A program made the position numbers and the translations under genes. The notes beneath the pieces are model-generated. The model had not been told where the DNA came from. It saw only the letters and a program-made list of their open reading frames with translations, and made no database searches. From assembly GCA_947495075.1 (NCBI GenBank), contig CANLXH010000001.1, positions 620,001-684,000 of the forward strand: DNA of 64,000 nucleotides, given 5' to 3'. Below, piece after piece: positions 1-64,000 of the stretch (position 1 is the first letter of the stretch; each line of letters starts with the position of its first letter). Source of the stretch: an uncultured Croceitalea sp. (GTDB lineage Bacteria; Bacteroidota; Bacteroidia; Flavobacteriales; Flavobacteriaceae).

Positions 1-525
1 CTGATGATACGATAACTGCTTGTTTTCTTCCCTTTTGTATTGCCTTATTAATAAAAAAATCTTTATCCAATAAAAAATAAAAGAAACCAGTCCAGCAGCT
101 TCTACAATAAAGAACATAAGGTTCAAATCTCCTGAAAAATACAGGCTATTAAATTCAGTTAACGGAAAACTTAAAGTCCAAAAATAGTATCCTAAATGGA
201 GAGCCGCCGGTAAATAATGTCCCAATCTTAAACGAAAAGATGGACTTTCATTAAACATTAATCGTCTAACATAAGTGTAAATAAATGGTCCAAAAAGAAA
301 GATTGTAGTATCGATTAATACACCGAACCGCCATACCCAATTTTCAGGAATGCGATAAGCTGAAATTCTACCGAAAAGCATTAAAACAGCTATCAACAAA
401 AGAAATGAAAGTATCTTATTTGCGGACTTATTTCTATCATGGATAAGACGTAGGGAAACCGACAGAAATATTCCTTGACTCACCCCCAGGAATAATATGA
501 TGTCTATAAAATTGAATGAGGCCAT
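1..525 (-). CDS. Membrane-anchored regulator, N-terminal part (partial)
   Basis: The frame is open from an ATG at 525-523 to the left window edge (175 codons, no stop), beginning MASFNFIDIILFLGVSQGIF. It has about five or six hydrophobic segments (for example near residues 7-25, 36-54, 70-90, 105-125 and 140-165) separated by short basic loops, and ends in the charged stretch IRQYKREENKQ. This layout is typical of Bacteroidota AraC-family regulators that carry an N-terminal multi-spanning membrane domain and a C-terminal HTH_18 domain. The DNA-binding half would lie outside the window, so the family assignment is an inference from the membrane part alone. It faces away from the beta-helix gene at 1132. 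Confidence 0.6.
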   Translation of the reverse strand, partial: MASFNFIDIILFLGVSQGIFLSVSLRLIHDRNKSANKILSFLLLIAVLMLFGRISAYRIPENWVWRFGVLIDTTIFLFGPFIYTYVRRLMFNESPSFRLRLGHYLPAALHLGYYFWTLSFPLTEFNSLYFSGDLNLMFFIVEAAGLVSFIFYWIKIFLLIRQYKREENKQLSYHQ

Positions 526-1131
526 AAAACACAACTTACTTCAAAAGTAAATTTTAATAGCTAAAAAAGAGTATCAATGGGTACAATTGCACTTAATGGA
601 ATTAATCAAGATTGGATTAGTTGCTCATATCTAATTAAATCATGACTTCTTTTACCATATAGATTTGAAAAATTATATTTATGAGTATATAAAATATGAT
701 ATAATAGAAAACGACTACATTCTTCTTTGGGGTATAAAAACAGCTTATGAAGTAGAACAAGAATTTTATCAAATTAAAAACGTGATATAGGTCTTAGAAA
801 ATTTGTCTGACTTTTTGTTGCAAGTTTAGCTAAGAAATTAACTGTTTTATAACCAAACCATCTTCTGCACTATGGAAATTGAGCAAATATTTGCATAACC
901 CCATGATTGAATGAATATTACCTCCTTTTAGACGAAAATACCCCTTAGTACCCATACCTGTCATGTTAATTTTATGTTAAGCATTTAATACTAACTAAAT
1001 ATGTCCGCTAATGAAATAAAACTCAGCCAAATCCATATGTTTCTGTATTAGTCAGTTATAACTGTTTTAATTGTAACCCTTTAGAGAAACAAATGTGATT
1101 TTTAATCAATTATAAAACTTTTAAAATTAAA
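526..1131. other. Intergenic region between regulator and beta-helix gene
   Basis: This 606-base AT-rich stretch has no convincing gene. A 50-codon open stretch on the plus strand (641-790, ending in TAG) encodes a plausible-looking peptide (FFYHIDLKNYIYEYIKYDII...), but its only start is a TTG at 665 and it matches nothing I recognise. It could be a gene relic. The 3' part contains two CCCC-type motifs (895-907 and 938-949), described separately, which probably belong to the promoter of the beta-helix gene. Confidence 0.4.
938..981 (+). promoter_or_regulatory. Candidate PUL regulator site upstream of beta-helix gene
   Basis: ATACCCCTTAGT at 938-949 is followed 17 bases later by TTAATTTTATGTTAAG (966-981). 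A similar ATAACCCCATGAT lies at 895-907. The same CCCC-containing motif precedes five other transcription units of this locus. In the kduI promoter CCCCTTAG is likewise followed by TTAATTTTA after 18 bases. The site is about 180 bases upstream of the start codon. Assignment to the hybrid regulator is inference. Confidence 0.4.
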
Positions 1132-3324
1132 ATGATGAAAAAAACTATACTATCATTATTACTATTATTATCATCCACTCTGATTTTTTCCCAGCAAAAG
1201 CGCATTGGTGATCCAGGGGTGGAATTCAATCAGAATGATATTAATCGCAATCAATCCAAATATCCACAAATGAATATTTGGAAGAATGCAGGTGTACAGG
1301 GCGGTATCCCCTATACGAGAACGGGGAACGACGGTTTCAATAGAATTGTTGATTTCACCAATGCCAAAAACTCAGATGGCCTCAATGCAGCTATTAATCA
1401 ACTTTCCAATCAGCTTAGCGGAAACCAAAAAGGACTGATTATGCTGCCTGTGGGCACCTATACCATAAATAAATCAGTGAGAATGAAGTCTGGAGTTTCC
1501 TTAAAGGGTAGGAATAGAAACACTGTGGTGTGTATGGTAAGCACCAAAGAAAACGGTGGCTTTCACTTTGAAAATATTCAAAGAGCAGGGCTCTATACGA
1601 TGACAATTAGAGGGGATGTTAAAAACAACAATGGGAACAAACTCAATAAGCCAAGGTATCCATGGAATTATGGTTTAGACCAAAATTTTGAGTTAAGAGG
1701 AACGGGTAATGAAAATACCCCCGTATTTATAAAAGATTCCAAAAATTGTTGGGTAGACAAGGTGAATATTATCAATGCTGCTAAGGAGCCTATAAGGGTT
1801 GCGGGACCAGATTCTGGGAATAATACCTTACGTGACCTTTATGTGGATGGTAGCTATAACAAGGCTGGTAGTGCACAAGGGTATTTTTTCATTCTTTCTG
1901 GACGAAACTTAATCACCGGTTGTAAAGTAACCCACTTAAGACATATTTCTCTGCAAGGTGACAATGCGGAATTCAATGTAGTCTATGATAACGATTTTAG
2001 ACAAGAAGTTAGTTTCCATTCTGGTGACAACGGCAACAACCTAATAGAAAATAACATTATTACGCTGCCAAAAGATATGCCTCCTATTGTTTCTAGTGAA
2101 GGTTTTGGAGGAGAACTTCCCGCTAATGCAAATTCCAACAAACCTGATTATTTCCCAATTATGGGGCCATGGGCTAAATTTCATAGCAATTCAAAGAAAC
2201 CTAACTGGATCTATAGAAATAAATGTCAACAGCTAAACCACAATAAAGGCGGTTCCCTTACGAGACCTTGGTCAGATAACTCCAAAGTATATACAGGACC
2301 TAGAAAGAAGGGACTTTCTATACAAGAGCGTATAAGTAATTTTCCTGCTTCTTCAAAAGGTACTCCTTTAGGAGGTAAACTTTATGCCGTAACTAACGTA
2401 AGGTTAATTGGTCAAGGTTCTAACGGTAGCTTGGGATACGGTGGTTACCAAAACACCACTTACAATTTTGGCAATGGTAATAATGGCGGTGATGATAATG
2501 GTGGTGATGATAATGGAGGTGATGATAATGGCGGTGACGATAATGGAGGTGGTAATAATGGAGGTTCTTGCAGTTTGGGTAATGTGGAAACCATGAACAA
2601 CATGAATGAAAGCGGTTTTGTAAATAATTATACCTACAGTGGTAATGGAGGTATTAATTGGACTGTTGTTAAGGCAAAAATTGTGAACAATGCCTTAGAT
2701 GGAAATACTTCTAAGAAGATTTTCATTAGACAAGGTAATGTAGGAATTAAGTCTAGCAGAATAGCTAAGGGCATATCGAGTTTCTGCGTGAGAGGGCAAA
2801 ACCTTTTCTTTAATGGAGGAGAGACCAAACTAGAGTTATTGATAAATGACCGCGTAGTTGCCACAAAGACAACAAGAGACGGTAACCCTTTTAACTTTAG
2901 GGTGAATAATATTAATGTGCGTGGACGTATTACGATAGCATTAAGAAATGCGTCGAATCAAAACAGTACTATTTTAATAGATAACATTTCCTGGAACAGA
3001 AGGTTTGTTAGTAATAATTTAACAAGCCGTGTTGAACCGATAATTGAGGATGTTTTTGATATTAAAGCATCTCCCAATTCAATAAGAGCTGGCGATATGT
3101 TAGATGTTGAGATAGATTCTTTTGAAGATGGTGAGGTTACAATGGAGCTTTTTAATAGTGCAGGACAAAGGTTATATCAGCGGGCACACAGTAGTCACGC
3201 CAGTGGTATAAATAATGTACAGCTAAACACATCTGAAATTTTGGGGCTTTCCTCTGGCGCATATTACTTGAGAGTTAGTAAAGGTCCAGAACAGATGACC
3301 AAAACCATAATAATTAAAAATTAG
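1132..3324 (+). CDS. Secreted right-handed beta-helix protein with T9SS sorting domain
   Basis: A 730-residue exported protein. Residues 1-20 are a signal peptide ending at ...LIFS|QQ. Residues of about 60-440 look like a pectate-lyase-type parallel beta-helix: LIMLPVGTYTI, GVSLKGRNRNTV and repeated short Asn-rich turns such as NNLIENNIITL. A low-complexity GGDDN linker (about 450-478) follows, then a cysteine-started beta-sandwich-like domain (about 480-630, possibly carbohydrate binding). The C-terminal 80 residues fit a type A T9SS sorting domain (KASPNSIRAGDML ... LSSGAYYLRV ... KTIIIKN). Many polysaccharide lyases and some glycosidases use this fold, and its place beside a uronate PUL suggests an extracellular depolymerase. 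No catalytic family could be assigned by eye. The start could also be the second ATG. A terminator follows the gene. Confidence 0.75.
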   Translation: MMKKTILSLLLLLSSTLIFSQQKRIGDPGVEFNQNDINRNQSKYPQMNIWKNAGVQGGIPYTRTGNDGFNRIVDFTNAKNSDGLNAAINQLSNQLSGNQKGLIMLPVGTYTINKSVRMKSGVSLKGRNRNTVVCMVSTKENGGFHFENIQRAGLYTMTIRGDVKNNNGNKLNKPRYPWNYGLDQNFELRGTGNENTPVFIKDSKNCWVDKVNIINAAKEPIRVAGPDSGNNTLRDLYVDGSYNKAGSAQGYFFILSGRNLITGCKVTHLRHISLQGDNAEFNVVYDNDFRQEVSFHSGDNGNNLIENNIITLPKDMPPIVSSEGFGGELPANANSNKPDYFPIMGPWAKFHSNSKKPNWIYRNKCQQLNHNKGGSLTRPWSDNSKVYTGPRKKGLSIQERISNFPASSKGTPLGGKLYAVTNVRLIGQGSNGSLGYGGYQNTTYNFGNGNNGGDDNGGDDNGGDDNGGDDNGGGNNGGSCSLGNVETMNNMNESGFVNNYTYSGNGGINWTVVKAKIVNNALDGNTSKKIFIRQGNVGIKSSRIAKGISSFCVRGQNLFFNGGETKLELLINDRVVATKTTRDGNPFNFRVNNINVRGRITIALRNASNQNSTILIDNISWNRRFVSNNLTSRVEPIIEDVFDIKASPNSIRAGDMLDVEIDSFEDGEVTMELFNSAGQRLYQRAHSSHASGINNVQLNTSEILGLSSGAYYLRVSKGPEQMTKTIIIKN
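2481..2566 (+). repeat. 15-bp tandem repeat encoding a GGDDN linker
   Basis: About five imperfect copies of a 15-base unit (variants of AATGGNGGTGATGAT) encode an acidic Gly/Asp/Asn linker between the beta-helix and the C-terminal domains of the secreted protein. Each unit is a multiple of three bases, so changes in copy number keep the frame. Linkers of this kind are common in T9SS-exported multidomain enzymes. Confidence 0.85.
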
Positions 3325-3353
3325 AGTATTAGTAATAAGAACTAATTAAAAAT

Positions 3354-3394
3354 CAAAAAGGGGCTGTCTAAAAAGTCAAGACAGCCTCTTTTTT
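3354..3394 (+). terminator. Rho-independent terminator after beta-helix gene
   Basis: An 11-bp stem (AGGGGCTGTCT at 3359-3369 pairing with AGACAGCCTCT at 3379-3389, one G-T pair) has a 9-base loop and is followed by a T-run. An A-run precedes it, so the stem may extend. It begins about 30 bases after the stop codon of the beta-helix gene. Confidence 0.85.
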
Positions 3395-3556
3395 ATTGGG
3401 ATATATTAGTATTTATTATGAAATGTATAACTAAGGTGCTACGTTTCTATTAAATACTTTCCTTTTTTACAGCAGCCCTACAATGAGTACAGTAGTAGTA
3501 CGTAGATTTATAGAAAATGGGTGTTTATTTTATTAAAAAGAAAATAGGTGTGATTC

Positions 3557-4582
3557 TTAAACCTTTTGAGGTAAGCCAGTAGCGTTAGAGTTGTATATAG
3601 CTTCCTGTATTTTAATATTTGTAATATAAGAGTTAATCTCGGTTTCAAAAGGTTTACTAGTTAGTAACTGATGAATAAAATGTTTTTGAGTTTCAAAAAC
3701 ACAATCTCCTGCAAAATTTATTCTTTGAAAAGGATAAAAATGCTCTTTTTCTTCTTTACCCAAAGGCTGAAGTGTTATACGACCATCATCATACAATCGT
3801 AAACTTCCGCCATCTCCTTCGATTAAAACCTTTCCAAATGTTAATCTAGGATCTTTAGCGGTATTTTCATTATACCGGTTAGAATCTAAAAAACCTATCA
3901 TACCGTTCTCAAAGTCAAAATTAACCCAAGCAAGATCCTCTCCTTTAATATTAGGGTTTAGCGTTTTTAACTTTGCATAAACCTGAGTAATCTCTCCAGC
4001 TAGAAATCGGAACACATCTATAAAGTGTATTCCCGTTTCGTAGATGAGTAATTTTTCCATTTCCCTAAAATACGGTTGTCTATTCATATATGCATCTTCC
4101 TGCCAACCATCTCCCATGCGCATCTGCAGGTTTATGGTGTGTAAGGTGCTACCAATGACTCCCACATCCAATAATTTTTTTATTTCTCGATGCCAAGGCT
4201 GAAACCTAAAATTTTCATGGACCATTCCCCTAATATCGGATGCTTTAATTGCATTAGCTATCTTATTGGCATCTGCTAGGGTAGGGGCTAGTGGTTTTTG
4301 GCAAATGATATGAGCTTTAAAAGCTATCGCCAGCTTACAAAGTGCCAAATGTGTTTCTGGAGGCGTGATAATATCAATAAAATCTGGTTGCTCTTTAACG
4401 ACCATATCTTCTGGATTTTTATAAGCAGTTTTAAATCCAAATTCATTACAAACCTCTTGAGCTTTTTCCAAATTACTGTCACAAACAGCCGTAATCTCAA
4501 TTTGTGGAATACGTTTCCAAGCTTCAAAATGAAAACGGGCAAAATACCCTGCACCAACACATACACCCTTGAGCTTTTTCAT
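3557..4582 (-). CDS. Gfo/Idh/MocA family oxidoreductase
   Basis: A 341-residue NAD(P)-dependent sugar or sugar-acid dehydrogenase-like protein. The N-terminal Rossmann fold shows the G-A-G-Y-F-A nucleotide loop at residues 10-15. CQKP at 94-97 stands where the family usually has E-K-P, whose lysine is the conserved catalytic or cofactor-contacting residue. YETGIHFID at 181-189 carries the conserved His (186) that usually follows the substrate site. There is no signal peptide, so it is cytoplasmic. It is the last gene of the minus-strand sugar-acid operon and starts one base after the MFS gene ends. It could oxidise the substrate imported by that transporter. The substrate cannot be read from the sequence. 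Confidence 0.85.
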   Translation of the reverse strand: MKKLKGVCVGAGYFARFHFEAWKRIPQIEITAVCDSNLEKAQEVCNEFGFKTAYKNPEDMVVKEQPDFIDIITPPETHLALCKLAIAFKAHIICQKPLAPTLADANKIANAIKASDIRGMVHENFRFQPWHREIKKLLDVGVIGSTLHTINLQMRMGDGWQEDAYMNRQPYFREMEKLLIYETGIHFIDVFRFLAGEITQVYAKLKTLNPNIKGEDLAWVNFDFENGMIGFLDSNRYNENTAKDPRLTFGKVLIEGDGGSLRLYDDGRITLQPLGKEEKEHFYPFQRINFAGDCVFETQKHFIHQLLTSKPFETEINSYITNIKIQEAIYNSNATGLPQKV

Positions 4583-4583
4583 C

Positions 4584-5852
4584 TTAGTATTCCAAATAAT
4601 TTTTTGAAGGTTTCATCTTAGACCACATAAACATTGCCATAACGTTGAGTACTGCGCCCAAAACAAAAAATAGGTTTGTAGACCCTGTCCAGGCTAAAAG
4701 ATAAGGAAATAAAAGCGCTGTGATAAAAGCTCCTATATTTCCTGCCATGTTCATAGTACCAGAAACCGCACCTGCATGGTTCCTACCAATATCTACACAA
4801 AACGCCCAAGAGGAAGGTAAGGTCATATCGGCACCAAAGATTGCTATACTTAAGAAAAGAATGGCACCAACTGCAGAATCCATATAAATACTACCTAAAA
4901 GCCCTATAGCAGCTAGGGCGAACCCTATTACAGCTGGCAATATTCTAGATAGGTTCCATTTTTTATTCTTAAAGAGTTTATCTATAAGCCATCCAGAAAA
5001 CCAATTACCCAAAGCCCCGCAAACTAGAGGGATAGCGGTGTAAAAACCCGCTTCAAGCGTTTCTAATCCATATTTTCCCTTGATATGGGGAAATAACCAG
5101 GTAAGCGCAAAAAAGAATGTAAAATTGCTCGCAAAATATTGTCCCATAGCTAGCCACATATTCTTGGATTTTAGCAATTGTACTAAGTCTATTTTTTCTG
5201 ATGAAGTAGACTTGCTTGCTTTTTGCCTATTGGCTAGGATATAGCTTTTTTCATTGGCAGAGAGGCTATTATGCTCTTCTGGATTGTCTCTAAACATCAA
5301 ATACCAGACCAATGCCCAAACTATACCTACCGCTCCAAGAATATAAAATGTAGATCGCCAACCATATTCATTAATCAGCCAAGAAACAAAGGGTAGGGCA
5401 AAAGCCGCTCCTAAACGGGATCCTGAAAAATTAACCCCAGTTACAATTCCTCTTTCATTAAGAGGGATCCAGCTGTACACAGCTCTAGATATACCCGGAA
5501 AAGCCCCTGCTTCACCGGCGCCAAACAAAAAGCGCGCGACCAACAAAGAAACAAAGCTCCAAGCCATGCCGGTAAATGAAGTAAAAATAGACCAAAGTGC
5601 TACGATGGAAGCAAGTATTTTACGTGGTCCTAAGCGGTCCGCCAAAATACCAGATGGTGTTTGAAAAAAAGCATAACCCAAGGAAAATGCGGAAAGTACC
5701 CAACCCATTTGCTTATCGCTAAGGCTTAAAGTTTCAGATATAGTGTCTTTTGCTACAGAAATACAGATACGGTCTATGTATAGCAATAATGCTAATAAAA
5801 ATGTACCTGCAACCATTATGTATCGTTTTGGAAAATAGCTTGTTCTTTTCAT
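4584..5852 (-). CDS. MFS transporter, anion:cation symporter (hexuronate/galactonate) type
   Basis: A 422-residue inner-membrane permease with twelve predicted hydrophobic helices. The opening region YIDRICISVAKDTISETLSLS and the motif GILADRLGPRKIL (MFS motif A, between helices 2 and 3) match the ACS branch of the major facilitator superfamily, which imports hexuronates, galactonate, glucarate and similar organic anions. The gene overlaps the upstream DUF1537 kinase by four bases (ATGA), so the two are translationally coupled. The context of kinase, dehydrogenase and cyclase supports a sugar-acid (aldonate or tetronate) as substrate, but the exact compound is unknown. Confidence 0.88.
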   Translation of the reverse strand: MKRTSYFPKRYIMVAGTFLLALLLYIDRICISVAKDTISETLSLSDKQMGWVLSAFSLGYAFFQTPSGILADRLGPRKILASIVALWSIFTSFTGMAWSFVSLLVARFLFGAGEAGAFPGISRAVYSWIPLNERGIVTGVNFSGSRLGAAFALPFVSWLINEYGWRSTFYILGAVGIVWALVWYLMFRDNPEEHNSLSANEKSYILANRQKASKSTSSEKIDLVQLLKSKNMWLAMGQYFASNFTFFFALTWLFPHIKGKYGLETLEAGFYTAIPLVCGALGNWFSGWLIDKLFKNKKWNLSRILPAVIGFALAAIGLLGSIYMDSAVGAILFLSIAIFGADMTLPSSWAFCVDIGRNHAGAVSGTMNMAGNIGAFITALLFPYLLAWTGSTNLFFVLGAVLNVMAMFMWSKMKPSKNYLEY

Positions 5853-7231
5853 TCCAATTGTTTTAATACTTCAAAAAGTGTGTTTTTATTTCCCACATTG
5901 CCAGGAAAGACAATATATTTTAAACCTGGGAATTTAGCATTTCTCCCTAATTTCCAAACAGGTATTCCCTTTTGTATCTGTCCAAGAACCATTGCCCTTT
6001 GGGCGCCCAAACCTTTGGTGGCTATATCACTGGAAGTAATTCCTCCCTTAGCCAAGATACATTTTGGTCTATGTTTAAGACTGTTCACAATGGTCAACAA
6101 ACCCTTGGAAACGCTGTTTATGATTTCTAAATTTTGGGTTTTTGATGTACCCATTAACATTTTTCTACTGGTATACACAACAACATTTCTACCCTTAGCT
6201 ATGGCAGTATCTACCTGGTATGTAATATGTTCCAATTCTTTTTGAAATAGTGAAGGTTGCATTGCATTGGCAACATTAAGTTCTAAAAAAGTAGCATCAT
6301 AGTTTTCCTTTAGCACATTTAACTGTTCGGTTGTTTTAGGTACGTAGGAACCGATAAGAGTTAAGTTTGCACCATTTTCAGCCGTTGTTATAATGTCCCT
6401 TTTTTGTAAGCATTCTCTAGGTTCAATAGCAGCAATTGCGTTTATAAATGAAGCCGCAGTTCTGTATAAAATAGGATAATCGCAATCTAAACAGGCAAGT
6501 GCTATAGTCTGTAGGTGGGATATGTGCGTAGCATTTACCACAAAGTATGTGCTATTAGAATTTAGAACAGCTTTTGCCTTTATATGGCCCCCTTCTTCAA
6601 GATCATGTACGGAAATGGATTTGATGGTGTCAGGCATAATCGTTCCATTTCCTTTTTCCAAGATCCAGTCTTTTAAGTTTGAACTGGAAAAGCCAAAGGC
6701 ACTATCTTGTGCAAATGGGGTCTCACCAACAGGTACCAGTGTATTTTCTTCCTGAACATAATGCATATCGTTATAAGTATATCTTCCTCCCTCAAAAAAT
6801 GCAGGAACTATGAGATGTTTAGGGTTGTGTAAATTTAAACCTCTTGCCAAAGCGTTGACTTCATTTGGATAATGTCCGCGTAGGGTGGAGTCGCTACGGC
6901 TGATTACCAATAAATTTTTGTTGTGTTTCTTGGCCAATTTGTATAATAACTTTCCGATGCTTTTTCCTAAATCCTCTGCTTTTTTTGGGACCATACTACG
7001 GGAATTGGTAAGGATAAAGAAAACAGGACTGTTCAGGAGCTCCCACTCTAAGACATCCTCTGCCCATTGGGTAACCACTGGGACATCATGTACGGTTTGT
7101 GTTCCCGTGGGATCATCATCCAAAATAACAATAGAACGTGGTTTTTTAGCTAGAGCCTCCTTTACCTCAGTATATTTGGTAGGACATTTTTGAGCACTCT
7201 GGATAGCTGTTTTTAAATGTTTTAATATCAT
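5849..7231 (-). CDS. Four-carbon acid sugar kinase family protein (DUF1537)
   Basis: A 460-residue protein of the OtnK/DtnK family, which phosphorylates four-carbon sugar acids (erythronate, threonate) and some longer aldonates. The N-terminal domain starts IVILDDDPTGTQTVHD (residues 35-49, the family's substrate-site signature). NSRSMVP and SRSDSTLRGHYP follow, and the C-terminal nucleotide-binding domain has AKGGITSSDIA and PGNVGNKNTLFEVL. Length is normal for the family. It is cytoplasmic, coupled to the MFS gene, and six bases downstream of the cyclase gene. In characterised pathways the kinase product is oxidised and decarboxylated to a triose phosphate. Here the only partner of that type is the TtuC-like dehydrogenase. 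The specific substrate is not determinable from sequence. Confidence 0.9.
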   Translation of the reverse strand: MILKHLKTAIQSAQKCPTKYTEVKEALAKKPRSIVILDDDPTGTQTVHDVPVVTQWAEDVLEWELLNSPVFFILTNSRSMVPKKAEDLGKSIGKLLYKLAKKHNKNLLVISRSDSTLRGHYPNEVNALARGLNLHNPKHLIVPAFFEGGRYTYNDMHYVQEENTLVPVGETPFAQDSAFGFSSSNLKDWILEKGNGTIMPDTIKSISVHDLEEGGHIKAKAVLNSNSTYFVVNATHISHLQTIALACLDCDYPILYRTAASFINAIAAIEPRECLQKRDIITTAENGANLTLIGSYVPKTTEQLNVLKENYDATFLELNVANAMQPSLFQKELEHITYQVDTAIAKGRNVVVYTSRKMLMGTSKTQNLEIINSVSKGLLTIVNSLKHRPKCILAKGGITSSDIATKGLGAQRAMVLGQIQKGIPVWKLGRNAKFPGLKYIVFPGNVGNKNTLFEVLKQLE

Positions 7232-7237
7232 ATTGGA

Positions 7238-7876
7238 TTAGGTTTCCATAGCAATGACCCTTGCAGGAGCACCGTCCCCATTTTTAACTTTAAGGGGAAG
7301 CGCTATCAAGGTTACAAATTCTTGGGATATTGCTCCCAAATTCGTAAGACCTTCCAAAATAATAATGTCGTTCTGCATTAAGATAGAATGGATATTGGTA
7401 ACCTCGTCCAGATTGTTGACATCGGCAACCGAAGGAGGCTCAACACCTAGTATATTTACTTTTTTTCGTACCATCCAGTGGGCGAGCTCTTCGCTTATTC
7501 TGGGCAGTTCGTCTCGGTATGCTTTTGTACCTACTTTTTCACTCCAATCCGTGTGCAATAACAAACTGTCACCAGCTATAAATTTCTCCGATAATCCTTC
7601 TAAATGGAATGGGGTTATAAGTCCTTTAGGACCTATGGCCGTTACATCTACCACCCACGCTTTGGAGATCAATCTTTGAGGATCAAGCTGATCAATTGAT
7701 AGTGTACCAACGTTAAAGTGCACCGGAGCATCCATATGTGTACCGCTATGGGAATACAGGTTGAGATGAGTAGCGTTCCACCCATCTTTTTCCACAGTTT
7801 TTGCCGTTGTAATCTCCACGCCAGGCATGGCATTGTGGATGGGCAAGGTTAGGTCGATTATTGGTTTTTTATGCAT
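7238..7876 (-). CDS. Cyclase/kynurenine formamidase-like metal hydrolase
   Basis: A 212-residue protein of the cyclase family (Pfam Cyclase; includes kynurenine formamidase KynB and isatin hydrolase). It has the metal-binding signature HSGTHMDAPVHF at residues 43-54, with H43, H47, D49 and H53 as likely ligands, and GVEPPSVAD further on. Length is close to KynB (about 210). It sits inside the sugar-acid operon, four bases from the TtuC-type gene, so a lactonase or other acid-sugar hydrolase role is more likely than tryptophan degradation. However, the kynurenine operon near 59 kb shows no formamidase of its own, so that alternative stays open. Confidence 0.8.
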   Translation of the reverse strand: MHKKPIIDLTLPIHNAMPGVEITTAKTVEKDGWNATHLNLYSHSGTHMDAPVHFNVGTLSIDQLDPQRLISKAWVVDVTAIGPKGLITPFHLEGLSEKFIAGDSLLLHTDWSEKVGTKAYRDELPRISEELAHWMVRKKVNILGVEPPSVADVNNLDEVTNIHSILMQNDIIILEGLTNLGAISQEFVTLIALPLKVKNGDGAPARVIAMET

Positions 7877-7880
7877 TAGC

Positions 7881-8960
7881 TTAATGGTTTGCCAGCTCCT
7901 TTAAAATAATATGGTTTACAATACTGTCCGCTATTTCCGAAGTGGTGGCCGTTCCTTTTAAATCCCTTGTTAAATTGCCTTTTGAAGTGGTATGGTTTAT
8001 AGCATCAAGAATATCTTTTGCGGCATCCATTTCACCCAGATGTTCTAACATTAGAGCAGCAGACCATATTTGCCCTATAGGATTAGCTATGTTTTGCCCT
8101 GCAATATCTGGTGCAGAACCATGAATAGGCTCGAACATAGAAGGGAATTCCTTTTCCGGATTTATGTTGCCGCTTCCTCCAAGACCCAGACTTCCCATAA
8201 TTGCACCGCCAAGGTCAGACAATATATCTCCTAACATATTAGTGGTTAAGATAACATCAAAACATTCTGGTTTTAATACGAAACTTGCCGAAGCATTGTC
8301 GATATACATTTTGGAGTACTCCACATCTGGATATTGCTGAGCTACCTCACTAATAATCATATCCCAAAACCCTAATGTATAGATGAGTGTATTAGATTTG
8401 GTAACATTGGTAACCTTATTTCTTCGTTTTCTGGCCAATTTAAAGGCATAGTGAGCAATACGTTCAACGCCCAATCTTGTAACCATACTGGTATCTACGG
8501 CCACACCGTTTGGAGTTTCTGGATATAAAATTTTTCCATTTTGCACAAATTCTCCTTCATTGTTCTCTCTAAGAATAACAAAATCAATATCCTCTTCGGT
8601 TTTGTTCCTTAAAGGACTTTCAACGCCTGAAAAAAGTTTTACCGGTCTATAGTTCACATATTGCTTTAGATCTGTTCGTACTTTAAAGGTATAATCTTTT
8701 GCAGGCAAGGTATCATCAACCATAGGCAATCCAACAGCTCCAAAGAAAATGGCATCAAATTTTTTAAGTTGTTCAATACCGTTACTGGGCATGAATTCCC
8801 CATGCTCCAAATAGTGACCAGCTCCCCAAGAAAAGTTGTCAAAGTTTAACTTAAAACCATGCTTTTCTGCAGTAGCATTTAGTACAGAAACTCCTGCGGG
8901 TACAATTTCATTTCCAATGCCATCACCATTCACCACCGCTATTTTATATTCTCTTGTCAT
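7881..8960 (-). CDS. Tartrate dehydrogenase/3-isopropylmalate dehydrogenase-type oxidoreductase (TtuC-like)
   Basis: A 359-residue member of the beta-decarboxylating dehydrogenase superfamily, closest by eye to tartrate dehydrogenase/decarboxylase (TtuC). It begins YKIAVVNGDGIGNEIVPAG. LRENNEGEF, the catalytic lysine region KVTNVTKSN, the metal-binding DILSDLGGAIMGSLGLGGSGNI and the NAD loop PIHGSAPDIAGQNIANP all match the family. It is the first gene of the minus-strand sugar-acid operon. Such enzymes oxidise 2-hydroxy acids next to a carboxylate, often with loss of CO2. With a DUF1537 kinase it could replace PdxA2-type enzymes in a tetronate pathway (inference). Confidence 0.88.
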   Translation of the reverse strand: MTREYKIAVVNGDGIGNEIVPAGVSVLNATAEKHGFKLNFDNFSWGAGHYLEHGEFMPSNGIEQLKKFDAIFFGAVGLPMVDDTLPAKDYTFKVRTDLKQYVNYRPVKLFSGVESPLRNKTEEDIDFVILRENNEGEFVQNGKILYPETPNGVAVDTSMVTRLGVERIAHYAFKLARKRRNKVTNVTKSNTLIYTLGFWDMIISEVAQQYPDVEYSKMYIDNASASFVLKPECFDVILTTNMLGDILSDLGGAIMGSLGLGGSGNINPEKEFPSMFEPIHGSAPDIAGQNIANPIGQIWSAALMLEHLGEMDAAKDILDAINHTTSKGNLTRDLKGTATTSEIADSIVNHIILKELANH

Positions 8961-8980
8961 TATTATATATTTTAAATATT

Positions 8981-9107
8981 AATTTGCAAATTTTTGCACA
9001 AAATGTGTAAGTAATTAGCTATTTTATTAAATTATTGCGAATATATTTACTATTTGAAATATAATTTATTTAAAAATATTTTATTTGCGCAAATTTTTGC
9101 GCAATTT
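8981..9107. promoter_or_regulatory. Divergent promoter region with repeated TTGCGCAA-type operators
   Basis: Between the TtuC-like gene and lacI there are two exact palindromes TTGCGCAA (9085-9092 and 9097-9104, 12 bases apart). A related pair lies near 8981-9004 (TTTGCAAA followed by TTTTTGCACAAAA). Both clusters share CAAATTTTTGC at their core, so the same double site seems to be present once near each divergent gene. Palindromes centred on CG are typical LacI-family operators. Binding by the neighbouring LacI protein is inferred. Confidence 0.6.
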
Positions 9108-9119
9108 AATTAAGTCTGA

Positions 9120-10169
9120 ATTATCGATTCAAAGGTTACATTAAAGGATATTGCTGAGCAGTTGGAGATTTCCATATCTACCGTATCTAGAGCGCTAAAA
9201 AACAACCCTAGAATTGGTGACTTTACTAGGGAAAAGGTTATTCGTAAGGCACGGGAAATGGGTTATTTTCATGATATACGTTTTGATCTTCAAAATAGGG
9301 AGCGTTCTAATTTAATTGGTGTTATTGTTCCCAGTATTCGTTATCATCTCTATGCCAGTGCCATCAGTGGTATGGAAGCTACTTTAGAAAAAAAAGGCAT
9401 GCATCTAGTGGTATGCCAATCCAACGAGTCTTATGAGCGTGAAAAGGTACTTATTGAAAAACTATTGCTAATGGGAGTAAATGGTATTATTATTTCCATA
9501 GCCAGTGAGACCCGGAATTTTTTTCATTTTGAAAAAATAAAACAAAATGGGATTCCTTTGGTCTTTTTTAACCGCGAATGTAATGAGGTGAACACCCATA
9601 AGGTAACTATTGATAACCGAAGGGCAGCTTGTGAGGCTGTGGAACATTTAATTTCTGTAGGTTGTAAGAGAATAGCTTACTTAGGTGGTCCGGAAGTACT
9701 TCAAATCAATGCGGAACGCATCATCGGATATAAAATGGCATTAAGAAACGCAAATCTTCCTATTGATGAAAGGCATATTGTATTCAGCCGGTTTGATAGG
9801 CAAAGTACACTCACTGCTGCTAGGCAAATTTTATACACTCCAGATTATCCAGATGGAATACTCACCTTTAGCGATCAGATTGCCGTAAGTGTGATGTTGG
9901 CAGCGAAAGAAAGGGGTATTACTATGCCCAAAGAACTTTCGGTAATTGGTTTTAATAATGAACCAGTAGATGAATTTTTAGAACCTTCATTAACCAGTAT
10001 AGAACAACCAGGTTTTGCCATGGGAGCAACCGCTGCAAAAATGTTACTCCAACGTTCTACAGAATTAAAGGATGACTATGAAAAAAGAATATTAAAATCA
10101 TATTTAGTGGTCCGTAATTCTACCAATAGGAATAAAAGTAGTGAAATGAAAACCATTAGATCTCAATAG
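9120..10169 (+). CDS. LacI family transcriptional regulator of the sugar-acid operon
   Basis: The LacI headpiece reads KVTLKDIAEQLEISISTVSRALKNNPRIGDFTREKV, then a hinge and a periplasmic-binding-protein-like effector domain (NLIGVIVPSIRYHLYASAISG ... GILTFSDQIAVSVMLAA ... SVIGFNNEPVDEFLEPSLTSI). The first half of the helix-turn-helix lies upstream of the nearest conventional start (TTG at 9162). The frame is open back to a TGA at 9117-9119 and contains no ATG, GTG or TTG before 9162. Translation most likely starts at ATT 9120 or ATC 9123, giving about 349 residues. Starting at TTG would lose the conserved T-L-K-D-I-A segment. It diverges from the sugar-acid operon and probably represses it. 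Confidence 0.85.
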   Translation: MIDSKVTLKDIAEQLEISISTVSRALKNNPRIGDFTREKVIRKAREMGYFHDIRFDLQNRERSNLIGVIVPSIRYHLYASAISGMEATLEKKGMHLVVCQSNESYEREKVLIEKLLLMGVNGIIISIASETRNFFHFEKIKQNGIPLVFFNRECNEVNTHKVTIDNRRAACEAVEHLISVGCKRIAYLGGPEVLQINAERIIGYKMALRNANLPIDERHIVFSRFDRQSTLTAARQILYTPDYPDGILTFSDQIAVSVMLAAKERGITMPKELSVIGFNNEPVDEFLEPSLTSIEQPGFAMGATAAKMLLQRSTELKDDYEKRILKSYLVVRNSTNRNKSSEMKTIRSQ

Positions 10170-10263
10170 TGCAGGTTAAGCAAGGAAAAAAAGGTGGTAG
10201 AATTTGGTTGGTAATCAATAAGTTAAACTTGTTGAAAATTCTAAAATTTCCTTTATGCAATTA

Positions 10264-10277
10264 TTACCCCCCTAATC
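10264..10277 (+). promoter_or_regulatory. Candidate PUL regulator site upstream of DUF5060 gene
   Basis: ATTACCCCCCTAAT stands out in an AT-rich 250-base gap and matches the motif found before susC, GH88, PL8, kduI and the 1132 beta-helix gene. It is about 145 bases upstream of the start codon at 10422. Function is inferred from recurrence only. Confidence 0.35.
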
Positions 10278-10421
10278 TGAACGCTTTAAAACCCACTACC
10301 CAAATCACTTCTATTTATTTTTGAATAGGAACAAAAACACCATAGGTTAAGTTTTCCATATGGTTGCGGCCCTACCATCTGGGTTTCCAGAGTAGCATAA
10401 ATAACTATCATTTAAGATTCC

Positions 10422-13397
10422 ATGAACCAAAAAATCTGTTTTTTTCAATTGCCACATGTTACCATATCTGCAAAAGTAGATAGTGGGTTACTTTCCTTTT
10501 TTTTATGGATGATCTTTTTCATCACTTCTATCGCAACAGCCCAGCAGACCGTCAATTTTGATACGACAAACGGAACAATTGTGGTTGAAGCAGAAGATTT
10601 TAAAGCGCAAACAAAAGATGGTGTTAGAAAATGGTATTTGGCAACGGATACTACTCCGACTATCGATGCGATAACCCCTTTGAGAGATGCCAGTAATCAA
10701 AATTATATTGAAATTTTGCCAGATACCAGACAAACTCATGATGACAAGCTGATTCAAGGTGAAAATTTTAGTAATGAGCCTGGAGAGCTTGCCATAATAG
10801 ATTACCCTATCAACATTTCCGAACCAGGGAGGTATTATGTATGGGTACGAGCTTATAGTACCGGTACCGAAGATAACGGCGTTCATGTAGGTATTGATGG
10901 AGATTGGCCCCAATCCGGTAAGCGAATGCAATGGTGCCAAGGAAAGAATGCTTGGACCTGGAGTAACAGACAACGAACCTTAGAACGCCATTGTGGCATT
11001 CCTGGCCTTATTTATTTAGATATCGATAATGCAGGGGAACATACTATCCAGTTTAGTATGCGAGAAGATGGTTTTAGAATGGATCAATGGATATTGACCA
11101 AAGATGCCGATTTTAACCCTGAAGATCAACCCACATCCCAACAAAATCTTTTTGAAATTGCCACTACTGTGCATCCAACTGCTCAAGTTTTTAGAGCACA
11201 CGAATTCAAGAATCTTAAAAATGAGTTCTACAGAGATCGAAACTGGTTGGGGATACGACCGGAAGATTATCAAGAAGCCCAAGCATATACCCTATTTAAG
11301 GGAGCTTCTGGAAAGTATGATGTGGTATTGTTTACCGTAGGTGAAAATGATGGACGTTCTGTTTATAATGTTTTAGTCAACAGTACCTCCAATACTAGAT
11401 TTAGGACACCCTTAAGCAGTACAGCTTTTGAAGAGGGTCTGGCATTTACCAAAGTGTATGATAACCTATTACTTAAAACGAACGATACCCTCGCCGTACA
11501 TGCGCAAATAAAAAGTAGAGATGGTAAAGAATATAGTAGAGGAAGATGGAGTGGCCTTGTTTTGGTAAATGCGAACAAGGGAAAAGAACTCCTTGTTGAC
11601 ATGAAATATGACATTGCTCAGCGTACCAATGTTCATATAACCAAGAAACTTCAAAAGTGGCACAAGGTAACCCTCACGTTTGATGGTCCAGAAAGCTCAG
11701 AACATGATGACTTTAACCCTTTTATGAATTATCGCATGAATGTTGTGTTTACGCACAATACCTCTGGAAAAACCTATAAAGTGCCTGGTTATTTCGCAGC
11801 GGATGGGGATGCGGGGATGACATCAGCAGATTCTGGTAACAAATGGCGTGTACACTTTACTCCAGATGAAATAGGAGAATGGTCCTATAGTGTTGATTTT
11901 AGAAAAGGCACATGGACTGCGGTTAGTGCTAAGTTAGATACAGGTCTTAGTGGTGGTTTTATGGATGGAGCTACCGGTAGTTTTATGGTTTCTGAAAGTA
12001 ATAAAACAGGAGTAGACTTTAGAGCTCGAGGACGATTGCAGTATGTAGGTGAGCGTTATCTTAAATTTGCCGAAGATGAAACATACTTTCTAAAGCAAGG
12101 TCCAGACGCCCCGGAAAACTTCCTATCCTTTAAAGATTTTGACGGTACCCAACACACAGACGAACACAAGGACCATATGGTTAAAACTTGGGAACCACAT
12201 TTGATTGATTGGAAAAAGAAAGATCCAACATGGCAAAACGGTAAAGGGAAAGCCATTATAGGTGCACTCAACTATTTGGCATCCAAAGAGCTTAATTCGG
12301 TTTCTTTCTTAACGAATAATATTATGGGCGATGATCAAAATGTATTCCCCTACATAGCTTATGATGTCTATGATAGGTTTGATGTGTCCAAGTTGGACCA
12401 ATGGGAAATTGTCTTTGACCATGCCCAAAAGAAAGGGCTCTTTCTTCATTTTAAATTGTTTGAAGAAGAAAATCAGGGTCTTTTAGACAATGGTGGTGTA
12501 GGTGCGTTTCGCAAACTTTACTTTAGAGAGTTGATTGCTCGTTTTGGTCATCATTTGGCTTTAAATTGGAATTTGGGAGAGGAAAATGGAGAATGGCTTA
12601 CCAGACACGTAACACCACCACAAGAAACTGAGCAAAGATTGGCAATGGCTAGGTATTTTAAAAGAAATGACCCTTATCACCATCATCTTGTCATTCATAA
12701 TGGTATTTCTTACGATGATCTCTTAGGACCCGAAAGTGGTCTTACAGGACCTTCAGTACAAACACATAAAAGTGATTTTAGAGAAGTACACCATGAGACC
12801 CTCCATTGGATAAATGCATCTGAGAAAGCAGGTCACCCTTGGGCCGTTGCCGTAGATGAACCCGGAGACGCACAACATGCACTATTGCCTGATAATGAGA
12901 ATCCAAATCATGATAAGGCAAGAAAGAATGCCCTGTGGGGAACCCTTATGGCTGGGGGTTGGGGAAATGAATGGTATTTTGGTTACAAACATGAGCATTC
13001 AGATTTAAGCTGTCAGGACTACCGCTCTCGAGATTTGTTTTGGGATCAAGCAGCAAATGCTATACGTTTTTTTAAGAATAATACTATTCCTTACTGGCAG
13101 ATGGAAAATAGGAACGATTTAGTAGGCAATCTAAATAATGAGAATACCGTATACTGTTTGGCTAAAGAGAATGGTATCTATTTAATTTATTTGAACTCCG
13201 TATCTCGCGCCAACCTTGACCTTTCTCATACGACGCATCATTATGAAGTATTTTGGTTCAACCCAAAAAAAGGTGGGGATTTGCTAAAATCAAACATCAA
13301 GAAAGTTGTTGGAGGGGATAAAGTGGATTTAGGACGACCACCACGCAAAAAAGAACAAGATTGGATAATCTTGTTAAGACGAATGGACAATTATTAA
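10422..13397 (+). CDS. Secreted CBM6-like/DUF5060 putative glycoside hydrolase
   Basis: A 991-residue exported protein. The hydrophobic signal is at residues 22-40 (FFLWMIFFITSIATA|QQ), and an internal ATG at residue 30 is another possible start. Residues of about 45-225 resemble a carbohydrate-binding beta-sandwich (VEAEDF ... YYVWVRAYS). About 410-520 fits DUF5060 (KVTLTFDGPESSE, GYFAADGDAGMTSADSGNKW). A TIM-barrel-like region follows (about 540-900, PENFLSFKDFDGT). In it LNWNLGEENGEW (E720/E721) and AVAVDEPGD (E813) look like the acid and nucleophile pair of a clan GH-A type enzyme. The C-terminus (HHYEVFWFNPKKGGDLL) resembles the small beta-domain that follows DUF4038-type barrels. The substrate is unknown; a PUL glycosidase is likely. 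Confidence 0.75.
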   Translation: MNQKICFFQLPHVTISAKVDSGLLSFFLWMIFFITSIATAQQTVNFDTTNGTIVVEAEDFKAQTKDGVRKWYLATDTTPTIDAITPLRDASNQNYIEILPDTRQTHDDKLIQGENFSNEPGELAIIDYPINISEPGRYYVWVRAYSTGTEDNGVHVGIDGDWPQSGKRMQWCQGKNAWTWSNRQRTLERHCGIPGLIYLDIDNAGEHTIQFSMREDGFRMDQWILTKDADFNPEDQPTSQQNLFEIATTVHPTAQVFRAHEFKNLKNEFYRDRNWLGIRPEDYQEAQAYTLFKGASGKYDVVLFTVGENDGRSVYNVLVNSTSNTRFRTPLSSTAFEEGLAFTKVYDNLLLKTNDTLAVHAQIKSRDGKEYSRGRWSGLVLVNANKGKELLVDMKYDIAQRTNVHITKKLQKWHKVTLTFDGPESSEHDDFNPFMNYRMNVVFTHNTSGKTYKVPGYFAADGDAGMTSADSGNKWRVHFTPDEIGEWSYSVDFRKGTWTAVSAKLDTGLSGGFMDGATGSFMVSESNKTGVDFRARGRLQYVGERYLKFAEDETYFLKQGPDAPENFLSFKDFDGTQHTDEHKDHMVKTWEPHLIDWKKKDPTWQNGKGKAIIGALNYLASKELNSVSFLTNNIMGDDQNVFPYIAYDVYDRFDVSKLDQWEIVFDHAQKKGLFLHFKLFEEENQGLLDNGGVGAFRKLYFRELIARFGHHLALNWNLGEENGEWLTRHVTPPQETEQRLAMARYFKRNDPYHHHLVIHNGISYDDLLGPESGLTGPSVQTHKSDFREVHHETLHWINASEKAGHPWAVAVDEPGDAQHALLPDNENPNHDKARKNALWGTLMAGGWGNEWYFGYKHEHSDLSCQDYRSRDLFWDQAANAIRFFKNNTIPYWQMENRNDLVGNLNNENTVYCLAKENGIYLIYLNSVSRANLDLSHTTHHYEVFWFNPKKGGDLLKSNIKKVVGGDKVDLGRPPRKKEQDWIILLRRMDNY

Positions 13398-13550
13398 GGT
13401 GCCTTTTTAGGATAGGATAGCAGTGGTAAAACAAGCTTTAGAATAACTAGAGAAGCATATTGTACAAACCGATTCTAGCAAAAGACCTCACATGTGGTAG
13501 CATTATAAAAACAGAAAATGATAACCAGACAATATAAAAATAGTAACTCA

Positions 13551-14414
13551 ATGGATTTCAAGATTTTTACCCGTATTCTCCCAATAGTCGTTCCTTTTAT
13601 ATTTTTTACTTGTAAAACCGCTAAAAAGGAAGATACAGCAGGTCAACCCGATATTAATGATACGGTCTATACAGTACTTTACAATGGAAAAAACATGGAC
13701 AATTGGAATATTATATGCCGCAAAGAGGGTCGTGAACTTCCAGAACGAGTATTTACTGCGGGCGATAAGGGCGAAATGCATGTATTCAAGGATTTTAAAG
13801 ATGGCTATGGATCGGTAACAAATAAAAATGAAACGCATTGCATGTTCTTTACCAAAGAAAAATACAGTAAGTTCAGTTTTAAATTTGAGTATAAATGGGG
13901 TACTAAGAAGTTCAATAATTTTGACCAGTTCCAGTATGATGCTGGGCTTTATTTTCATGTTTATGATGTTAAGATATGGCCAAAAGGAATAGAGTACCAA
14001 GTACGTTACAACCATTTGGAAAATAGAAATCATACTGGAGATATCTGGAATTCAGGAGCATCTTTTGATTGGGTGGCAGATAACAGTATTACAGATCCAA
14101 AGTTAAGAACTTACTTGCCTAAAGTCGAAGGAGGCCAACAGCAAGAACGCAGACCAAACGAACATAGAGCCTACAAAAATGCGATATATAATGGTCTAAA
14201 TGGAAAATGGAACCAATGTGAGGTTATTGTTATGGGCGATAAATATGCTGTTTTTAAACTTAATGGAAAAGTGGTCAACGTACTCACCAACCTAAGCCAC
14301 AAAGAAGGTTATATTGGATTACAAGCTGAAACAGCTGAGATTTTTTATAGGGATATCAAGATTAAAAGAATCGATGAAGAACTACCAATAAACACCTTTC
14401 TTAATCAAAGATAA
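13551..14414 (+). CDS. DUF1080 (3-keto-disaccharide hydrolase-like) lipoprotein
   Basis: The ATG at 13551 gives a 287-residue protein with a clear lipoprotein signal (VVPFIFFT|C21). The frame is open to an earlier ATG at 13518, which would place 11 extra residues before the signal. The mature part has the concanavalin-like DUF1080 fold: YNGKNMDNWNI near the start, SFKFEYKWG, DAGLYFHV, and WNQCEVIVMGDKYAVFKLNGKVVN ... GYIGLQAE near the end. Family members hydrolyse or eliminate 3-keto-glycosides made by Gfo/Idh/MocA-type oxidoreductases, or act as carbohydrate-binding modules. It lies 120 bases after the DUF5060 gene on the same strand and probably belongs to its transcription unit. No specific substrate can be named. 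Confidence 0.8.
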   Translation: MDFKIFTRILPIVVPFIFFTCKTAKKEDTAGQPDINDTVYTVLYNGKNMDNWNIICRKEGRELPERVFTAGDKGEMHVFKDFKDGYGSVTNKNETHCMFFTKEKYSKFSFKFEYKWGTKKFNNFDQFQYDAGLYFHVYDVKIWPKGIEYQVRYNHLENRNHTGDIWNSGASFDWVADNSITDPKLRTYLPKVEGGQQQERRPNEHRAYKNAIYNGLNGKWNQCEVIVMGDKYAVFKLNGKVVNVLTNLSHKEGYIGLQAETAEIFYRDIKIKRIDEELPINTFLNQR

Positions 14415-14817
14415 TTCCTGTTGCATACGTTACATAGTCTTTGCAGACTTAACAAAAAAACCAAACCATTCAAAAATAAAATTTTATGAATAAGCTGCTT
14501 ATATATACCTCATCACTTTATTTATCATAAATCCTTTTATGGTTTTCTGGCACCTTGAATATATACTCAGAATGGCAATTTGATAGCTTTGAATATAAAT
14601 ACACAATCAAATGCTGAAACGAGTTTGGAATAACGCAACCTCCAAAGCATTGTTATTGTAAAATACACTATGGATAAAACAAGCTTTTTTATGCTTGAAT
14701 ACTGTTTAGTATCATGAAAAATAGATTCTATTAAAAATCTCTCTAAGGCGATTACCATTCAATTTTACCATTGTTTACCTAACTAAAGAAAGAAGGTCAA
14801 CGAAACCTGATTTTTTA
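14415..14817. other. Convergent intergenic region
   Basis: This 403-base AT-rich gap lies between the ends of two convergent transcription units (DUF1080 gene, plus strand; sodium symporter gene, minus strand). A weak hairpin (AGTCT, TTGC, AGACT) lies about 30 bases after the DUF1080 stop and is followed by an A-rich, not T-rich, stretch, so I do not call it a terminator. A 63-codon open stretch on the minus strand looks like chance sequence. Confidence 0.4.
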
Positions 14818-16434
14818 CTACCCTTTAAAATAAACTAACACTGAAATTACCATAACCAACAATAGCACGGAAAGTATGGCATCAATTCTAGAAAAACTGT
14901 TGGATGCCAATTTTTTGTCCTTTGTAGTCAACGTTCCCAACGAAAGTCCTTTAATACTAGCATAATCTGGAGGTGTGGTTATAAAACTCGTGCTTACACA
15001 GATAAATATGGAAAAAAGGAACATAAAAATAGCCATATGCGCAAAATTTATTGTGGCAAAGGACAGTAAGACACCATGGAGGCTGTCTTTATAGATTTCT
15101 GCTAAAATTCTAAGTGCAGCAATAACCAATCCAGAAAAAAGAGTTACAATAGCGGCTTTTGAATTGGTTCTTTTCCAAAGAATGCCTAATAAGAATACGG
15201 CTGTTATTGGTGGAGCGATGTAGGATTGTACACTCTGCAGATATTGATATAACACACCGCCTCCAATCTTCTCCATTATTGGAATCCAAATAATACCTAA
15301 AAGGACTACTATAGCCGTGGCGAACTTACCTACGCGTAACAGTTTTTTTTCCTCGGTATGGGGTCTCAATTTTTTATAGATGTCGATGGTAAACAAGGTA
15401 GAACACGAATTAAAGACCGAAGCGAGCGAACTCATCAAAGCAGCCATTAGGCCCCCAGCGACAAGTCCTTTCAGTCCAACAGGTAATAGTGTTTTTACTA
15501 GTATCGGAAAAACTTCATCACTTTTTTCGTAGCTGAGCACTCCTTGTTTTGCTAAGGCAAAGGCAATGATTCCTGGAATCAGAAAAATGAAAATCGGTAA
15601 TAATTTAAGATATGCTCCAAAAATTGCCCCACGCCGTCCAATTTTAATATTGTTTGCGGCCAAAGTCCTTTGCACGATATATTGATCCGTACACCAATAC
15701 CAAATCCCTACAATGGTTCCACCAATCAGCATCCCAGTCCAAGGAAAGTCAGGGTCAGAAATTGGTCGCCACATATTAAAATGCTCACTCCCAGCTACCT
15801 GCCGAAGTTCACTCCAACCCCCAACTTTTTCCAATCCAAGATAGGTAATGGTCAAAGAACCCGCAATAAGAATTACGGTTTGTAATGTTTCTGTGTAGAT
15901 TACTGCTTTCATTCCACCAATAATGGTGTATGCGCCTGTAAAAAGTACAATGCCTATGGCACCATACCAAAATGGGATACCCAGAAGTTCGGAAACCACA
16001 ATACCACCAGCATAGATTGTAACGGATACTTTAGTAATTACATAACCTATTAAAGAAAATATAGATAAGAACCATCTTGATCTACTGTCAAATCGTTTTT
16101 CCAAAAACTCTGGCATTGTAAACGCATTGCTCCTAAAGTAAAAGGGAAGAAAGAGCCAGCCCAACAATAGAACAATCCAGGCGTGCAGCTCGTAATGTGC
16201 CATCGGCATTCCTGATTCTGCTCCAGTTCCGGCGAGGCCTACCACATGTTCTGAACCAATATTGGAAGCAAAAATAGAGGCTCCTATCACAAACCAACCA
16301 ACATTACGTCCGGCAAGAAAATAATCTTCCGTATTTTTATTTTTTTGTAGCACCACCCATACTGCTACTGCGATAAGGGCGAAAAGATAAGCGCCGAGTA
16401 CCCACCAATCTGCGGTTTCCAATATTGATTTCAT
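14818..16434 (-). CDS. Sodium/solute symporter, SSS family (sugar type)
   Basis: A 538-residue inner-membrane protein with about 14 hydrophobic helices. The opening DWWVLGAYLFALIAVAVWVVLQKNKNTEDYFLAGRNVGWFVIGASIFASNIGSEHVVGLAG is typical of the SGLT-like branch (SLC5). IWYWCTDQYIVQRTLAANN and ALMSSLASVFNSCSTLFTIDIYKKLRP are the family's conserved sodium-site regions. It is the last gene of the 14-gene minus-strand operon, five bases after xylose isomerase, which suggests xylose or another released monosaccharide as cargo. Sodium-driven uptake fits a marine organism. Confidence 0.9.
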   Translation of the reverse strand: MKSILETADWWVLGAYLFALIAVAVWVVLQKNKNTEDYFLAGRNVGWFVIGASIFASNIGSEHVVGLAGTGAESGMPMAHYELHAWIVLLLGWLFLPFYFRSNAFTMPEFLEKRFDSRSRWFLSIFSLIGYVITKVSVTIYAGGIVVSELLGIPFWYGAIGIVLFTGAYTIIGGMKAVIYTETLQTVILIAGSLTITYLGLEKVGGWSELRQVAGSEHFNMWRPISDPDFPWTGMLIGGTIVGIWYWCTDQYIVQRTLAANNIKIGRRGAIFGAYLKLLPIFIFLIPGIIAFALAKQGVLSYEKSDEVFPILVKTLLPVGLKGLVAGGLMAALMSSLASVFNSCSTLFTIDIYKKLRPHTEEKKLLRVGKFATAIVVLLGIIWIPIMEKIGGGVLYQYLQSVQSYIAPPITAVFLLGILWKRTNSKAAIVTLFSGLVIAALRILAEIYKDSLHGVLLSFATINFAHMAIFMFLFSIFICVSTSFITTPPDYASIKGLSLGTLTTKDKKLASNSFSRIDAILSVLLLVMVISVLVYFKG

Positions 16435-16439
16435 AGATT

Positions 16440-17765
16440 TTAAATATACTGGTTGATGATATTTTCAAAAAGTTCCTGTTTTCCACTTGTTTGTTTAGGT
16501 TCTTTATGGTTTTTAGCGTGGTTATATAGGTCTGCCAGAGTCATTTTTCCAGCAGCGAAGTCTGCACCAGAGCCAGATTCAAAGGATGCATATCTTTCAT
16601 TGAGTAATTTGGAATACAACGATTTAGAAAGTATGGTATCAGCAACCAACAGTGCTCTTGCGAAAGTGTCTGCCCCACCAATATGTGCTAAAAAGATATC
16701 TTCTAGATCAGTAGAATTTCTTCTGGTTTTGGCATCAAAATTAATACCACCACCCTGTAGGCCTCCAGCATTTAGAAATACCAACATGGCCTCTGTGGTT
16801 TCCAAAATATTATTTGGAAATTGATCGGTATCCCATCCATTTTGGTAATCTCCTCTATTGGCGTCTATACTACCTAGCATTCCTGCATTTGCTGCCACTT
16901 GGAGTTCATGTTGAAAGGTATGTTGGGCCAAAGTAGCATGATTTACTTCTATATTCAACTTGAAGTCTTTTTCCAGACCATATTCTCTTATGAAGTTTAT
17001 GGAGGTGGCTGCATCAAAATCGTACTGGTGTTTTGTGGGTTCCATAGGTTTTGGTTCTATAAAGAAAGTTCCCTTAAACCCTTGTGTTCTGGCATAGTCT
17101 TTTGCCATGTTCAAAAACCTGCCTAGGTTGTCCTGTTCAAGTTTCATCTTAGTATTCAAAAGACTCATATAACCTTCTCTGCCTCCCCAAAACACATAAT
17201 TTTCACCACCTAAGGCCATAGTGGCGTCTAATGCTATTTTAACTTGCGCACCCGCTCTAGCAACCACATCAAAATCTGGATTGGAAGCTGCTCCGTTCAT
17301 ATACCTTGGGTTGGAGAAGCAATTGGATGTTCCCCATAAAAGCTTTACGTCAGCAGCTTTTTGTTTTTGTTTTAGGTAAGCTACAATGGTATGTAGGCGC
17401 TCTTCTGACTTTGCGAGCGTATCCGCTTCATCCACCAAATCAAAATCATGAAAACAATAATAATCAAATCCCATTTTGGTAATGAACTCAAAAGCAGCAT
17501 CTGCCTTGTCTTTGGCGGCTTGTATAGGATCGTTAGCAATACTCCATGGAAAATTTTTGGTGCCCGGTCCAAAAGGATCATTACCAGTGCCACATAAGGT
17601 ATGCCAGTAAGCCATGGCAAACCTTAAATGTTCCCGCATGGTTTTGCCAGCAACAACGCGCTCGGCATCATAAAATTTAAAGGCCATTGGGTTGTCCGAT
17701 TCTTTTCCTTCGTATTTGATTTTAGGTATTCCTTTAAAATATTCTTTATTTCCTAGAAGTATCAT
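16440..17765 (-). CDS. xylA: Xylose isomerase
   Basis: A 441-residue enzyme converting D-xylose to D-xylulose, with the length of the class II isomerases. Diagnostic sequences are YYCFHDFDL (H106 and D109, the ring-opening pair), [29 protein letters not shown], the metal ligand region [37 protein letters not shown] and [17 protein letters not shown]. It is cytoplasmic. It starts three bases after xylulokinase ends, so xylB-xylA are co-transcribed within the PUL operon. This indicates that xylose is a product of the target polysaccharide. Confidence 0.97.
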
Positions 17766-17768
17766 GTA

Positions 17769-19250
17769 CTATATTTTTATTATGTTTTTCAATTCTTTTT
17801 TCCAGTTTTCATAAACCTGATGGTAAGGTGCAGTGTTGGACGGTACATCAAACTTAGTTACCACATCATTTTTAAAATAAGAAGTAAAGGTTTCATAGCC
17901 GTTTAGCGCTATAGTACAGGCTCTAGCAGCGCCAATGGCTCCTGTAGTACGGTGTATATGGATAGTTTTTCCAGTAAGTGCTGTCATGGTTTCCGAGAAG
18001 GTTTTGGATTGGAAAAGATTATCATCCCCAGCCTTTATGGTAGAAGCATTATTGTTATCTAGATCCATTGCTTCCATTCCATAAGCAAAGGCAAAGGCTA
18101 TTCCTTCCAACGCTGCTCTGCATAAATGAGCCTTATTATGCCTATTTAAATCTAGATTCAAAATGCGCGTTCCAATATCTTTGTTCATAAGCATCCGTTC
18201 TGCACCATTACCAAAAGGAAATAACAGAAGTCCATCTGATCCAATAGGAACCTCACGGGCTAATTTATTCATTTCGTCATAAGAAGCTACATCCAAATTA
18301 TGCCATAACCAACGATATAGGATACCTGCCCCATTGATACAAAGTAACTTTCCAATGCTTCTTTTGGCATTTTGTTTATAGTTAACATGGGCAAAACTGT
18401 TAATTTTAGAATTTCCTTGTGTGGTAATGGAATCCGTCACTGCATAAACTACACCAGAGGTTCCACAAGTGGCTGCAATTTCTCCAGGCTTCAGTACATT
18501 CAGGGCCAAAGCATTGTTCGGTTGGTCACCTGCCCTATAGCTTATCAGAGTGCCTGCTAATAATCCACTTTCTTCTGCCCCTTTTTTGGAAACCGAGGCC
18601 TGTTCTTCAAAGGTGTCCACAAGTTTTGGAACAAGAGCATTGGACAAGCCTAATGTTTGTAACAGCTCCTTGGAAACACTATCGGACTTAAAATCCCAAA
18701 AAATACCTTCAGACAAGCCAGAAACGGTGGTATTCATTTCATTGGAAAACCTATAAGCGATGTAATCACCTGGTAGGAGAAACTTATACGCTTTGTCATA
18801 TAGTTCTTTTTCGTTTTCCTTTACCCAATCCAGTTTGGATGCGGTAAAATTACCTGGTTCGTTGAGTAAGTGGTTATAACAGTAGGAAGCTCCGAGCTTA
18901 TGGAAGGCTTTATTTCCATTTTCCACCGCACGGCTATCGCACCAAATAATGGAATCCCTTAATACCTTTCCGTTTTTATCTACCAATATCAATCCATGCA
19001 TCTGGTAAGCAATGCCAATACTTAGAATATCGGATGCAGAAACCTCGCAAGTATTTATAACTTTATGAATGGCTTTACAGCAGTATTTCCACCATGTTTC
19101 CGGTGCTTGTTCTGCCCAACCCTTTTTTGTAGCACTAATGGGCATCTCAGATTCAGGTTCTTTCACGACTCCAAGGCTCTTTCCAGTTTCTGCCTCCACC
19201 AAGGCTACCTTGACCGACGAACTTCCCAAATCTATTCCCAGATAAAACAT
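17769..19250 (-). CDS. xylB: Xylulokinase
   Basis: A 493-residue FGGY-family carbohydrate kinase. The N-terminal ATP-site phosphate loop is YLGIDLGSSSVKVALVE. IAYQMHGLILVD and SIIWCDSRA give the substrate-site signature expected for xylulose kinases (M-H-G and W-C-D-x-R). AATCGTSGVVYAV and the C-terminal AGDDNLFQSKTFSETMTALTGKTIH complete the family pattern (usually G-G-G rather than A-G-D at the latter). It is followed three bases later by xylA and preceded by the GH43 gene. It converts D-xylulose to D-xylulose 5-phosphate for the pentose phosphate pathway. Confidence 0.95.
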   Translation of the reverse strand: MFYLGIDLGSSSVKVALVEAETGKSLGVVKEPESEMPISATKKGWAEQAPETWWKYCCKAIHKVINTCEVSASDILSIGIAYQMHGLILVDKNGKVLRDSIIWCDSRAVENGNKAFHKLGASYCYNHLLNEPGNFTASKLDWVKENEKELYDKAYKFLLPGDYIAYRFSNEMNTTVSGLSEGIFWDFKSDSVSKELLQTLGLSNALVPKLVDTFEEQASVSKKGAEESGLLAGTLISYRAGDQPNNALALNVLKPGEIAATCGTSGVVYAVTDSITTQGNSKINSFAHVNYKQNAKRSIGKLLCINGAGILYRWLWHNLDVASYDEMNKLAREVPIGSDGLLLFPFGNGAERMLMNKDIGTRILNLDLNRHNKAHLCRAALEGIAFAFAYGMEAMDLDNNNASTIKAGDDNLFQSKTFSETMTALTGKTIHIHRTTGAIGAARACTIALNGYETFTSYFKNDVVTKFDVPSNTAPYHQVYENWKKELKNIIKI

Positions 19251-19287
19251 AACAACTAAATTTTAGTTTTTTACTTTACAAAGCTAT

Positions 19288-21027
19288 CTATTCAATAAGA
19301 ATACTATTTTTTCCTCTAGAAATGCCATTTTCGTTAAATGCATCCAGTGTAAAGTAATACGGTTCGTTTTTGTTTAGGGTGCGTATGGTTAAAGAGTCTA
19401 TTGCCAATACTTGGTAGTTGTGGTATAATTTTTCTGGATGGTTTCCGTAACGGACATTATAGCCCGTGGCTTTTGGATTCTTGTCCCATTTTAGCTTTAC
19501 AACACAACGGTCATCCATACGTGTTACAGTAAATACAGGAGCAACCGGTTTGCTTCCGTTTCCTTTACCAAACACTCTTAAGTCCGCTAGTGCAAAATTG
19601 CCATCAGGGACACCTTGATTTGTTATTTTAACATACCGAGCTTTTATAGGGTTTGCTAGTTGACTATAATCATGAGGGGTGTCCATTTTAGATTTGGTCT
19701 TATCCAAAAGTGTAACCCATTCTTTGCCATCTTTGGAATATTCCAAAAGATACTTATGGCTATGATTTTCGATTCTTCCATGGGCGGTTGTACCATCTTC
19801 CGCATAATTTACCTGCACTGCATGTACTTCATAGTGATTGCCAAGATCCATGGATAACCACTCTCCTACATTTCCGGTCTTGGCACTCCAATAGGTCCGT
19901 ATTTCTTCATCTGCGGTCAACTCGGGTTCGTGTGCTTCTATAAAGGAGGAGGCCGTTACAGCTTTATTGTAAGATAACAACATCCAATCCGTCGCCAGAT
20001 CCTCAGGTGATGATATTTTGTGCTGAGGCACTTTGTACGGAAAATCACCAAACCCTGTATAGGTATAAAAAGTACCATCGGAATCAAAAAAAGCGGGAAA
20101 CAAGCCTATTCTACGTTCAAATTTATGTTTTATGGTCAAGGACATGGTACCCGCATGCCAGTAATTGCCATATCTATCCTTAAAGGTGGTTCCATGCCCC
20201 GCACCGTTAACAAAACCTTCTGGTTTATAGGAAACGGGATTGTGTTTAGCTAGGGTAAAGGGGCCTAGCGGGTTATCCGAAAGGTAGAGTCCGTCATTAT
20301 AACTTTTAAATCGTGTTCCCGGACCCGCGTATTGTAGGTAATAGTTGTCTTGATATTTATTTACCCAAGCACCTTCTATCCAAGGGTTTTTGTCTCCATC
20401 ATTATAGTCTCCCCAACGTTCCCATCCATAATCTTCTTTTTTACTGTTCATAATTGCCATGGGTTCTGCAATAGGGTTTAGAGTTTTTACATCCAGTTCA
20501 ACAGCATAGAGTGGATCTTTATTGGAACAGCCATAATAACAGTAAAGACGCTTGCTATCATAAAAAAGGAAAGGATCTGTCATTGCAATAGGAAAACCAT
20601 CGTTCGCGATTTCCCACTTCCCACTTTTTGGGTCCTTGGTCTTGTATATGGTAATGGGGGCATTGTTGTTGGATGCCATAAAATACAAGGCATCTTCCAT
20701 GACTACTGCCGTAGGTGCGTAATCTTCAAAAGGAAGGTCGTTGGAGCTTATGAATTCCCAAGCGACCAAGTCTTTGGAATTCCAGTAACCACCGGATTTT
20801 GATGCAAACAGATAGTATTCATCCTTAAAAAGCACAATAGATGGATCTGCGGCCTCTCTCCGCGATGGACCGTCTATTGCAAACCGATAGCTAATATCAA
20901 AAGGATTGCAAATGGTAGTCTGTTGTACCACCTCATTAGATTTGTCTTGGGGTGTAGGTTTGGCTTCTTTCTTGTTTCCGCAAGAAAATAACAAACTACA
21001 ACACCATATTACTAAGAGCTGTTTCAT
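19288..21027 (-). CDS. GH43 family glycosidase lipoprotein with F5/8C and FnIII domains
   Basis: Using the ATG at 21027 gives 579 residues with a lipoprotein signal (MKQLLVIWCCSLLFSC16). The frame opens earlier, at 21105, but that overlaps the upstream sulfatase and precedes the signal. The five-bladed GH43 domain (about 40-330) has the expected acids: D61 in EAADPSIV (base), D151 in MTDPFLF (pKa modulator) and E218 in WIEGAW (acid). Residues of about 355-480 form a discoidin/F5/8C-type module and about 490-579 a fibronectin III domain. GH43 enzymes are mostly beta-xylosidases and alpha-L-arabinofuranosidases. The adjacent xylulokinase and xylose isomerase favour xylose release. It is probably anchored in the outer or inner membrane facing the periplasm. 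Confidence 0.9.
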   Translation of the reverse strand: MKQLLVIWCCSLLFSCGNKKEAKPTPQDKSNEVVQQTTICNPFDISYRFAIDGPSRREAADPSIVLFKDEYYLFASKSGGYWNSKDLVAWEFISSNDLPFEDYAPTAVVMEDALYFMASNNNAPITIYKTKDPKSGKWEIANDGFPIAMTDPFLFYDSKRLYCYYGCSNKDPLYAVELDVKTLNPIAEPMAIMNSKKEDYGWERWGDYNDGDKNPWIEGAWVNKYQDNYYLQYAGPGTRFKSYNDGLYLSDNPLGPFTLAKHNPVSYKPEGFVNGAGHGTTFKDRYGNYWHAGTMSLTIKHKFERRIGLFPAFFDSDGTFYTYTGFGDFPYKVPQHKISSPEDLATDWMLLSYNKAVTASSFIEAHEPELTADEEIRTYWSAKTGNVGEWLSMDLGNHYEVHAVQVNYAEDGTTAHGRIENHSHKYLLEYSKDGKEWVTLLDKTKSKMDTPHDYSQLANPIKARYVKITNQGVPDGNFALADLRVFGKGNGSKPVAPVFTVTRMDDRCVVKLKWDKNPKATGYNVRYGNHPEKLYHNYQVLAIDSLTIRTLNKNEPYYFTLDAFNENGISRGKNSILIE

Positions 21028-21049
21028 ATTTATGGCTTTATCTGACATG

Positions 21050-22633
21050 TTACGGATTGTAAGGGATAATACTATCGTACTTTTTTTCTTGATACCAAGG
21101 GTCATTAGACATTTCTAGTTTTTTAGCCAGTAATTCCAGGAGTTTTTTAGTGATATTGGAATTCTGGTTCAACGGAATTTTATTTAGTTGGTATGGGTCG
21201 TTGAGGTTATCATAAAAATAAGTGGCTTCAAGTGTGTTTACCTCCTGCTTGTCCCACGGCTTTTTGTGTTCTTTAAGGCAAAGGGTGTATCTATCCGTTA
21301 AAATACCTCTTGAATTTCCTAGCATAAGCAATACCCCTTCAGGTTTAGAAACTTCGCTTGTTTCGTCTCCTAAAAGTGCTCCAGAGAAATCTGTTCCTTC
21401 TACAGTTGAAGGGATATTGTCTTCCAGACCGGAGAGCCCCATTACGGTTGGCAATACATCAACAACGCTGTACAAGGTATTGTTCACTTGCCTTCCCTTG
21501 ATTTTTTCTGGCCAGTGTACAATAAAAGGAACCCCCAAAGACTCGGTTTCAAAAGCATTCTTTCCTTGTCTTCCATGGCTTCCCATCATCTCACCATGAT
21601 CGGCACTTAGTATCACAATGGTATTATTAAATTCTCCTAGTCGCTTTAGCTCGTCTAGCACCTGTCCAATGTAATTATCCACACTAGTAACATTGGCAAA
21701 ATAATGCCGTGCGTAATGCCCAACTTCTACGTCAGCGTTCTCCCGTACTAATAGTGAATCTACCGCGGGGTATTTATCTTCTCCATAAAATTTATGTAAG
21801 GTTTCCATATCTGTATTATCGTCCCCCCAAGGATTGTGTGGAGGATTTATGGACCACATCATAAAAAAAGGCTTTTTGGTATCCCGCACATTCCCTGTAT
21901 TCCTGAGATAAGATATTATTTTGTTGGCCTCGTTCTTAGGAGAAAATATCTTAGGTTGGTGCAGTTCCCCATCTTTTTTGCCATCAATAGCGTTTGGATC
22001 GCTGGAATAAACCAGAGGGTCGTAATGTAAATCTCTAATAGCCTGGTAAAAGTATTCGATGTTATGCCTGGATTTTGGGGGTATATACGTGTCATAACGA
22101 TTCATGTGGTGACCTCCCGGAGCTTCTGTGGTACCCTGATAGTCCCCATTTTCATCAAAGAGAGGTTCGTTTTTTAACCAATGGCATTTGCCAAAATAAG
22201 AAGTGTTGTACCCCGCTTCAAAGAATAGATCGGTAATTGTTGGAATATCGTCCTTCAGGCTTTCGTCCCTATCATTTCTGCAGTTGTTCCAAATTCCATT
22301 CTGTTCTGGATACATGCCAGAAAGAATCATACCCCTTGCCGGGCTACATAATGGAAAATTACTTACAGCCTGGGTGAACACGGCACCATCTTCTGCTAGC
22401 TTATCAATAACAGGTGTTAACACAGGGTCCGGTTTTCCTTGAACATAAGATATGTATTGATCTTTTGACCAAAAGCTCGCACTATAACGCCTGAGTTGAT
22501 CCGGATAGATAATGAGTATATTAGGCGATTTTATCGCTTTTTCGACTTCTACGGTTTTGATGCTGTCCTTTTTTTGTTTGCAAGAAGCAAGAATCAGTAA
22601 GGTAACCAGAACAATTTTGGTTGCTGTGTTCAT
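21050..22633 (-). CDS. S1 family sulfatase, lipoprotein
   Basis: A 527-residue arylsulfatase-type enzyme with lipobox ILAS|C18. NILIIYPDQLRRY (metal ligand D45) and PLCSPARGMILSGMYP give the C-x-P-x-R formylglycine signature with C96 as the residue to be oxidised. SADHGEMMGSHGRQGKNAFE is the second metal and sulfate site, and PFIVHWP is also characteristic. It should remove sulfate esters from oligosaccharides in the periplasm. It starts where the other sulfatase ends (adjacent, no gap), and the two probably act on different positions. Maturation needs an FGE, and one is encoded at 49606. Confidence 0.95.
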   Translation of the reverse strand: MNTATKIVLVTLLILASCKQKKDSIKTVEVEKAIKSPNILIIYPDQLRRYSASFWSKDQYISYVQGKPDPVLTPVIDKLAEDGAVFTQAVSNFPLCSPARGMILSGMYPEQNGIWNNCRNDRDESLKDDIPTITDLFFEAGYNTSYFGKCHWLKNEPLFDENGDYQGTTEAPGGHHMNRYDTYIPPKSRHNIEYFYQAIRDLHYDPLVYSSDPNAIDGKKDGELHQPKIFSPKNEANKIISYLRNTGNVRDTKKPFFMMWSINPPHNPWGDDNTDMETLHKFYGEDKYPAVDSLLVRENADVEVGHYARHYFANVTSVDNYIGQVLDELKRLGEFNNTIVILSADHGEMMGSHGRQGKNAFETESLGVPFIVHWPEKIKGRQVNNTLYSVVDVLPTVMGLSGLEDNIPSTVEGTDFSGALLGDETSEVSKPEGVLLMLGNSRGILTDRYTLCLKEHKKPWDKQEVNTLEATYFYDNLNDPYQLNKIPLNQNSNITKKLLELLAKKLEMSNDPWYQEKKYDSIIPYNP

Positions 22634-24202
22634 TTATTTTAAAATAAGTTGTTCTACTTTTTGATAATCATTGCCTCTTATTTTTTCAAAGGCTTTAATA
22701 AGTTCGTTTAGTTTTTCAGGATTGCTTTCTGCCAAATTTTTGGTTTGACTTACATCTTCTTTTAAATTATAAAGTTGAAAATCATTACTATTTCCAAGTT
22801 CTATATTTACCTGTTTTTCTATTTTAGGTCCTTTATAGGGCGGAATCATTAACCAATCTCCCATACGCAATGCAGTTCTGGAAGTTGCCTCAATAACCAA
22901 GGCATCGCGTCCTTTGTTTTCTCTCCCTGTAAAAACAGGCCAAAGCGATTCACTATCCTTAACCGTAACATTGCCGTCCACAAGTTCTGAAAATGACGAG
23001 AGTACATCCAATTGACTGACTAAGGCATCGGATACTTTAGGCTGTATATTATCTTTCCAATACATAATAAAGGGTACGCGGGTTCCTGCTTCGTAAAGAC
23101 TGTACTTACCACCTCTTAAATCTCCCCATGGCTTGTGGTCTCCTAGTTTTTCCACTGCATCATCATAATAGCCATCGTTTAGTACGGGACCGTTATCACT
23201 GGAAAAGAAAACAACAGTGTTTTCTAGTAAACCTTCCTCTTTAAGGGTTTTTAGTAATTCACCCACACACCAGTCAGCTTCTACAATAACATCGCCACGG
23301 GGACCTAATCCAGAGGTTCCTTCGAATCTTGGATGTGGTGTTCTTGGTACGTGGGGTTGTTGCATCGCATAGTATAGAAAAAAGGGTTGTTTTTTATGTC
23401 CTTTTATATAATTTTTAGCTTCGTTAAGAAAAGTGTCTGCCATAGTAATGTCATCCCATCTTGCTTTGGTACCTCCTTTCATATATCCAATCCTTGGTAT
23501 ACCATTAATAATGGTACTATTATGACCGTGGTGCCATTTCATGGTCATCAATTCTGGATTGTCGATACCAGTAGGCTCGCCATCAAAATTAGTATCATAG
23601 TTAATTTGGATGGGGTCATCTTTTTCCAATCCTTCTACTAGTCCGTTTTTAAGATAAACGGTTGGAACCCTATCTTGAGTTGCCGCCATAATATAGGAAT
23701 AGTCAAATCCTACTTCATTGGGTCCTGGGGATACCTGCTGGTTCCAGTTTACGTTACCAGTACCCAATCCAAGATGCCACTTGCCAATAACCGCAGTATC
23801 GTAGCCTTTCGATTTTAGCATTTTAGGTAGTGTTGCCTGCGCCGTATCAATAACCAATGGTGCGGTTCCGGGTAATATTTTAGCATCTCTATTACGCCAA
23901 GGATAACTTCCTGTTAAAAGTGCATACCTGCTTGGAGTACAGGTAGCGGAAGATGCATAACCATTGGTGAAACGTACACCTTCGTTGGCCAGTTTATCAA
24001 TATTTGGAGTGAGCGATTTGGTATTGGTATACACACCTACATCCCCATAACCAAGATCATCTGTATAAATAATTAAAATGTTAGGTTGTTTATCTGCAAT
24101 TTCGGTTTTGAGAGGTGTCACTTTCTTGCTGTCCGTTTTACAGGATGCTACCAATATCACCAAGCATAGGCCTTTAAAGAATTGTTGTATCTGTTGCTTC
24201 AT
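22634..24202 (-). CDS. S1 family sulfatase, lipoprotein
   Basis: A 522-residue sulfatase with lipobox ILVAS|C21. It has NILIIYTDDLGYGDVG (metal ligands D48, D49) and SSATCTPSRYALLTGSYPWR with C88 as formylglycine precursor in the C-T-P-S-R form. GKWHLG, FFLYYAMQQPHVPRTP and FFSSDNGPVLNDGYYDD are the remaining active-site blocks. The sequence resembles the arylsulfatase A/GalNAc-6-sulfatase-like part of S1, but the substrate cannot be fixed by eye. It lies between the TRAP permease and the second sulfatase in the long operon. Confidence 0.95.
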   Translation of the reverse strand: MKQQIQQFFKGLCLVILVASCKTDSKKVTPLKTEIADKQPNILIIYTDDLGYGDVGVYTNTKSLTPNIDKLANEGVRFTNGYASSATCTPSRYALLTGSYPWRNRDAKILPGTAPLVIDTAQATLPKMLKSKGYDTAVIGKWHLGLGTGNVNWNQQVSPGPNEVGFDYSYIMAATQDRVPTVYLKNGLVEGLEKDDPIQINYDTNFDGEPTGIDNPELMTMKWHHGHNSTIINGIPRIGYMKGGTKARWDDITMADTFLNEAKNYIKGHKKQPFFLYYAMQQPHVPRTPHPRFEGTSGLGPRGDVIVEADWCVGELLKTLKEEGLLENTVVFFSSDNGPVLNDGYYDDAVEKLGDHKPWGDLRGGKYSLYEAGTRVPFIMYWKDNIQPKVSDALVSQLDVLSSFSELVDGNVTVKDSESLWPVFTGRENKGRDALVIEATSRTALRMGDWLMIPPYKGPKIEKQVNIELGNSNDFQLYNLKEDVSQTKNLAESNPEKLNELIKAFEKIRGNDYQKVEQLILK

Positions 24203-24223
24203 ATGTATGCGATTTTCATAAGG

Positions 24224-25519
24224 TTAAACTTCAAAAATACTTGGAAGCCAAAGGCTTAACTGTGGAAAATATGTTATTAAAAATAGGGCGATAACCATAG
24301 CTAAGAATAATGGCAAGAGTGGACGTATCACCTTTTCTATGGTAGTATTGGCCACGCCAACACCTACAAACAATACCGAGCCCACTGGAGGTGTACAAAG
24401 GCCTATGCATAAATTTAGAATCATCATAATACCAAAATGTACCGGATCTATACCCAATTTGGAAACCACAGGTAAAAATATAGGTGTGAAAATCAGAACG
24501 GCAGGGGTCATGTCCATAAATATTCCTACAATTAAAAGCAAGAGGTTAATCAATAGCAAAATAATGATAGGATTATCGCTCAGTGTCAATAACGCGGTAC
24601 TTATATCTTGGGGTATGTCTTCATAAGATAGTGCCCAGGACATACTCATAGAAGCGCCAATTAGTAGCATGACAATTGCTGTTGTAGAAGCGGAGTCCAA
24701 AAGAATTTTAGGAAGGTTTTTTATGGTTATCCCACGATAGATAAACCCTAGTATCAAACTATAGAGTACAGCTATTGCAGAAGCTTCGGTAGCCGTAAAA
24801 ATACCAGCAACAATTCCTCCAATGACCACAACCAACATAAAGAGACTAGGAAGTGCGGCTACGAAGCTAGATACTACTTGCTTTAAGGTGCTTCTTTTTC
24901 CAACATTATATTTCTTTTTTTTTGCCCAGATGTAAGAAACCGTCATTAGTAATAACCCAGTAAGGATTCCTGGGATATAACCGGCAAGAAAAAGTGCTGC
25001 AATGGATACTCCACCACTAGCTAATGAATATACGATGAGTACATTACTTGGAGGGATTAATAATCCAGTTGTTGCTGATGTTACATTTACAGCGGCACCA
25101 AATTCTTTAGAGTATCCTTCCTTTTCCATCTCTGGACCTAAAATACTTCCCATAGCAGATGCGGATGCCATTGCAGATCCAGCGATAGCCCCCATGAGCA
25201 TTGCCGAAATCACATTGATAAGTGCTAATCCACCAGGCAAAGAACCTACTAATGTTTTTGCAAAGGTTATTAGCTTATGAGCGATTCCGCCTTTATTCAT
25301 TAATTCTCCTGAGAGTATAAAAAAGGGTATGGCTAGGAGTGCAAAACTATCGATTCCCGTTCCCATACGCTGTGCAACAGTGGTAAGAGCAGGTAGGGCA
25401 GGTATGCTCACCATCATGGTTAGCATTGCAGATATGGCAATACTCCAAGCTACTGGAGTTCCTATGGAGAGCAGTAATATAAAGCTTATTATGAGAACTA
25501 ATACAGGTATATATTCCAT
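24224..25519 (-). CDS. dctM: TRAP transporter large permease (DctM)
   Basis: The ATG at 25519 gives 431 residues starting MEYIPVLVLIISFILLLSIGTPVAWS, the normal DctM N-terminus. An upstream ATG at 25591 would overlap dctQ and is not needed. About twelve hydrophobic helices are visible, with conserved PFFILSGELMNKGGIAHKLI, GAIAGSAMASASAMGSILGPEM and GLCTPPVGSVLFVG. It is the large membrane subunit of a TRAP transporter that takes up organic acids using an ion gradient. It is encoded next to DctQ and DctP and the KDG pathway genes, so a free uronate is the likely cargo. Confidence 0.93.
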   Translation of the reverse strand: MEYIPVLVLIISFILLLSIGTPVAWSIAISAMLTMMVSIPALPALTTVAQRMGTGIDSFALLAIPFFILSGELMNKGGIAHKLITFAKTLVGSLPGGLALINVISAMLMGAIAGSAMASASAMGSILGPEMEKEGYSKEFGAAVNVTSATTGLLIPPSNVLIVYSLASGGVSIAALFLAGYIPGILTGLLLMTVSYIWAKKKKYNVGKRSTLKQVVSSFVAALPSLFMLVVVIGGIVAGIFTATEASAIAVLYSLILGFIYRGITIKNLPKILLDSASTTAIVMLLIGASMSMSWALSYEDIPQDISTALLTLSDNPIIILLLINLLLLIVGIFMDMTPAVLIFTPIFLPVVSKLGIDPVHFGIMMILNLCIGLCTPPVGSVLFVGVGVANTTIEKVIRPLLPLFLAMVIALFLITYFPQLSLWLPSIFEV

Positions 25520-25523
25520 AGTG

Positions 25524-25982
25524 CTAATTTTGAAAAATGTCTGAAATCTTATAATAAATAATAAGGCTACCACTAAGAGGCAATACTGCATAAACCAAAG
25601 CCAAGGGCAATCGTAAGGATGGGGAATATTGCTCTAGAACAAAAGTTAGGTACACTAATCTGGCACCTCCTATGACAAGAGCTAAGAGGCAGAAGAGGAT
25701 AACAAGAATATGTACGGTAAGGCGCATATTCTTCTGCATTTTCTTATCGCATCTGGCCGGAAGAATATCAATAGCAACATGTTTGCTTCTGCCAGACACA
25801 TAAGCGGCTCCCAAAATGCCCAACCAGACGAGGAGATATCTGGTGAGTTCATCTGTAAAGGAACTTGGATTGCCAAGTACATATCTGCTAAAAACTTGCC
25901 ATAAGACAGTGATTACCATTACCGCAAAGATTATTGCTAGGGTTCTCTCCAAAAAAATGTCCAGTTTTTTTCTAAATCCCAT
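25524..25982 (-). CDS. dctQ: TRAP transporter small permease (DctQ)
   Basis: A 152-residue membrane protein with four hydrophobic segments. TLAIIFAVMVITVLWQVFSRYVLGNPSSFTDELTRYLLVWLGILGAAYVSGRSKHVAIDIL is the conserved DctQ core. Its ATG shares one base with the stop codon of dctP (25982), showing tight coupling. It pairs with DctM to form the membrane part of the transporter. Confidence 0.93.
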   Translation of the reverse strand: MGFRKKLDIFLERTLAIIFAVMVITVLWQVFSRYVLGNPSSFTDELTRYLLVWLGILGAAYVSGRSKHVAIDILPARCDKKMQKNMRLTVHILVILFCLLALVIGGARLVYLTFVLEQYSPSLRLPLALVYAVLPLSGSLIIYYKISDIFQN

Positions 25983-26980
25983 TATTTTACAGCTTTGATT
26001 TTTTGAATCAACTTATAGATTTCCTCGTCATCCTTTTTGTAAGACGTATACATTTCGGTTACTTTTTTAGAAAATCTATCTTTTTCTAAGTGGATAATCT
26101 CTACCCCAGCTTTTGAAACTGCCTCCAAAGCCTCTTCTTCCGATGCTGCCCATAACTTCCTTTGATAGGTAACTGAATTTTTTATAGCCTTATCTAACCA
26201 CTCTTGTTCTTCTTTGGTAAGTTTATCCCACAGATGTTTGCCTGCAACCAGTACATCGGGTATTACGGTGTGCTCATCCAATGAAAAATACTTACATACT
26301 TCGTATTGTTTAGATAAGTAAAATGTTGGTGGGTTGTTTTCTGCCCCATCCACCACACCTTGTTGCAGTGCTGTATATAGCTCGCCAGAAGATATTGGAG
26401 TAGGTGAGCCGCCAAACCGTTTTACCATGTCAATAGCGGTTGCACTTTCCATAACCCGTATTTTTAAACCTTCTAGGTCTTCTGGTTTTCGAATGGGCCT
26501 TGTTTTGGTATAAAAACTGCGATTCCCAGCATCGTAGTAACATAGTCCTTTTAAAAGATATTTTTCTCCCTCGTTTAATAGTTGTTTTCCAATAGGACCA
26601 TCCAACACCTTAAAAGTATGTTCTTTATTCCTAAAGAGATACGGAAGACCAAGTACTTTCATTTTTGGCGCAAAGTTTTCCAATACACCTACAGATACTT
26701 TGGTCATGTCTAATGAACCCAGTTGCAAAAGTTCTAAGCATTCCCGTTCGCTACCCAATTGCTGACTAGGATATATCTTTACTAGTAGTTTACCATCGGA
26801 TAAGCTGTCCAAATCTTCACCCATTTTTTCCATAGCTTTGTGGACAGGATGATTTGAATCGAGACCATGGGCGATTTTTAAGGTCCTGCTTTTTTGCTGG
26901 CTTGTACAATTAGATAGCACAAGGGCGGTTAGCAGAATTACTAGGGTTTTAACATATTTTAAATTCAATGTCTTCTGCAT
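25982..26980 (-). CDS. dctP: TRAP transporter substrate-binding protein (DctP), lipoprotein type
   Basis: A 332-residue DctP/SiaP-family binding protein: LKIAHGLDSNHPVHKAMEKMGEDL, LGSERECLELLQLGSLDMTKVS, a binding-site arginine in LEGLKIRVMESATAIDMVKRFGGSPTPI, and ELYTALQQGVVDGAENNPPTF. The signal ends in a lipobox, ALVLSN|C25, so the protein appears membrane-anchored. Most TRAP binding proteins of Gram-negative bacteria are free in the periplasm. The conserved Arg (about residue 175) contacts the carboxylate of organic-acid ligands in characterised members. The start overlaps the KDPG aldolase gene by 16 bases. A uronate ligand is inferred from the neighbours. Confidence 0.93.
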   Translation of the reverse strand: MQKTLNLKYVKTLVILLTALVLSNCTSQQKSRTLKIAHGLDSNHPVHKAMEKMGEDLDSLSDGKLLVKIYPSQQLGSERECLELLQLGSLDMTKVSVGVLENFAPKMKVLGLPYLFRNKEHTFKVLDGPIGKQLLNEGEKYLLKGLCYYDAGNRSFYTKTRPIRKPEDLEGLKIRVMESATAIDMVKRFGGSPTPISSGELYTALQQGVVDGAENNPPTFYLSKQYEVCKYFSLDEHTVIPDVLVAGKHLWDKLTKEEQEWLDKAIKNSVTYQRKLWAASEEEALEAVSKAGVEIIHLEKDRFSKKVTEMYTSYKKDDEEIYKLIQKIKAVK

Positions 26981-27636
26981 TCTTCTATAGTGTTAAGGGT
27001 CTGCTTAACGTTATCCCTTAAGGTTTGGAAATCTCGCTTGTCTAATAGCTCTTTAGTGATTAGTTTGGACCCCATCCCCACGCATAAGACTCCAGCATCA
27101 AACCATTGTTGTAAATTGCTTTTTTCTGTATTTACCCCACCAGTTGGCATGATACTGGTCCAGGGTTGAGGACCTTTGATTGCTTTAACAAAATCTGGAC
27201 CATAGGTGGAACCTGGAAACAATTTTACTAGCTCGCATCCTAGCTCTTCTGCACGGTTTATTTCGGTGAGCGAACCACAACCTGGTGACCAAAGAACTTT
27301 TCGTCTGTTACATACTTTTGCAATATCTTCTCTTAAAGAAGGAGTTACAATAAAATTTGCCCCCATTTGCATGAACATAGATGCACTCCCTGCGTCCGTA
27401 ATGGAACCAACGCCCATTATCATACTCGGAAGTTCCTTTATGGCAAATTTGTTGAGTTCTGAAAAAACCTCAAAAGCAAAATCACCTCTAGCCGTAAATT
27501 CCATGAGGCGGGAACCACCATCATAGCAGGCCCTTAAGATTTCTTTTCCCAATACTATGTCTGGATGGTAAAACAATGGAACCATCCCTATTTTTTTCAT
27601 GGTTTGTACAACCTCGATTCTAGAATATTGTGCCAT
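26965..27636 (-). CDS. kdgA: KDPG/KHG aldolase
   Basis: A 223-residue class I aldolase cleaving 2-keto-3-deoxy-6-phosphogluconate to pyruvate and glyceraldehyde 3-phosphate. MEFTARGD supplies the catalytic Glu (E46), CELVKLFPGS the Schiff-base Lys (K138) and MPTGGVN the phosphate site. It is cytoplasmic. It lies ten bases downstream of KDG kinase and directly upstream of the TRAP genes, and completes the lower half of the uronate pathway. Confidence 0.95.
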   Translation of the reverse strand: MAQYSRIEVVQTMKKIGMVPLFYHPDIVLGKEILRACYDGGSRLMEFTARGDFAFEVFSELNKFAIKELPSMIMGVGSITDAGSASMFMQMGANFIVTPSLREDIAKVCNRRKVLWSPGCGSLTEINRAEELGCELVKLFPGSTYGPDFVKAIKGPQPWTSIMPTGGVNTEKSNLQQWFDAGVLCVGMGSKLITKELLDKRDFQTLRDNVKQTLNTIEECRRH

Positions 27637-27646
27637 ATGATATATT

Positions 27647-28687
27647 TTATCTTGCTACTCTACCAGAAGCATCGCCACCCATTAATTTTTCTACTTCTTC
27701 CACAGTAACTAGGTTGGCATCGCCTTTAATGGTGTGTTTTAGGCAGGATGCCGCAACTGCGAAATCCAAGGCATTTTGGTCGTTATCAGGGTATTTTAAT
27801 AGTCCATAAATTAGTCCTCCCATAAAGGAATCTCCTCCACCTACGCGGTCCACAATATGAGTAATCTGGTATTCGGAAGACTTAAGCATAGTCTTACCAT
27901 CATATAATACTCCTGCCCATGTGTTGTGTGATGCAGAAATAGATCCTCGTAATGTGGTTATAACTTTTTTTGCTTTAGGAAATTTTTCCATCATTTGAGT
28001 ACATACAGATAAAAACGCTTCCGCCTTTACTTGCTCTCCTTGCGTTGTAATGTCTAACCCTATCGGTTTTATACCAAAATGTTTTTCTGCATCTTCTTCA
28101 TTGCCCAATACGATATCACAATAGGAGGTAAGCTTTGTCATTATGGCCTCACGATTACCACCATAATTCCAAAGTTTCGCCCTGTAGTTAAGGTCTGTAG
28201 AAATGGTGATTCCCATGTCGCTTGCCATTTTTACCGCTTCTAGACAGACATCTGCTGCTCCTTGAGATATAGCGGGAGTTATCCCGGTCCAATGGAACCA
28301 TGCTACATCTTTGAAAACCTGTTCCCAATCAATCATGCCTTTTTCAATTTCAGCCATTGCAGAGTGGCTCCGATCGTAAACGACTTTACTTCCCCTGCTA
28401 ACCGCTCCGGTCTCTAAAAAATAAATACCCAAGCGATTGCCTCCAAAAAGAATCTTATCTGTACCTACATTTCTTTTACGCATTTCCATAAGGGCACAAT
28501 GTCCTAGGTCATTATCGGGGAGCCGTGTCACAAAATCCACAGGGATACCATAATTTGCTAATGATACTGCCACATTTGATTCACCTCCTCCATAGACCAC
28601 ATCAAAACTGTTAGTTTGCGAAAACCTTTTAAATTCTGGGGGTGAGAGCCTTAACATTATCTCTCCAAAGGTTATTACTTTTTTCAT
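27647..28687 (-). CDS. kdgK: 2-keto-3-deoxygluconate kinase (PfkB family)
   Basis: A 346-residue ribokinase-family enzyme: ITFGEIMLRLSPP at the N-terminus, YGGGESNVAVSLANYGIPV (the substrate-binding G-G signature) and HIVDRVGGGDSFMGGLIYGLL with the catalytic Asp of the G-G-G-D motif. It phosphorylates KDG made by KduD, and the product goes to the aldolase encoded next. The gene order kdgK-kdgA-TRAP supports the assignment over other PfkB kinases. Confidence 0.93.
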   Translation of the reverse strand: MKKVITFGEIMLRLSPPEFKRFSQTNSFDVVYGGGESNVAVSLANYGIPVDFVTRLPDNDLGHCALMEMRKRNVGTDKILFGGNRLGIYFLETGAVSRGSKVVYDRSHSAMAEIEKGMIDWEQVFKDVAWFHWTGITPAISQGAADVCLEAVKMASDMGITISTDLNYRAKLWNYGGNREAIMTKLTSYCDIVLGNEEDAEKHFGIKPIGLDITTQGEQVKAEAFLSVCTQMMEKFPKAKKVITTLRGSISASHNTWAGVLYDGKTMLKSSEYQITHIVDRVGGGDSFMGGLIYGLLKYPDNDQNALDFAVAASCLKHTIKGDANLVTVEEVEKLMGGDASGRVAR

Positions 28688-28705
28688 AGGTGTTTGATTC
28701 TTGGC

Positions 28706-29722
28706 TTATTTTGATTTAATTATGTTAAACGTGTATACTGTATTATGCTCGTATAGCTCCCCGGGTCTCAAGATAGATGGAGGGAAATGTTCGAATTTTG
28801 GTGCATCTGGAAAATTCTGTGTTTCAAAACAAATGGTGTTCAACGTACTCGGTGTGAATACGACCATTCCATGTTGGTTGGTACTTATTTTCATTTGGAT
28901 TCCAGAATCTTCAGCATAATATGTTAGGCATGTTCCACCTGGATTCAATGCAAAGACGGTATCGAACTTTTGTTCACCTATTTTTTTTAAGCTTTTAAAA
29001 TCATATGGACCGCTTTTGACTGGAATAAAACGACCTGTGGGCATCAATTCTTTAGTGGTCTCTAGAGTATTGTCTGCATTTATCATTAGAAATTGTTTCG
29101 CTAAAGGAAGGGTACTGCCAGAAAGGTTAAAATGAGAATGATTTGTAAGGTTTATCACAGTCATTTCATCTGTTGTTGCCGTATACTTAATGGTTAATTG
29201 GGATTTTTTCAGGCGATATTCTGCTCTAATTTTTAACGTTCCTGGGTAACCTTCTTCCCCAGAAGGGCTTATATAACTAAGTGCTATGGAATTGGAATCT
29301 AAGGAAATGACATCCCATATTTTTCTATTAAAACCTTCTTTACCGCCATGTAATTGAACATTTTTGTTGGTGTTTTGCAATTCAAGCACTTTTCCATCCA
29401 ATACAAGTGGCGAAGATAACCTACCTGCATGCCGTCCAATACAAGAACCTAAATACTTGGTAGATGTCTTGTAATCCATTGGATTTTTGAATCCGTAGAC
29501 CAGGTTTTGCTGGATTCCGTTTTTGTCTTTCATCCAAAGCTCTTGTATGGTTGCTCCGTAATTGGTTATCCGTAGTGTTAAATAATTATTCTCCAGTTTA
29601 AAGCTTTGAATATCCACATTATTGGCATTAAGTAAATTTGTATATAATATCAGTACTATCCAAAGCATTGTCCTTTGGGTAGTACTTCTGGATTTAGTCT
29701 TTGAATTATTCTTATTCTGCAT
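28706..29722 (-). CDS. galM: Aldose 1-epimerase (galactose mutarotase), exported
   Basis: A 338-residue GalM-family protein with an N-terminal hydrophobic segment (MLWIVLILYTNLLNA, residues 19-33), so it is probably periplasmic. It shows SCIGRHAGRLS, VQLHGGKEGFNRKIW (catalytic-site His), NLTNHSHFNLSG (second His) and CFETQNFPDAP with the catalytic Glu. The first ATG overlaps the upstream beta-helix gene by 11 bases. The ATG at residue 19 (29668) would leave a 43-base gap and a shorter signal, so the start is uncertain. It interconverts sugar anomers and would feed GalK, XylA or the transporters. Confidence 0.9.
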   Translation of the reverse strand: MQNKNNSKTKSRSTTQRTMLWIVLILYTNLLNANNVDIQSFKLENNYLTLRITNYGATIQELWMKDKNGIQQNLVYGFKNPMDYKTSTKYLGSCIGRHAGRLSSPLVLDGKVLELQNTNKNVQLHGGKEGFNRKIWDVISLDSNSIALSYISPSGEEGYPGTLKIRAEYRLKKSQLTIKYTATTDEMTVINLTNHSHFNLSGSTLPLAKQFLMINADNTLETTKELMPTGRFIPVKSGPYDFKSLKKIGEQKFDTVFALNPGGTCLTYYAEDSGIQMKISTNQHGMVVFTPSTLNTICFETQNFPDAPKFEHFPPSILRPGELYEHNTVYTFNIIKSK

Positions 29723-31289
29723 ATCTAAACCCCATTTTTTTTTGTGCTATCAGCCAATCTGGTAGTTTCCCCAAACGCAGCTTTAGCTGTGCTTCATAGA
29801 GTGATTCAGGTTGTACTGGCTTACCGATACTTTCTACAATAGCTACTTCGCGCTCATTGAATGTGGTTCCGCTACCATGGAACCCTACTATGATTGGGGG
29901 TACAATACGCCAATATGGTGAGTCTTTAGCAATAAACTCAAAATTGTATTCTGGTTCATCTGTTTCTTTGTAGTTCCATAAAACGAGATATCTTCCATGA
30001 TTGGGAAGATTTTTAATAGCGCCGCCTGCTCTTCCCGCGAAAAAACCACCTTCAATATTGTCTAGCAAGGTACATCTTGGCTGTGAGGCATGAGCTTCGA
30101 ACGAAGTGTTGGCTGGATGCCTTGACCTCCATATAACGGTTCCTGTGGTACTATTTCCACCAACGCCAGTACTATGGTGCATACCGCTTTTATCATCTAT
30201 AAAGCCCATGAATATACCTGTTGACCCACCTCCCGCACTTATGGCATTATGGCCTTTATTACCTTCTATGGTGATATTCATAGCTGTTGTTGCCGCCGAA
30301 GAATTTATGCTCAATGCCCTATTAACATTTTTGAAGGAACAATTCGTAATCCAAGAATCAACTAGATTTTTCATTTTAAGAATACTCCAACCTCCATCAT
30401 CTTTTGCTGAACCATGATGTACAAAATCCTCTTTCCAGTTTCCCATAAAGAGAATGTTCTCAAATCCAATATGCTTAAGGTGGGGAAATGAATGCAGCTC
30501 CCATCCATATTTTGGATTAATGTGATAGCGGATAGGTTCTTTAAAAGTTACCTTATTACCAGAAATTGCAGTGATTTGATGTCTTTCGTTTATTTGCACT
30601 CCATTTTCCAGAATGTTACTCCATGCAGTTTCAATGGACAAAGGATACAAATCTTTCTTTACAAGTTCTAAATCATTGCTTTTCATTTTTAATGTGACCC
30701 AATCTCCCTTTTTTACCTTTATCCCGTTTTCAATTTCAATAGTAAAGGTCTCTCTTTCAGCGATAGATGTGACTCGACCAAGTTTGCTACTTTCTTCCTT
30801 GCACTGGGTGACCATGGCATAGGGTACTGACCATAGTTTTTTTGGATTTTTTGGTGGCAGGTCTTTTTCAAAAAACAAAACGCTTCCATTTTCCTTGGCA
30901 CCTTCCCCTTTTAACACAATATTTGAGGCTTTTATGGTCAAAGGTGTAGTGTCGTCTTCCTTAGTATTAATTATATATTTCCCTTTGGGAATATAGACTA
31001 TGCCTCCTTTATTTTTTTCAGCTGCGGCAATAGCTTTTTGCAAAGCTTTCTTATCACTCATTCCGTCATTGGGAAGTGCGCCAAAGTCCAGAATATTAAA
31101 AACCTTGTAAGAGACGTGAGGAATTGGTAGCTCACCATATTTGTACCCTGCATAAGAGAAATCAGGTATGTTGGGTGTCTGTCCAGTTTCTTTCGCTTTT
31201 ACAAAATTGGTCCATACCGTACTTTGTTGAGCTTTGCAGCTAAAGAGGAGACCAATACTTAAAAAGATTAAAAAGACGCCCTTTGTCAT
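29712..31289 (-). CDS. Beta-helix lipoprotein, pectate-lyase-3 type
   Basis: A 525-residue protein with lipobox GLLFS|C18. FNILDFGALPNDGMSDKKALQKAI and GGIVYIPKGKYIINT are the start of the Pectate_lyase_3 beta-helix fold. IVLKGEGAKENGSVLFFE and MNITIEGNKGHNAISAGGG are later coils. The C-terminal ESLYEAQLKLRLGKLPDWLIAQ resembles the end of DUF4955-type PUL beta-helix proteins. It lies between GH88 and the mutarotase, six bases after GH88 ends. A role as a periplasmic or surface lyase or glycosidase on uronate-containing oligosaccharides is likely. No CAZy family could be confirmed by eye. Confidence 0.75.
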   Translation of the reverse strand: MTKGVFLIFLSIGLLFSCKAQQSTVWTNFVKAKETGQTPNIPDFSYAGYKYGELPIPHVSYKVFNILDFGALPNDGMSDKKALQKAIAAAEKNKGGIVYIPKGKYIINTKEDDTTPLTIKASNIVLKGEGAKENGSVLFFEKDLPPKNPKKLWSVPYAMVTQCKEESSKLGRVTSIAERETFTIEIENGIKVKKGDWVTLKMKSNDLELVKKDLYPLSIETAWSNILENGVQINERHQITAISGNKVTFKEPIRYHINPKYGWELHSFPHLKHIGFENILFMGNWKEDFVHHGSAKDDGGWSILKMKNLVDSWITNCSFKNVNRALSINSSAATTAMNITIEGNKGHNAISAGGGSTGIFMGFIDDKSGMHHSTGVGGNSTTGTVIWRSRHPANTSFEAHASQPRCTLLDNIEGGFFAGRAGGAIKNLPNHGRYLVLWNYKETDEPEYNFEFIAKDSPYWRIVPPIIVGFHGSGTTFNEREVAIVESIGKPVQPESLYEAQLKLRLGKLPDWLIAQKKMGFRYAE

Positions 31290-31294
31290 TTATA

Positions 31295-32554
31295 TTATTT
31301 TTGGTATTTCTGTTTATAGCGTACTAAAGCTTCTATATAATAATAATCTGCATAATTTAAAGGAACATCAATTTCATTATCGTGAGGAATGCTACCTATA
31401 CTATGTTTTAATATAAAATTGTGGTTATCTCCAATTTTTGATAAGTATTTCTCGGTAGAAAGCGCGTGAAGCAACTGTTCGATTTCCATTTTGTATGAAT
31501 TGTCAGAATAAGAGTCCAATTCTAAAAGAGCAGAAACAGTAATGGCAGCTGCAGAAACATCAACGGGCTCATTAGGAATGTTCGATGCGTTGTAATCCCA
31601 AAACGGTAGCTTCTCCCTTTGAAGTTTATTCTTCTCAAGAATAAAATTGGCTATATGTTGCGCTTTTTCCAAAAACCTAATATCCTTAGTGTAGCGATAA
31701 CAAACTGTATAGCCATAGAGTCCCCAGGCTTGCCCTCTTGCCCAGGCACTATTATTGGCAAATCCTTGAGCAGTCTCTTTTGCCCTCACTGTTCCTGAAA
31801 CTGCATCATAATCCACTACATGGAAAGAACTATGATTGTCTCTAAAATGGTTTTTGAGTGTTGTATTAGCATGTTGTATGGCTATGTCCTTATATTTTGA
31901 ATTTTTGGTTAACTGGCTTGCCTTGAATAATAGTTCCAAATTCATCATATTATCTATGATGACGGGAAAATCCCAATTTCTCTCGGCCTGCCATCCTTTG
32001 TCTGTATCCCAGCTTTTTATGCAACCTACTTTTGGGTTAAATCTGGTGATTAATGAATCGGCGGCAATAATCATCACATCTTTAAAGTACTCATTTTTGG
32101 TTATCTCATATCCATTGGCGTACGAAGTATTAAAAATAAAACCCAAATCGTGATTGCTTGTATAGTATTTATGCGATTCGAACATAGATTGAAAGCTTTC
32201 TGCTGCATCTTTCCATTTGTTATCATGAGTTGTCTTATACATGTACCAAAGGCTACCGGGAAAAAATCCTTCAGTCCAATCAAATTTTGGATTGGCCCAG
32301 TGGAGTTTACCATCTTTGCCAACTGTCCTAGGAATTCGATTTTCTTTGAATGCTACTTCTTTTAAAAGATCTAACTGTCCAGCGGCATGTTTCAACAAAT
32401 ACTCGGCATCTAAACCTTTAGACTCATTATGTATAGGGTTTTTTTTGACGTTCTGTTCAGTACAGCCACATATAAAGACGAAAAGAAGGCAGCTTAATTG
32501 AAAAAAATGCTTGCTTGGCAATAGTGTTTTAAAAAACGTTTTAATTGCATTCAT
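31295..32554 (-). CDS. GH88 unsaturated glucuronyl hydrolase, lipoprotein
   Basis: A 419-residue alpha/alpha-barrel enzyme with lipobox FVFICG|C31. FDWTEGFFPGSLWYMY, YYTSNHDLGFIFNTSYANGY (catalytic Asp D136), PVIIDNMMNLELL (D201), and NNSAWARGQAWGLYGY match unsaturated uronyl hydrolases of family GH88. It removes the 4-deoxy-unsaturated uronic acid left at the non-reducing end by a polysaccharide lyase, so it pairs with the PL8-like enzyme at 42222. It is the first gene of the 14-gene operon and has a CCCC-type motif about 60 bases upstream. The free product rearranges to 5-keto-4-deoxyuronate, the substrate of KduI. Confidence 0.95.
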   Translation of the reverse strand: MNAIKTFFKTLLPSKHFFQLSCLLFVFICGCTEQNVKKNPIHNESKGLDAEYLLKHAAGQLDLLKEVAFKENRIPRTVGKDGKLHWANPKFDWTEGFFPGSLWYMYKTTHDNKWKDAAESFQSMFESHKYYTSNHDLGFIFNTSYANGYEITKNEYFKDVMIIAADSLITRFNPKVGCIKSWDTDKGWQAERNWDFPVIIDNMMNLELLFKASQLTKNSKYKDIAIQHANTTLKNHFRDNHSSFHVVDYDAVSGTVRAKETAQGFANNSAWARGQAWGLYGYTVCYRYTKDIRFLEKAQHIANFILEKNKLQREKLPFWDYNASNIPNEPVDVSAAAITVSALLELDSYSDNSYKMEIEQLLHALSTEKYLSKIGDNHNFILKHSIGSIPHDNEIDVPLNYADYYYIEALVRYKQKYQK

Positions 32555-33062
32555 ACTTTAGCGAAAAAACTTATAAATATTCTAAAGCAAGATGCCAGTT
32601 ATCTTCAAGAATCAAGGGGTAATTTGAGTTTGGATTTAGGGGCTATATCATTCTTGTACTTAGGAAGGTCATTAATGTGAATGATGCCTGCCGTGGAATT
32701 GGTTTTAGACCTTTTGAGTTGTAGCTTCTTTAGAAGTATTTGGTGTACATTGCTAACTTTGTGATTTAGATTGATTTGTATTTACTTGGTTCCTATATAC
32801 TCAATACCGACTACTTGATTTAAAGAAATAAAATTGAGATGCGTAATGACAAGGTTTTATTGAAGTAAATTTTTTACTGGTACAAGTTTGAGTATAGAAC
32901 AGCTAAAAACATTAATTTAAATCATATCTAGTCTTGGTAAAGAATAATACTGTTTTGTATAACTAAGGTATTCTACCCTAGAATATCTTCACTCAAGCAG
33001 GAGGAATAATACAGTAAAACCAAATCTACTTTTTGATACGCATCTGTATTAAACAATCAATT
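32555..33062. other. Leader region of the GH88-SSS operon
   Basis: This 508-base AT-rich gap between the hybrid regulator gene (upstream on the minus strand) and the GH88 gene has no coding sequence I can support. It should hold the promoter of the 14-gene operon. The only notable element seen is the CCCC motif at 32611-32623. An inverted pair TAATACAG/CTGTATTA near 33007-33050 has a loop of about 29 bases and is too weak to call. Confidence 0.45.
32611..32623 (-). promoter_or_regulatory. Candidate PUL regulator site upstream of GH88 operon
   Basis: Read on the minus strand this is ATTACCCCTTGAT, about 57 bases upstream of the GH88 start codon. It matches the motif upstream of susC (ATACCCCCTCAT) and the PL8 gene (ATACACCCCTGCAT). 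Recurrence in otherwise AT-rich leaders is the only evidence. Confidence 0.45.
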
Positions 33063-36000
33063 TTACTCCACTTCATCAACCTCTGACACTTTTTCTTTAC
33101 GATACTGGGTGGCGGTGCAACCAAACACTTTTTTAAAACAAGTCCTAAAATATTTGATATCGTTAAAACCTACCTCATAGGCTATATTAGCAATATTTAA
33201 ATCTGTATTTAGCAGTAATTGAGCAGCTTTCTTTAATTTTATTGTTCTTATGAATTCTGAGATGGACTGTCCTGTCAGGGTTTTTAACTTTCTGTACAAA
33301 ACAGACTGACTCATATGCATTTTTTCAACTAAGGTTGACGCATTGAAATTGGATTCTGAAACATATTCTTCTATAATTTCGATAGCCTTGTTGAGAAATA
33401 TTTCATCGGGCGATTCCAAAACCATCCTTTTAGGTTCCAGAATAAATTCTTTCCTAAACTTTTCGGTAAGTTTTTGCCTTGATTTTAAAAGATTCGCAAC
33501 CTGAAGAATAAGTAAGTCAGAATCAAAAGGTTTGGTAATATATGCATCTGCACCTGTGTTATACCCTATTTTTTGAATTTTAGTGGATGTTCTCGCTGTT
33601 AATAATATGACCTGTATATGACTAGTTTTGATATCAGCCTTAATCCTTTTGCAAAATTCAATACCATCCATTTCAGGCATCATTACATCACTTATAATAA
33701 GGTCTATTGGATTGTTCTGAGCGATATTAATACCGTGAATTCCATTAGGTGCCTCGAGTAAATTGTACTTATTTTTAAAAAGTTCTTTTATAAAACCTCT
33801 TACTTCCAAGTTGTCTTCAACAAGTAAAAGGGTATCCAGGTTTTTGTTTAAAGGATGGCTGTAGTTATCTATTTCCTCTCCGGCACTTTCTTTGTTTATC
33901 CATCCAATATTTATCTGAGTTGGGTCATAGCTGTTGAGCAACATTGTTTCATCAGTATCATCTTCAGTAGCAGGACTTATTTCTTGTGGTCCAAAATGTG
34001 CGTGCCCCAAAGGAAGGACGATGGTAAAACGTGTGCCTTTTTCCAGTGAGCTATCTACAGATATTTCTCCATTGTGCAGTGTTACAATATCTTTTGCCAA
34101 GGCAAGGCCTACACCGGTTCCTGATCGAAGTTCATGTCTTTGTCCTAATTGAAAATAGCGATCAAAAATAAACTCGATATCTTCTTTTCGAATTCCTCTT
34201 CCATTGTCTTCAATAACAAGTTTGAAAAACCCACCTCCTTCGTTTTCACTTTCTATAGTTGAAGCCTTAAGTATGATGTTTCCTCCTTTCGAGGTAAATT
34301 TGAAAGCATTGGAAAGTACGTTGAGTACAACCTTTTTCATTTCAATTTTATCAAACCAAACGTCAATACTATCACTTTCTGTTGTAAGCCGATAATCAAT
34401 TTCTCGTTCTTTTGCTAGTTCTTCAAAGGACAGTTTGATGTTTTGCAAGAAAGGAACCATGTCCAATTTTTTAGCCGATAACTTTATTTTTCCAGATTCA
34501 CTTTTTCTAAAATCTAATAATTGATTGATTAATTGTAACAGAATACTTGCATTTCTATACATGCCTTGTAAGCGTTCCTGTATAGCATGACCCCCTGATT
34601 TTTCATTTATCATTCGTTTTAATGGCCCTATAATAAGGGTTAAAGGAGTTCTAAAATCGTGAGATATATTGGTGAAAAGTTGAAGTTTTAAACGGTTTAC
34701 CTCTTCTTCACGCTCTCTAGCAAGGCGTTCTTGTTCAAGTTCTGCTTTTTCTCGTATTCTAAGAATACTGTATTTGCGAACGAATATAAAAAGCATGGAG
34801 ATAAGTAGTAGGTAGATAAGATAAGCCCACCAGGTTTGCCACAAAGGTGGCGCTATTGAAATTATTACCGAAGTAGAGGTTTCATTCCATACACCATCGC
34901 TATTGGTAGCTTTTACTTTAAAAGTATAGTCTCCATCAAACAAATTGGTATATGTAGCGGTCCGGTTTGTTCCTACATAGTTCCAGTCAGAATCAAAACC
35001 ATCCAGCTTGTAAGCGTACAAGTTTTTATTGGGTTGGGAATACCCTAATGCCACATAATCAAAAGTAATATCGTTCTGGTCGTGTTCCAATCTTATTTTT
35101 GATGTGCCTTTTCCAAAATTCTTAAGTCCTTTGTTTCTAATGTTCACAGATTGGATTACCAAAGGTGGCATAAAAGAATCTTCCTTTATAGCCTGAGGGT
35201 CAAAAATTGTAAAACCGTCTACACCACCAAAAATTATTCTCCCATCGTTCTTTTTTAAGAAGGCACCATAGTTGAATTCATTACCTTGAATACCATCAGA
35301 CAAGTTGTAATTCTTGAAAGTATGAGACGTAAGATTCATTTTACTAAGCCCTTTGTTTGTGCTCAACCAAAGATTATGTTCGCTATCAGGAACAATGGTG
35401 TAGATAACTTCATCTGGCAGTCCTTCCTGAACACCGTAACGTTTGCTTTCTTTCTTTTTATTATCATAAAAGAACAATCCATTCCCTTCGGTACCGACCC
35501 AGATATTGCCTTGAGGATCTTCATAGGTACTTATTACCTTTTGTATACTATAGGTGGTGCCTTCCTCTGGTTTAAAGGGAATTTTCTTGATTTTGTTTGT
35601 AGCAATGTCAATTTTTGCCAATCCGTTTATACCACCCACCAAAATACTGTTGTCCGATGTTTTCGAGATAGAATAAATAAAACTCCCCAAAGCATCTTTA
35701 TGGTCTGGAATATGTAAGAATGTCTTCTTTTTTGTATCGTATAGATTTAAGCCTCCATTGTTTGTGCCTATCCAGATGTTGTTATTATTATCTTCTAAAA
35801 GGGAAGTTATGCGATTACTGCTAAGACCACTGGGATTTTCCGCATTTCCTATATGTGTAAAGGTTGGTACGCCTTTTCCTAAGGAAACATAATCGAGCCC
35901 TTTGTTATGGGTTCCAACCCATAAGTTGCCTAAATGATCTTTTATTACTGCTTTTACATTGTTGTCGACCAGGCTATTATCATTTTCTGGATCTTGAGTA

Positions 36001-37211
36001 TAATATGTAAAGGTGTTGCTAGTTTCATCATAAAAATTTAAGCCACCGCCTTCTGTACCAACCCATAAGTTTTTATTGTTGTCCTGCACAATAGAACTTA
36101 CTACCTTGTAATTTAAGTCGTTGTTATCTGCTCCTACACCAAAACTTGTAAAAGCGTTGGAACCTTTATCAAGGTAATTTATACCCCCCGCCCATGTGCC
36201 AATCCAAATATCCCCCCGTGAGTCTGCAACAATATCATAAACCGAGTTTTGACTAAGGCTATTGGATATAGTAACGTCGTGCTGATAATTGTGTAGGTTC
36301 TTGGTTTTTGAATTGAGTAAAAACAAGCCTTGATAAGTACCAATCCATAGATTTTGGTCTTCATCTTCGTAAATGGTTCTTACATTGCCATGTATTGCTT
36401 TATTGCCATTTGGCAATGCGTAGTCTACAAAAGCATTGGTTTTGACATCAAAGAGAGCAAGCCCTCCGTCATAACCCAACCAAAGGTTACCTACAGTATC
36501 TTCAAATAGTACAACATTATTGTTTTTAGCTCTTAGCGGGCTTTGTTCGTTTGGGTAGTTATAATGGGAAAAAATGTCTGTGTCCGAGTTGTACTTATCC
36601 ACATGGGTTTCCGTGCAAACCCATAGGTTGCCATCGCGAGATTTTATTAGAGAAAGTAATTTGTTAGAACTTGGGCTAGATGGGGAGTTAGTTTTATGTT
36701 TATACCTTATTACTTCGTTGGTAGCGGTATTCAGATTCCACAACCCTCTATTGGTAGCTATCCATAGACGCGTGTTATCAATATGAATATCCCATATCTC
36801 TCCATAAAGATAATCTTTGTTGTCGAGGCCCACCTGTACTCTTTCAAAATTATCTTCGTAAGGATTGTATTTGTTCAATCCGTTTTTGGTACCTATCCAG
36901 ATATTGCCCTTAGCATCAATGGTTAAAGAAGTAATCCAACTATCACTTAAGCTATGTTCATTGGTAGAATCGTAGTAATAATTCTTAAAACTATGACCAT
37001 CAAATTTATTAAGCCCGTATCTGGTGCCAAACCAAAGATACCCTTCTGCGTCTTGTACAATGGCTACTACCGATCTTTGAGAAAGACCATCTGTTGTAGA
37101 ATAGTTTTTAAAATTGAGGTTGTCTGATGTTTCCATCAGGTTGTTTTGCGCACTGGACTTTAGGAAAGAACAGCATAAGATTACCCCTATAAAATATGAA
37201 TAGAATTTCAT
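33063..37211 (-). CDS. Hybrid two-component system regulator (HTCS)
   Basis: A one-protein sensor and regulator of 1382 residues from the ATG at 37211. An ATG five codons upstream (37226) is also possible but would precede the signal peptide MKFYSYFIGVILCCSFLKSSA. Numbering below is from 37226. Residues of about 25-700 are two-bladed Reg_prop propeller repeats (DAEGYLWFGTRYGLNKFDG and many W-I/V-G-T-x-x-G-L copies). A Y_Y_Y domain (about 720-790) and a transmembrane helix (about 795-815) follow. The HisKA H-box FTNISHDFRTPL has H856, then the HATPase (DNGRGI, GTGVGLALAKDIV). The receiver domain LLLVEDN ... ISDVMMPEMDG has D1180. The C-terminal AraC-type HTH contains EVGFNDIKYFRTCFKKVFG. It senses a periplasmic oligosaccharide and activates the PUL. 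It lies between susD and the GH88 operon. Confidence 0.96.
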   Translation of the reverse strand: MKFYSYFIGVILCCSFLKSSAQNNLMETSDNLNFKNYSTTDGLSQRSVVAIVQDAEGYLWFGTRYGLNKFDGHSFKNYYYDSTNEHSLSDSWITSLTIDAKGNIWIGTKNGLNKYNPYEDNFERVQVGLDNKDYLYGEIWDIHIDNTRLWIATNRGLWNLNTATNEVIRYKHKTNSPSSPSSNKLLSLIKSRDGNLWVCTETHVDKYNSDTDIFSHYNYPNEQSPLRAKNNNVVLFEDTVGNLWLGYDGGLALFDVKTNAFVDYALPNGNKAIHGNVRTIYEDEDQNLWIGTYQGLFLLNSKTKNLHNYQHDVTISNSLSQNSVYDIVADSRGDIWIGTWAGGINYLDKGSNAFTSFGVGADNNDLNYKVVSSIVQDNNKNLWVGTEGGGLNFYDETSNTFTYYTQDPENDNSLVDNNVKAVIKDHLGNLWVGTHNKGLDYVSLGKGVPTFTHIGNAENPSGLSSNRITSLLEDNNNNIWIGTNNGGLNLYDTKKKTFLHIPDHKDALGSFIYSISKTSDNSILVGGINGLAKIDIATNKIKKIPFKPEEGTTYSIQKVISTYEDPQGNIWVGTEGNGLFFYDNKKKESKRYGVQEGLPDEVIYTIVPDSEHNLWLSTNKGLSKMNLTSHTFKNYNLSDGIQGNEFNYGAFLKKNDGRIIFGGVDGFTIFDPQAIKEDSFMPPLVIQSVNIRNKGLKNFGKGTSKIRLEHDQNDITFDYVALGYSQPNKNLYAYKLDGFDSDWNYVGTNRTATYTNLFDGDYTFKVKATNSDGVWNETSTSVIISIAPPLWQTWWAYLIYLLLISMLFIFVRKYSILRIREKAELEQERLAREREEEVNRLKLQLFTNISHDFRTPLTLIIGPLKRMINEKSGGHAIQERLQGMYRNASILLQLINQLLDFRKSESGKIKLSAKKLDMVPFLQNIKLSFEELAKEREIDYRLTTESDSIDVWFDKIEMKKVVLNVLSNAFKFTSKGGNIILKASTIESENEGGGFFKLVIEDNGRGIRKEDIEFIFDRYFQLGQRHELRSGTGVGLALAKDIVTLHNGEISVDSSLEKGTRFTIVLPLGHAHFGPQEISPATEDDTDETMLLNSYDPTQINIGWINKESAGEEIDNYSHPLNKNLDTLLLVEDNLEVRGFIKELFKNKYNLLEAPNGIHGINIAQNNPIDLIISDVMMPEMDGIEFCKRIKADIKTSHIQVILLTARTSTKIQKIGYNTGADAYITKPFDSDLLILQVANLLKSRQKLTEKFRKEFILEPKRMVLESPDEIFLNKAIEIIEEYVSESNFNASTLVEKMHMSQSVLYRKLKTLTGQSISEFIRTIKLKKAAQLLLNTDLNIANIAYEVGFNDIKYFRTCFKKVFGCTATQYRKEKVSEVDEVE

Positions 37212-37281
37212 AATTAATTCTCGCAATTGCTTAAAGATACTTAATATGTTTTTAGTTTAAATGATATAAAAGTGGTCTTAA

Positions 37282-37316
37282 AAAGAATCCCCATTCAAAA
37301 AGAATAGGGATTTTAA
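37282..37316 (-). terminator. Terminator after susD
   Basis: An 11-bp stem (37286-37296 with 37302-37312) has a five-base loop. On the minus strand it pairs fully with one G-U and runs into a T-rich tract. It lies about 35 bases after the susD stop codon, so it should separate susCD transcription from the HTCS gene. Confidence 0.7.
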
Positions 37317-37348
37317 AACCAAACTAAATTAACTAAACTTTATTTGTT

Positions 37349-38863
37349 TTAACGAATTCTAAACCCTTGTGGATTTTGCTCCAGTTGACTAAGATTGATA
37401 GCACTAAATGGAATTGGTGCAATAAACTGAGCCTCACTTGGTTGTCTTGTTAATGGAATAACCTCATCTGATAATCTTCTAGCGGTGACTTCTGCCACTC
37501 GTTGTGTTCTTACTAAATCAAACCATCTTTTATATTCTCCAGCCAATTCCCAACCCTTTTCATCCACAACTTCATTTGGTGTGGCAGAAGTAACGTCGAC
37601 AGTAGGGTCTGGCACAAGGTAAGGAAGACCCGCTGCTCTACGTTTAACTTGGTTAAATGCTTCAATGGAACTTGCGGTTTGGCCAATTCTGGCTTGAGCT
37701 TCTGCGTAGATTAATAAGATTTCTGCATACCGGTACATTTCTATGGGACGCAATCCTCTTGGTCTACTGTTAATAGTTAAATCTTCAGCAAGAGTGAACT
37801 TTCTGTAATAAGGCTTTTGATTTTCTGTATCCTCAAAAGGTATTGTTGGGGGGTCTCTATCTACAATAACACCACCTCTCACCCTACGGTTTGGGATATC
37901 TTCTAAAAAAGTAAAATCTTTTCGAGGTCCTTCTGGAAAATCAAAAAAGAATTGCAATTCTGGAAAAGCATCATTAAATCCTCTAGATTCAACACCGCTA
38001 AAAGCTGTTGGAAAGGCGCTAAGAATACTTGCATCTGCAGGAAACCTTAATGAGAAGATACTCTCGCGGCTAACAGCTCCCTCCAAGGTCCAAAGCTCCT
38101 CGATAGGAACCAATTCATGGAACCCCGCATCTATGATATCACGAGACTTTTGTGCAGCTGCTTCATACTTTGTCTCATCTTGTACTGGCCATCCAGCCCA
38201 GGTAAGATAAAGATCTGAAAAGACTGCTTTTGCAAAGGATACCGAAATTCGTCCCTCACTTTCTGAACCTGCATCTGGAAGGTTTTGTTCTGCAATAAGC
38301 AAATCATTTTCAATGAATTCATAGTTCTCTACAACGGTGGCTCGTTGTTCGTCTCCTGTAGGCGTAACGCCATCTACTATTAGTGGAACATTGCCCCAGG
38401 TCTTCACCAAATGCAAGTAGCAATAAGCTCTAAATGCACGAGCCTCAGCATCTCCCAGTGCTATTTCTTCTTCGGTGGCCGTTGCTGTTTTTAAACCATC
38501 TATTAAGGTATTACAGAAATAAATGGTCTGCCAATAGGTATCCCAAGCTTCTGGTAACGCAATAATATCAGAATTTTCTCCGCTTCCATAATCAAAACCA
38601 TCAAATACGCGGAATGCTACCTTGTTACGCCTAGGCGAAGTAGTGAGGTCATCACCTCCAAAAGTAGCTGTTCTTAAAACATGAGGTTGTCTGTGAATGT
38701 CCAACATGTTTCTATAGATTGGGGCAACACTTGCCACAATATCCCCTTCACTACTTAGTTCGTCCAAAGTTAATAGACTTCTGGTGTCTTCTTCTAAATC
38801 TGAGCACGAGATTGCTAAAAAGAGCAGTAAAACGGCTGTTATTCCTTTGTGAATACTTTTCAT
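37349..38863 (-). CDS. susD: SusD/RagB family outer-membrane glycan-binding lipoprotein
   Basis: The ATG at 38863 gives 504 residues with lipobox LFLAIS|C20. The longer frame to 38887 would overlap susC and precede the signal. It shows SusD-family features: TYWQTIYFCNTLIDGL, ALGDAEARAFRAYCYLHLVKTWGNVPLIVDGVTP (TPR-like helices), the RPIEMYRYAEILLIYAEAQAR block and EYKRWFDLVRTQR near the end. It forms the lid of the SusC pore and binds the oligosaccharide outside the cell. It directly follows susC. This is the only SusCD pair seen for the whole locus. Confidence 0.96.
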   Translation of the reverse strand: MKSIHKGITAVLLLFLAISCSDLEEDTRSLLTLDELSSEGDIVASVAPIYRNMLDIHRQPHVLRTATFGGDDLTTSPRRNKVAFRVFDGFDYGSGENSDIIALPEAWDTYWQTIYFCNTLIDGLKTATATEEEIALGDAEARAFRAYCYLHLVKTWGNVPLIVDGVTPTGDEQRATVVENYEFIENDLLIAEQNLPDAGSESEGRISVSFAKAVFSDLYLTWAGWPVQDETKYEAAAQKSRDIIDAGFHELVPIEELWTLEGAVSRESIFSLRFPADASILSAFPTAFSGVESRGFNDAFPELQFFFDFPEGPRKDFTFLEDIPNRRVRGGVIVDRDPPTIPFEDTENQKPYYRKFTLAEDLTINSRPRGLRPIEMYRYAEILLIYAEAQARIGQTASSIEAFNQVKRRAAGLPYLVPDPTVDVTSATPNEVVDEKGWELAGEYKRWFDLVRTQRVAEVTARRLSDEVIPLTRQPSEAQFIAPIPFSAINLSQLEQNPQGFRIR

Positions 38864-38873
38864 AGTCTTGTTT

Positions 38874-41800
38874 TTAAAATGATACATTAAGTCCTAAAGT
38901 GATGGTCCTATTTAAAGGCACAGAATTGATATCCAATCCAAGGTCAACGTCTTCGTTGTTTACTGATGCCGTAGTTTCTGGGTCAAAACCAGAATAGTCT
39001 GTTATAATAAAAAGGTTCTGAGCACTAGCGTATAATCTAGCATTGTTAATGCCTAAAGCATCGGTTACTTTTTGATTAAAATTATAACTAAATACTATGT
39101 TTTTCATACTTACAAAAGATCCATCTTCTATGAATTGACTGGATAACGTTTGCGCTCCATCGACTCTTGCAGGGACATTGCTTGGATTGGTAGTTGACCA
39201 ACGATTTCTAAAGGCTCCCAAAGTAGGATTCGTCTGCCTTGTAAAAACACCTAAAAGCCTGGCATTTTGCAAATTGTAGATATCGTTACCTTGTGACCCA
39301 GTTAACAAGAAATTTAAGTTTAAATTTTTATAGCTGATATCCCAATTCCAACCCCAAGTGAAATCTGGATTAGCATCTCCAACCACAGTGATGTCATCTG
39401 TTGTTATTACGCCATCTGGAACACCATCCGGACCACTGATATCTCGGAACCTTGCATCTCCAGGGATTCTTCCAAAAGCTGCTGCTTCATCTTCTTCACC
39501 CAATTGCCAAACACCATCAAAAATAAATCCACGCAACGAGCTAATCGGGCGACCAACTTCAATTCTAGTAGCATTTAAAGGTGTGCCAGAAAAACCGCTG
39601 ACATTTTGCCCAATTTCTATAAACTCTAATCCATCATTCAAAGCAAGGACTTCATTTCTATTTCTTGAAATGGTCAAAGTTGAGTTGATATTCCAATCAT
39701 CATTTCTTAAGATACGAGTGCCAAGATTAATATCAATCCCTTCATTTAAAATCTCTCCAGCATTTACAAATTGTCGCGTTGGTCCAACAAAATCTGGAAG
39801 TTGGGTATCCAGTAATAAATCTGTTGTATTTTTTTTGTAATAATCAAACGAGAAGGTGACTGCTGAATTCCAGAGACCCAAATCTAAACCTGCATTGATT
39901 TGCTCTGTAGTCTCCCAAGTTAAGTCTGGATTGGCCAAACGGTTGGAAGGTGCAACACCAACGGCTAAGTTTCCTTCAAAAGGATAATTAATGTCTTCAT
40001 CCAATCGAGCTCTTTCTCTCGTTCCAAAAACATTGATACTCTGATTACCTACCTGACCATAACTTAATCTAAGTTTTAAGTTGTTAATGGATTTACTGTC
40101 CTTTAAAAACTCTTCTTGATTTATTTTCCATGCAAAAGAAGCGGATGGAAAATACCCTACGCGATCATTTTGAAATATGCTCGTACCATCGGCCCGTATT
40201 GAAGCTGTAAATAAATATCTATCCAACAAAGAAAGATTTGCTCTTCCCAAGAAAGATTCTAATTCTCTTCTACTTTCATTATTTTGAGCTATTTGCACTT
40301 GGGCAGCGGAGAGGTCTCTAAAAGTAACTAAATCTGTAAAGAAATTGCTAGCATCGATATCAGCCCTGTTAAACTGATTGATGACCAACTCATGTACGGC
40401 ATCTATTTTAAGATTACTACGTTCACCTAAATCCACAGTATAGGTTAAACGATTAGTATTAAATAAGTTTGTCCTATATATATTGTCTACATTGGCTCTG
40501 CCAATACCTCCAGCCCTAAGAGAACTGTAAGAATTGTTATGGATGTCACTGCGTACGACACCTGCAGAGATATTAGCCACTAGGTTTTTTACAATATCAT
40601 AATTTAAATTTGCTGTGATGTTGTACCTGTCCGTGGTAGACTCGCGCAAGTTAAAATTTACGGGTACCAATGGATTAAGCGCAGTGGTTCCCAAATCGTT
40701 TTCAGAAAACAGGTTGAGTTCACCTTCCTCATTAAAAGCAAATGTTGTGGGAGAGAAAGCAAGGGCATCGGAAAGATTTCCAATAATACCGTCCCGTTCT
40801 TCTCTACCAATATTTAAATTCATTCCTACTTTTAATCTTTTGGATAATTTGGCATTGAGATTTGTCCTAACATTAAGTCTACGAAATTTTTGAGCCTGTA
40901 TGGTACTGGTCTCTTCGTAAAAGTTGCTGGAGATATAATAATCTATATCTTCACTACCGCCACTGGCCGAAACCTGGACATTATTCGCAAATCCTGTTCT
41001 GAACAGTCTATCTTGCCAATCTTCACCTCCATTAGCCCTTAACTCGTCTAACTGTTCTTGAGTGAACAACGTACTATCCTCTATAGAAACGCCTTCTTGC
41101 TCAATAGCAGCTTCAGCAAATTCAATACCATTTAATAAGTCTAGTCTTGTTGTAGGCTTTGAAATGCTTGTGAAGACATCTACATTAATCGTGGCTTTTC
41201 CTGGACGACCTCTTTTGGTTGTAATCAAAACAACACCGTTAGCCCCTCTATTCCCATAAATAGCGGTTGCAGAAGCATCTTTCAATACTTCAATGGACTG
41301 TATGTCGTTTACGTTTACTGCGGATATATCTAAAAATTGACCATCTACAACAAATAAAGGTTCGTTACCACCAGATATGGAATTTGCCCCTCGGATACGA
41401 ATTTTAAAATCCCCACCTGGAGTCCCACTGTTTTGGGTAACCTGAAGACCAGCTGCCCTTCCTAGAAGCGCTTGGCTTACGTCGTTCAATGGTTGTTTTT
41501 CAAAATCCTTGGCCGATACAGAAGCTACAGATCCTGTAAGATCAGACTTTTTAGCAGTACCGTAACCCACTACGACCACTTCATCCAACCTTGCAGTGTC
41601 TTCTAATAACACTACGTTCATCTGTGATTGACCGCTAACTAGAATTTCCTGGGAAGCATAACCGATATAACTAAATACCAAGGTGTCATCTTCATTTACA
41701 TTGTTTAAAACAAAGTTGCCATCAAAATCTGCTTGTGTTCCGTTAGAGGTTCCTTTTACTACAATTGTGGCACCCGGTAGAGGTCCACTATCATCGGACA

Positions 41801-41915
41801 CATTGCCCGTTATAGTTTTTTGAGCAAAAGAATAACCACACATTACGAACATTGTTATCGCAAATAAGAATGTTTTAAATGAATTTTTCCATCTTTTAAA
41901 TTTTATTCTTTTCAT
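38874..41915 (-). CDS. susC: SusC/RagA family TonB-dependent outer-membrane transporter
   Basis: A 1013-residue receptor. The signal peptide (about 1-31, ending GYSFA|QK) is followed by a carboxypeptidase-regulatory-like domain (ITGNVSDDSGPLPGATIVVKGTSNGTQADFDGNF). Then come a TonB-box-like stretch (LDEVVVVGYGTAKKSDLTGSV), the plug with FVVDGQFLDISAVNVNDIQSIEVLKDASATAIYGNRGANGVV, and a beta-barrel ending in ITLGLNVSF. It imports oligosaccharides with SusD. A CCCC-type motif lies 76 bases upstream. Confidence 0.97.
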   Translation of the reverse strand: MKRIKFKRWKNSFKTFLFAITMFVMCGYSFAQKTITGNVSDDSGPLPGATIVVKGTSNGTQADFDGNFVLNNVNEDDTLVFSYIGYASQEILVSGQSQMNVVLLEDTARLDEVVVVGYGTAKKSDLTGSVASVSAKDFEKQPLNDVSQALLGRAAGLQVTQNSGTPGGDFKIRIRGANSISGGNEPLFVVDGQFLDISAVNVNDIQSIEVLKDASATAIYGNRGANGVVLITTKRGRPGKATINVDVFTSISKPTTRLDLLNGIEFAEAAIEQEGVSIEDSTLFTQEQLDELRANGGEDWQDRLFRTGFANNVQVSASGGSEDIDYYISSNFYEETSTIQAQKFRRLNVRTNLNAKLSKRLKVGMNLNIGREERDGIIGNLSDALAFSPTTFAFNEEGELNLFSENDLGTTALNPLVPVNFNLRESTTDRYNITANLNYDIVKNLVANISAGVVRSDIHNNSYSSLRAGGIGRANVDNIYRTNLFNTNRLTYTVDLGERSNLKIDAVHELVINQFNRADIDASNFFTDLVTFRDLSAAQVQIAQNNESRRELESFLGRANLSLLDRYLFTASIRADGTSIFQNDRVGYFPSASFAWKINQEEFLKDSKSINNLKLRLSYGQVGNQSINVFGTRERARLDEDINYPFEGNLAVGVAPSNRLANPDLTWETTEQINAGLDLGLWNSAVTFSFDYYKKNTTDLLLDTQLPDFVGPTRQFVNAGEILNEGIDINLGTRILRNDDWNINSTLTISRNRNEVLALNDGLEFIEIGQNVSGFSGTPLNATRIEVGRPISSLRGFIFDGVWQLGEEDEAAAFGRIPGDARFRDISGPDGVPDGVITTDDITVVGDANPDFTWGWNWDISYKNLNLNFLLTGSQGNDIYNLQNARLLGVFTRQTNPTLGAFRNRWSTTNPSNVPARVDGAQTLSSQFIEDGSFVSMKNIVFSYNFNQKVTDALGINNARLYASAQNLFIITDYSGFDPETTASVNNEDVDLGLDINSVPLNRTITLGLNVSF

Positions 41916-41990
41916 AAGTTCATTTGGTTAATAATTCTATGTTAAAATTATTGTTAATATGATTTTGTCTTAAGGTAAATTAAGGTTTTT

Positions 41991-42002
41991 ATGAGGGGGT
42001 AT
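41991..42002 (-). promoter_or_regulatory. Candidate PUL regulator site upstream of susC
   Basis: On the minus strand this reads ATACCCCCTCAT. Eight bases further comes TTAATTTACCTTAAG. The PL8 promoter has the same two blocks in the same order (ATACACCCCTGCAT, four bases, TTAATTTGCACCT). The site is 76 bases upstream of the susC start codon, in the range where HTCS activators of Bacteroidota usually bind. Confidence 0.5.
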
Positions 42003-42148
42003 ATGGTTCTTAAGTCAGTAATAACTTGTTAAAAACTGGTCTTTTTTATTGTTATAGTATTATTTAAAAATATACAACGAACTAAAGTTACTTCTGTATA
42101 TACCTTCTTTCTGTTTTCTTAGGTTTTATTTGCCATGGTTTGCCTGTA

Positions 42149-42187
42149 AAAAAAATCCCTTCTTGATGTAAACGAAGGGATTTTTAT
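42149..42187 (-). terminator. Terminator after PL8 gene
   Basis: A perfect 12-bp stem (AAAAATCCCTTC at 42151-42162 with GAAGGGATTTTT at 42174-42185) has an 11-base loop. It is flanked by A-runs and T-runs, so it could act in both directions. It lies about 36 bases beyond the PL8 stop codon on the minus strand. Confidence 0.8.
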
Positions 42188-42221
42188 AACTAACTCAAAA
42201 AAAATCGTAAGATGAAATATA

Positions 42222-45200
42222 CTAACGTTTATATATTTTATATGCTATTGGGCGTTTATTATTCGTGGGGTATAAACGGATAAAATAAAACCCAGATGGG
42301 AATCCAGACAAATTGAAATCTAAAACATTTGTAAAGCGTTTTGGTTTAAATACTTGAAGCACTTCACCTTGCATATCTACCAATTCTACGGTTTGTGGAA
42401 GTGGTTGTTTGGGTTTAAATACAAGTTTTACCGGCCCAAAAGTCGGGTTGGGATATATACGTGGAGCAATGAATTTAGGACCGTCTTTATCCTCCTCCTC
42501 ATCTGCTTCTTGCGAGACAACATAGCGTAATACAACTTCATTAGGTAATCCATGATTAAGAGTAAAACTTAGGGTAGTACTACTATCTGTTGCAGAAATA
42601 ACTGAAACATTCTGATTAGGGCCCCTTAATTTCCACTTGCCTTTTAAACTAACCGTCACTGTTTTTTCGATAGCAGGGGTGTACTGTCTAGATTCAAAAC
42701 CAAGATCAGGATTGACAATTGATAACCGTATTCTTCTGATATCCTTTAGCTTGTTTTCTTTTTTCTTTTTTTGCCATCCCCAAGAAAAATCAGAATTTTT
42801 ACTATTTTTTCTTTTCGTTACTTTGTACATGAGCATAGATGGCGCACTTACAGACTGCAGTAGCCCCTCATGTTCCAAAGAATCTATGGCACTGAATAGG
42901 GCATAACCCCAAATCTCATTCTCGCCATACTCTAGAATATGGGCAATAGAGTCTTGCTGATGCACCGTATATGGCTTTTTACCTCGCTTTATTTCCTTAT
43001 CCAATTTTTTCATGTCCCAAAAATTTGTTTTGGGCAGTGTGATATATTCGTAAGACGCATTATCTGGAGTGCTTCCATGATTTAAATAACCAACATGGTA
43101 CTTTCGAATTGGATTGGTGGAAAAATCTGGATTTATTTGATTATGGTTGGGCGTTTGTTGATCTTCGTTTCTTGTGGTAAGTATGCCACTTTCTGGGAGT
43201 ACGTAATAGCCAGTACCATAATTACTAATTACCCAATGATTATCATTGTTTTCAAAGGTATCGTTGGTAGCGTTAGAACCGTTTACAATAACACCTCTGT
43301 CTTTGTTATCCAATCTTTGGTACAGTGTAGTAATTGTAGAATTTGAACTATCATTGTTGTTGATATTGGACCCCAAACTGATAATCATCCCATTAATCAT
43401 AAACATGGACTTTTTAAAAGTAAAGGTGCCATTATGTGTATTTGACCCAATAACATCTCCAAAGCCCTGACTTTCCAGTTCTTGGAAATCCATGGCAAAC
43501 ATACCAAATCGGGTATGGGTGTTGCGTAACATAGCACTACCTTTATTGCTAAGACCAAGCGCTCCTGCAAATCGTTTTACTTGGCGTTCGTCTATTCTAC
43601 TCCGTTCCGCTTGTAGTAATTCCCAAGGAAGCAAAATACTGGTTGCGCCAGGATTAAAGTTCCAATCCCATGTATCTAAATCCCAACCTAAACCATTTTC
43701 TTCATCACCGGGATATAGAATTTCAAGTGTACCGTAACTTTGATACCTTCCATACCTATTCTCTCCTGGAAAAATTTCCGTTCCCCAAGTATAGTTTGTA
43801 AATCCTTTACTGACCGCCAACCAATTCTTTTTTCGATATGCTGCAAGATTGGCATGGTTAAACTGATAAAAACCGCGCATCTCTTTGTTTGGGGTCGCTT
43901 CTACAAATCCAAAATCTGGATTAGGCTCTTCCGCTCTTTGATTGTATAACCCACCAAGAACTGGGTCCGGTGTAGCCAGACCAAGGATATTCCCGCCAGC
44001 TATAGCTAAACCGCGTATTTGTTCTAACCTTGGAGTCAACGATTGTTTACGGTTGTTGATTACCCTACCCGACATGGAAATAGGTTTGTTACCATCGGAA
44101 GTAGAGGTTATGAACTGTGCATAAATGGCTTCCCTGAATCGTAAGTAGTTTTCTTTTTCAATTTGAAAGGAAGTACCATCCAGGTTGAATACAATCTCCC
44201 CTGCTGTTCCATAGGTGTACATATAATGATCATAAGCAGTCCAGTGGTGGTACCCGGAACCATCCCGTTTAAGACCATTGGCCGTACCATAAGAGTAGTT
44301 GAAAAACCGGTCCATAAAACGTTTAAATGCGCGCATATGGCGATAGCGTTCTTCCGGCGTGTCCTGCCAGGTGCTATAAGCCATGAGCACATTACCTAAA
44401 TTATGTACCAAATCTGTATTAATAGCATCATTTACTTCTTGAAAGGCTTCGTCATACTCTGGTTCCCAATAATGATTTCCATCGTCTGTAAAGTGAGCGA
44501 TAAGGTTGAAAGAGAACAGGTCCTGCACATCTTCGTCCAAGAAGTCTTGTAACAATACCGTAGGCCTAGCGAAGTCCTCGTATTGGTACATAGGACCATT
44601 TAGTCTTAAAATGGCCTGGCAGAACTGTAAGGATATCCATCGAACCGTATTGTTGGCTTTTTGTGCCACTAGTGTATCGTTAGGATTGAACTTTAAATGA
44701 CTTGCCAAGGTTCTTAAGAACCCTCCTTGAGAGAATGATGTTACGGTATTACCAGAAATGTCATCTCCGTTGACCTGGATATTAAGTGCGTCATATTCCG
44801 CCAAAGCACTTTGCAACTCTTCCTCGGAAGGAGGTTCCACACCCAAGTAGATATCTGAAAAACTATCATAAGCTTGCTGTATTTCCGCTTCTATAGTCGC
44901 ATTGGAAGGGATTAGAGGTAAATCGGGCACAAGGTCATCGTAACAGAGTGTGCCAGGCCCTATAAGTGGCAGTTCCATGAGTACAAATTCATCATCCACG
45001 CTTAAATTATCTATATTGAAATCCCGTACGGTATCAAAAACACTGGTTCTTAAATAACGCACAGCGATACGATCTCCTACATCTTCGGTAGTAAACGTAT
45101 AAGCCATCGTGGCTAATTTGGGTGTAATGTTGTTAGAGGGCAAACCTATAAAAAACGTAGACAAAACGTTATCGTCATCCACATTATAGAGTTCTACATT

Positions 45201-46463
45201 GATACGTACAAAAGTATTTTTAAGATTGTACACATAAGTTTCAAGATTTATAGTTCCTCCCTCGTTTGGAGTTCCTTCAAAAAGATATTGAATACCTTGA
45301 AATTCCTCAGTAGATTGTCCGTCAATTACAAAAGCACCATCACCAACTCCATCACCGTTGTCGCCATCGTTGTTTACTACTACGGCACTGGTATCTCCAA
45401 GAACAATCCATTCTCCTGCAGTACTTAAACCAGAACTACCATTTCCATTTTCTTCTTCAAAAGGTATAAAGCTACCATTAAAGGATGCGTTATCTATTTT
45501 AAAGTCTCTAAAGCTGGCGAAGTCGCTTACCCTGAGATACCGTAGTGTTAAGCGATCTCCTTGATCGTCGGTTGTTGCAGTATAGTCCAGGACCACGGTC
45601 TTTGGTTCGGTATTGTTTGCAGGAAAACCAACAGTTCCTGATGTGGCCAGTACGGTATTGTCATCGATGTTATAGAGTTCTACGGCTACCCGTACGAAGG
45701 CTGGGTTGGTATTGTAGATTACGGTCTGAATGGATATAGGTTCCCCATTGGTCATGGTACCTCCAAAGATATACTGAGCTCCTTGTAGTTCTGAGGTATC
45801 CTGTCCGTCCACGAACCATGCGCCATCGGCAATACCGTCACCATTGTCTTCGTCATCATTGACAATCGTCAATAAGGTATTACCCAAAGGAGACCAATCT
45901 GTTCCTAGTTCTAAAATGGATGTTGGCTCCGTAGTATCCTCTTGAAAAGGGATAAAAGCACCATTAAAGGATGCATTATCTATTTTAAAGTCTCTAAAGC
46001 TGGCGAAATCGCTGACCCTAAGATATCTTAAGGAGAGACGATCATCTTGATCGTCGTCTGTTGCAGTATAGTCCAATACCACGGTTTTTGGTTCTGCGTT
46101 GTTAGCTGGAAAACCGACGGTTCCTGATGTGGCTAGTACGGTACCATCATCGATGTTATAGAGTTCTACGGCCACACGAACGAAGGCTGGGTTGGTATTG
46201 TAGATTACGGTCTGAACGGATATAGTTCCCCCTTCAATCATAGTACCATCAAATAGGTACTGTGTACCCTGTGGTTCAGCTGAGTCCTGCCCGTCTACAA
46301 ACCAGGCTCCATCAGCTATGCCGTCACCATTGCCTCCATCATCGTTGACAATGGTCAGTTCTGTTGCACCAATGCTTTCCCAAGCGGGTGAATTTATGGA
46401 GACCTGTGCCTCCAGTGTTGTATATAGCGTCAAGAAAAATAAAAGAAGTAGTTTTTTATGCAT
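42222..46463 (-). CDS. Chondroitinase ABC-like polysaccharide lyase (PL8) with T9SS domain
   Basis: A 1413-residue secreted protein. Residues 1-19 are a signal peptide. Three homologous N-terminal modules of about 145-150 residues follow (about 27-170, 189-332, 346-495), each with DGIADGAWFVDGQ-type and VRVAVELYNIDD-type strands. The alpha/alpha-toroid (about 505-830) and super-sandwich (about 850-1300) resemble Proteus vulgaris chondroitin ABC lyase I. EIFPGENRYGRYQSYG, KKSMFMINGMIISLGSNINN and TPDNASYEYITLP all have close counterparts there. H740, Y747, R800 and E896 align with that enzyme's catalytic H501, Y508, R560 and E653, with nearly equal spacing. The last 80 residues are a T9SS sorting domain (IYPNPTFGPVKLVF ... 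FIRLYP). It likely cleaves a uronic-acid polymer outside the cell by beta-elimination. True substrate unknown. Confidence 0.88.
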   Translation of the reverse strand: MHKKLLLLFFLTLYTTLEAQVSINSPAWESIGATELTIVNDDGGNGDGIADGAWFVDGQDSAEPQGTQYLFDGTMIEGGTISVQTVIYNTNPAFVRVAVELYNIDDGTVLATSGTVGFPANNAEPKTVVLDYTATDDDQDDRLSLRYLRVSDFASFRDFKIDNASFNGAFIPFQEDTTEPTSILELGTDWSPLGNTLLTIVNDDEDNGDGIADGAWFVDGQDTSELQGAQYIFGGTMTNGEPISIQTVIYNTNPAFVRVAVELYNIDDNTVLATSGTVGFPANNTEPKTVVLDYTATTDDQGDRLTLRYLRVSDFASFRDFKIDNASFNGSFIPFEEENGNGSSGLSTAGEWIVLGDTSAVVVNNDGDNGDGVGDGAFVIDGQSTEEFQGIQYLFEGTPNEGGTINLETYVYNLKNTFVRINVELYNVDDDNVLSTFFIGLPSNNITPKLATMAYTFTTEDVGDRIAVRYLRTSVFDTVRDFNIDNLSVDDEFVLMELPLIGPGTLCYDDLVPDLPLIPSNATIEAEIQQAYDSFSDIYLGVEPPSEEELQSALAEYDALNIQVNGDDISGNTVTSFSQGGFLRTLASHLKFNPNDTLVAQKANNTVRWISLQFCQAILRLNGPMYQYEDFARPTVLLQDFLDEDVQDLFSFNLIAHFTDDGNHYWEPEYDEAFQEVNDAINTDLVHNLGNVLMAYSTWQDTPEERYRHMRAFKRFMDRFFNYSYGTANGLKRDGSGYHHWTAYDHYMYTYGTAGEIVFNLDGTSFQIEKENYLRFREAIYAQFITSTSDGNKPISMSGRVINNRKQSLTPRLEQIRGLAIAGGNILGLATPDPVLGGLYNQRAEEPNPDFGFVEATPNKEMRGFYQFNHANLAAYRKKNWLAVSKGFTNYTWGTEIFPGENRYGRYQSYGTLEILYPGDEENGLGWDLDTWDWNFNPGATSILLPWELLQAERSRIDERQVKRFAGALGLSNKGSAMLRNTHTRFGMFAMDFQELESQGFGDVIGSNTHNGTFTFKKSMFMINGMIISLGSNINNNDSSNSTITTLYQRLDNKDRGVIVNGSNATNDTFENNDNHWVISNYGTGYYVLPESGILTTRNEDQQTPNHNQINPDFSTNPIRKYHVGYLNHGSTPDNASYEYITLPKTNFWDMKKLDKEIKRGKKPYTVHQQDSIAHILEYGENEIWGYALFSAIDSLEHEGLLQSVSAPSMLMYKVTKRKNSKNSDFSWGWQKKKKENKLKDIRRIRLSIVNPDLGFESRQYTPAIEKTVTVSLKGKWKLRGPNQNVSVISATDSSTTLSFTLNHGLPNEVVLRYVVSQEADEEEDKDGPKFIAPRIYPNPTFGPVKLVFKPKQPLPQTVELVDMQGEVLQVFKPKRFTNVLDFNLSGFPSGFYFIRLYPTNNKRPIAYKIYKR
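45474..46385 (-). repeat. 486-bp direct repeat inside the PL8 gene
   Basis: The first two N-terminal modules of the PL8 protein are nearly identical in DNA as well as protein. For example TATTTTAAAGTCTCTAAAGC occurs about 45493 and again about 45979, giving a period of 486 bases (162 codons). The third module (about 44980-45430) is clearly related in protein but diverged in DNA. This indicates a recent in-frame duplication of one binding module. Confidence 0.85.
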
Positions 46464-46763
46464 AGTTTTTACAATTTGTTTGGATAATTAAATTTTTAAA
46501 AATGCCTTTTCTCCAAAATTATGCCTTTGCTACGTTGATTATGAGGTGCAAATTAATGAAATGCAGGGGTGTATTTCATCACACCAACTTTTTTAGTCAT
46601 TTGTTGGCGTTCACTTTATGTATTGAAGAACAGTGAGTTTGTAGTACAAATGGGATGTCTTGAACGATACGACCCCCATATCTGGAATGCGAGCCCCTTA
46701 GGTAACATTTTAGATACCGTTAATTTTAAATTTTAATAAATAATAGTAACAAATTAATTGACG
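46464..46763. promoter_or_regulatory. Divergent PL8/kduI promoter region with three CCCC motifs
   Basis: In this 300-base gap, the minus strand shows ATACACCCCTGCAT (46561-46574), followed by TTAATTTGCACCT, about 100 bases upstream of the PL8 start. On the plus strand, ATACGACCCCCATAT (46667-46681) and GCGAGCCCCTTAGG (46689-46702) lie 60-95 bases upstream of kduI. The second is followed 18 bases later by TTAATTTTA, the same arrangement as upstream of the 1132 gene. Both divergent genes are PUL genes, which supports co-regulation. Binding by the HTCS is inferred. Confidence 0.45.
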
Positions 46764-47597
46764 ATGAAATACGAGAGTAGATATGCTTCTAATCCAGAGA
46801 CAGTTAAGAAATACGATACTGCCCAATTAAGAAAAGAGTTTTTGATAGACAACTTAATGAACAAAGATGAGATAAACTTAACGTATAGCCACTACGACAG
46901 ATATATTGCTGGGTCTGCTGTTCCTCTCACTTCTTTGAAATTGGAAACTATAGACCCTTTAAAATCTGAACATTTTTTAGATAGACGGGAGATGGGAATT
47001 ATTAATGTAGGAGGTTCTGGAAGCATTGTCATTGATGGAGAACTACACGCCATGGGTCATAAAGATGCCCTTTATATAGGAATGGGGGCAAAAGAAGTCA
47101 TTTTTAAGAGCGATTCCAAAGACAAACCCGCCATGTACTACATAAATTCTGCGCCTGCCCATAAATCTTACCCCACTAAAAAAGTAGGACTCCACGAGGC
47201 CAATAAACTAGAACTAGGAAGTTTAGAAACTGCAAACGACCGTACCGTCAGTCAAATGATTATAGGTGGTATTGTTACCACCTGTCAGCTTCAAATGGGT
47301 ATGACAGAACTTAAGAGTGGAAGTGTATGGAATACAATGCCCGCCCATGTTCATGACCGTCGTATGGAGGTCTATTTTTATTTAGACGTACCTGAAGATC
47401 AAGCTGTCTGCCATTTTATGGGGCAACCACAAGAGACTAGGCATATTTGGATGCATAACCACCAAGCTGTCATTTCCCCGCCATGGTCCATCCATTGCGG
47501 TTCGGGAACGTCAAATTACACTTTTATATGGGGCATGGCAGGAGAGAATATGGAGTATACAGATATGGACGTCGCAGACATTAAAGATTTAAAATAA
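46764..47597 (+). CDS. kduI: 5-dehydro-4-deoxy-D-glucuronate isomerase
   Basis: The ATG at 46764 gives 277 residues (MKYESRYAS...), the normal KduI length. A TTG two codons upstream is in frame but unnecessary. The cupin zinc ligands are H195, H197 and E202 in PAHVHDRRMEVYFYL and H244 in WSIHCGSG, one residue from the E. coli positions. ANDRTVSQMIIGG and HHxWMHNHQAVISPPWSIH-type segments are characteristic. It converts 5-keto-4-deoxyuronate, formed from the GH88 product, to 2,5-diketo-3-deoxygluconate. It is followed 24 bases later by kduD. Confidence 0.96.
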   Translation: MKYESRYASNPETVKKYDTAQLRKEFLIDNLMNKDEINLTYSHYDRYIAGSAVPLTSLKLETIDPLKSEHFLDRREMGIINVGGSGSIVIDGELHAMGHKDALYIGMGAKEVIFKSDSKDKPAMYYINSAPAHKSYPTKKVGLHEANKLELGSLETANDRTVSQMIIGGIVTTCQLQMGMTELKSGSVWNTMPAHVHDRRMEVYFYLDVPEDQAVCHFMGQPQETRHIWMHNHQAVISPPWSIHCGSGTSNYTFIWGMAGENMEYTDMDVADIKDLK

Positions 47598-47621
47598 CTA
47601 AAACATCAAAATAAATAATAT

Positions 47622-48416
47622 ATGTCTAGTGAACTATTTGATTTAACTGGAAAAACAGCTCTTATTACTGGTGGGGTACACGGTTTGGGAATGGCCATGG
47701 CTAAAGGCATTGGACATGCTGGTGCAAAAATTGTAGTCAATGAGCATTCTTCCCAAGAAAAAGTAGATAATGCTGTTGCAGAATATCGTGCAGAAGGTAT
47801 AGAAGCATTTGGATATCTTTTTGATGTGACAGATGAGAGTGCCGTAATAAATGCAATAAAAAGAATCGAAGAAGAAGTAGGTCCTATTGATATCTTGGTA
47901 AACAATGCGGGTATCATTAAAAGAACTGCTATGATTGATATGGAGGTAGTCGATTTTGAAGCTGTTATAAAGGTAGATTTGATAGGACCCTTTATTGTAT
48001 CAAAAAATGTTGCTAAGGGAATGATAGCGAGGGGAGGAGGTAAAATAATCAATATCTGCTCCATGATGAGTGAGTTAGGTAGAAACTCCGTAAGTGCCTA
48101 TGCAGCAGCAAAAGGTGGTTTAAAGATGCTTACCAAGAACATGGCTACGGAATGGGCCAGGTTCAATATACAAACCAATGGTATAGGTCCCGGATACTTT
48201 GCTACTAGCCAAACTGCTCCAATACGGGTAGATGGACATCCATTTAATGATTTTATAGTTGGCAGGACTCCGGCTGGCCGTTGGGGAAATCCCGAAGATC
48301 TTAAAGGTGCAGCTATTTTTTTGAGCTCAAAAGCAAGTGACTTTGTAAATGGGCATGTACTCTATGTAGATGGAGGGATATTGGCTACTATTGGAAAACC
48401 TTCTAATGAAGCCTAG
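47622..48416 (+). CDS. kduD: 2-dehydro-3-deoxy-D-gluconate 5-dehydrogenase
   Basis: A 264-residue short-chain dehydrogenase. The NAD loop is TGGVHGLGMAMAKG, NNAG appears in ILVNNAGIIKR, and the catalytic Ser/Tyr/Lys block lies in ICSMMSELGRNSVSAYAAAKGGLKML. The C-terminal GHVLYVDGGILATIGKP is typical of KduD. It reduces 2,5-diketo-3-deoxygluconate to KDG, linking KduI to KdgK. The kduI-kduD pair and the GH88/PL8 context make this assignment firm. Confidence 0.94.
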   Translation: MSSELFDLTGKTALITGGVHGLGMAMAKGIGHAGAKIVVNEHSSQEKVDNAVAEYRAEGIEAFGYLFDVTDESAVINAIKRIEEEVGPIDILVNNAGIIKRTAMIDMEVVDFEAVIKVDLIGPFIVSKNVAKGMIARGGGKIINICSMMSELGRNSVSAYAAAKGGLKMLTKNMATEWARFNIQTNGIGPGYFATSQTAPIRVDGHPFNDFIVGRTPAGRWGNPEDLKGAAIFLSSKASDFVNGHVLYVDGGILATIGKPSNEA

Positions 48417-48420
48417 AAAG

Positions 48421-49602
48421 ATGAAAACACAATTTCCTTCCATTGTTCTCTTATGTGCCTTCTGCCTTACAATCTCATGTAAAAAGGAAGATAAATCGAT
48501 AAAACTAGTTTTAAAAAATACGCTGGATATTGATCGGGAATATGAGACCATTACCTTGGACAAGACTTTTCTTAAGGTAGACAGTTTAGAAAATCTGGCT
48601 ATTATTAATGTCGATACCAAAAAAGTAATGGTTTCACAAGTAGTGGATATCAATGGTGATGGAAAGTTCGACGCACTACTGTTTCAACCGAATATCAGCT
48701 CCAAATCCAGTAAGATTTTTGAAATCAAAAGAATAACACAAAACATTATAAATGATTCCCTCCAATCGTGCTATTCTAGGTTTGTTCCAGAACGTACGGA
48801 TGATTACGCTTGGGAGAATAATCGTGTGGCTTTTAGAACTTTTGGACCCACTGCCCAAAAAATGATTGAAGACGATGTTCCTGGAGGTACGCTCTCTAGC
48901 GGCATTGATGCTTGGCTAAAAAAAGTAAGCTACCCTATAATTGATAAGTGGTATCATAAAGAAACCCAAACAACTGGTACGTACCATGAAGACAATGGAG
49001 AAGGACTGGATAATTTTCATGTTGGTAAAAGCCGTGGGGTAGGTGGAACTGCAGTAAAAAAAGACAGTACCTTTTATACCTCCAAAAATTTTATAGATTG
49101 GAAAACCCTGTCTACAGGACCGCTTCGAACAAGTTTTGAACTTACTTATGAAGATTGGGATGCGAATGGTGTACGGATAAGTGAAAAAAAACGAATTTCC
49201 CTAGATTTTGGAAGCAATCTAAGCAAATTTGAAGTGACGACTACAGGAAGCGAAACTTTGTCGGTTGGTCTTACATTGCATGAAAATGATGGTCAGATAT
49301 TCATGGATGAAAACGTTGGGTATATGGGGTATTGGGAGCCTCATGGTACTTCTGAACTGGGTACGGGAATTATTGCAACCAAAGGTACTTTAAACACTTT
49401 TGAAACCTATATTTCTGATGTTAAGGATTTAAGCAATGCCTATGCACACCTTAACGTGGTGGACAAAAAGGTTACCTACTATGCTGGTTTTGGTTGGAAA
49501 GAAAGTGGACAGTTTAAATCCAAGGCTGAATGGGAAGCATACCTTAATGATTTTGCCCTTAAAATAAACAACCCTATGTCCATGCAACTGTTGGATAAAT
49601 AA
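48421..49602 (+). CDS. DUF4861 family lipoprotein
   Basis: The ATG at 48421 (four bases after the kduD stop) gives 393 residues with lipobox LTIS|C20. An ATG at 48406 overlapping kduD is also in frame. KLVLKNTLDIDREYETITL, DINGDGKFDALLFQPNI, FVPERTDDYAWENNRVAFRTFGP and DAWLKKVSYPIIDKWYH match DUF4861, a family repeatedly encoded in uronate-related PULs of Bacteroidota. Its biochemical role is not something I can state from sequence. By fold and position it is probably a periplasmic carbohydrate-active or binding protein acting beside the GH88/KduI steps. Confidence 0.8.
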   Translation: MKTQFPSIVLLCAFCLTISCKKEDKSIKLVLKNTLDIDREYETITLDKTFLKVDSLENLAIINVDTKKVMVSQVVDINGDGKFDALLFQPNISSKSSKIFEIKRITQNIINDSLQSCYSRFVPERTDDYAWENNRVAFRTFGPTAQKMIEDDVPGGTLSSGIDAWLKKVSYPIIDKWYHKETQTTGTYHEDNGEGLDNFHVGKSRGVGGTAVKKDSTFYTSKNFIDWKTLSTGPLRTSFELTYEDWDANGVRISEKKRISLDFGSNLSKFEVTTTGSETLSVGLTLHENDGQIFMDENVGYMGYWEPHGTSELGTGIIATKGTLNTFETYISDVKDLSNAYAHLNVVDKKVTYYAGFGWKESGQFKSKAEWEAYLNDFALKINNPMSMQLLDK

Positions 49603-49605
49603 TAT

Positions 49606-50721
49606 TTATTTCTTTTTTATATAATCGTCCAATCCAATGACCGTACGGAACCCCAAATGTTCCATTCCTGAATCCAAACTAGTACCCATCCTTGCACTTG
49701 GTCGATAACTGGCACAGTAGGAGTCACTGCAAAGAAACGATCCTCCTTTTAAGACTTTTTCTCTTGCCAATGGATTTCTAGGATTATAGGGAGTGGTAGC
49801 ACCTAAAGGGTTTTTGACCATGCCTATATTGTTTAGTTTGGAATAGTAATCCGTATTGTACCAATCACTGGTCCACTCCCAAACGTTACCAGCCATATCG
49901 TACAACCCAAAATCGTTAGGAGGAAAACTCATCACTGGGGCTGTTCGCTCGTGGCCATCTATCTGGGTATTGCTTACAGGAAACTCACCCTCCCAAGTGT
50001 TTGCCTTGAGGCTCAGAGAGTCGCGTTTGGTACCCCATGTAAAAGGTGCTCCGTCATAGCCACCTCTCGCCGCATATTCCCATTCGGCCTCAGTTGGAAG
50101 TCTTTTTCCAGCCCATTTACAATAGGCCAGTGCATCCTCGTAAGCGATGTGTACCACTGGATGGTCCTCCTTTCCTTCAATAGTAGTTTCCAATCCTTGT
50201 GGATTTTTCCAATTTGCACTAATTTCCCATTTCCACCATTGAGAATAGTCGTATAAGTTTGGGAGAACGGTTTGGGTTTTCCTAAAAACCAAAGAGCCTG
50301 GGCGGAGGATACTATCATGAGGTCTGGGAGTTCCAATGGGAAGCTGTTGCTTTATTTCTTCCCAGTCCACTATGCGCTCAGCCACAGTAATATATCCGGT
50401 TTCCTTGATGAACTTGGCAAACTGTTCATTGGTCACTTCGTGAATATCCATGAAAAAACCATCGACAGCGGCCCTGTGAACTGGTCTTTCGTGAGCCATG
50501 GCCATGGTGTCTGATGCAATAGCACCTCGATGGAATTCCCCGCCAGAAATCCAGACCATACCCTTGGGAACCTCGGTATTTTTAGGAAGTTCAACAATGA
50601 TGTTCATATCATAATCTTGGTTCCCAATGGTTTGAACATTCCCCCCCTTAGACTTGTCTTCGCAGCCCCAGAATATGAAAATTAAAATCGCTACTATGTG
50701 GAAATGTTTTCTTTTGTACAT
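49606..50721 (-). CDS. Formylglycine-generating enzyme family lipoprotein (sulfatase maturation)
   Basis: A 371-residue SUMF1/FGE-type protein with lipobox FIFWG|C20, so exported. It has MVWISGGEFHRGA at the start, RLPTEAEWEYAARGG, NVWEWTSDWY, and VLKGGSFLCSDSYCASYRPSAR at the active site. C331 and C336 keep the five-residue spacing of the copper-binding catalytic cysteines of human FGE. This suggests a working aerobic FGE rather than one of the many cysteine-less relatives. It can activate the two Cys-type sulfatases of this locus, here apparently after export. It is the last gene of the galK-galT-lacI run. Confidence 0.88.
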   Translation of the reverse strand: MYKRKHFHIVAILIFIFWGCEDKSKGGNVQTIGNQDYDMNIIVELPKNTEVPKGMVWISGGEFHRGAIASDTMAMAHERPVHRAAVDGFFMDIHEVTNEQFAKFIKETGYITVAERIVDWEEIKQQLPIGTPRPHDSILRPGSLVFRKTQTVLPNLYDYSQWWKWEISANWKNPQGLETTIEGKEDHPVVHIAYEDALAYCKWAGKRLPTEAEWEYAARGGYDGAPFTWGTKRDSLSLKANTWEGEFPVSNTQIDGHERTAPVMSFPPNDFGLYDMAGNVWEWTSDWYNTDYYSKLNNIGMVKNPLGATTPYNPRNPLAREKVLKGGSFLCSDSYCASYRPSARMGTSLDSGMEHLGFRTVIGLDDYIKKK

Positions 50722-50731
50722 TTTGAATTCT

Positions 50732-51787
50732 TTATTTGCCTAATGGAGGGTAGGTTTTGGTATCATCAAGTAAAAGGGGTTTAGTGGAGTTTCGTAGTAT
50801 CAATCCTGGGTCAATAACCATATTTCTTATCTTTCCATTAGGATTTACCAATCGGGTTCGCAATAGGTGAAAGGATTTTGCACCTATTTGTTCTGCATGT
50901 TGTGATATGACACTTAAAGAAGGGTTGGAAGACTGCGCCATCGGTCCGTTGGTAAACCCTATCACGGATATATCTTGAGGTACCTTATAGCCTATTTGTT
51001 GTAAGGTGTTCAATGCATAAATCGCTGAAAGTTCATCAGCGGCCAAAATACCATCCGGTGTATGCTCCCTCATGCTATTGGCGAATAGTGTTCTAAAATT
51101 TTCATAGTTTCCAATTTCAATGCATAAGGGTGACATACCATTTTTCTTCTTATGCCTGAGTGCAGAAATATAACCTTCTTTTCTAGAGCGTCCAACACTG
51201 GTATTCGAAAGTGGTGATAAAAAAGCGATTCGTCGACACCCAGAATCAGACAAATACTTCGTTGCCTTAAAAGCTCCCGCAAAATCGTCTATGGTAACTG
51301 AATCTAAGGGAATTTCTTTATTAATGCGGTCGAACATTACAATAGGTTTGTTATAGGTCATAATCTTTCTCATTTCCCGATAATTACTGGTTTTTTGGGT
51401 TTCTTTAGAGAAAGAAATTAAAATGCCGTCAACACTCCGGTTTATTAAGCCTAATAGGTTGTCGTACTCACTTTTTTTTTGGTCGTTAGAGAATGTAATT
51501 TGCACGGTAAAGCCATGTTCTGAGGCTTCTTTTTCAATGCCATGGAGTACCTTGGCAAAGAAATCATCGATGACATTGGGTACCACCACCCCAACGGTCT
51601 TAGTCATTTTTGATTTTAAGCTACGCGCGTAATGGTTGGGAACATACCCAAGTGCTTTAGCAGTTTCCCTCACTCTCTCTTTTGTTTTGAGGCTGATTTC
51701 GGGACTATTGCCCAGTGCTTTAGAAATAGTCGAAGGAGACACTCCCAGTGCAGATGCAAGATCTTTTATGGTGGTGATTGAGTGCAT
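50732..51787 (-). CDS. LacI family transcriptional regulator
   Basis: A 351-residue regulator: helix-turn-helix TTIKDLASALGVSPSTISKALGNSPEISLKTKERVRETAKALGYVPNHYARSL, then the effector domain (TVGVVVPNVIDDFFAKVLHGIEKEA ... DGILAADELSAIYALN ... ISVIGFTNGPMAQSSNPSLSVISQHAEQIG). It lies inside the galactose operon, three bases after galT and ten before the FGE gene, so it probably responds to a sugar of this locus. Its operator was not identified. Confidence 0.93.
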   Translation of the reverse strand: MHSITTIKDLASALGVSPSTISKALGNSPEISLKTKERVRETAKALGYVPNHYARSLKSKMTKTVGVVVPNVIDDFFAKVLHGIEKEASEHGFTVQITFSNDQKKSEYDNLLGLINRSVDGILISFSKETQKTSNYREMRKIMTYNKPIVMFDRINKEIPLDSVTIDDFAGAFKATKYLSDSGCRRIAFLSPLSNTSVGRSRKEGYISALRHKKKNGMSPLCIEIGNYENFRTLFANSMREHTPDGILAADELSAIYALNTLQQIGYKVPQDISVIGFTNGPMAQSSNPSLSVISQHAEQIGAKSFHLLRTRLVNPNGKIRNMVIDPGLILRNSTKPLLLDDTKTYPPLGK

Positions 51788-51790
51788 GGT

Positions 51791-52837
51791 TCAGTTTTCG
51801 TTTAGACTATAATGGATATTGGAAAGCCCTTTTAATGTTAGTGCGGCCTGTTCGGGTGTGATATCCCGTTGTGGATTGGCGAACATTTCATAACCGACCA
51901 TAAATTTTTTGACTGTTGCCGAACGAAGAAGAGGAGGATAAAAAGACATATGAAAATGCCATTCTTCATGTTCTGCTCCATCAGTAGGTGCTTGGTGTAT
52001 TCCTGAAGAATAGGGGAATGAGGTTTCAAACAAATTATCATATTTTATGGTGACCTCTTTGATAGCCTTGGCAAAATTTTTCTTTTCGCTCATTGAAAGT
52101 TGCCCTATGTTCTGGTAATGCTTTTTTGGGGCAATCATAACTTCATTGGGCCATACAGCCCAAAAGGGAATTAAGGCTAAGAAATCTTCATTTTGGTAGA
52201 TAACACGTTCATTTAACTTAATTTCCTGCACCAAATAATCTTGTAAAAGGCTAACCCCGTTTTTCTGCCAATAATCAAGTTGTTGTTTTGATTTTTTCTC
52301 CACTTCCAATGGAATAGAACTTTGTGCCCATACCTGGCCGTGTGGATGGAGATTGCTACAGCCCATCAATGTCCCTTTGTTCTCAAAAATTTGAATGTGA
52401 TTGATGGCCTTCATAGCTCCTAAGGATTTATACTCCTCTTGCCAAATTGAAATAACTGCCTCAATACCTTGAATAGTCATTAATGGAAGTGTCAAGGAAT
52501 GGTCTGGTGAAAAGCAGATTACTTTACAGATACCTTGTTCTCCTTTGGCCCTAAGCAGTTCTTTTTGGAACTCCTCAATTGGTGTATCTGTTAAAAGAGC
52601 TGAAAAATCATTAGTAAAACTGAATACCGTGGTGTATTTTGGGTTTGTGGCTCCACTTGCCCTAGTATTTCCTGGACAGAGGTAGCATTTCTCATCATAC
52701 GAAGGGTGTTTTTCACTTACCAACTTTTCTTGTCTTCCTTGCCATGGACGTTTGGTTCGATGGGGAGATACCAATACCCATTCACCAGTCAAAATATTGT
52801 ACCGCCTGTGCGGATGTTCGTTCAAATCAAGTTCCAT
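51791..52837 (-). CDS. galT: Galactose-1-phosphate uridylyltransferase
   Basis: A 348-residue Leloir-pathway enzyme. HPHRRYNILTGEWVLVSPHRTKRPWQGR, CYLCPGN (zinc-binding cysteines) and NKGTLMGCSNLHPHGQVWAQ with the catalytic H-P-H nucleophile motif are diagnostic. EEWHFHMSFYPPLLRS is the second metal and substrate region. It is cytoplasmic and starts five bases after galK ends. It exchanges galactose 1-phosphate with UDP-glucose. Confidence 0.97.
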   Translation of the reverse strand: MELDLNEHPHRRYNILTGEWVLVSPHRTKRPWQGRQEKLVSEKHPSYDEKCYLCPGNTRASGATNPKYTTVFSFTNDFSALLTDTPIEEFQKELLRAKGEQGICKVICFSPDHSLTLPLMTIQGIEAVISIWQEEYKSLGAMKAINHIQIFENKGTLMGCSNLHPHGQVWAQSSIPLEVEKKSKQQLDYWQKNGVSLLQDYLVQEIKLNERVIYQNEDFLALIPFWAVWPNEVMIAPKKHYQNIGQLSMSEKKNFAKAIKEVTIKYDNLFETSFPYSSGIHQAPTDGAEHEEWHFHMSFYPPLLRSATVKKFMVGYEMFANPQRDITPEQAALTLKGLSNIHYSLNEN

Positions 52838-52842
52838 ACAAT

Positions 52843-61782: not shown

Positions 61783-62298
61783 ATGTCTAAAACATTTAGC
61801 CCAATCAATTTTAAAAAATGGATTGATGATAACCGTGAATTTCTTAAACCTCCCGTAGGAAATAAAGCAATCTACAATGAGGATTATATTGTTATGGTCG
61901 TAGGTGGACCAAATTCTAGAAAAGACTATCATTTAAATGAAACACCAGAATTCTTTTACCAGGTAGAGGGAGATATTATTTTAAAATTGATGATTGATGG
62001 TAAACCTGAAGATGTACATATTAGAGAAGGTGAAATCTATTACTTACCACCAAATATTCCACATTCTCCTCAGCGTGGAGCAAATACGGTAGGTTTGGTC
62101 ATAGAACAAAAGCGGACTGTGGGGATGATGGATGGTCTAGCATGGTTTTGCGAAAATTGTGATAATGAGTTATATCGAGAACCATTTAAGTTAGATAATA
62201 TAGAAACGGATATGCCCATAATTTTTGATAAGTTCTATTCCAATAAAGAACTCTTAACCTGTGATAATTGTGGTACAGTAATGCAATCACCTAAATAA
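61783..62298 (+). CDS. nbaC: 3-hydroxyanthranilate 3,4-dioxygenase
   Basis: The ATG at 61783 gives 171 residues (MSKTFSPINFKKWIDDNRE...). The open frame extends further upstream but into the previous gene. The cupin iron ligands H50, E56 and H94 lie in RKDYHLNETPEFFYQVEGD and PPNIPHSPQRG, one residue from those of the Cupriavidus enzyme. The C-terminal rubredoxin-like site has C123, C126, C160 and C163, as in bacterial HAOs. It opens the 3-hydroxyanthranilate ring to 2-amino-3-carboxymuconate semialdehyde. Confidence 0.95.
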   Translation: MSKTFSPINFKKWIDDNREFLKPPVGNKAIYNEDYIVMVVGGPNSRKDYHLNETPEFFYQVEGDIILKLMIDGKPEDVHIREGEIYYLPPNIPHSPQRGANTVGLVIEQKRTVGMMDGLAWFCENCDNELYREPFKLDNIETDMPIIFDKFYSNKELLTCDNCGTVMQSPK

Positions 62299-62332
62299 CC
62301 AGAAGTAAGAACGCGTATAATACTAGAATTCC

Positions 62333-63403
62333 ATGAGAATTAACGGACATTCACATTTATTACCTTATCCAGAGCAGATTCCTGCCTATTTAAAAGAAAA
62401 AGAAATCTTTTGGATAGATGAGGATAGGCAACATATGCTTCAAAAAGGATGGAAACGCCCTGTTACTGATTCTAGTTTTTTCTTGGAAGAGAAGTTACAA
62501 TGGATGGAACGTAATAAAATTGACCATGCCGTGGTGCTAAACCTTTCTCAATTATATGGGAATGGATTACGTATACGTGACATGAAATACGCGTTACGTT
62601 TCCAGAACGATTTTAATAGTCAGGTACAAAACAATCATCCAACTAAATTTACTTGCGGTTTTGTAGTACATGCTGGTTTTATAGATGGAGCTTGTTGGGA
62701 GATAGAACGCTGCGTTGAGGAATTAGGAATGCAAGTTCTTTGTTTACCAACCCATTACATGGATTCTGTAGGTACCTGGAGGGGTATTTTTGATAAGGAA
62801 ACGGCACCTATTTTTGAGTTGGCTAACAAATACAAATTGGCGATAGAGATACACCCTTATGATGGTGAAAAGTTTATCCACTTAGAGAATCAGTCTTGGC
62901 GCTTTCATTTGATATGGATGCTGGCACAGTGCGCAGATGCCTATCACTTTTATACTTTGGATGGTCTGTATGAAAAATACCCTGACATTCGTGTTTGTTT
63001 TGCACATGGCGGACAGTTAAATCATCTTAATATTGGCCGTAGAACCCAAGGTTTTGATGGAAGACCAGACCTTTTTAAAGGTCAGACTAGACCTCGTAAG
63101 GCTTTAGGGCATCCAAATATCTTTTTTGATACACTAGTTCACGATACCATTTCTTTTGAGTTGATGGTGCGTCGTCAAAAAGGAACGGACCAACTTATTT
63201 TAGGTTTGGATGATCCCTATCCTTTAGGAGAAATGGAAAGTGAAGCACAGTCTTCTTATCCAGGAAAATTATTAGACTTAGCTGTGGAGGAAGAAATTAT
63301 TACTAAAAAGCAACATAGTGAAATTTGGGATAAGAATGTAGTACGATGGTTATGTGGAGACAATAGTGAGATTTTTTATAAAAGAGTGAAGCAAACCAAA
63401 TGA
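62333..63403 (+). CDS. nbaD: Amidohydrolase, probable 2-amino-3-carboxymuconate-6-semialdehyde decarboxylase
   Basis: A 356-residue metal-dependent amidohydrolase. RINGHSHLLPYP gives the H-x-H zinc ligands (H6, H8), LAIEIHPYDG the third His, VCFAHGGQ the next, and LGLDDPYPLGE the catalytic Asp region (compare L-G-S-D-Y-P-F-P-L-G-E in characterised ACMSDs). Some regions differ from the best-studied ACMSDs, so it may be a distinct branch. The location between HAO and kynureninase makes the assignment strong. Its stop overlaps the kynureninase start (ATGA). Confidence 0.85.
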   Translation: MRINGHSHLLPYPEQIPAYLKEKEIFWIDEDRQHMLQKGWKRPVTDSSFFLEEKLQWMERNKIDHAVVLNLSQLYGNGLRIRDMKYALRFQNDFNSQVQNNHPTKFTCGFVVHAGFIDGACWEIERCVEELGMQVLCLPTHYMDSVGTWRGIFDKETAPIFELANKYKLAIEIHPYDGEKFIHLENQSWRFHLIWMLAQCADAYHFYTLDGLYEKYPDIRVCFAHGGQLNHLNIGRRTQGFDGRPDLFKGQTRPRKALGHPNIFFDTLVHDTISFELMVRRQKGTDQLILGLDDPYPLGEMESEAQSSYPGKLLDLAVEEEIITKKQHSEIWDKNVVRWLCGDNSEIFYKRVKQTK

Positions 63404-64000
63404 AGCAGACAGTAGCGTACGCAAAGGAATTGGATGGCAAAGATGAACTAAAAAAATTCCGAGATAAATTCCATATTCCATTACAAGAAAATGGAGAAGA
63501 ACATATTTATCTATGTGGAAATTCATTAGGGCTTCAACCTAAAACGACTAAAGTTTATATTAAGCAAGAATTAGACGATTGGGCAGCATATGGCGTAGAA
63601 GGGCATTTACATGCTAAAAACCCTTGGTTGCCTTATCACGAATATTTAAATGATACTATGGCTAAGGTTGTAGGCGCTAAACCTATAGAAGTTGTAGTAA
63701 TGAATACGCTTAGTGTTAATCTACACTTATTAATGGCAACGTTTTATAGACCTACGAAAGAACGTTATAAGATTTTAATTGAGTCAGACGCTTTTCCCTC
63801 AGACCGTTATGCAGTAGAATCACAGTTAAAATTTCATGGTTATGCCGATGGATTAGTAGAACTGAAACCTCGAGAAGGTGAAACATTGCTCAGGCATGAT
63901 GATATTGAAGCGAAAATTGAAGCCCAAGGAGATGAAATAGCTTTAATATTGATAGGTTGCCCAAACTATTATACGGGTCAGGTTTTTAATATTAAGCGCA
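63400..64000 (+). CDS. kynU: Kynureninase (partial, cut by window end)
   Basis: The first 200 codons of a PLP enzyme: KFRDKFHIPL, IYLCGNSLGLQPKTTKVYI (kynureninase N-terminal signature), WAAYGVEGHLHAKNPWLPYHEYL, VVVMNTLSVNLHLLMATFYRPT, IESDAFPSDRYAVESQ. It cleaves kynurenine or 3-hydroxykynurenine to (3-hydroxy)anthranilate and alanine. It starts within the stop codon of the ACMSD gene (ATGA). The PLP lysine lies beyond the window. Confidence 0.95.
   Translation, partial: MKQTVAYAKELDGKDELKKFRDKFHIPLQENGEEHIYLCGNSLGLQPKTTKVYIKQELDDWAAYGVEGHLHAKNPWLPYHEYLNDTMAKVVGAKPIEVVVMNTLSVNLHLLMATFYRPTKERYKILIESDAFPSDRYAVESQLKFHGYADGLVELKPREGETLLRHDDIEAKIEAQGDEIALILIGCPNYYTGQVFNIKR

Follow-up and report, generated by a model that had tools for sequence, protein, structure and literature searches.

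The window analysed here, a stretch of 64,000 nucleotides from an uncultured Croceitalea sp. (contig CANLXH010000001.1), contains a locus that resembles a chondroitin utilization locus. The PL8 lyase encoded there belongs to a separate clade, named clade C. We consider it probable that the enzyme is secreted and that its substrate is a sulfated heteropolysaccharide of glucuronate, galactose and xylose, possibly algal, with a chondroitin-like uronate bond and no amino sugar. Three features point to galactose rather than N-acetylgalactosamine (GalNAc) as the partner of the uronate: the genome lacks a NahK-type kinase, one sulfatase (Sulf2) is BT3109-like and devoid of a tryptophan associated with GalNAc, and the other (Sulf1) is of subtype II. 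The features of the locus are the following.

42222..46463, minus strand: PL8 lyase of clade C, 1413 aa, ATG start, T9SS tail (Pfam, PDB sequence search, tree, alignment)
44949..46406, minus strand: three N-terminal beta-sandwich (CBM-like) repeats of the PL8, residues 20-505 (alignment; second repeat modelled by AF2 at pLDDT 87.5; Foldseek)
43944..44579, minus strand: Lyase_catalyt match with H740, Y747 and R800 (profile positions 150-349 of 359 only)
43026..43865, minus strand: Lyase_8 super-sandwich domain with E896 (Pfam, alignment, translation)
42258..42458, minus strand: T9SS C-terminal sorting domain of the PL8 (profile match)
38874..41915, minus strand: SusC-like TonB receptor (profile; 62% to the G344 copy)
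37349..38887, minus strand: SusD-like protein (profile; 65% to the G344 copy)
33063..37226, minus strand: hybrid two-component sensor, HTCS (profile; 55-56% to G344/G063)
31295..32554, minus strand: GH88 unsaturated glucuronyl hydrolase (best PDB 3wiw, 338 bits)
29712..31289, minus strand: DUF4955 protein with a pectate-lyase-like N-terminal match (profile)
28706..29722, minus strand: aldose 1-epimerase, below GalM cut-offs (profile)
27647..28687, minus strand: PfkB kinase, KDG kinase-like (profile)
26965..27636, minus strand: KDPG aldolase (profile)
24224..26980, minus strand: TRAP transporter M, Q and P subunits (profile)
22634..24202, minus strand: Sulf2, S1_15-like sulfatase, nearest BT3109 (6S-Gal) (sequence comparison)
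21050..22633, minus strand: Sulf1, S1_27-like sulfatase, subtype II (sequence comparison)
19288..21105, minus strand: GH43 with F5/8 type C (CBM32-like) domain (profile)
17769..19250, minus strand: XylB-like pentulose kinase of the FGGY family (290 bits, short of the cut-off of 380)
16440..17765, minus strand: xylose isomerase XylA (677 bits)
14818..16434, minus strand: SSF sodium:solute symporter (profile)
10422..13397, plus strand: DUF5060 protein (matched at 62% by a gene that lies within the related locus of G063)
46758..47597, plus strand: KduI (profile)
47622..48416, plus strand: short-chain dehydrogenase (SDR family), taken as KduD from its position beside KduI
48370..49602, plus strand: DUF4861 protein (profile)
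49606..50721, minus strand: FGE-sulfatase domain protein, formylglycine-generating type (profile)
51791..52837, minus strand: galactose-1-P uridylyltransferase GalT (profile)
52843..54006, minus strand: galactokinase GalK (profile)

The degradation of uronate, xylose and galactose proposed by the first-pass annotation is borne out by this gene content, since KDG, xylose and galactose genes all lie within the window. GalK, GalT and XylA are linked here. Points against the favoured reading are that GalK and GalT sit at the outermost part of the locus and were not seen in the related G344 and G063 stretches, and that XylB scores below its cut-off. In the paper collection searched, nothing matched DUF4861 or DUF4955.

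At the level of sequence, the protein is confirmed as a PL8 lyase of the chondroitinase ABC type. Pfam places Lyase_8 at residues 867-1146 (E 2.9e-27; 96.2 bits against a cut-off of 27), Lyase_catalyt at residues 629-840 (E 1.1e-17) and the T9SS tail, which suggests secretion, at residues 1336-1402. Lyase_N is unmatched and Lyase_catalyt partial, and the same holds for L036 and L038, the other clade C proteins that were scanned; Lyase_N and a full Lyase_catalyt are present in the single clade B protein and the two of clade D examined in this way. The CBM-like repeats occupy the place of Lyase_N in the two characterised ABC lyases that were placed in our tree. The PDB sequence relatives are 2q1f (E 1.1e-43), 7eip (1e-37) and 1hn0 (5.6e-37), chondroitinase AC being the next match after the ABC types (E 1e-7), and the AF2 model of residues 505-1330 (pLDDT 79.1), with an alpha-helical catalytic domain and a beta-sandwich fold, finds its best Foldseek matches in 2q1f/1hn0. 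The four catalytic residues of ABC lyase I were said to have counterparts at near-equal spacing, and this holds: H740, Y747, R800 and E896 are invariant in 28/28 aligned PL8 domains (the window's own with 12 others from clade C, six from D, seven from B, and 1hn0 and 2q1f, picked from the 58 rows of the PL8 tree). Their spacing is 7/53/96 versus 7/52/93 in Proteus vulgaris, whose tetrad is numbered 501/508/560/653.

The phylogeny that the first-pass annotation called for sets this lyase apart. In a tree of 58 PL8 domains, selected by hand and with long branches flagged, it falls in clade C, apart from both characterised ABC lyases that were included, 2q1f and P. vulgaris ABC I, which entered only as the segments aligned in the PDB sequence search (BT3350, P. 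vulgaris ABC II and others stand outside the tree). Clades C and D together (25 rows, support 100/99) are separate from 2q1f and from clade B, which holds the Proteus ABC I-like PL8s. In Polaribacter, Lutibacter, Flavivirga and F. weaverense, clade C PL8s are found alongside clade B ones, which counts against the galactose reading.

The strongest competing explanation, rather unlikely in our view, is an ordinary chondroitin/dermatan sulfate lyase, from whose products glucuronate is taken while GalNAc is left or used via a kinase other than the NahK type. In its favour, the nearest PDB sequences and folds are chondroitinases and the chondroitin sulfate locus of Bacteroides thetaiotaomicron has the same core genes. 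Indeed, the two sulfatases and the GH88 belong to families of chondroitin loci, so the locus is closer to these than first implied. Moreover, three genomes (G203, G002 and G233) carry type II S1_27, GH88 and DUF4955 (57-61%) along with clade B lyases and the kinase, so such parts also occur where chondroitin is probably used. Against it stand the linked galK/galT, xylA and GH43, and the fact that the window's PL8 is the only one found by a genome-wide search, hence the genome has no clade B lyase.

Amino-sugar genes bear on the same question. None was found among the window ORFs scanned (at least 120 aa, not inside or largely across another ORF), and genome-wide searches gave no NagA over the cut-off and no NahK-type kinase, the one GalNAc kinase type covered, in the window's genome (G000); both results speak against the ordinary chondroitin lyase, although a ROK-type kinase or a promiscuous GalK may act on GalNAc instead. 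A NagB+PIG-L deaminase/deacetylase fusion is present about 85 kb before the window and counts in its favour. The claim that kinase, deacetylase and deaminase are lacking is thus true of the locus, and for the kinase type searched also of the genome, but the deaminase/deacetylase part does not extend to the genome because of this fusion. The absence of NagA is uninformative in Flavobacteriaceae: a match at 1e-30 occurs in just 28/299 family genomes, 11/14 clade B genomes have no strong match (G013, G080 and G105 have one), and the Bacteroides ihuae control gave none at 1e-30. NagA was therefore rejected as a test of amino-sugar use.

The NahK-type kinase was counted as well. At 59% identity or more, it is found in 9/10 genomes of the family sample that have a clade B PL8 placed in the tree versus 20/289 others (Fisher p 2e-9, relatedness not corrected), the latter including G184, which has seven PL8 matches, one of them placed, and no NahK match. 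It is likewise found in 12/14 genomes with a placed clade B PL8 versus 1/6 with clade C/D and no clade B (p 0.007). Outside this second comparison are G306 (a 1030-aa PL8 unplaced; NahK present), G305 (six PL8s, several unplaced; only distant NahK-like matches) and G344 (PL8 search not covering the whole genome; no NahK). The association has exceptions: F. fluvii (G302) has a clade C PL8 and the kinase, its 829-aa second PL8 being taken as non-clade B by length and score rather than by the tree, and G080 and F. weaverense (G301) have a clade B PL8 and no kinase. G046 and G303 show NahK-like matches at 41% and 36% only. Among 390 genomes, three besides the window's own have a best GH43 match of at least 66%, namely G344, G063 and G278, and none of them gave a NahK match.

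The sulfatases, whose S1 subfamilies were assigned via the nearest PDB chain and not SulfAtlas, lean the same way. With the molecule names as a guide, the structure 6s21 is taken as BT3349 and 6s20 as BT3333. Four tryptophans are kept in 8/8 S1_27 proteins (BT3349, Vibrio and six of type I), and the same positions are Y or F in 6/6 type II proteins, Sulf1 included. Sulf2 is 58% identical to BT3109, 50% to BT1624 and 49% to BT3333. A tryptophan that probably contacts the N-acetyl group, the mark of GalNAc-preferring S1_15 enzymes, is present in BT3333 and in 5/5 S1_15 proteins of clade B loci (those above 250 bits to Sulf2; one G105 protein at 35% was dropped); the site is E in Sulf2, BT3109 and BT1624, and W in 0/15 further S1_15 aligned. 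The mark is not absolute, because BT1624 acts on both 6S-Gal and 6S-GalNAc despite lacking the tryptophan, and BT3333, in which it is present, prefers 6S-GalNAc and can also take 6S-Gal. An S1_15 that has no such tryptophan and is nearest to a 6S-Gal enzyme, as BT3109 has been named (PMC10154612), argues against the ordinary chondroitin lyase. The suggestion of a substrate other than chondroitin is partly supported, by the tree, the kinase and the sulfatase subtypes, while NagA-type absence says little.

For the sulfated glucuronate/galactose/xylose polymer that we favour, we infer the following order of steps. The lyase would bind the polysaccharide via its CBM-like repeats and, through beta-elimination at its Tyr/His/Arg/Glu site, cleave an X-(1->4)-glucuronate bond, leaving a 4,5-unsaturated glucuronate. 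SusCD would take in the fragments, and the S1_27- and S1_15-type sulfatases would desulfate a galactose at the position that GalNAc has in chondroitin. GH88 may then take off the unsaturated uronate, which would pass through KduI/KduD, KDG kinase and KDPG aldolase, whereas GH43 would free a pentose (xylose) and GalK/GalT process the galactose. It is because of these proposed roles that we read the substrate as we do. A more specific form, quite possible though short of probable, is a "galacto-chondroitin" system in which the PL8 clade and the S1_27/S1_15 subtypes would have been re-tooled from GalNAc to galactose for an undescribed sulfated GlcA-Gal(-Xyl) polysaccharide, which would be free of amino sugar and yet broken down along the same lines as chondroitin. 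The exopolysaccharide of Porphyridium was rejected as a candidate: its composition (Xyl, Gal, Glc, GlcA) fits, but PMC12988356 gives L-galactose, a 1,3-linked uronate and sulfate on Glc/Xyl, a poor fit to the expected D-Gal6S and 1->4 cut.

Related loci bring in two further explanations. It is improbable that the target is a branched chondroitin of animal/sea-cucumber type (bearing fucose or xylose branches), whose branch sugar would be consumed and whose backbone would be used only in part. In three clade C relatives (L032, L034 and L036), a gene of the alpha-L-fucosidase family does lie close to two PL8s, and L036 also carries a mandelate-racemase-family enzyme resembling fuconate dehydratase; but the scanned window ORFs hold no fucosidase family, NahK is absent and the S1_15 is of galactose type. 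Marginally less probable still is a locus built for an unsulfated GlcA/Xyl polymer, to which the PL8 and sulfatases were added later, galactose being incidental. This origin is suggested by G063, which has xylA, xylB, GH43, GH88 and DUF4955 together as well as DUF5060, TRAP and Kdu genes, and whose 60 kb stretch shows no PL8 or sulfatase matching the window's, nor GalK or GalT. The G344 locus (Flavobacteriaceae) speaks against it, as GH43 lies there directly between S1_15 and PL8 and therefore forms one unit with them. That locus is like the window's in SusCD (62-65%), HTCS (56%), Kdu genes, TRAP, and GH88, DUF4955, S1_27, S1_15 and GH43 (56-68%); it differs by a second SusCD pair and by a clade D PL8 with Lyase_N, which matches other D members at 60-66% and the window enzyme at about 30%, and no xylA, xylB, galK or galT was seen in its 80 kb stretch. 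Finally, the proteoglycan linkage region, also raised at first pass, gained no specific support and is not needed as an explanation, although its sulfated galactose may conceivably be a target.

A combination of PL8, GH88 and S1_27/S1_15 is easily taken for chondroitin degradation. If the galactose reading is right, part of such Flavobacteriaceae loci aim at a different polymer, three sequence marks (PL8 clade, S1_15 tryptophan and NahK) would help to separate the two locus types, and the locus would provide a lyase, along with sulfatases, suited to a sulfated and acidic heteropolysaccharide.

Compared with known systems, the lyase shares with P. vulgaris chondroitinase ABC I (1hn0, 7eip) the catalytic tetrad, the super-sandwich domain and the predicted fold (Foldseek E 4.5e-42, TMq 0.78), at 24% identity over 575 aligned positions and in another clade; unlike it, the window enzyme has no Lyase_N match, a partial Lyase_catalyt, CBM-like repeats and a T9SS tail. 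With B. thetaiotaomicron 2q1f, presumably BT3324, it is 29% identical over 524 positions and does not group in the tree. The core of the B. thetaiotaomicron CS/DS/HA locus (GH88, S1_27, S1_15, PL8, SusCD and HTCS; PMC6994673) is present in full, but the window differs by its galactose-type S1_15, type II S1_27 and added GH43, xylA, galK and galT. The PL8 fold is also shared with xanthan lyase and the mannuronate lyase of Paradendryphiella salina (7r2x, identified by its PDB title), the latter described in PMC6710412 as similar to chondroitin AC lyases. These non-glycosaminoglycan enzymes match the window model less well than the ABC lyases do (TMq 0.62-0.66 versus 0.74-0.78), and they establish that a PL8 enzyme can act on a polymer without amino sugar.

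Although the first-pass annotation was right to see a PL8 lyase of chondroitinase ABC type (its domains and catalytic tetrad are confirmed), the protein lacks two marks of that type: Lyase_N with a full Lyase_catalyt match, and grouping with the characterised ABC lyases placed. The features discussed are:

42222-46463, minus strand: PL8 lyase, 1413 aa; super-sandwich domain, Lyase_catalyt (partial match) and T9SS sorting tail
21050-22633, minus strand: S1_27-like sulfatase (Sulf1)
22634-24202, minus strand: S1_15-like sulfatase (Sulf2)

The four proposed catalytic residues (H740, Y747, R800, E896) are borne out by alignment and translation. The nearest structures to the modelled catalytic region (residues 505-1330, pLDDT 79.1) are the ABC lyases of B. 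theta (2q1f) and Proteus (PvABC I, 1hn0), and we infer a PL8 lyase with similar chemistry. Residues 20-505 form three repeats of ~150 aa each, which align with one another and with repeats of related proteins. The second is a predicted beta-sandwich (pLDDT 87.5). CBM22, CBM4 and CBM11 modules are among its PDB neighbours (TMq 0.45-0.64), but so are cyclases, a phage tailspike and a GH51 enzyme; given this mixture, CBM likeness can be claimed at the level of fold alone.

In a tree of 58 PL8 domains, including two characterised ABC lyases (PvABC I and 2q1f), the window protein fell in clade C, alongside proteins of Polaribacter, Lutibacter, Flavivirga, Flavobacterium, Pedobacter, Chitinophagaceae and Saprospiraceae. 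Clades C and D are united at support 100/99, PvABC I joins clade B (proteins of about 1020 aa) with 99/94 support, and 2q1f splits off before both groupings. The protein thus stands apart from both characterised lyases, and clade C has no characterised member as far as the two ABC lyases placeable in the tree are concerned. Clade D proteins measure about 1200-1280 aa, those of the relatives G153 and G344 about 1050 aa; the G344 one was assigned by BLAST outside the tree. Lyase_N and a longer Lyase_catalyt match were found in the single clade B protein and both clade D proteins that were scanned; in all three clade C proteins scanned (window, loci L036 and L038), Lyase_N was unmatched and the Lyase_catalyt match was confined to roughly the second half of the profile. 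The clade C PL8 of Flavobacterium davisii (L047, 9971-12659) spans two ORFs, apparently a broken copy, and that of F. columnare and F. covae (L044, L045) has 894 aa, too short for the N-terminal repeats.

The window (620001-684000 of contig C1) lies in a genome (G000) of 3.73 Mb, 15 contigs and 99.99% stated completeness, which holds one PL8. Nearby are genes for SusC, SusD, HTCS, GH88, DUF4955, aldose epimerase, a KDG kinase-like PfkB, KDPG aldolase, a TRAP transporter, the two sulfatases, GH43, an XylB-like kinase, XylA, an SSF symporter, KduI, a KduD-like SDR, DUF4861, an FGE-type protein, GalT and GalK. Genes at 3557-8960 (Gfo/Idh/MocA oxidoreductase, MFS transporter, four-carbon acid sugar kinase family protein, cyclase, tartrate dehydrogenase) apparently form a separate acid-sugar pathway, and those for tryptophan catabolism at 59194-62298 (tryptophan 2,3-dioxygenase, aldehyde dehydrogenase, 3-hydroxyanthranilate dioxygenase) are apparently unrelated to the polysaccharide locus (PUL).

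The initial reading of uronate, xylose and galactose degradation had missed how chondroitin-like the GH88 and both sulfatases are. The nearest PDB chain to GH88 is 3wiw; those to Sulf2 are S1_15 enzymes; Sulf1 is nearest to 6s21 ('Endo-4-O-sulfatase'), which we take to be BT3349, its third neighbour being the Vibrio CS/DS 4-O-endosulfatase 6j66. PL8, GH88, S1_27, S1_15, SusCD and HTCS, the set of the B. theta CS/DS/HA PUL (PMC6994673), all recur here, which was also overlooked and argues for a chondroitin-like backbone.

Sulf2 shows 58% identity with BT3109, a 6S-Gal enzyme according to a review (PMC10154612); for BT1624 (6S-Gal/GalNAc) the figure is 50%, and for BT3333 (6S-GalNAc) 49%. A table in PMC10154620, also the source of the PDB codes, places BT3109 under the subfamily's 6S-Gal/GalNAc heading. 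According to the review, a tryptophan of unnumbered position touches the N-acetyl group in BT3333, has no counterpart in BT1624, and is a conserved feature of the S1_15 enzymes in Bacteroides CS PULs (PMC10154612). The candidate that best fits the alignment is the W of GDWPTG, present in BT3333 and 5/5 S1_15 enzymes of clade B PULs, replaced by E in Sulf2, BT3109 and BT1624, and by E, Q or D in all 15 further enzymes aligned (13 of them close orthologues, spread over 11 genomes, the other two at about 45%). The other tryptophan missing from BT1624 (IGWM motif) is Y or F in the clade B PUL enzymes. Since BT1624 acts on both sugars, the missing residue indicates a lost GalNAc preference rather than proof of Gal. 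Sulf2 orthologues (at least 60%) occur in 99 other genomes among 395, and a PL8 matching the window's lay beside one at a single place (G344) of 13 examined with flanks, so that Sulf2 is a general family sulfatase not tied to PL8. In G247, a GalK-like ORF of 168 aa follows the orthologue. Sulf1 and five relatives at 59-61% form an S1_27 subtype (type II), in which four tryptophans of BT3349, the Vibrio enzyme and six clade B PUL enzymes are Y or F in 6/6 members; one is presumably the stacking tryptophan mentioned, unnumbered, in PMC10154612.

NagA and a NahK-type kinase were sought genome-wide. NagA (1e-30) occurs in only 28/299 family genomes, and its absence is therefore little informative. 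Adjoining a clade B and D PUL, G002 (L062, 5615-13376) encodes a nucleotidyltransferase, an APH-family NahK-type kinase, an epimerase, a NagP-type transporter (sub-threshold score), a NagB+PIG-L-like fusion and a sugar-phosphate mutase, which looks like a complete GalNAc salvage set; the NahK and mutase labels come from neighbourhood and sequence, NCBIfam naming no kinase. With this kinase as marker, 95/299 genomes gave some match at 1e-30 and 29/299 one of at least 59% identity, the next match being 48%. At that level it occurs in 9/10 genomes in which a clade B PL8 was placed (exception G080) versus 20/289 others (Fisher p 2e-9 in the family sample, genome relatedness uncorrected). With the genomes behind named loci added, it is found in 12/14 clade B genomes (exceptions G080 and F. 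weaverense, G301) versus 1/6 with clade C or D but without clade B, each searched whole for PL8 (F. fluvii, G302, only; p 0.007), and not above that threshold in G000, G153, G046, G191 or G303. The search gave zero matches in G000, as in G344, G063 and G278. The lack of an amino-sugar kinase noted for the locus extends, for the NahK type, to the genome; that of deaminase and deacetylase does not, as G000 encodes a 642-aa NagB+PIG-L fusion (59% identical to the G002 one), which probably serves cell-wall recycling since an AnmK anhydromuramate kinase gene lies near. The other PF01182 match (L083, 10088-10840) is probably a 6-phosphogluconolactonase, given flanking genes that we take to be zwf and gnd.

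A GH43 search of 390 family genomes yielded three other matches of at least 66% (G278, G063, G344), so GH43 belongs to this locus type. The G344 order is DUF4861, KduD and KduI, a SusCD pair, HTCS, a second SusCD pair, GH88, DUF4955, S1_27, S1_15, GH43, clade D PL8 and TRAP; a clade D lyase in place of clade C implies that the two are interchangeable. The G063 locus (L107, L108, L109) has xylA, xylB, TRAP, DUF5060, GH43, DUF4955, GH88, HTCS and Kdu genes, making xylose genes part of the locus type in two genomes (G000 and G063); no PL8 or sulfatase matching the window's was found in its 60 kb, and GH88 is present there without a window-like PL8 to make its unsaturated uronate. On the short G278 contig, GH43 is accompanied only by one TRAP subunit and by distant SusC/SusD-like genes. 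Neither GalK nor GalT turned up in the stretches read from G344 and G063. Four PULs combine clade C and clade B PL8s (L032, L034, L041, L036) and may target fucosylated chondroitin: a separate protein of CBM-like repeats is encoded in L032, L034 and L041, an alpha-L-fucosidase family gene occurs in L032, L034 and L036, and L036 possibly has a fuconate dehydratase.

Clade C or type II S1_27 alone does not exclude chondroitin, since G203, G002 and G233 carry type II S1_27, GH88 and DUF4955 alongside clade B and D lyases plus the kinase, and clade C lyases adjoin clade B in L032, L034, L036 and L041. The case against chondroitin comes from adding to both the type of the S1_15 enzyme, the absence of the kinase and of a clade B lyase, and the linkage of Gal and Xyl genes. 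We therefore lean, with some reserve, towards a sulfated, amino-sugar-free heteropolysaccharide of GlcA, Gal and Xyl as the most likely substrate. Such a substrate would have precedents among PL8 enzymes: that of xanthan lyase lacks amino sugar. The P. salina PL8 is titled mannuronate lyase in its PDB entry, having earlier been called chondroitin AC-like in its discovery paper (PMC6710412). As PL8s acting on amino-sugar-free substrates are already known, the window enzyme would be a variant within a known kind.
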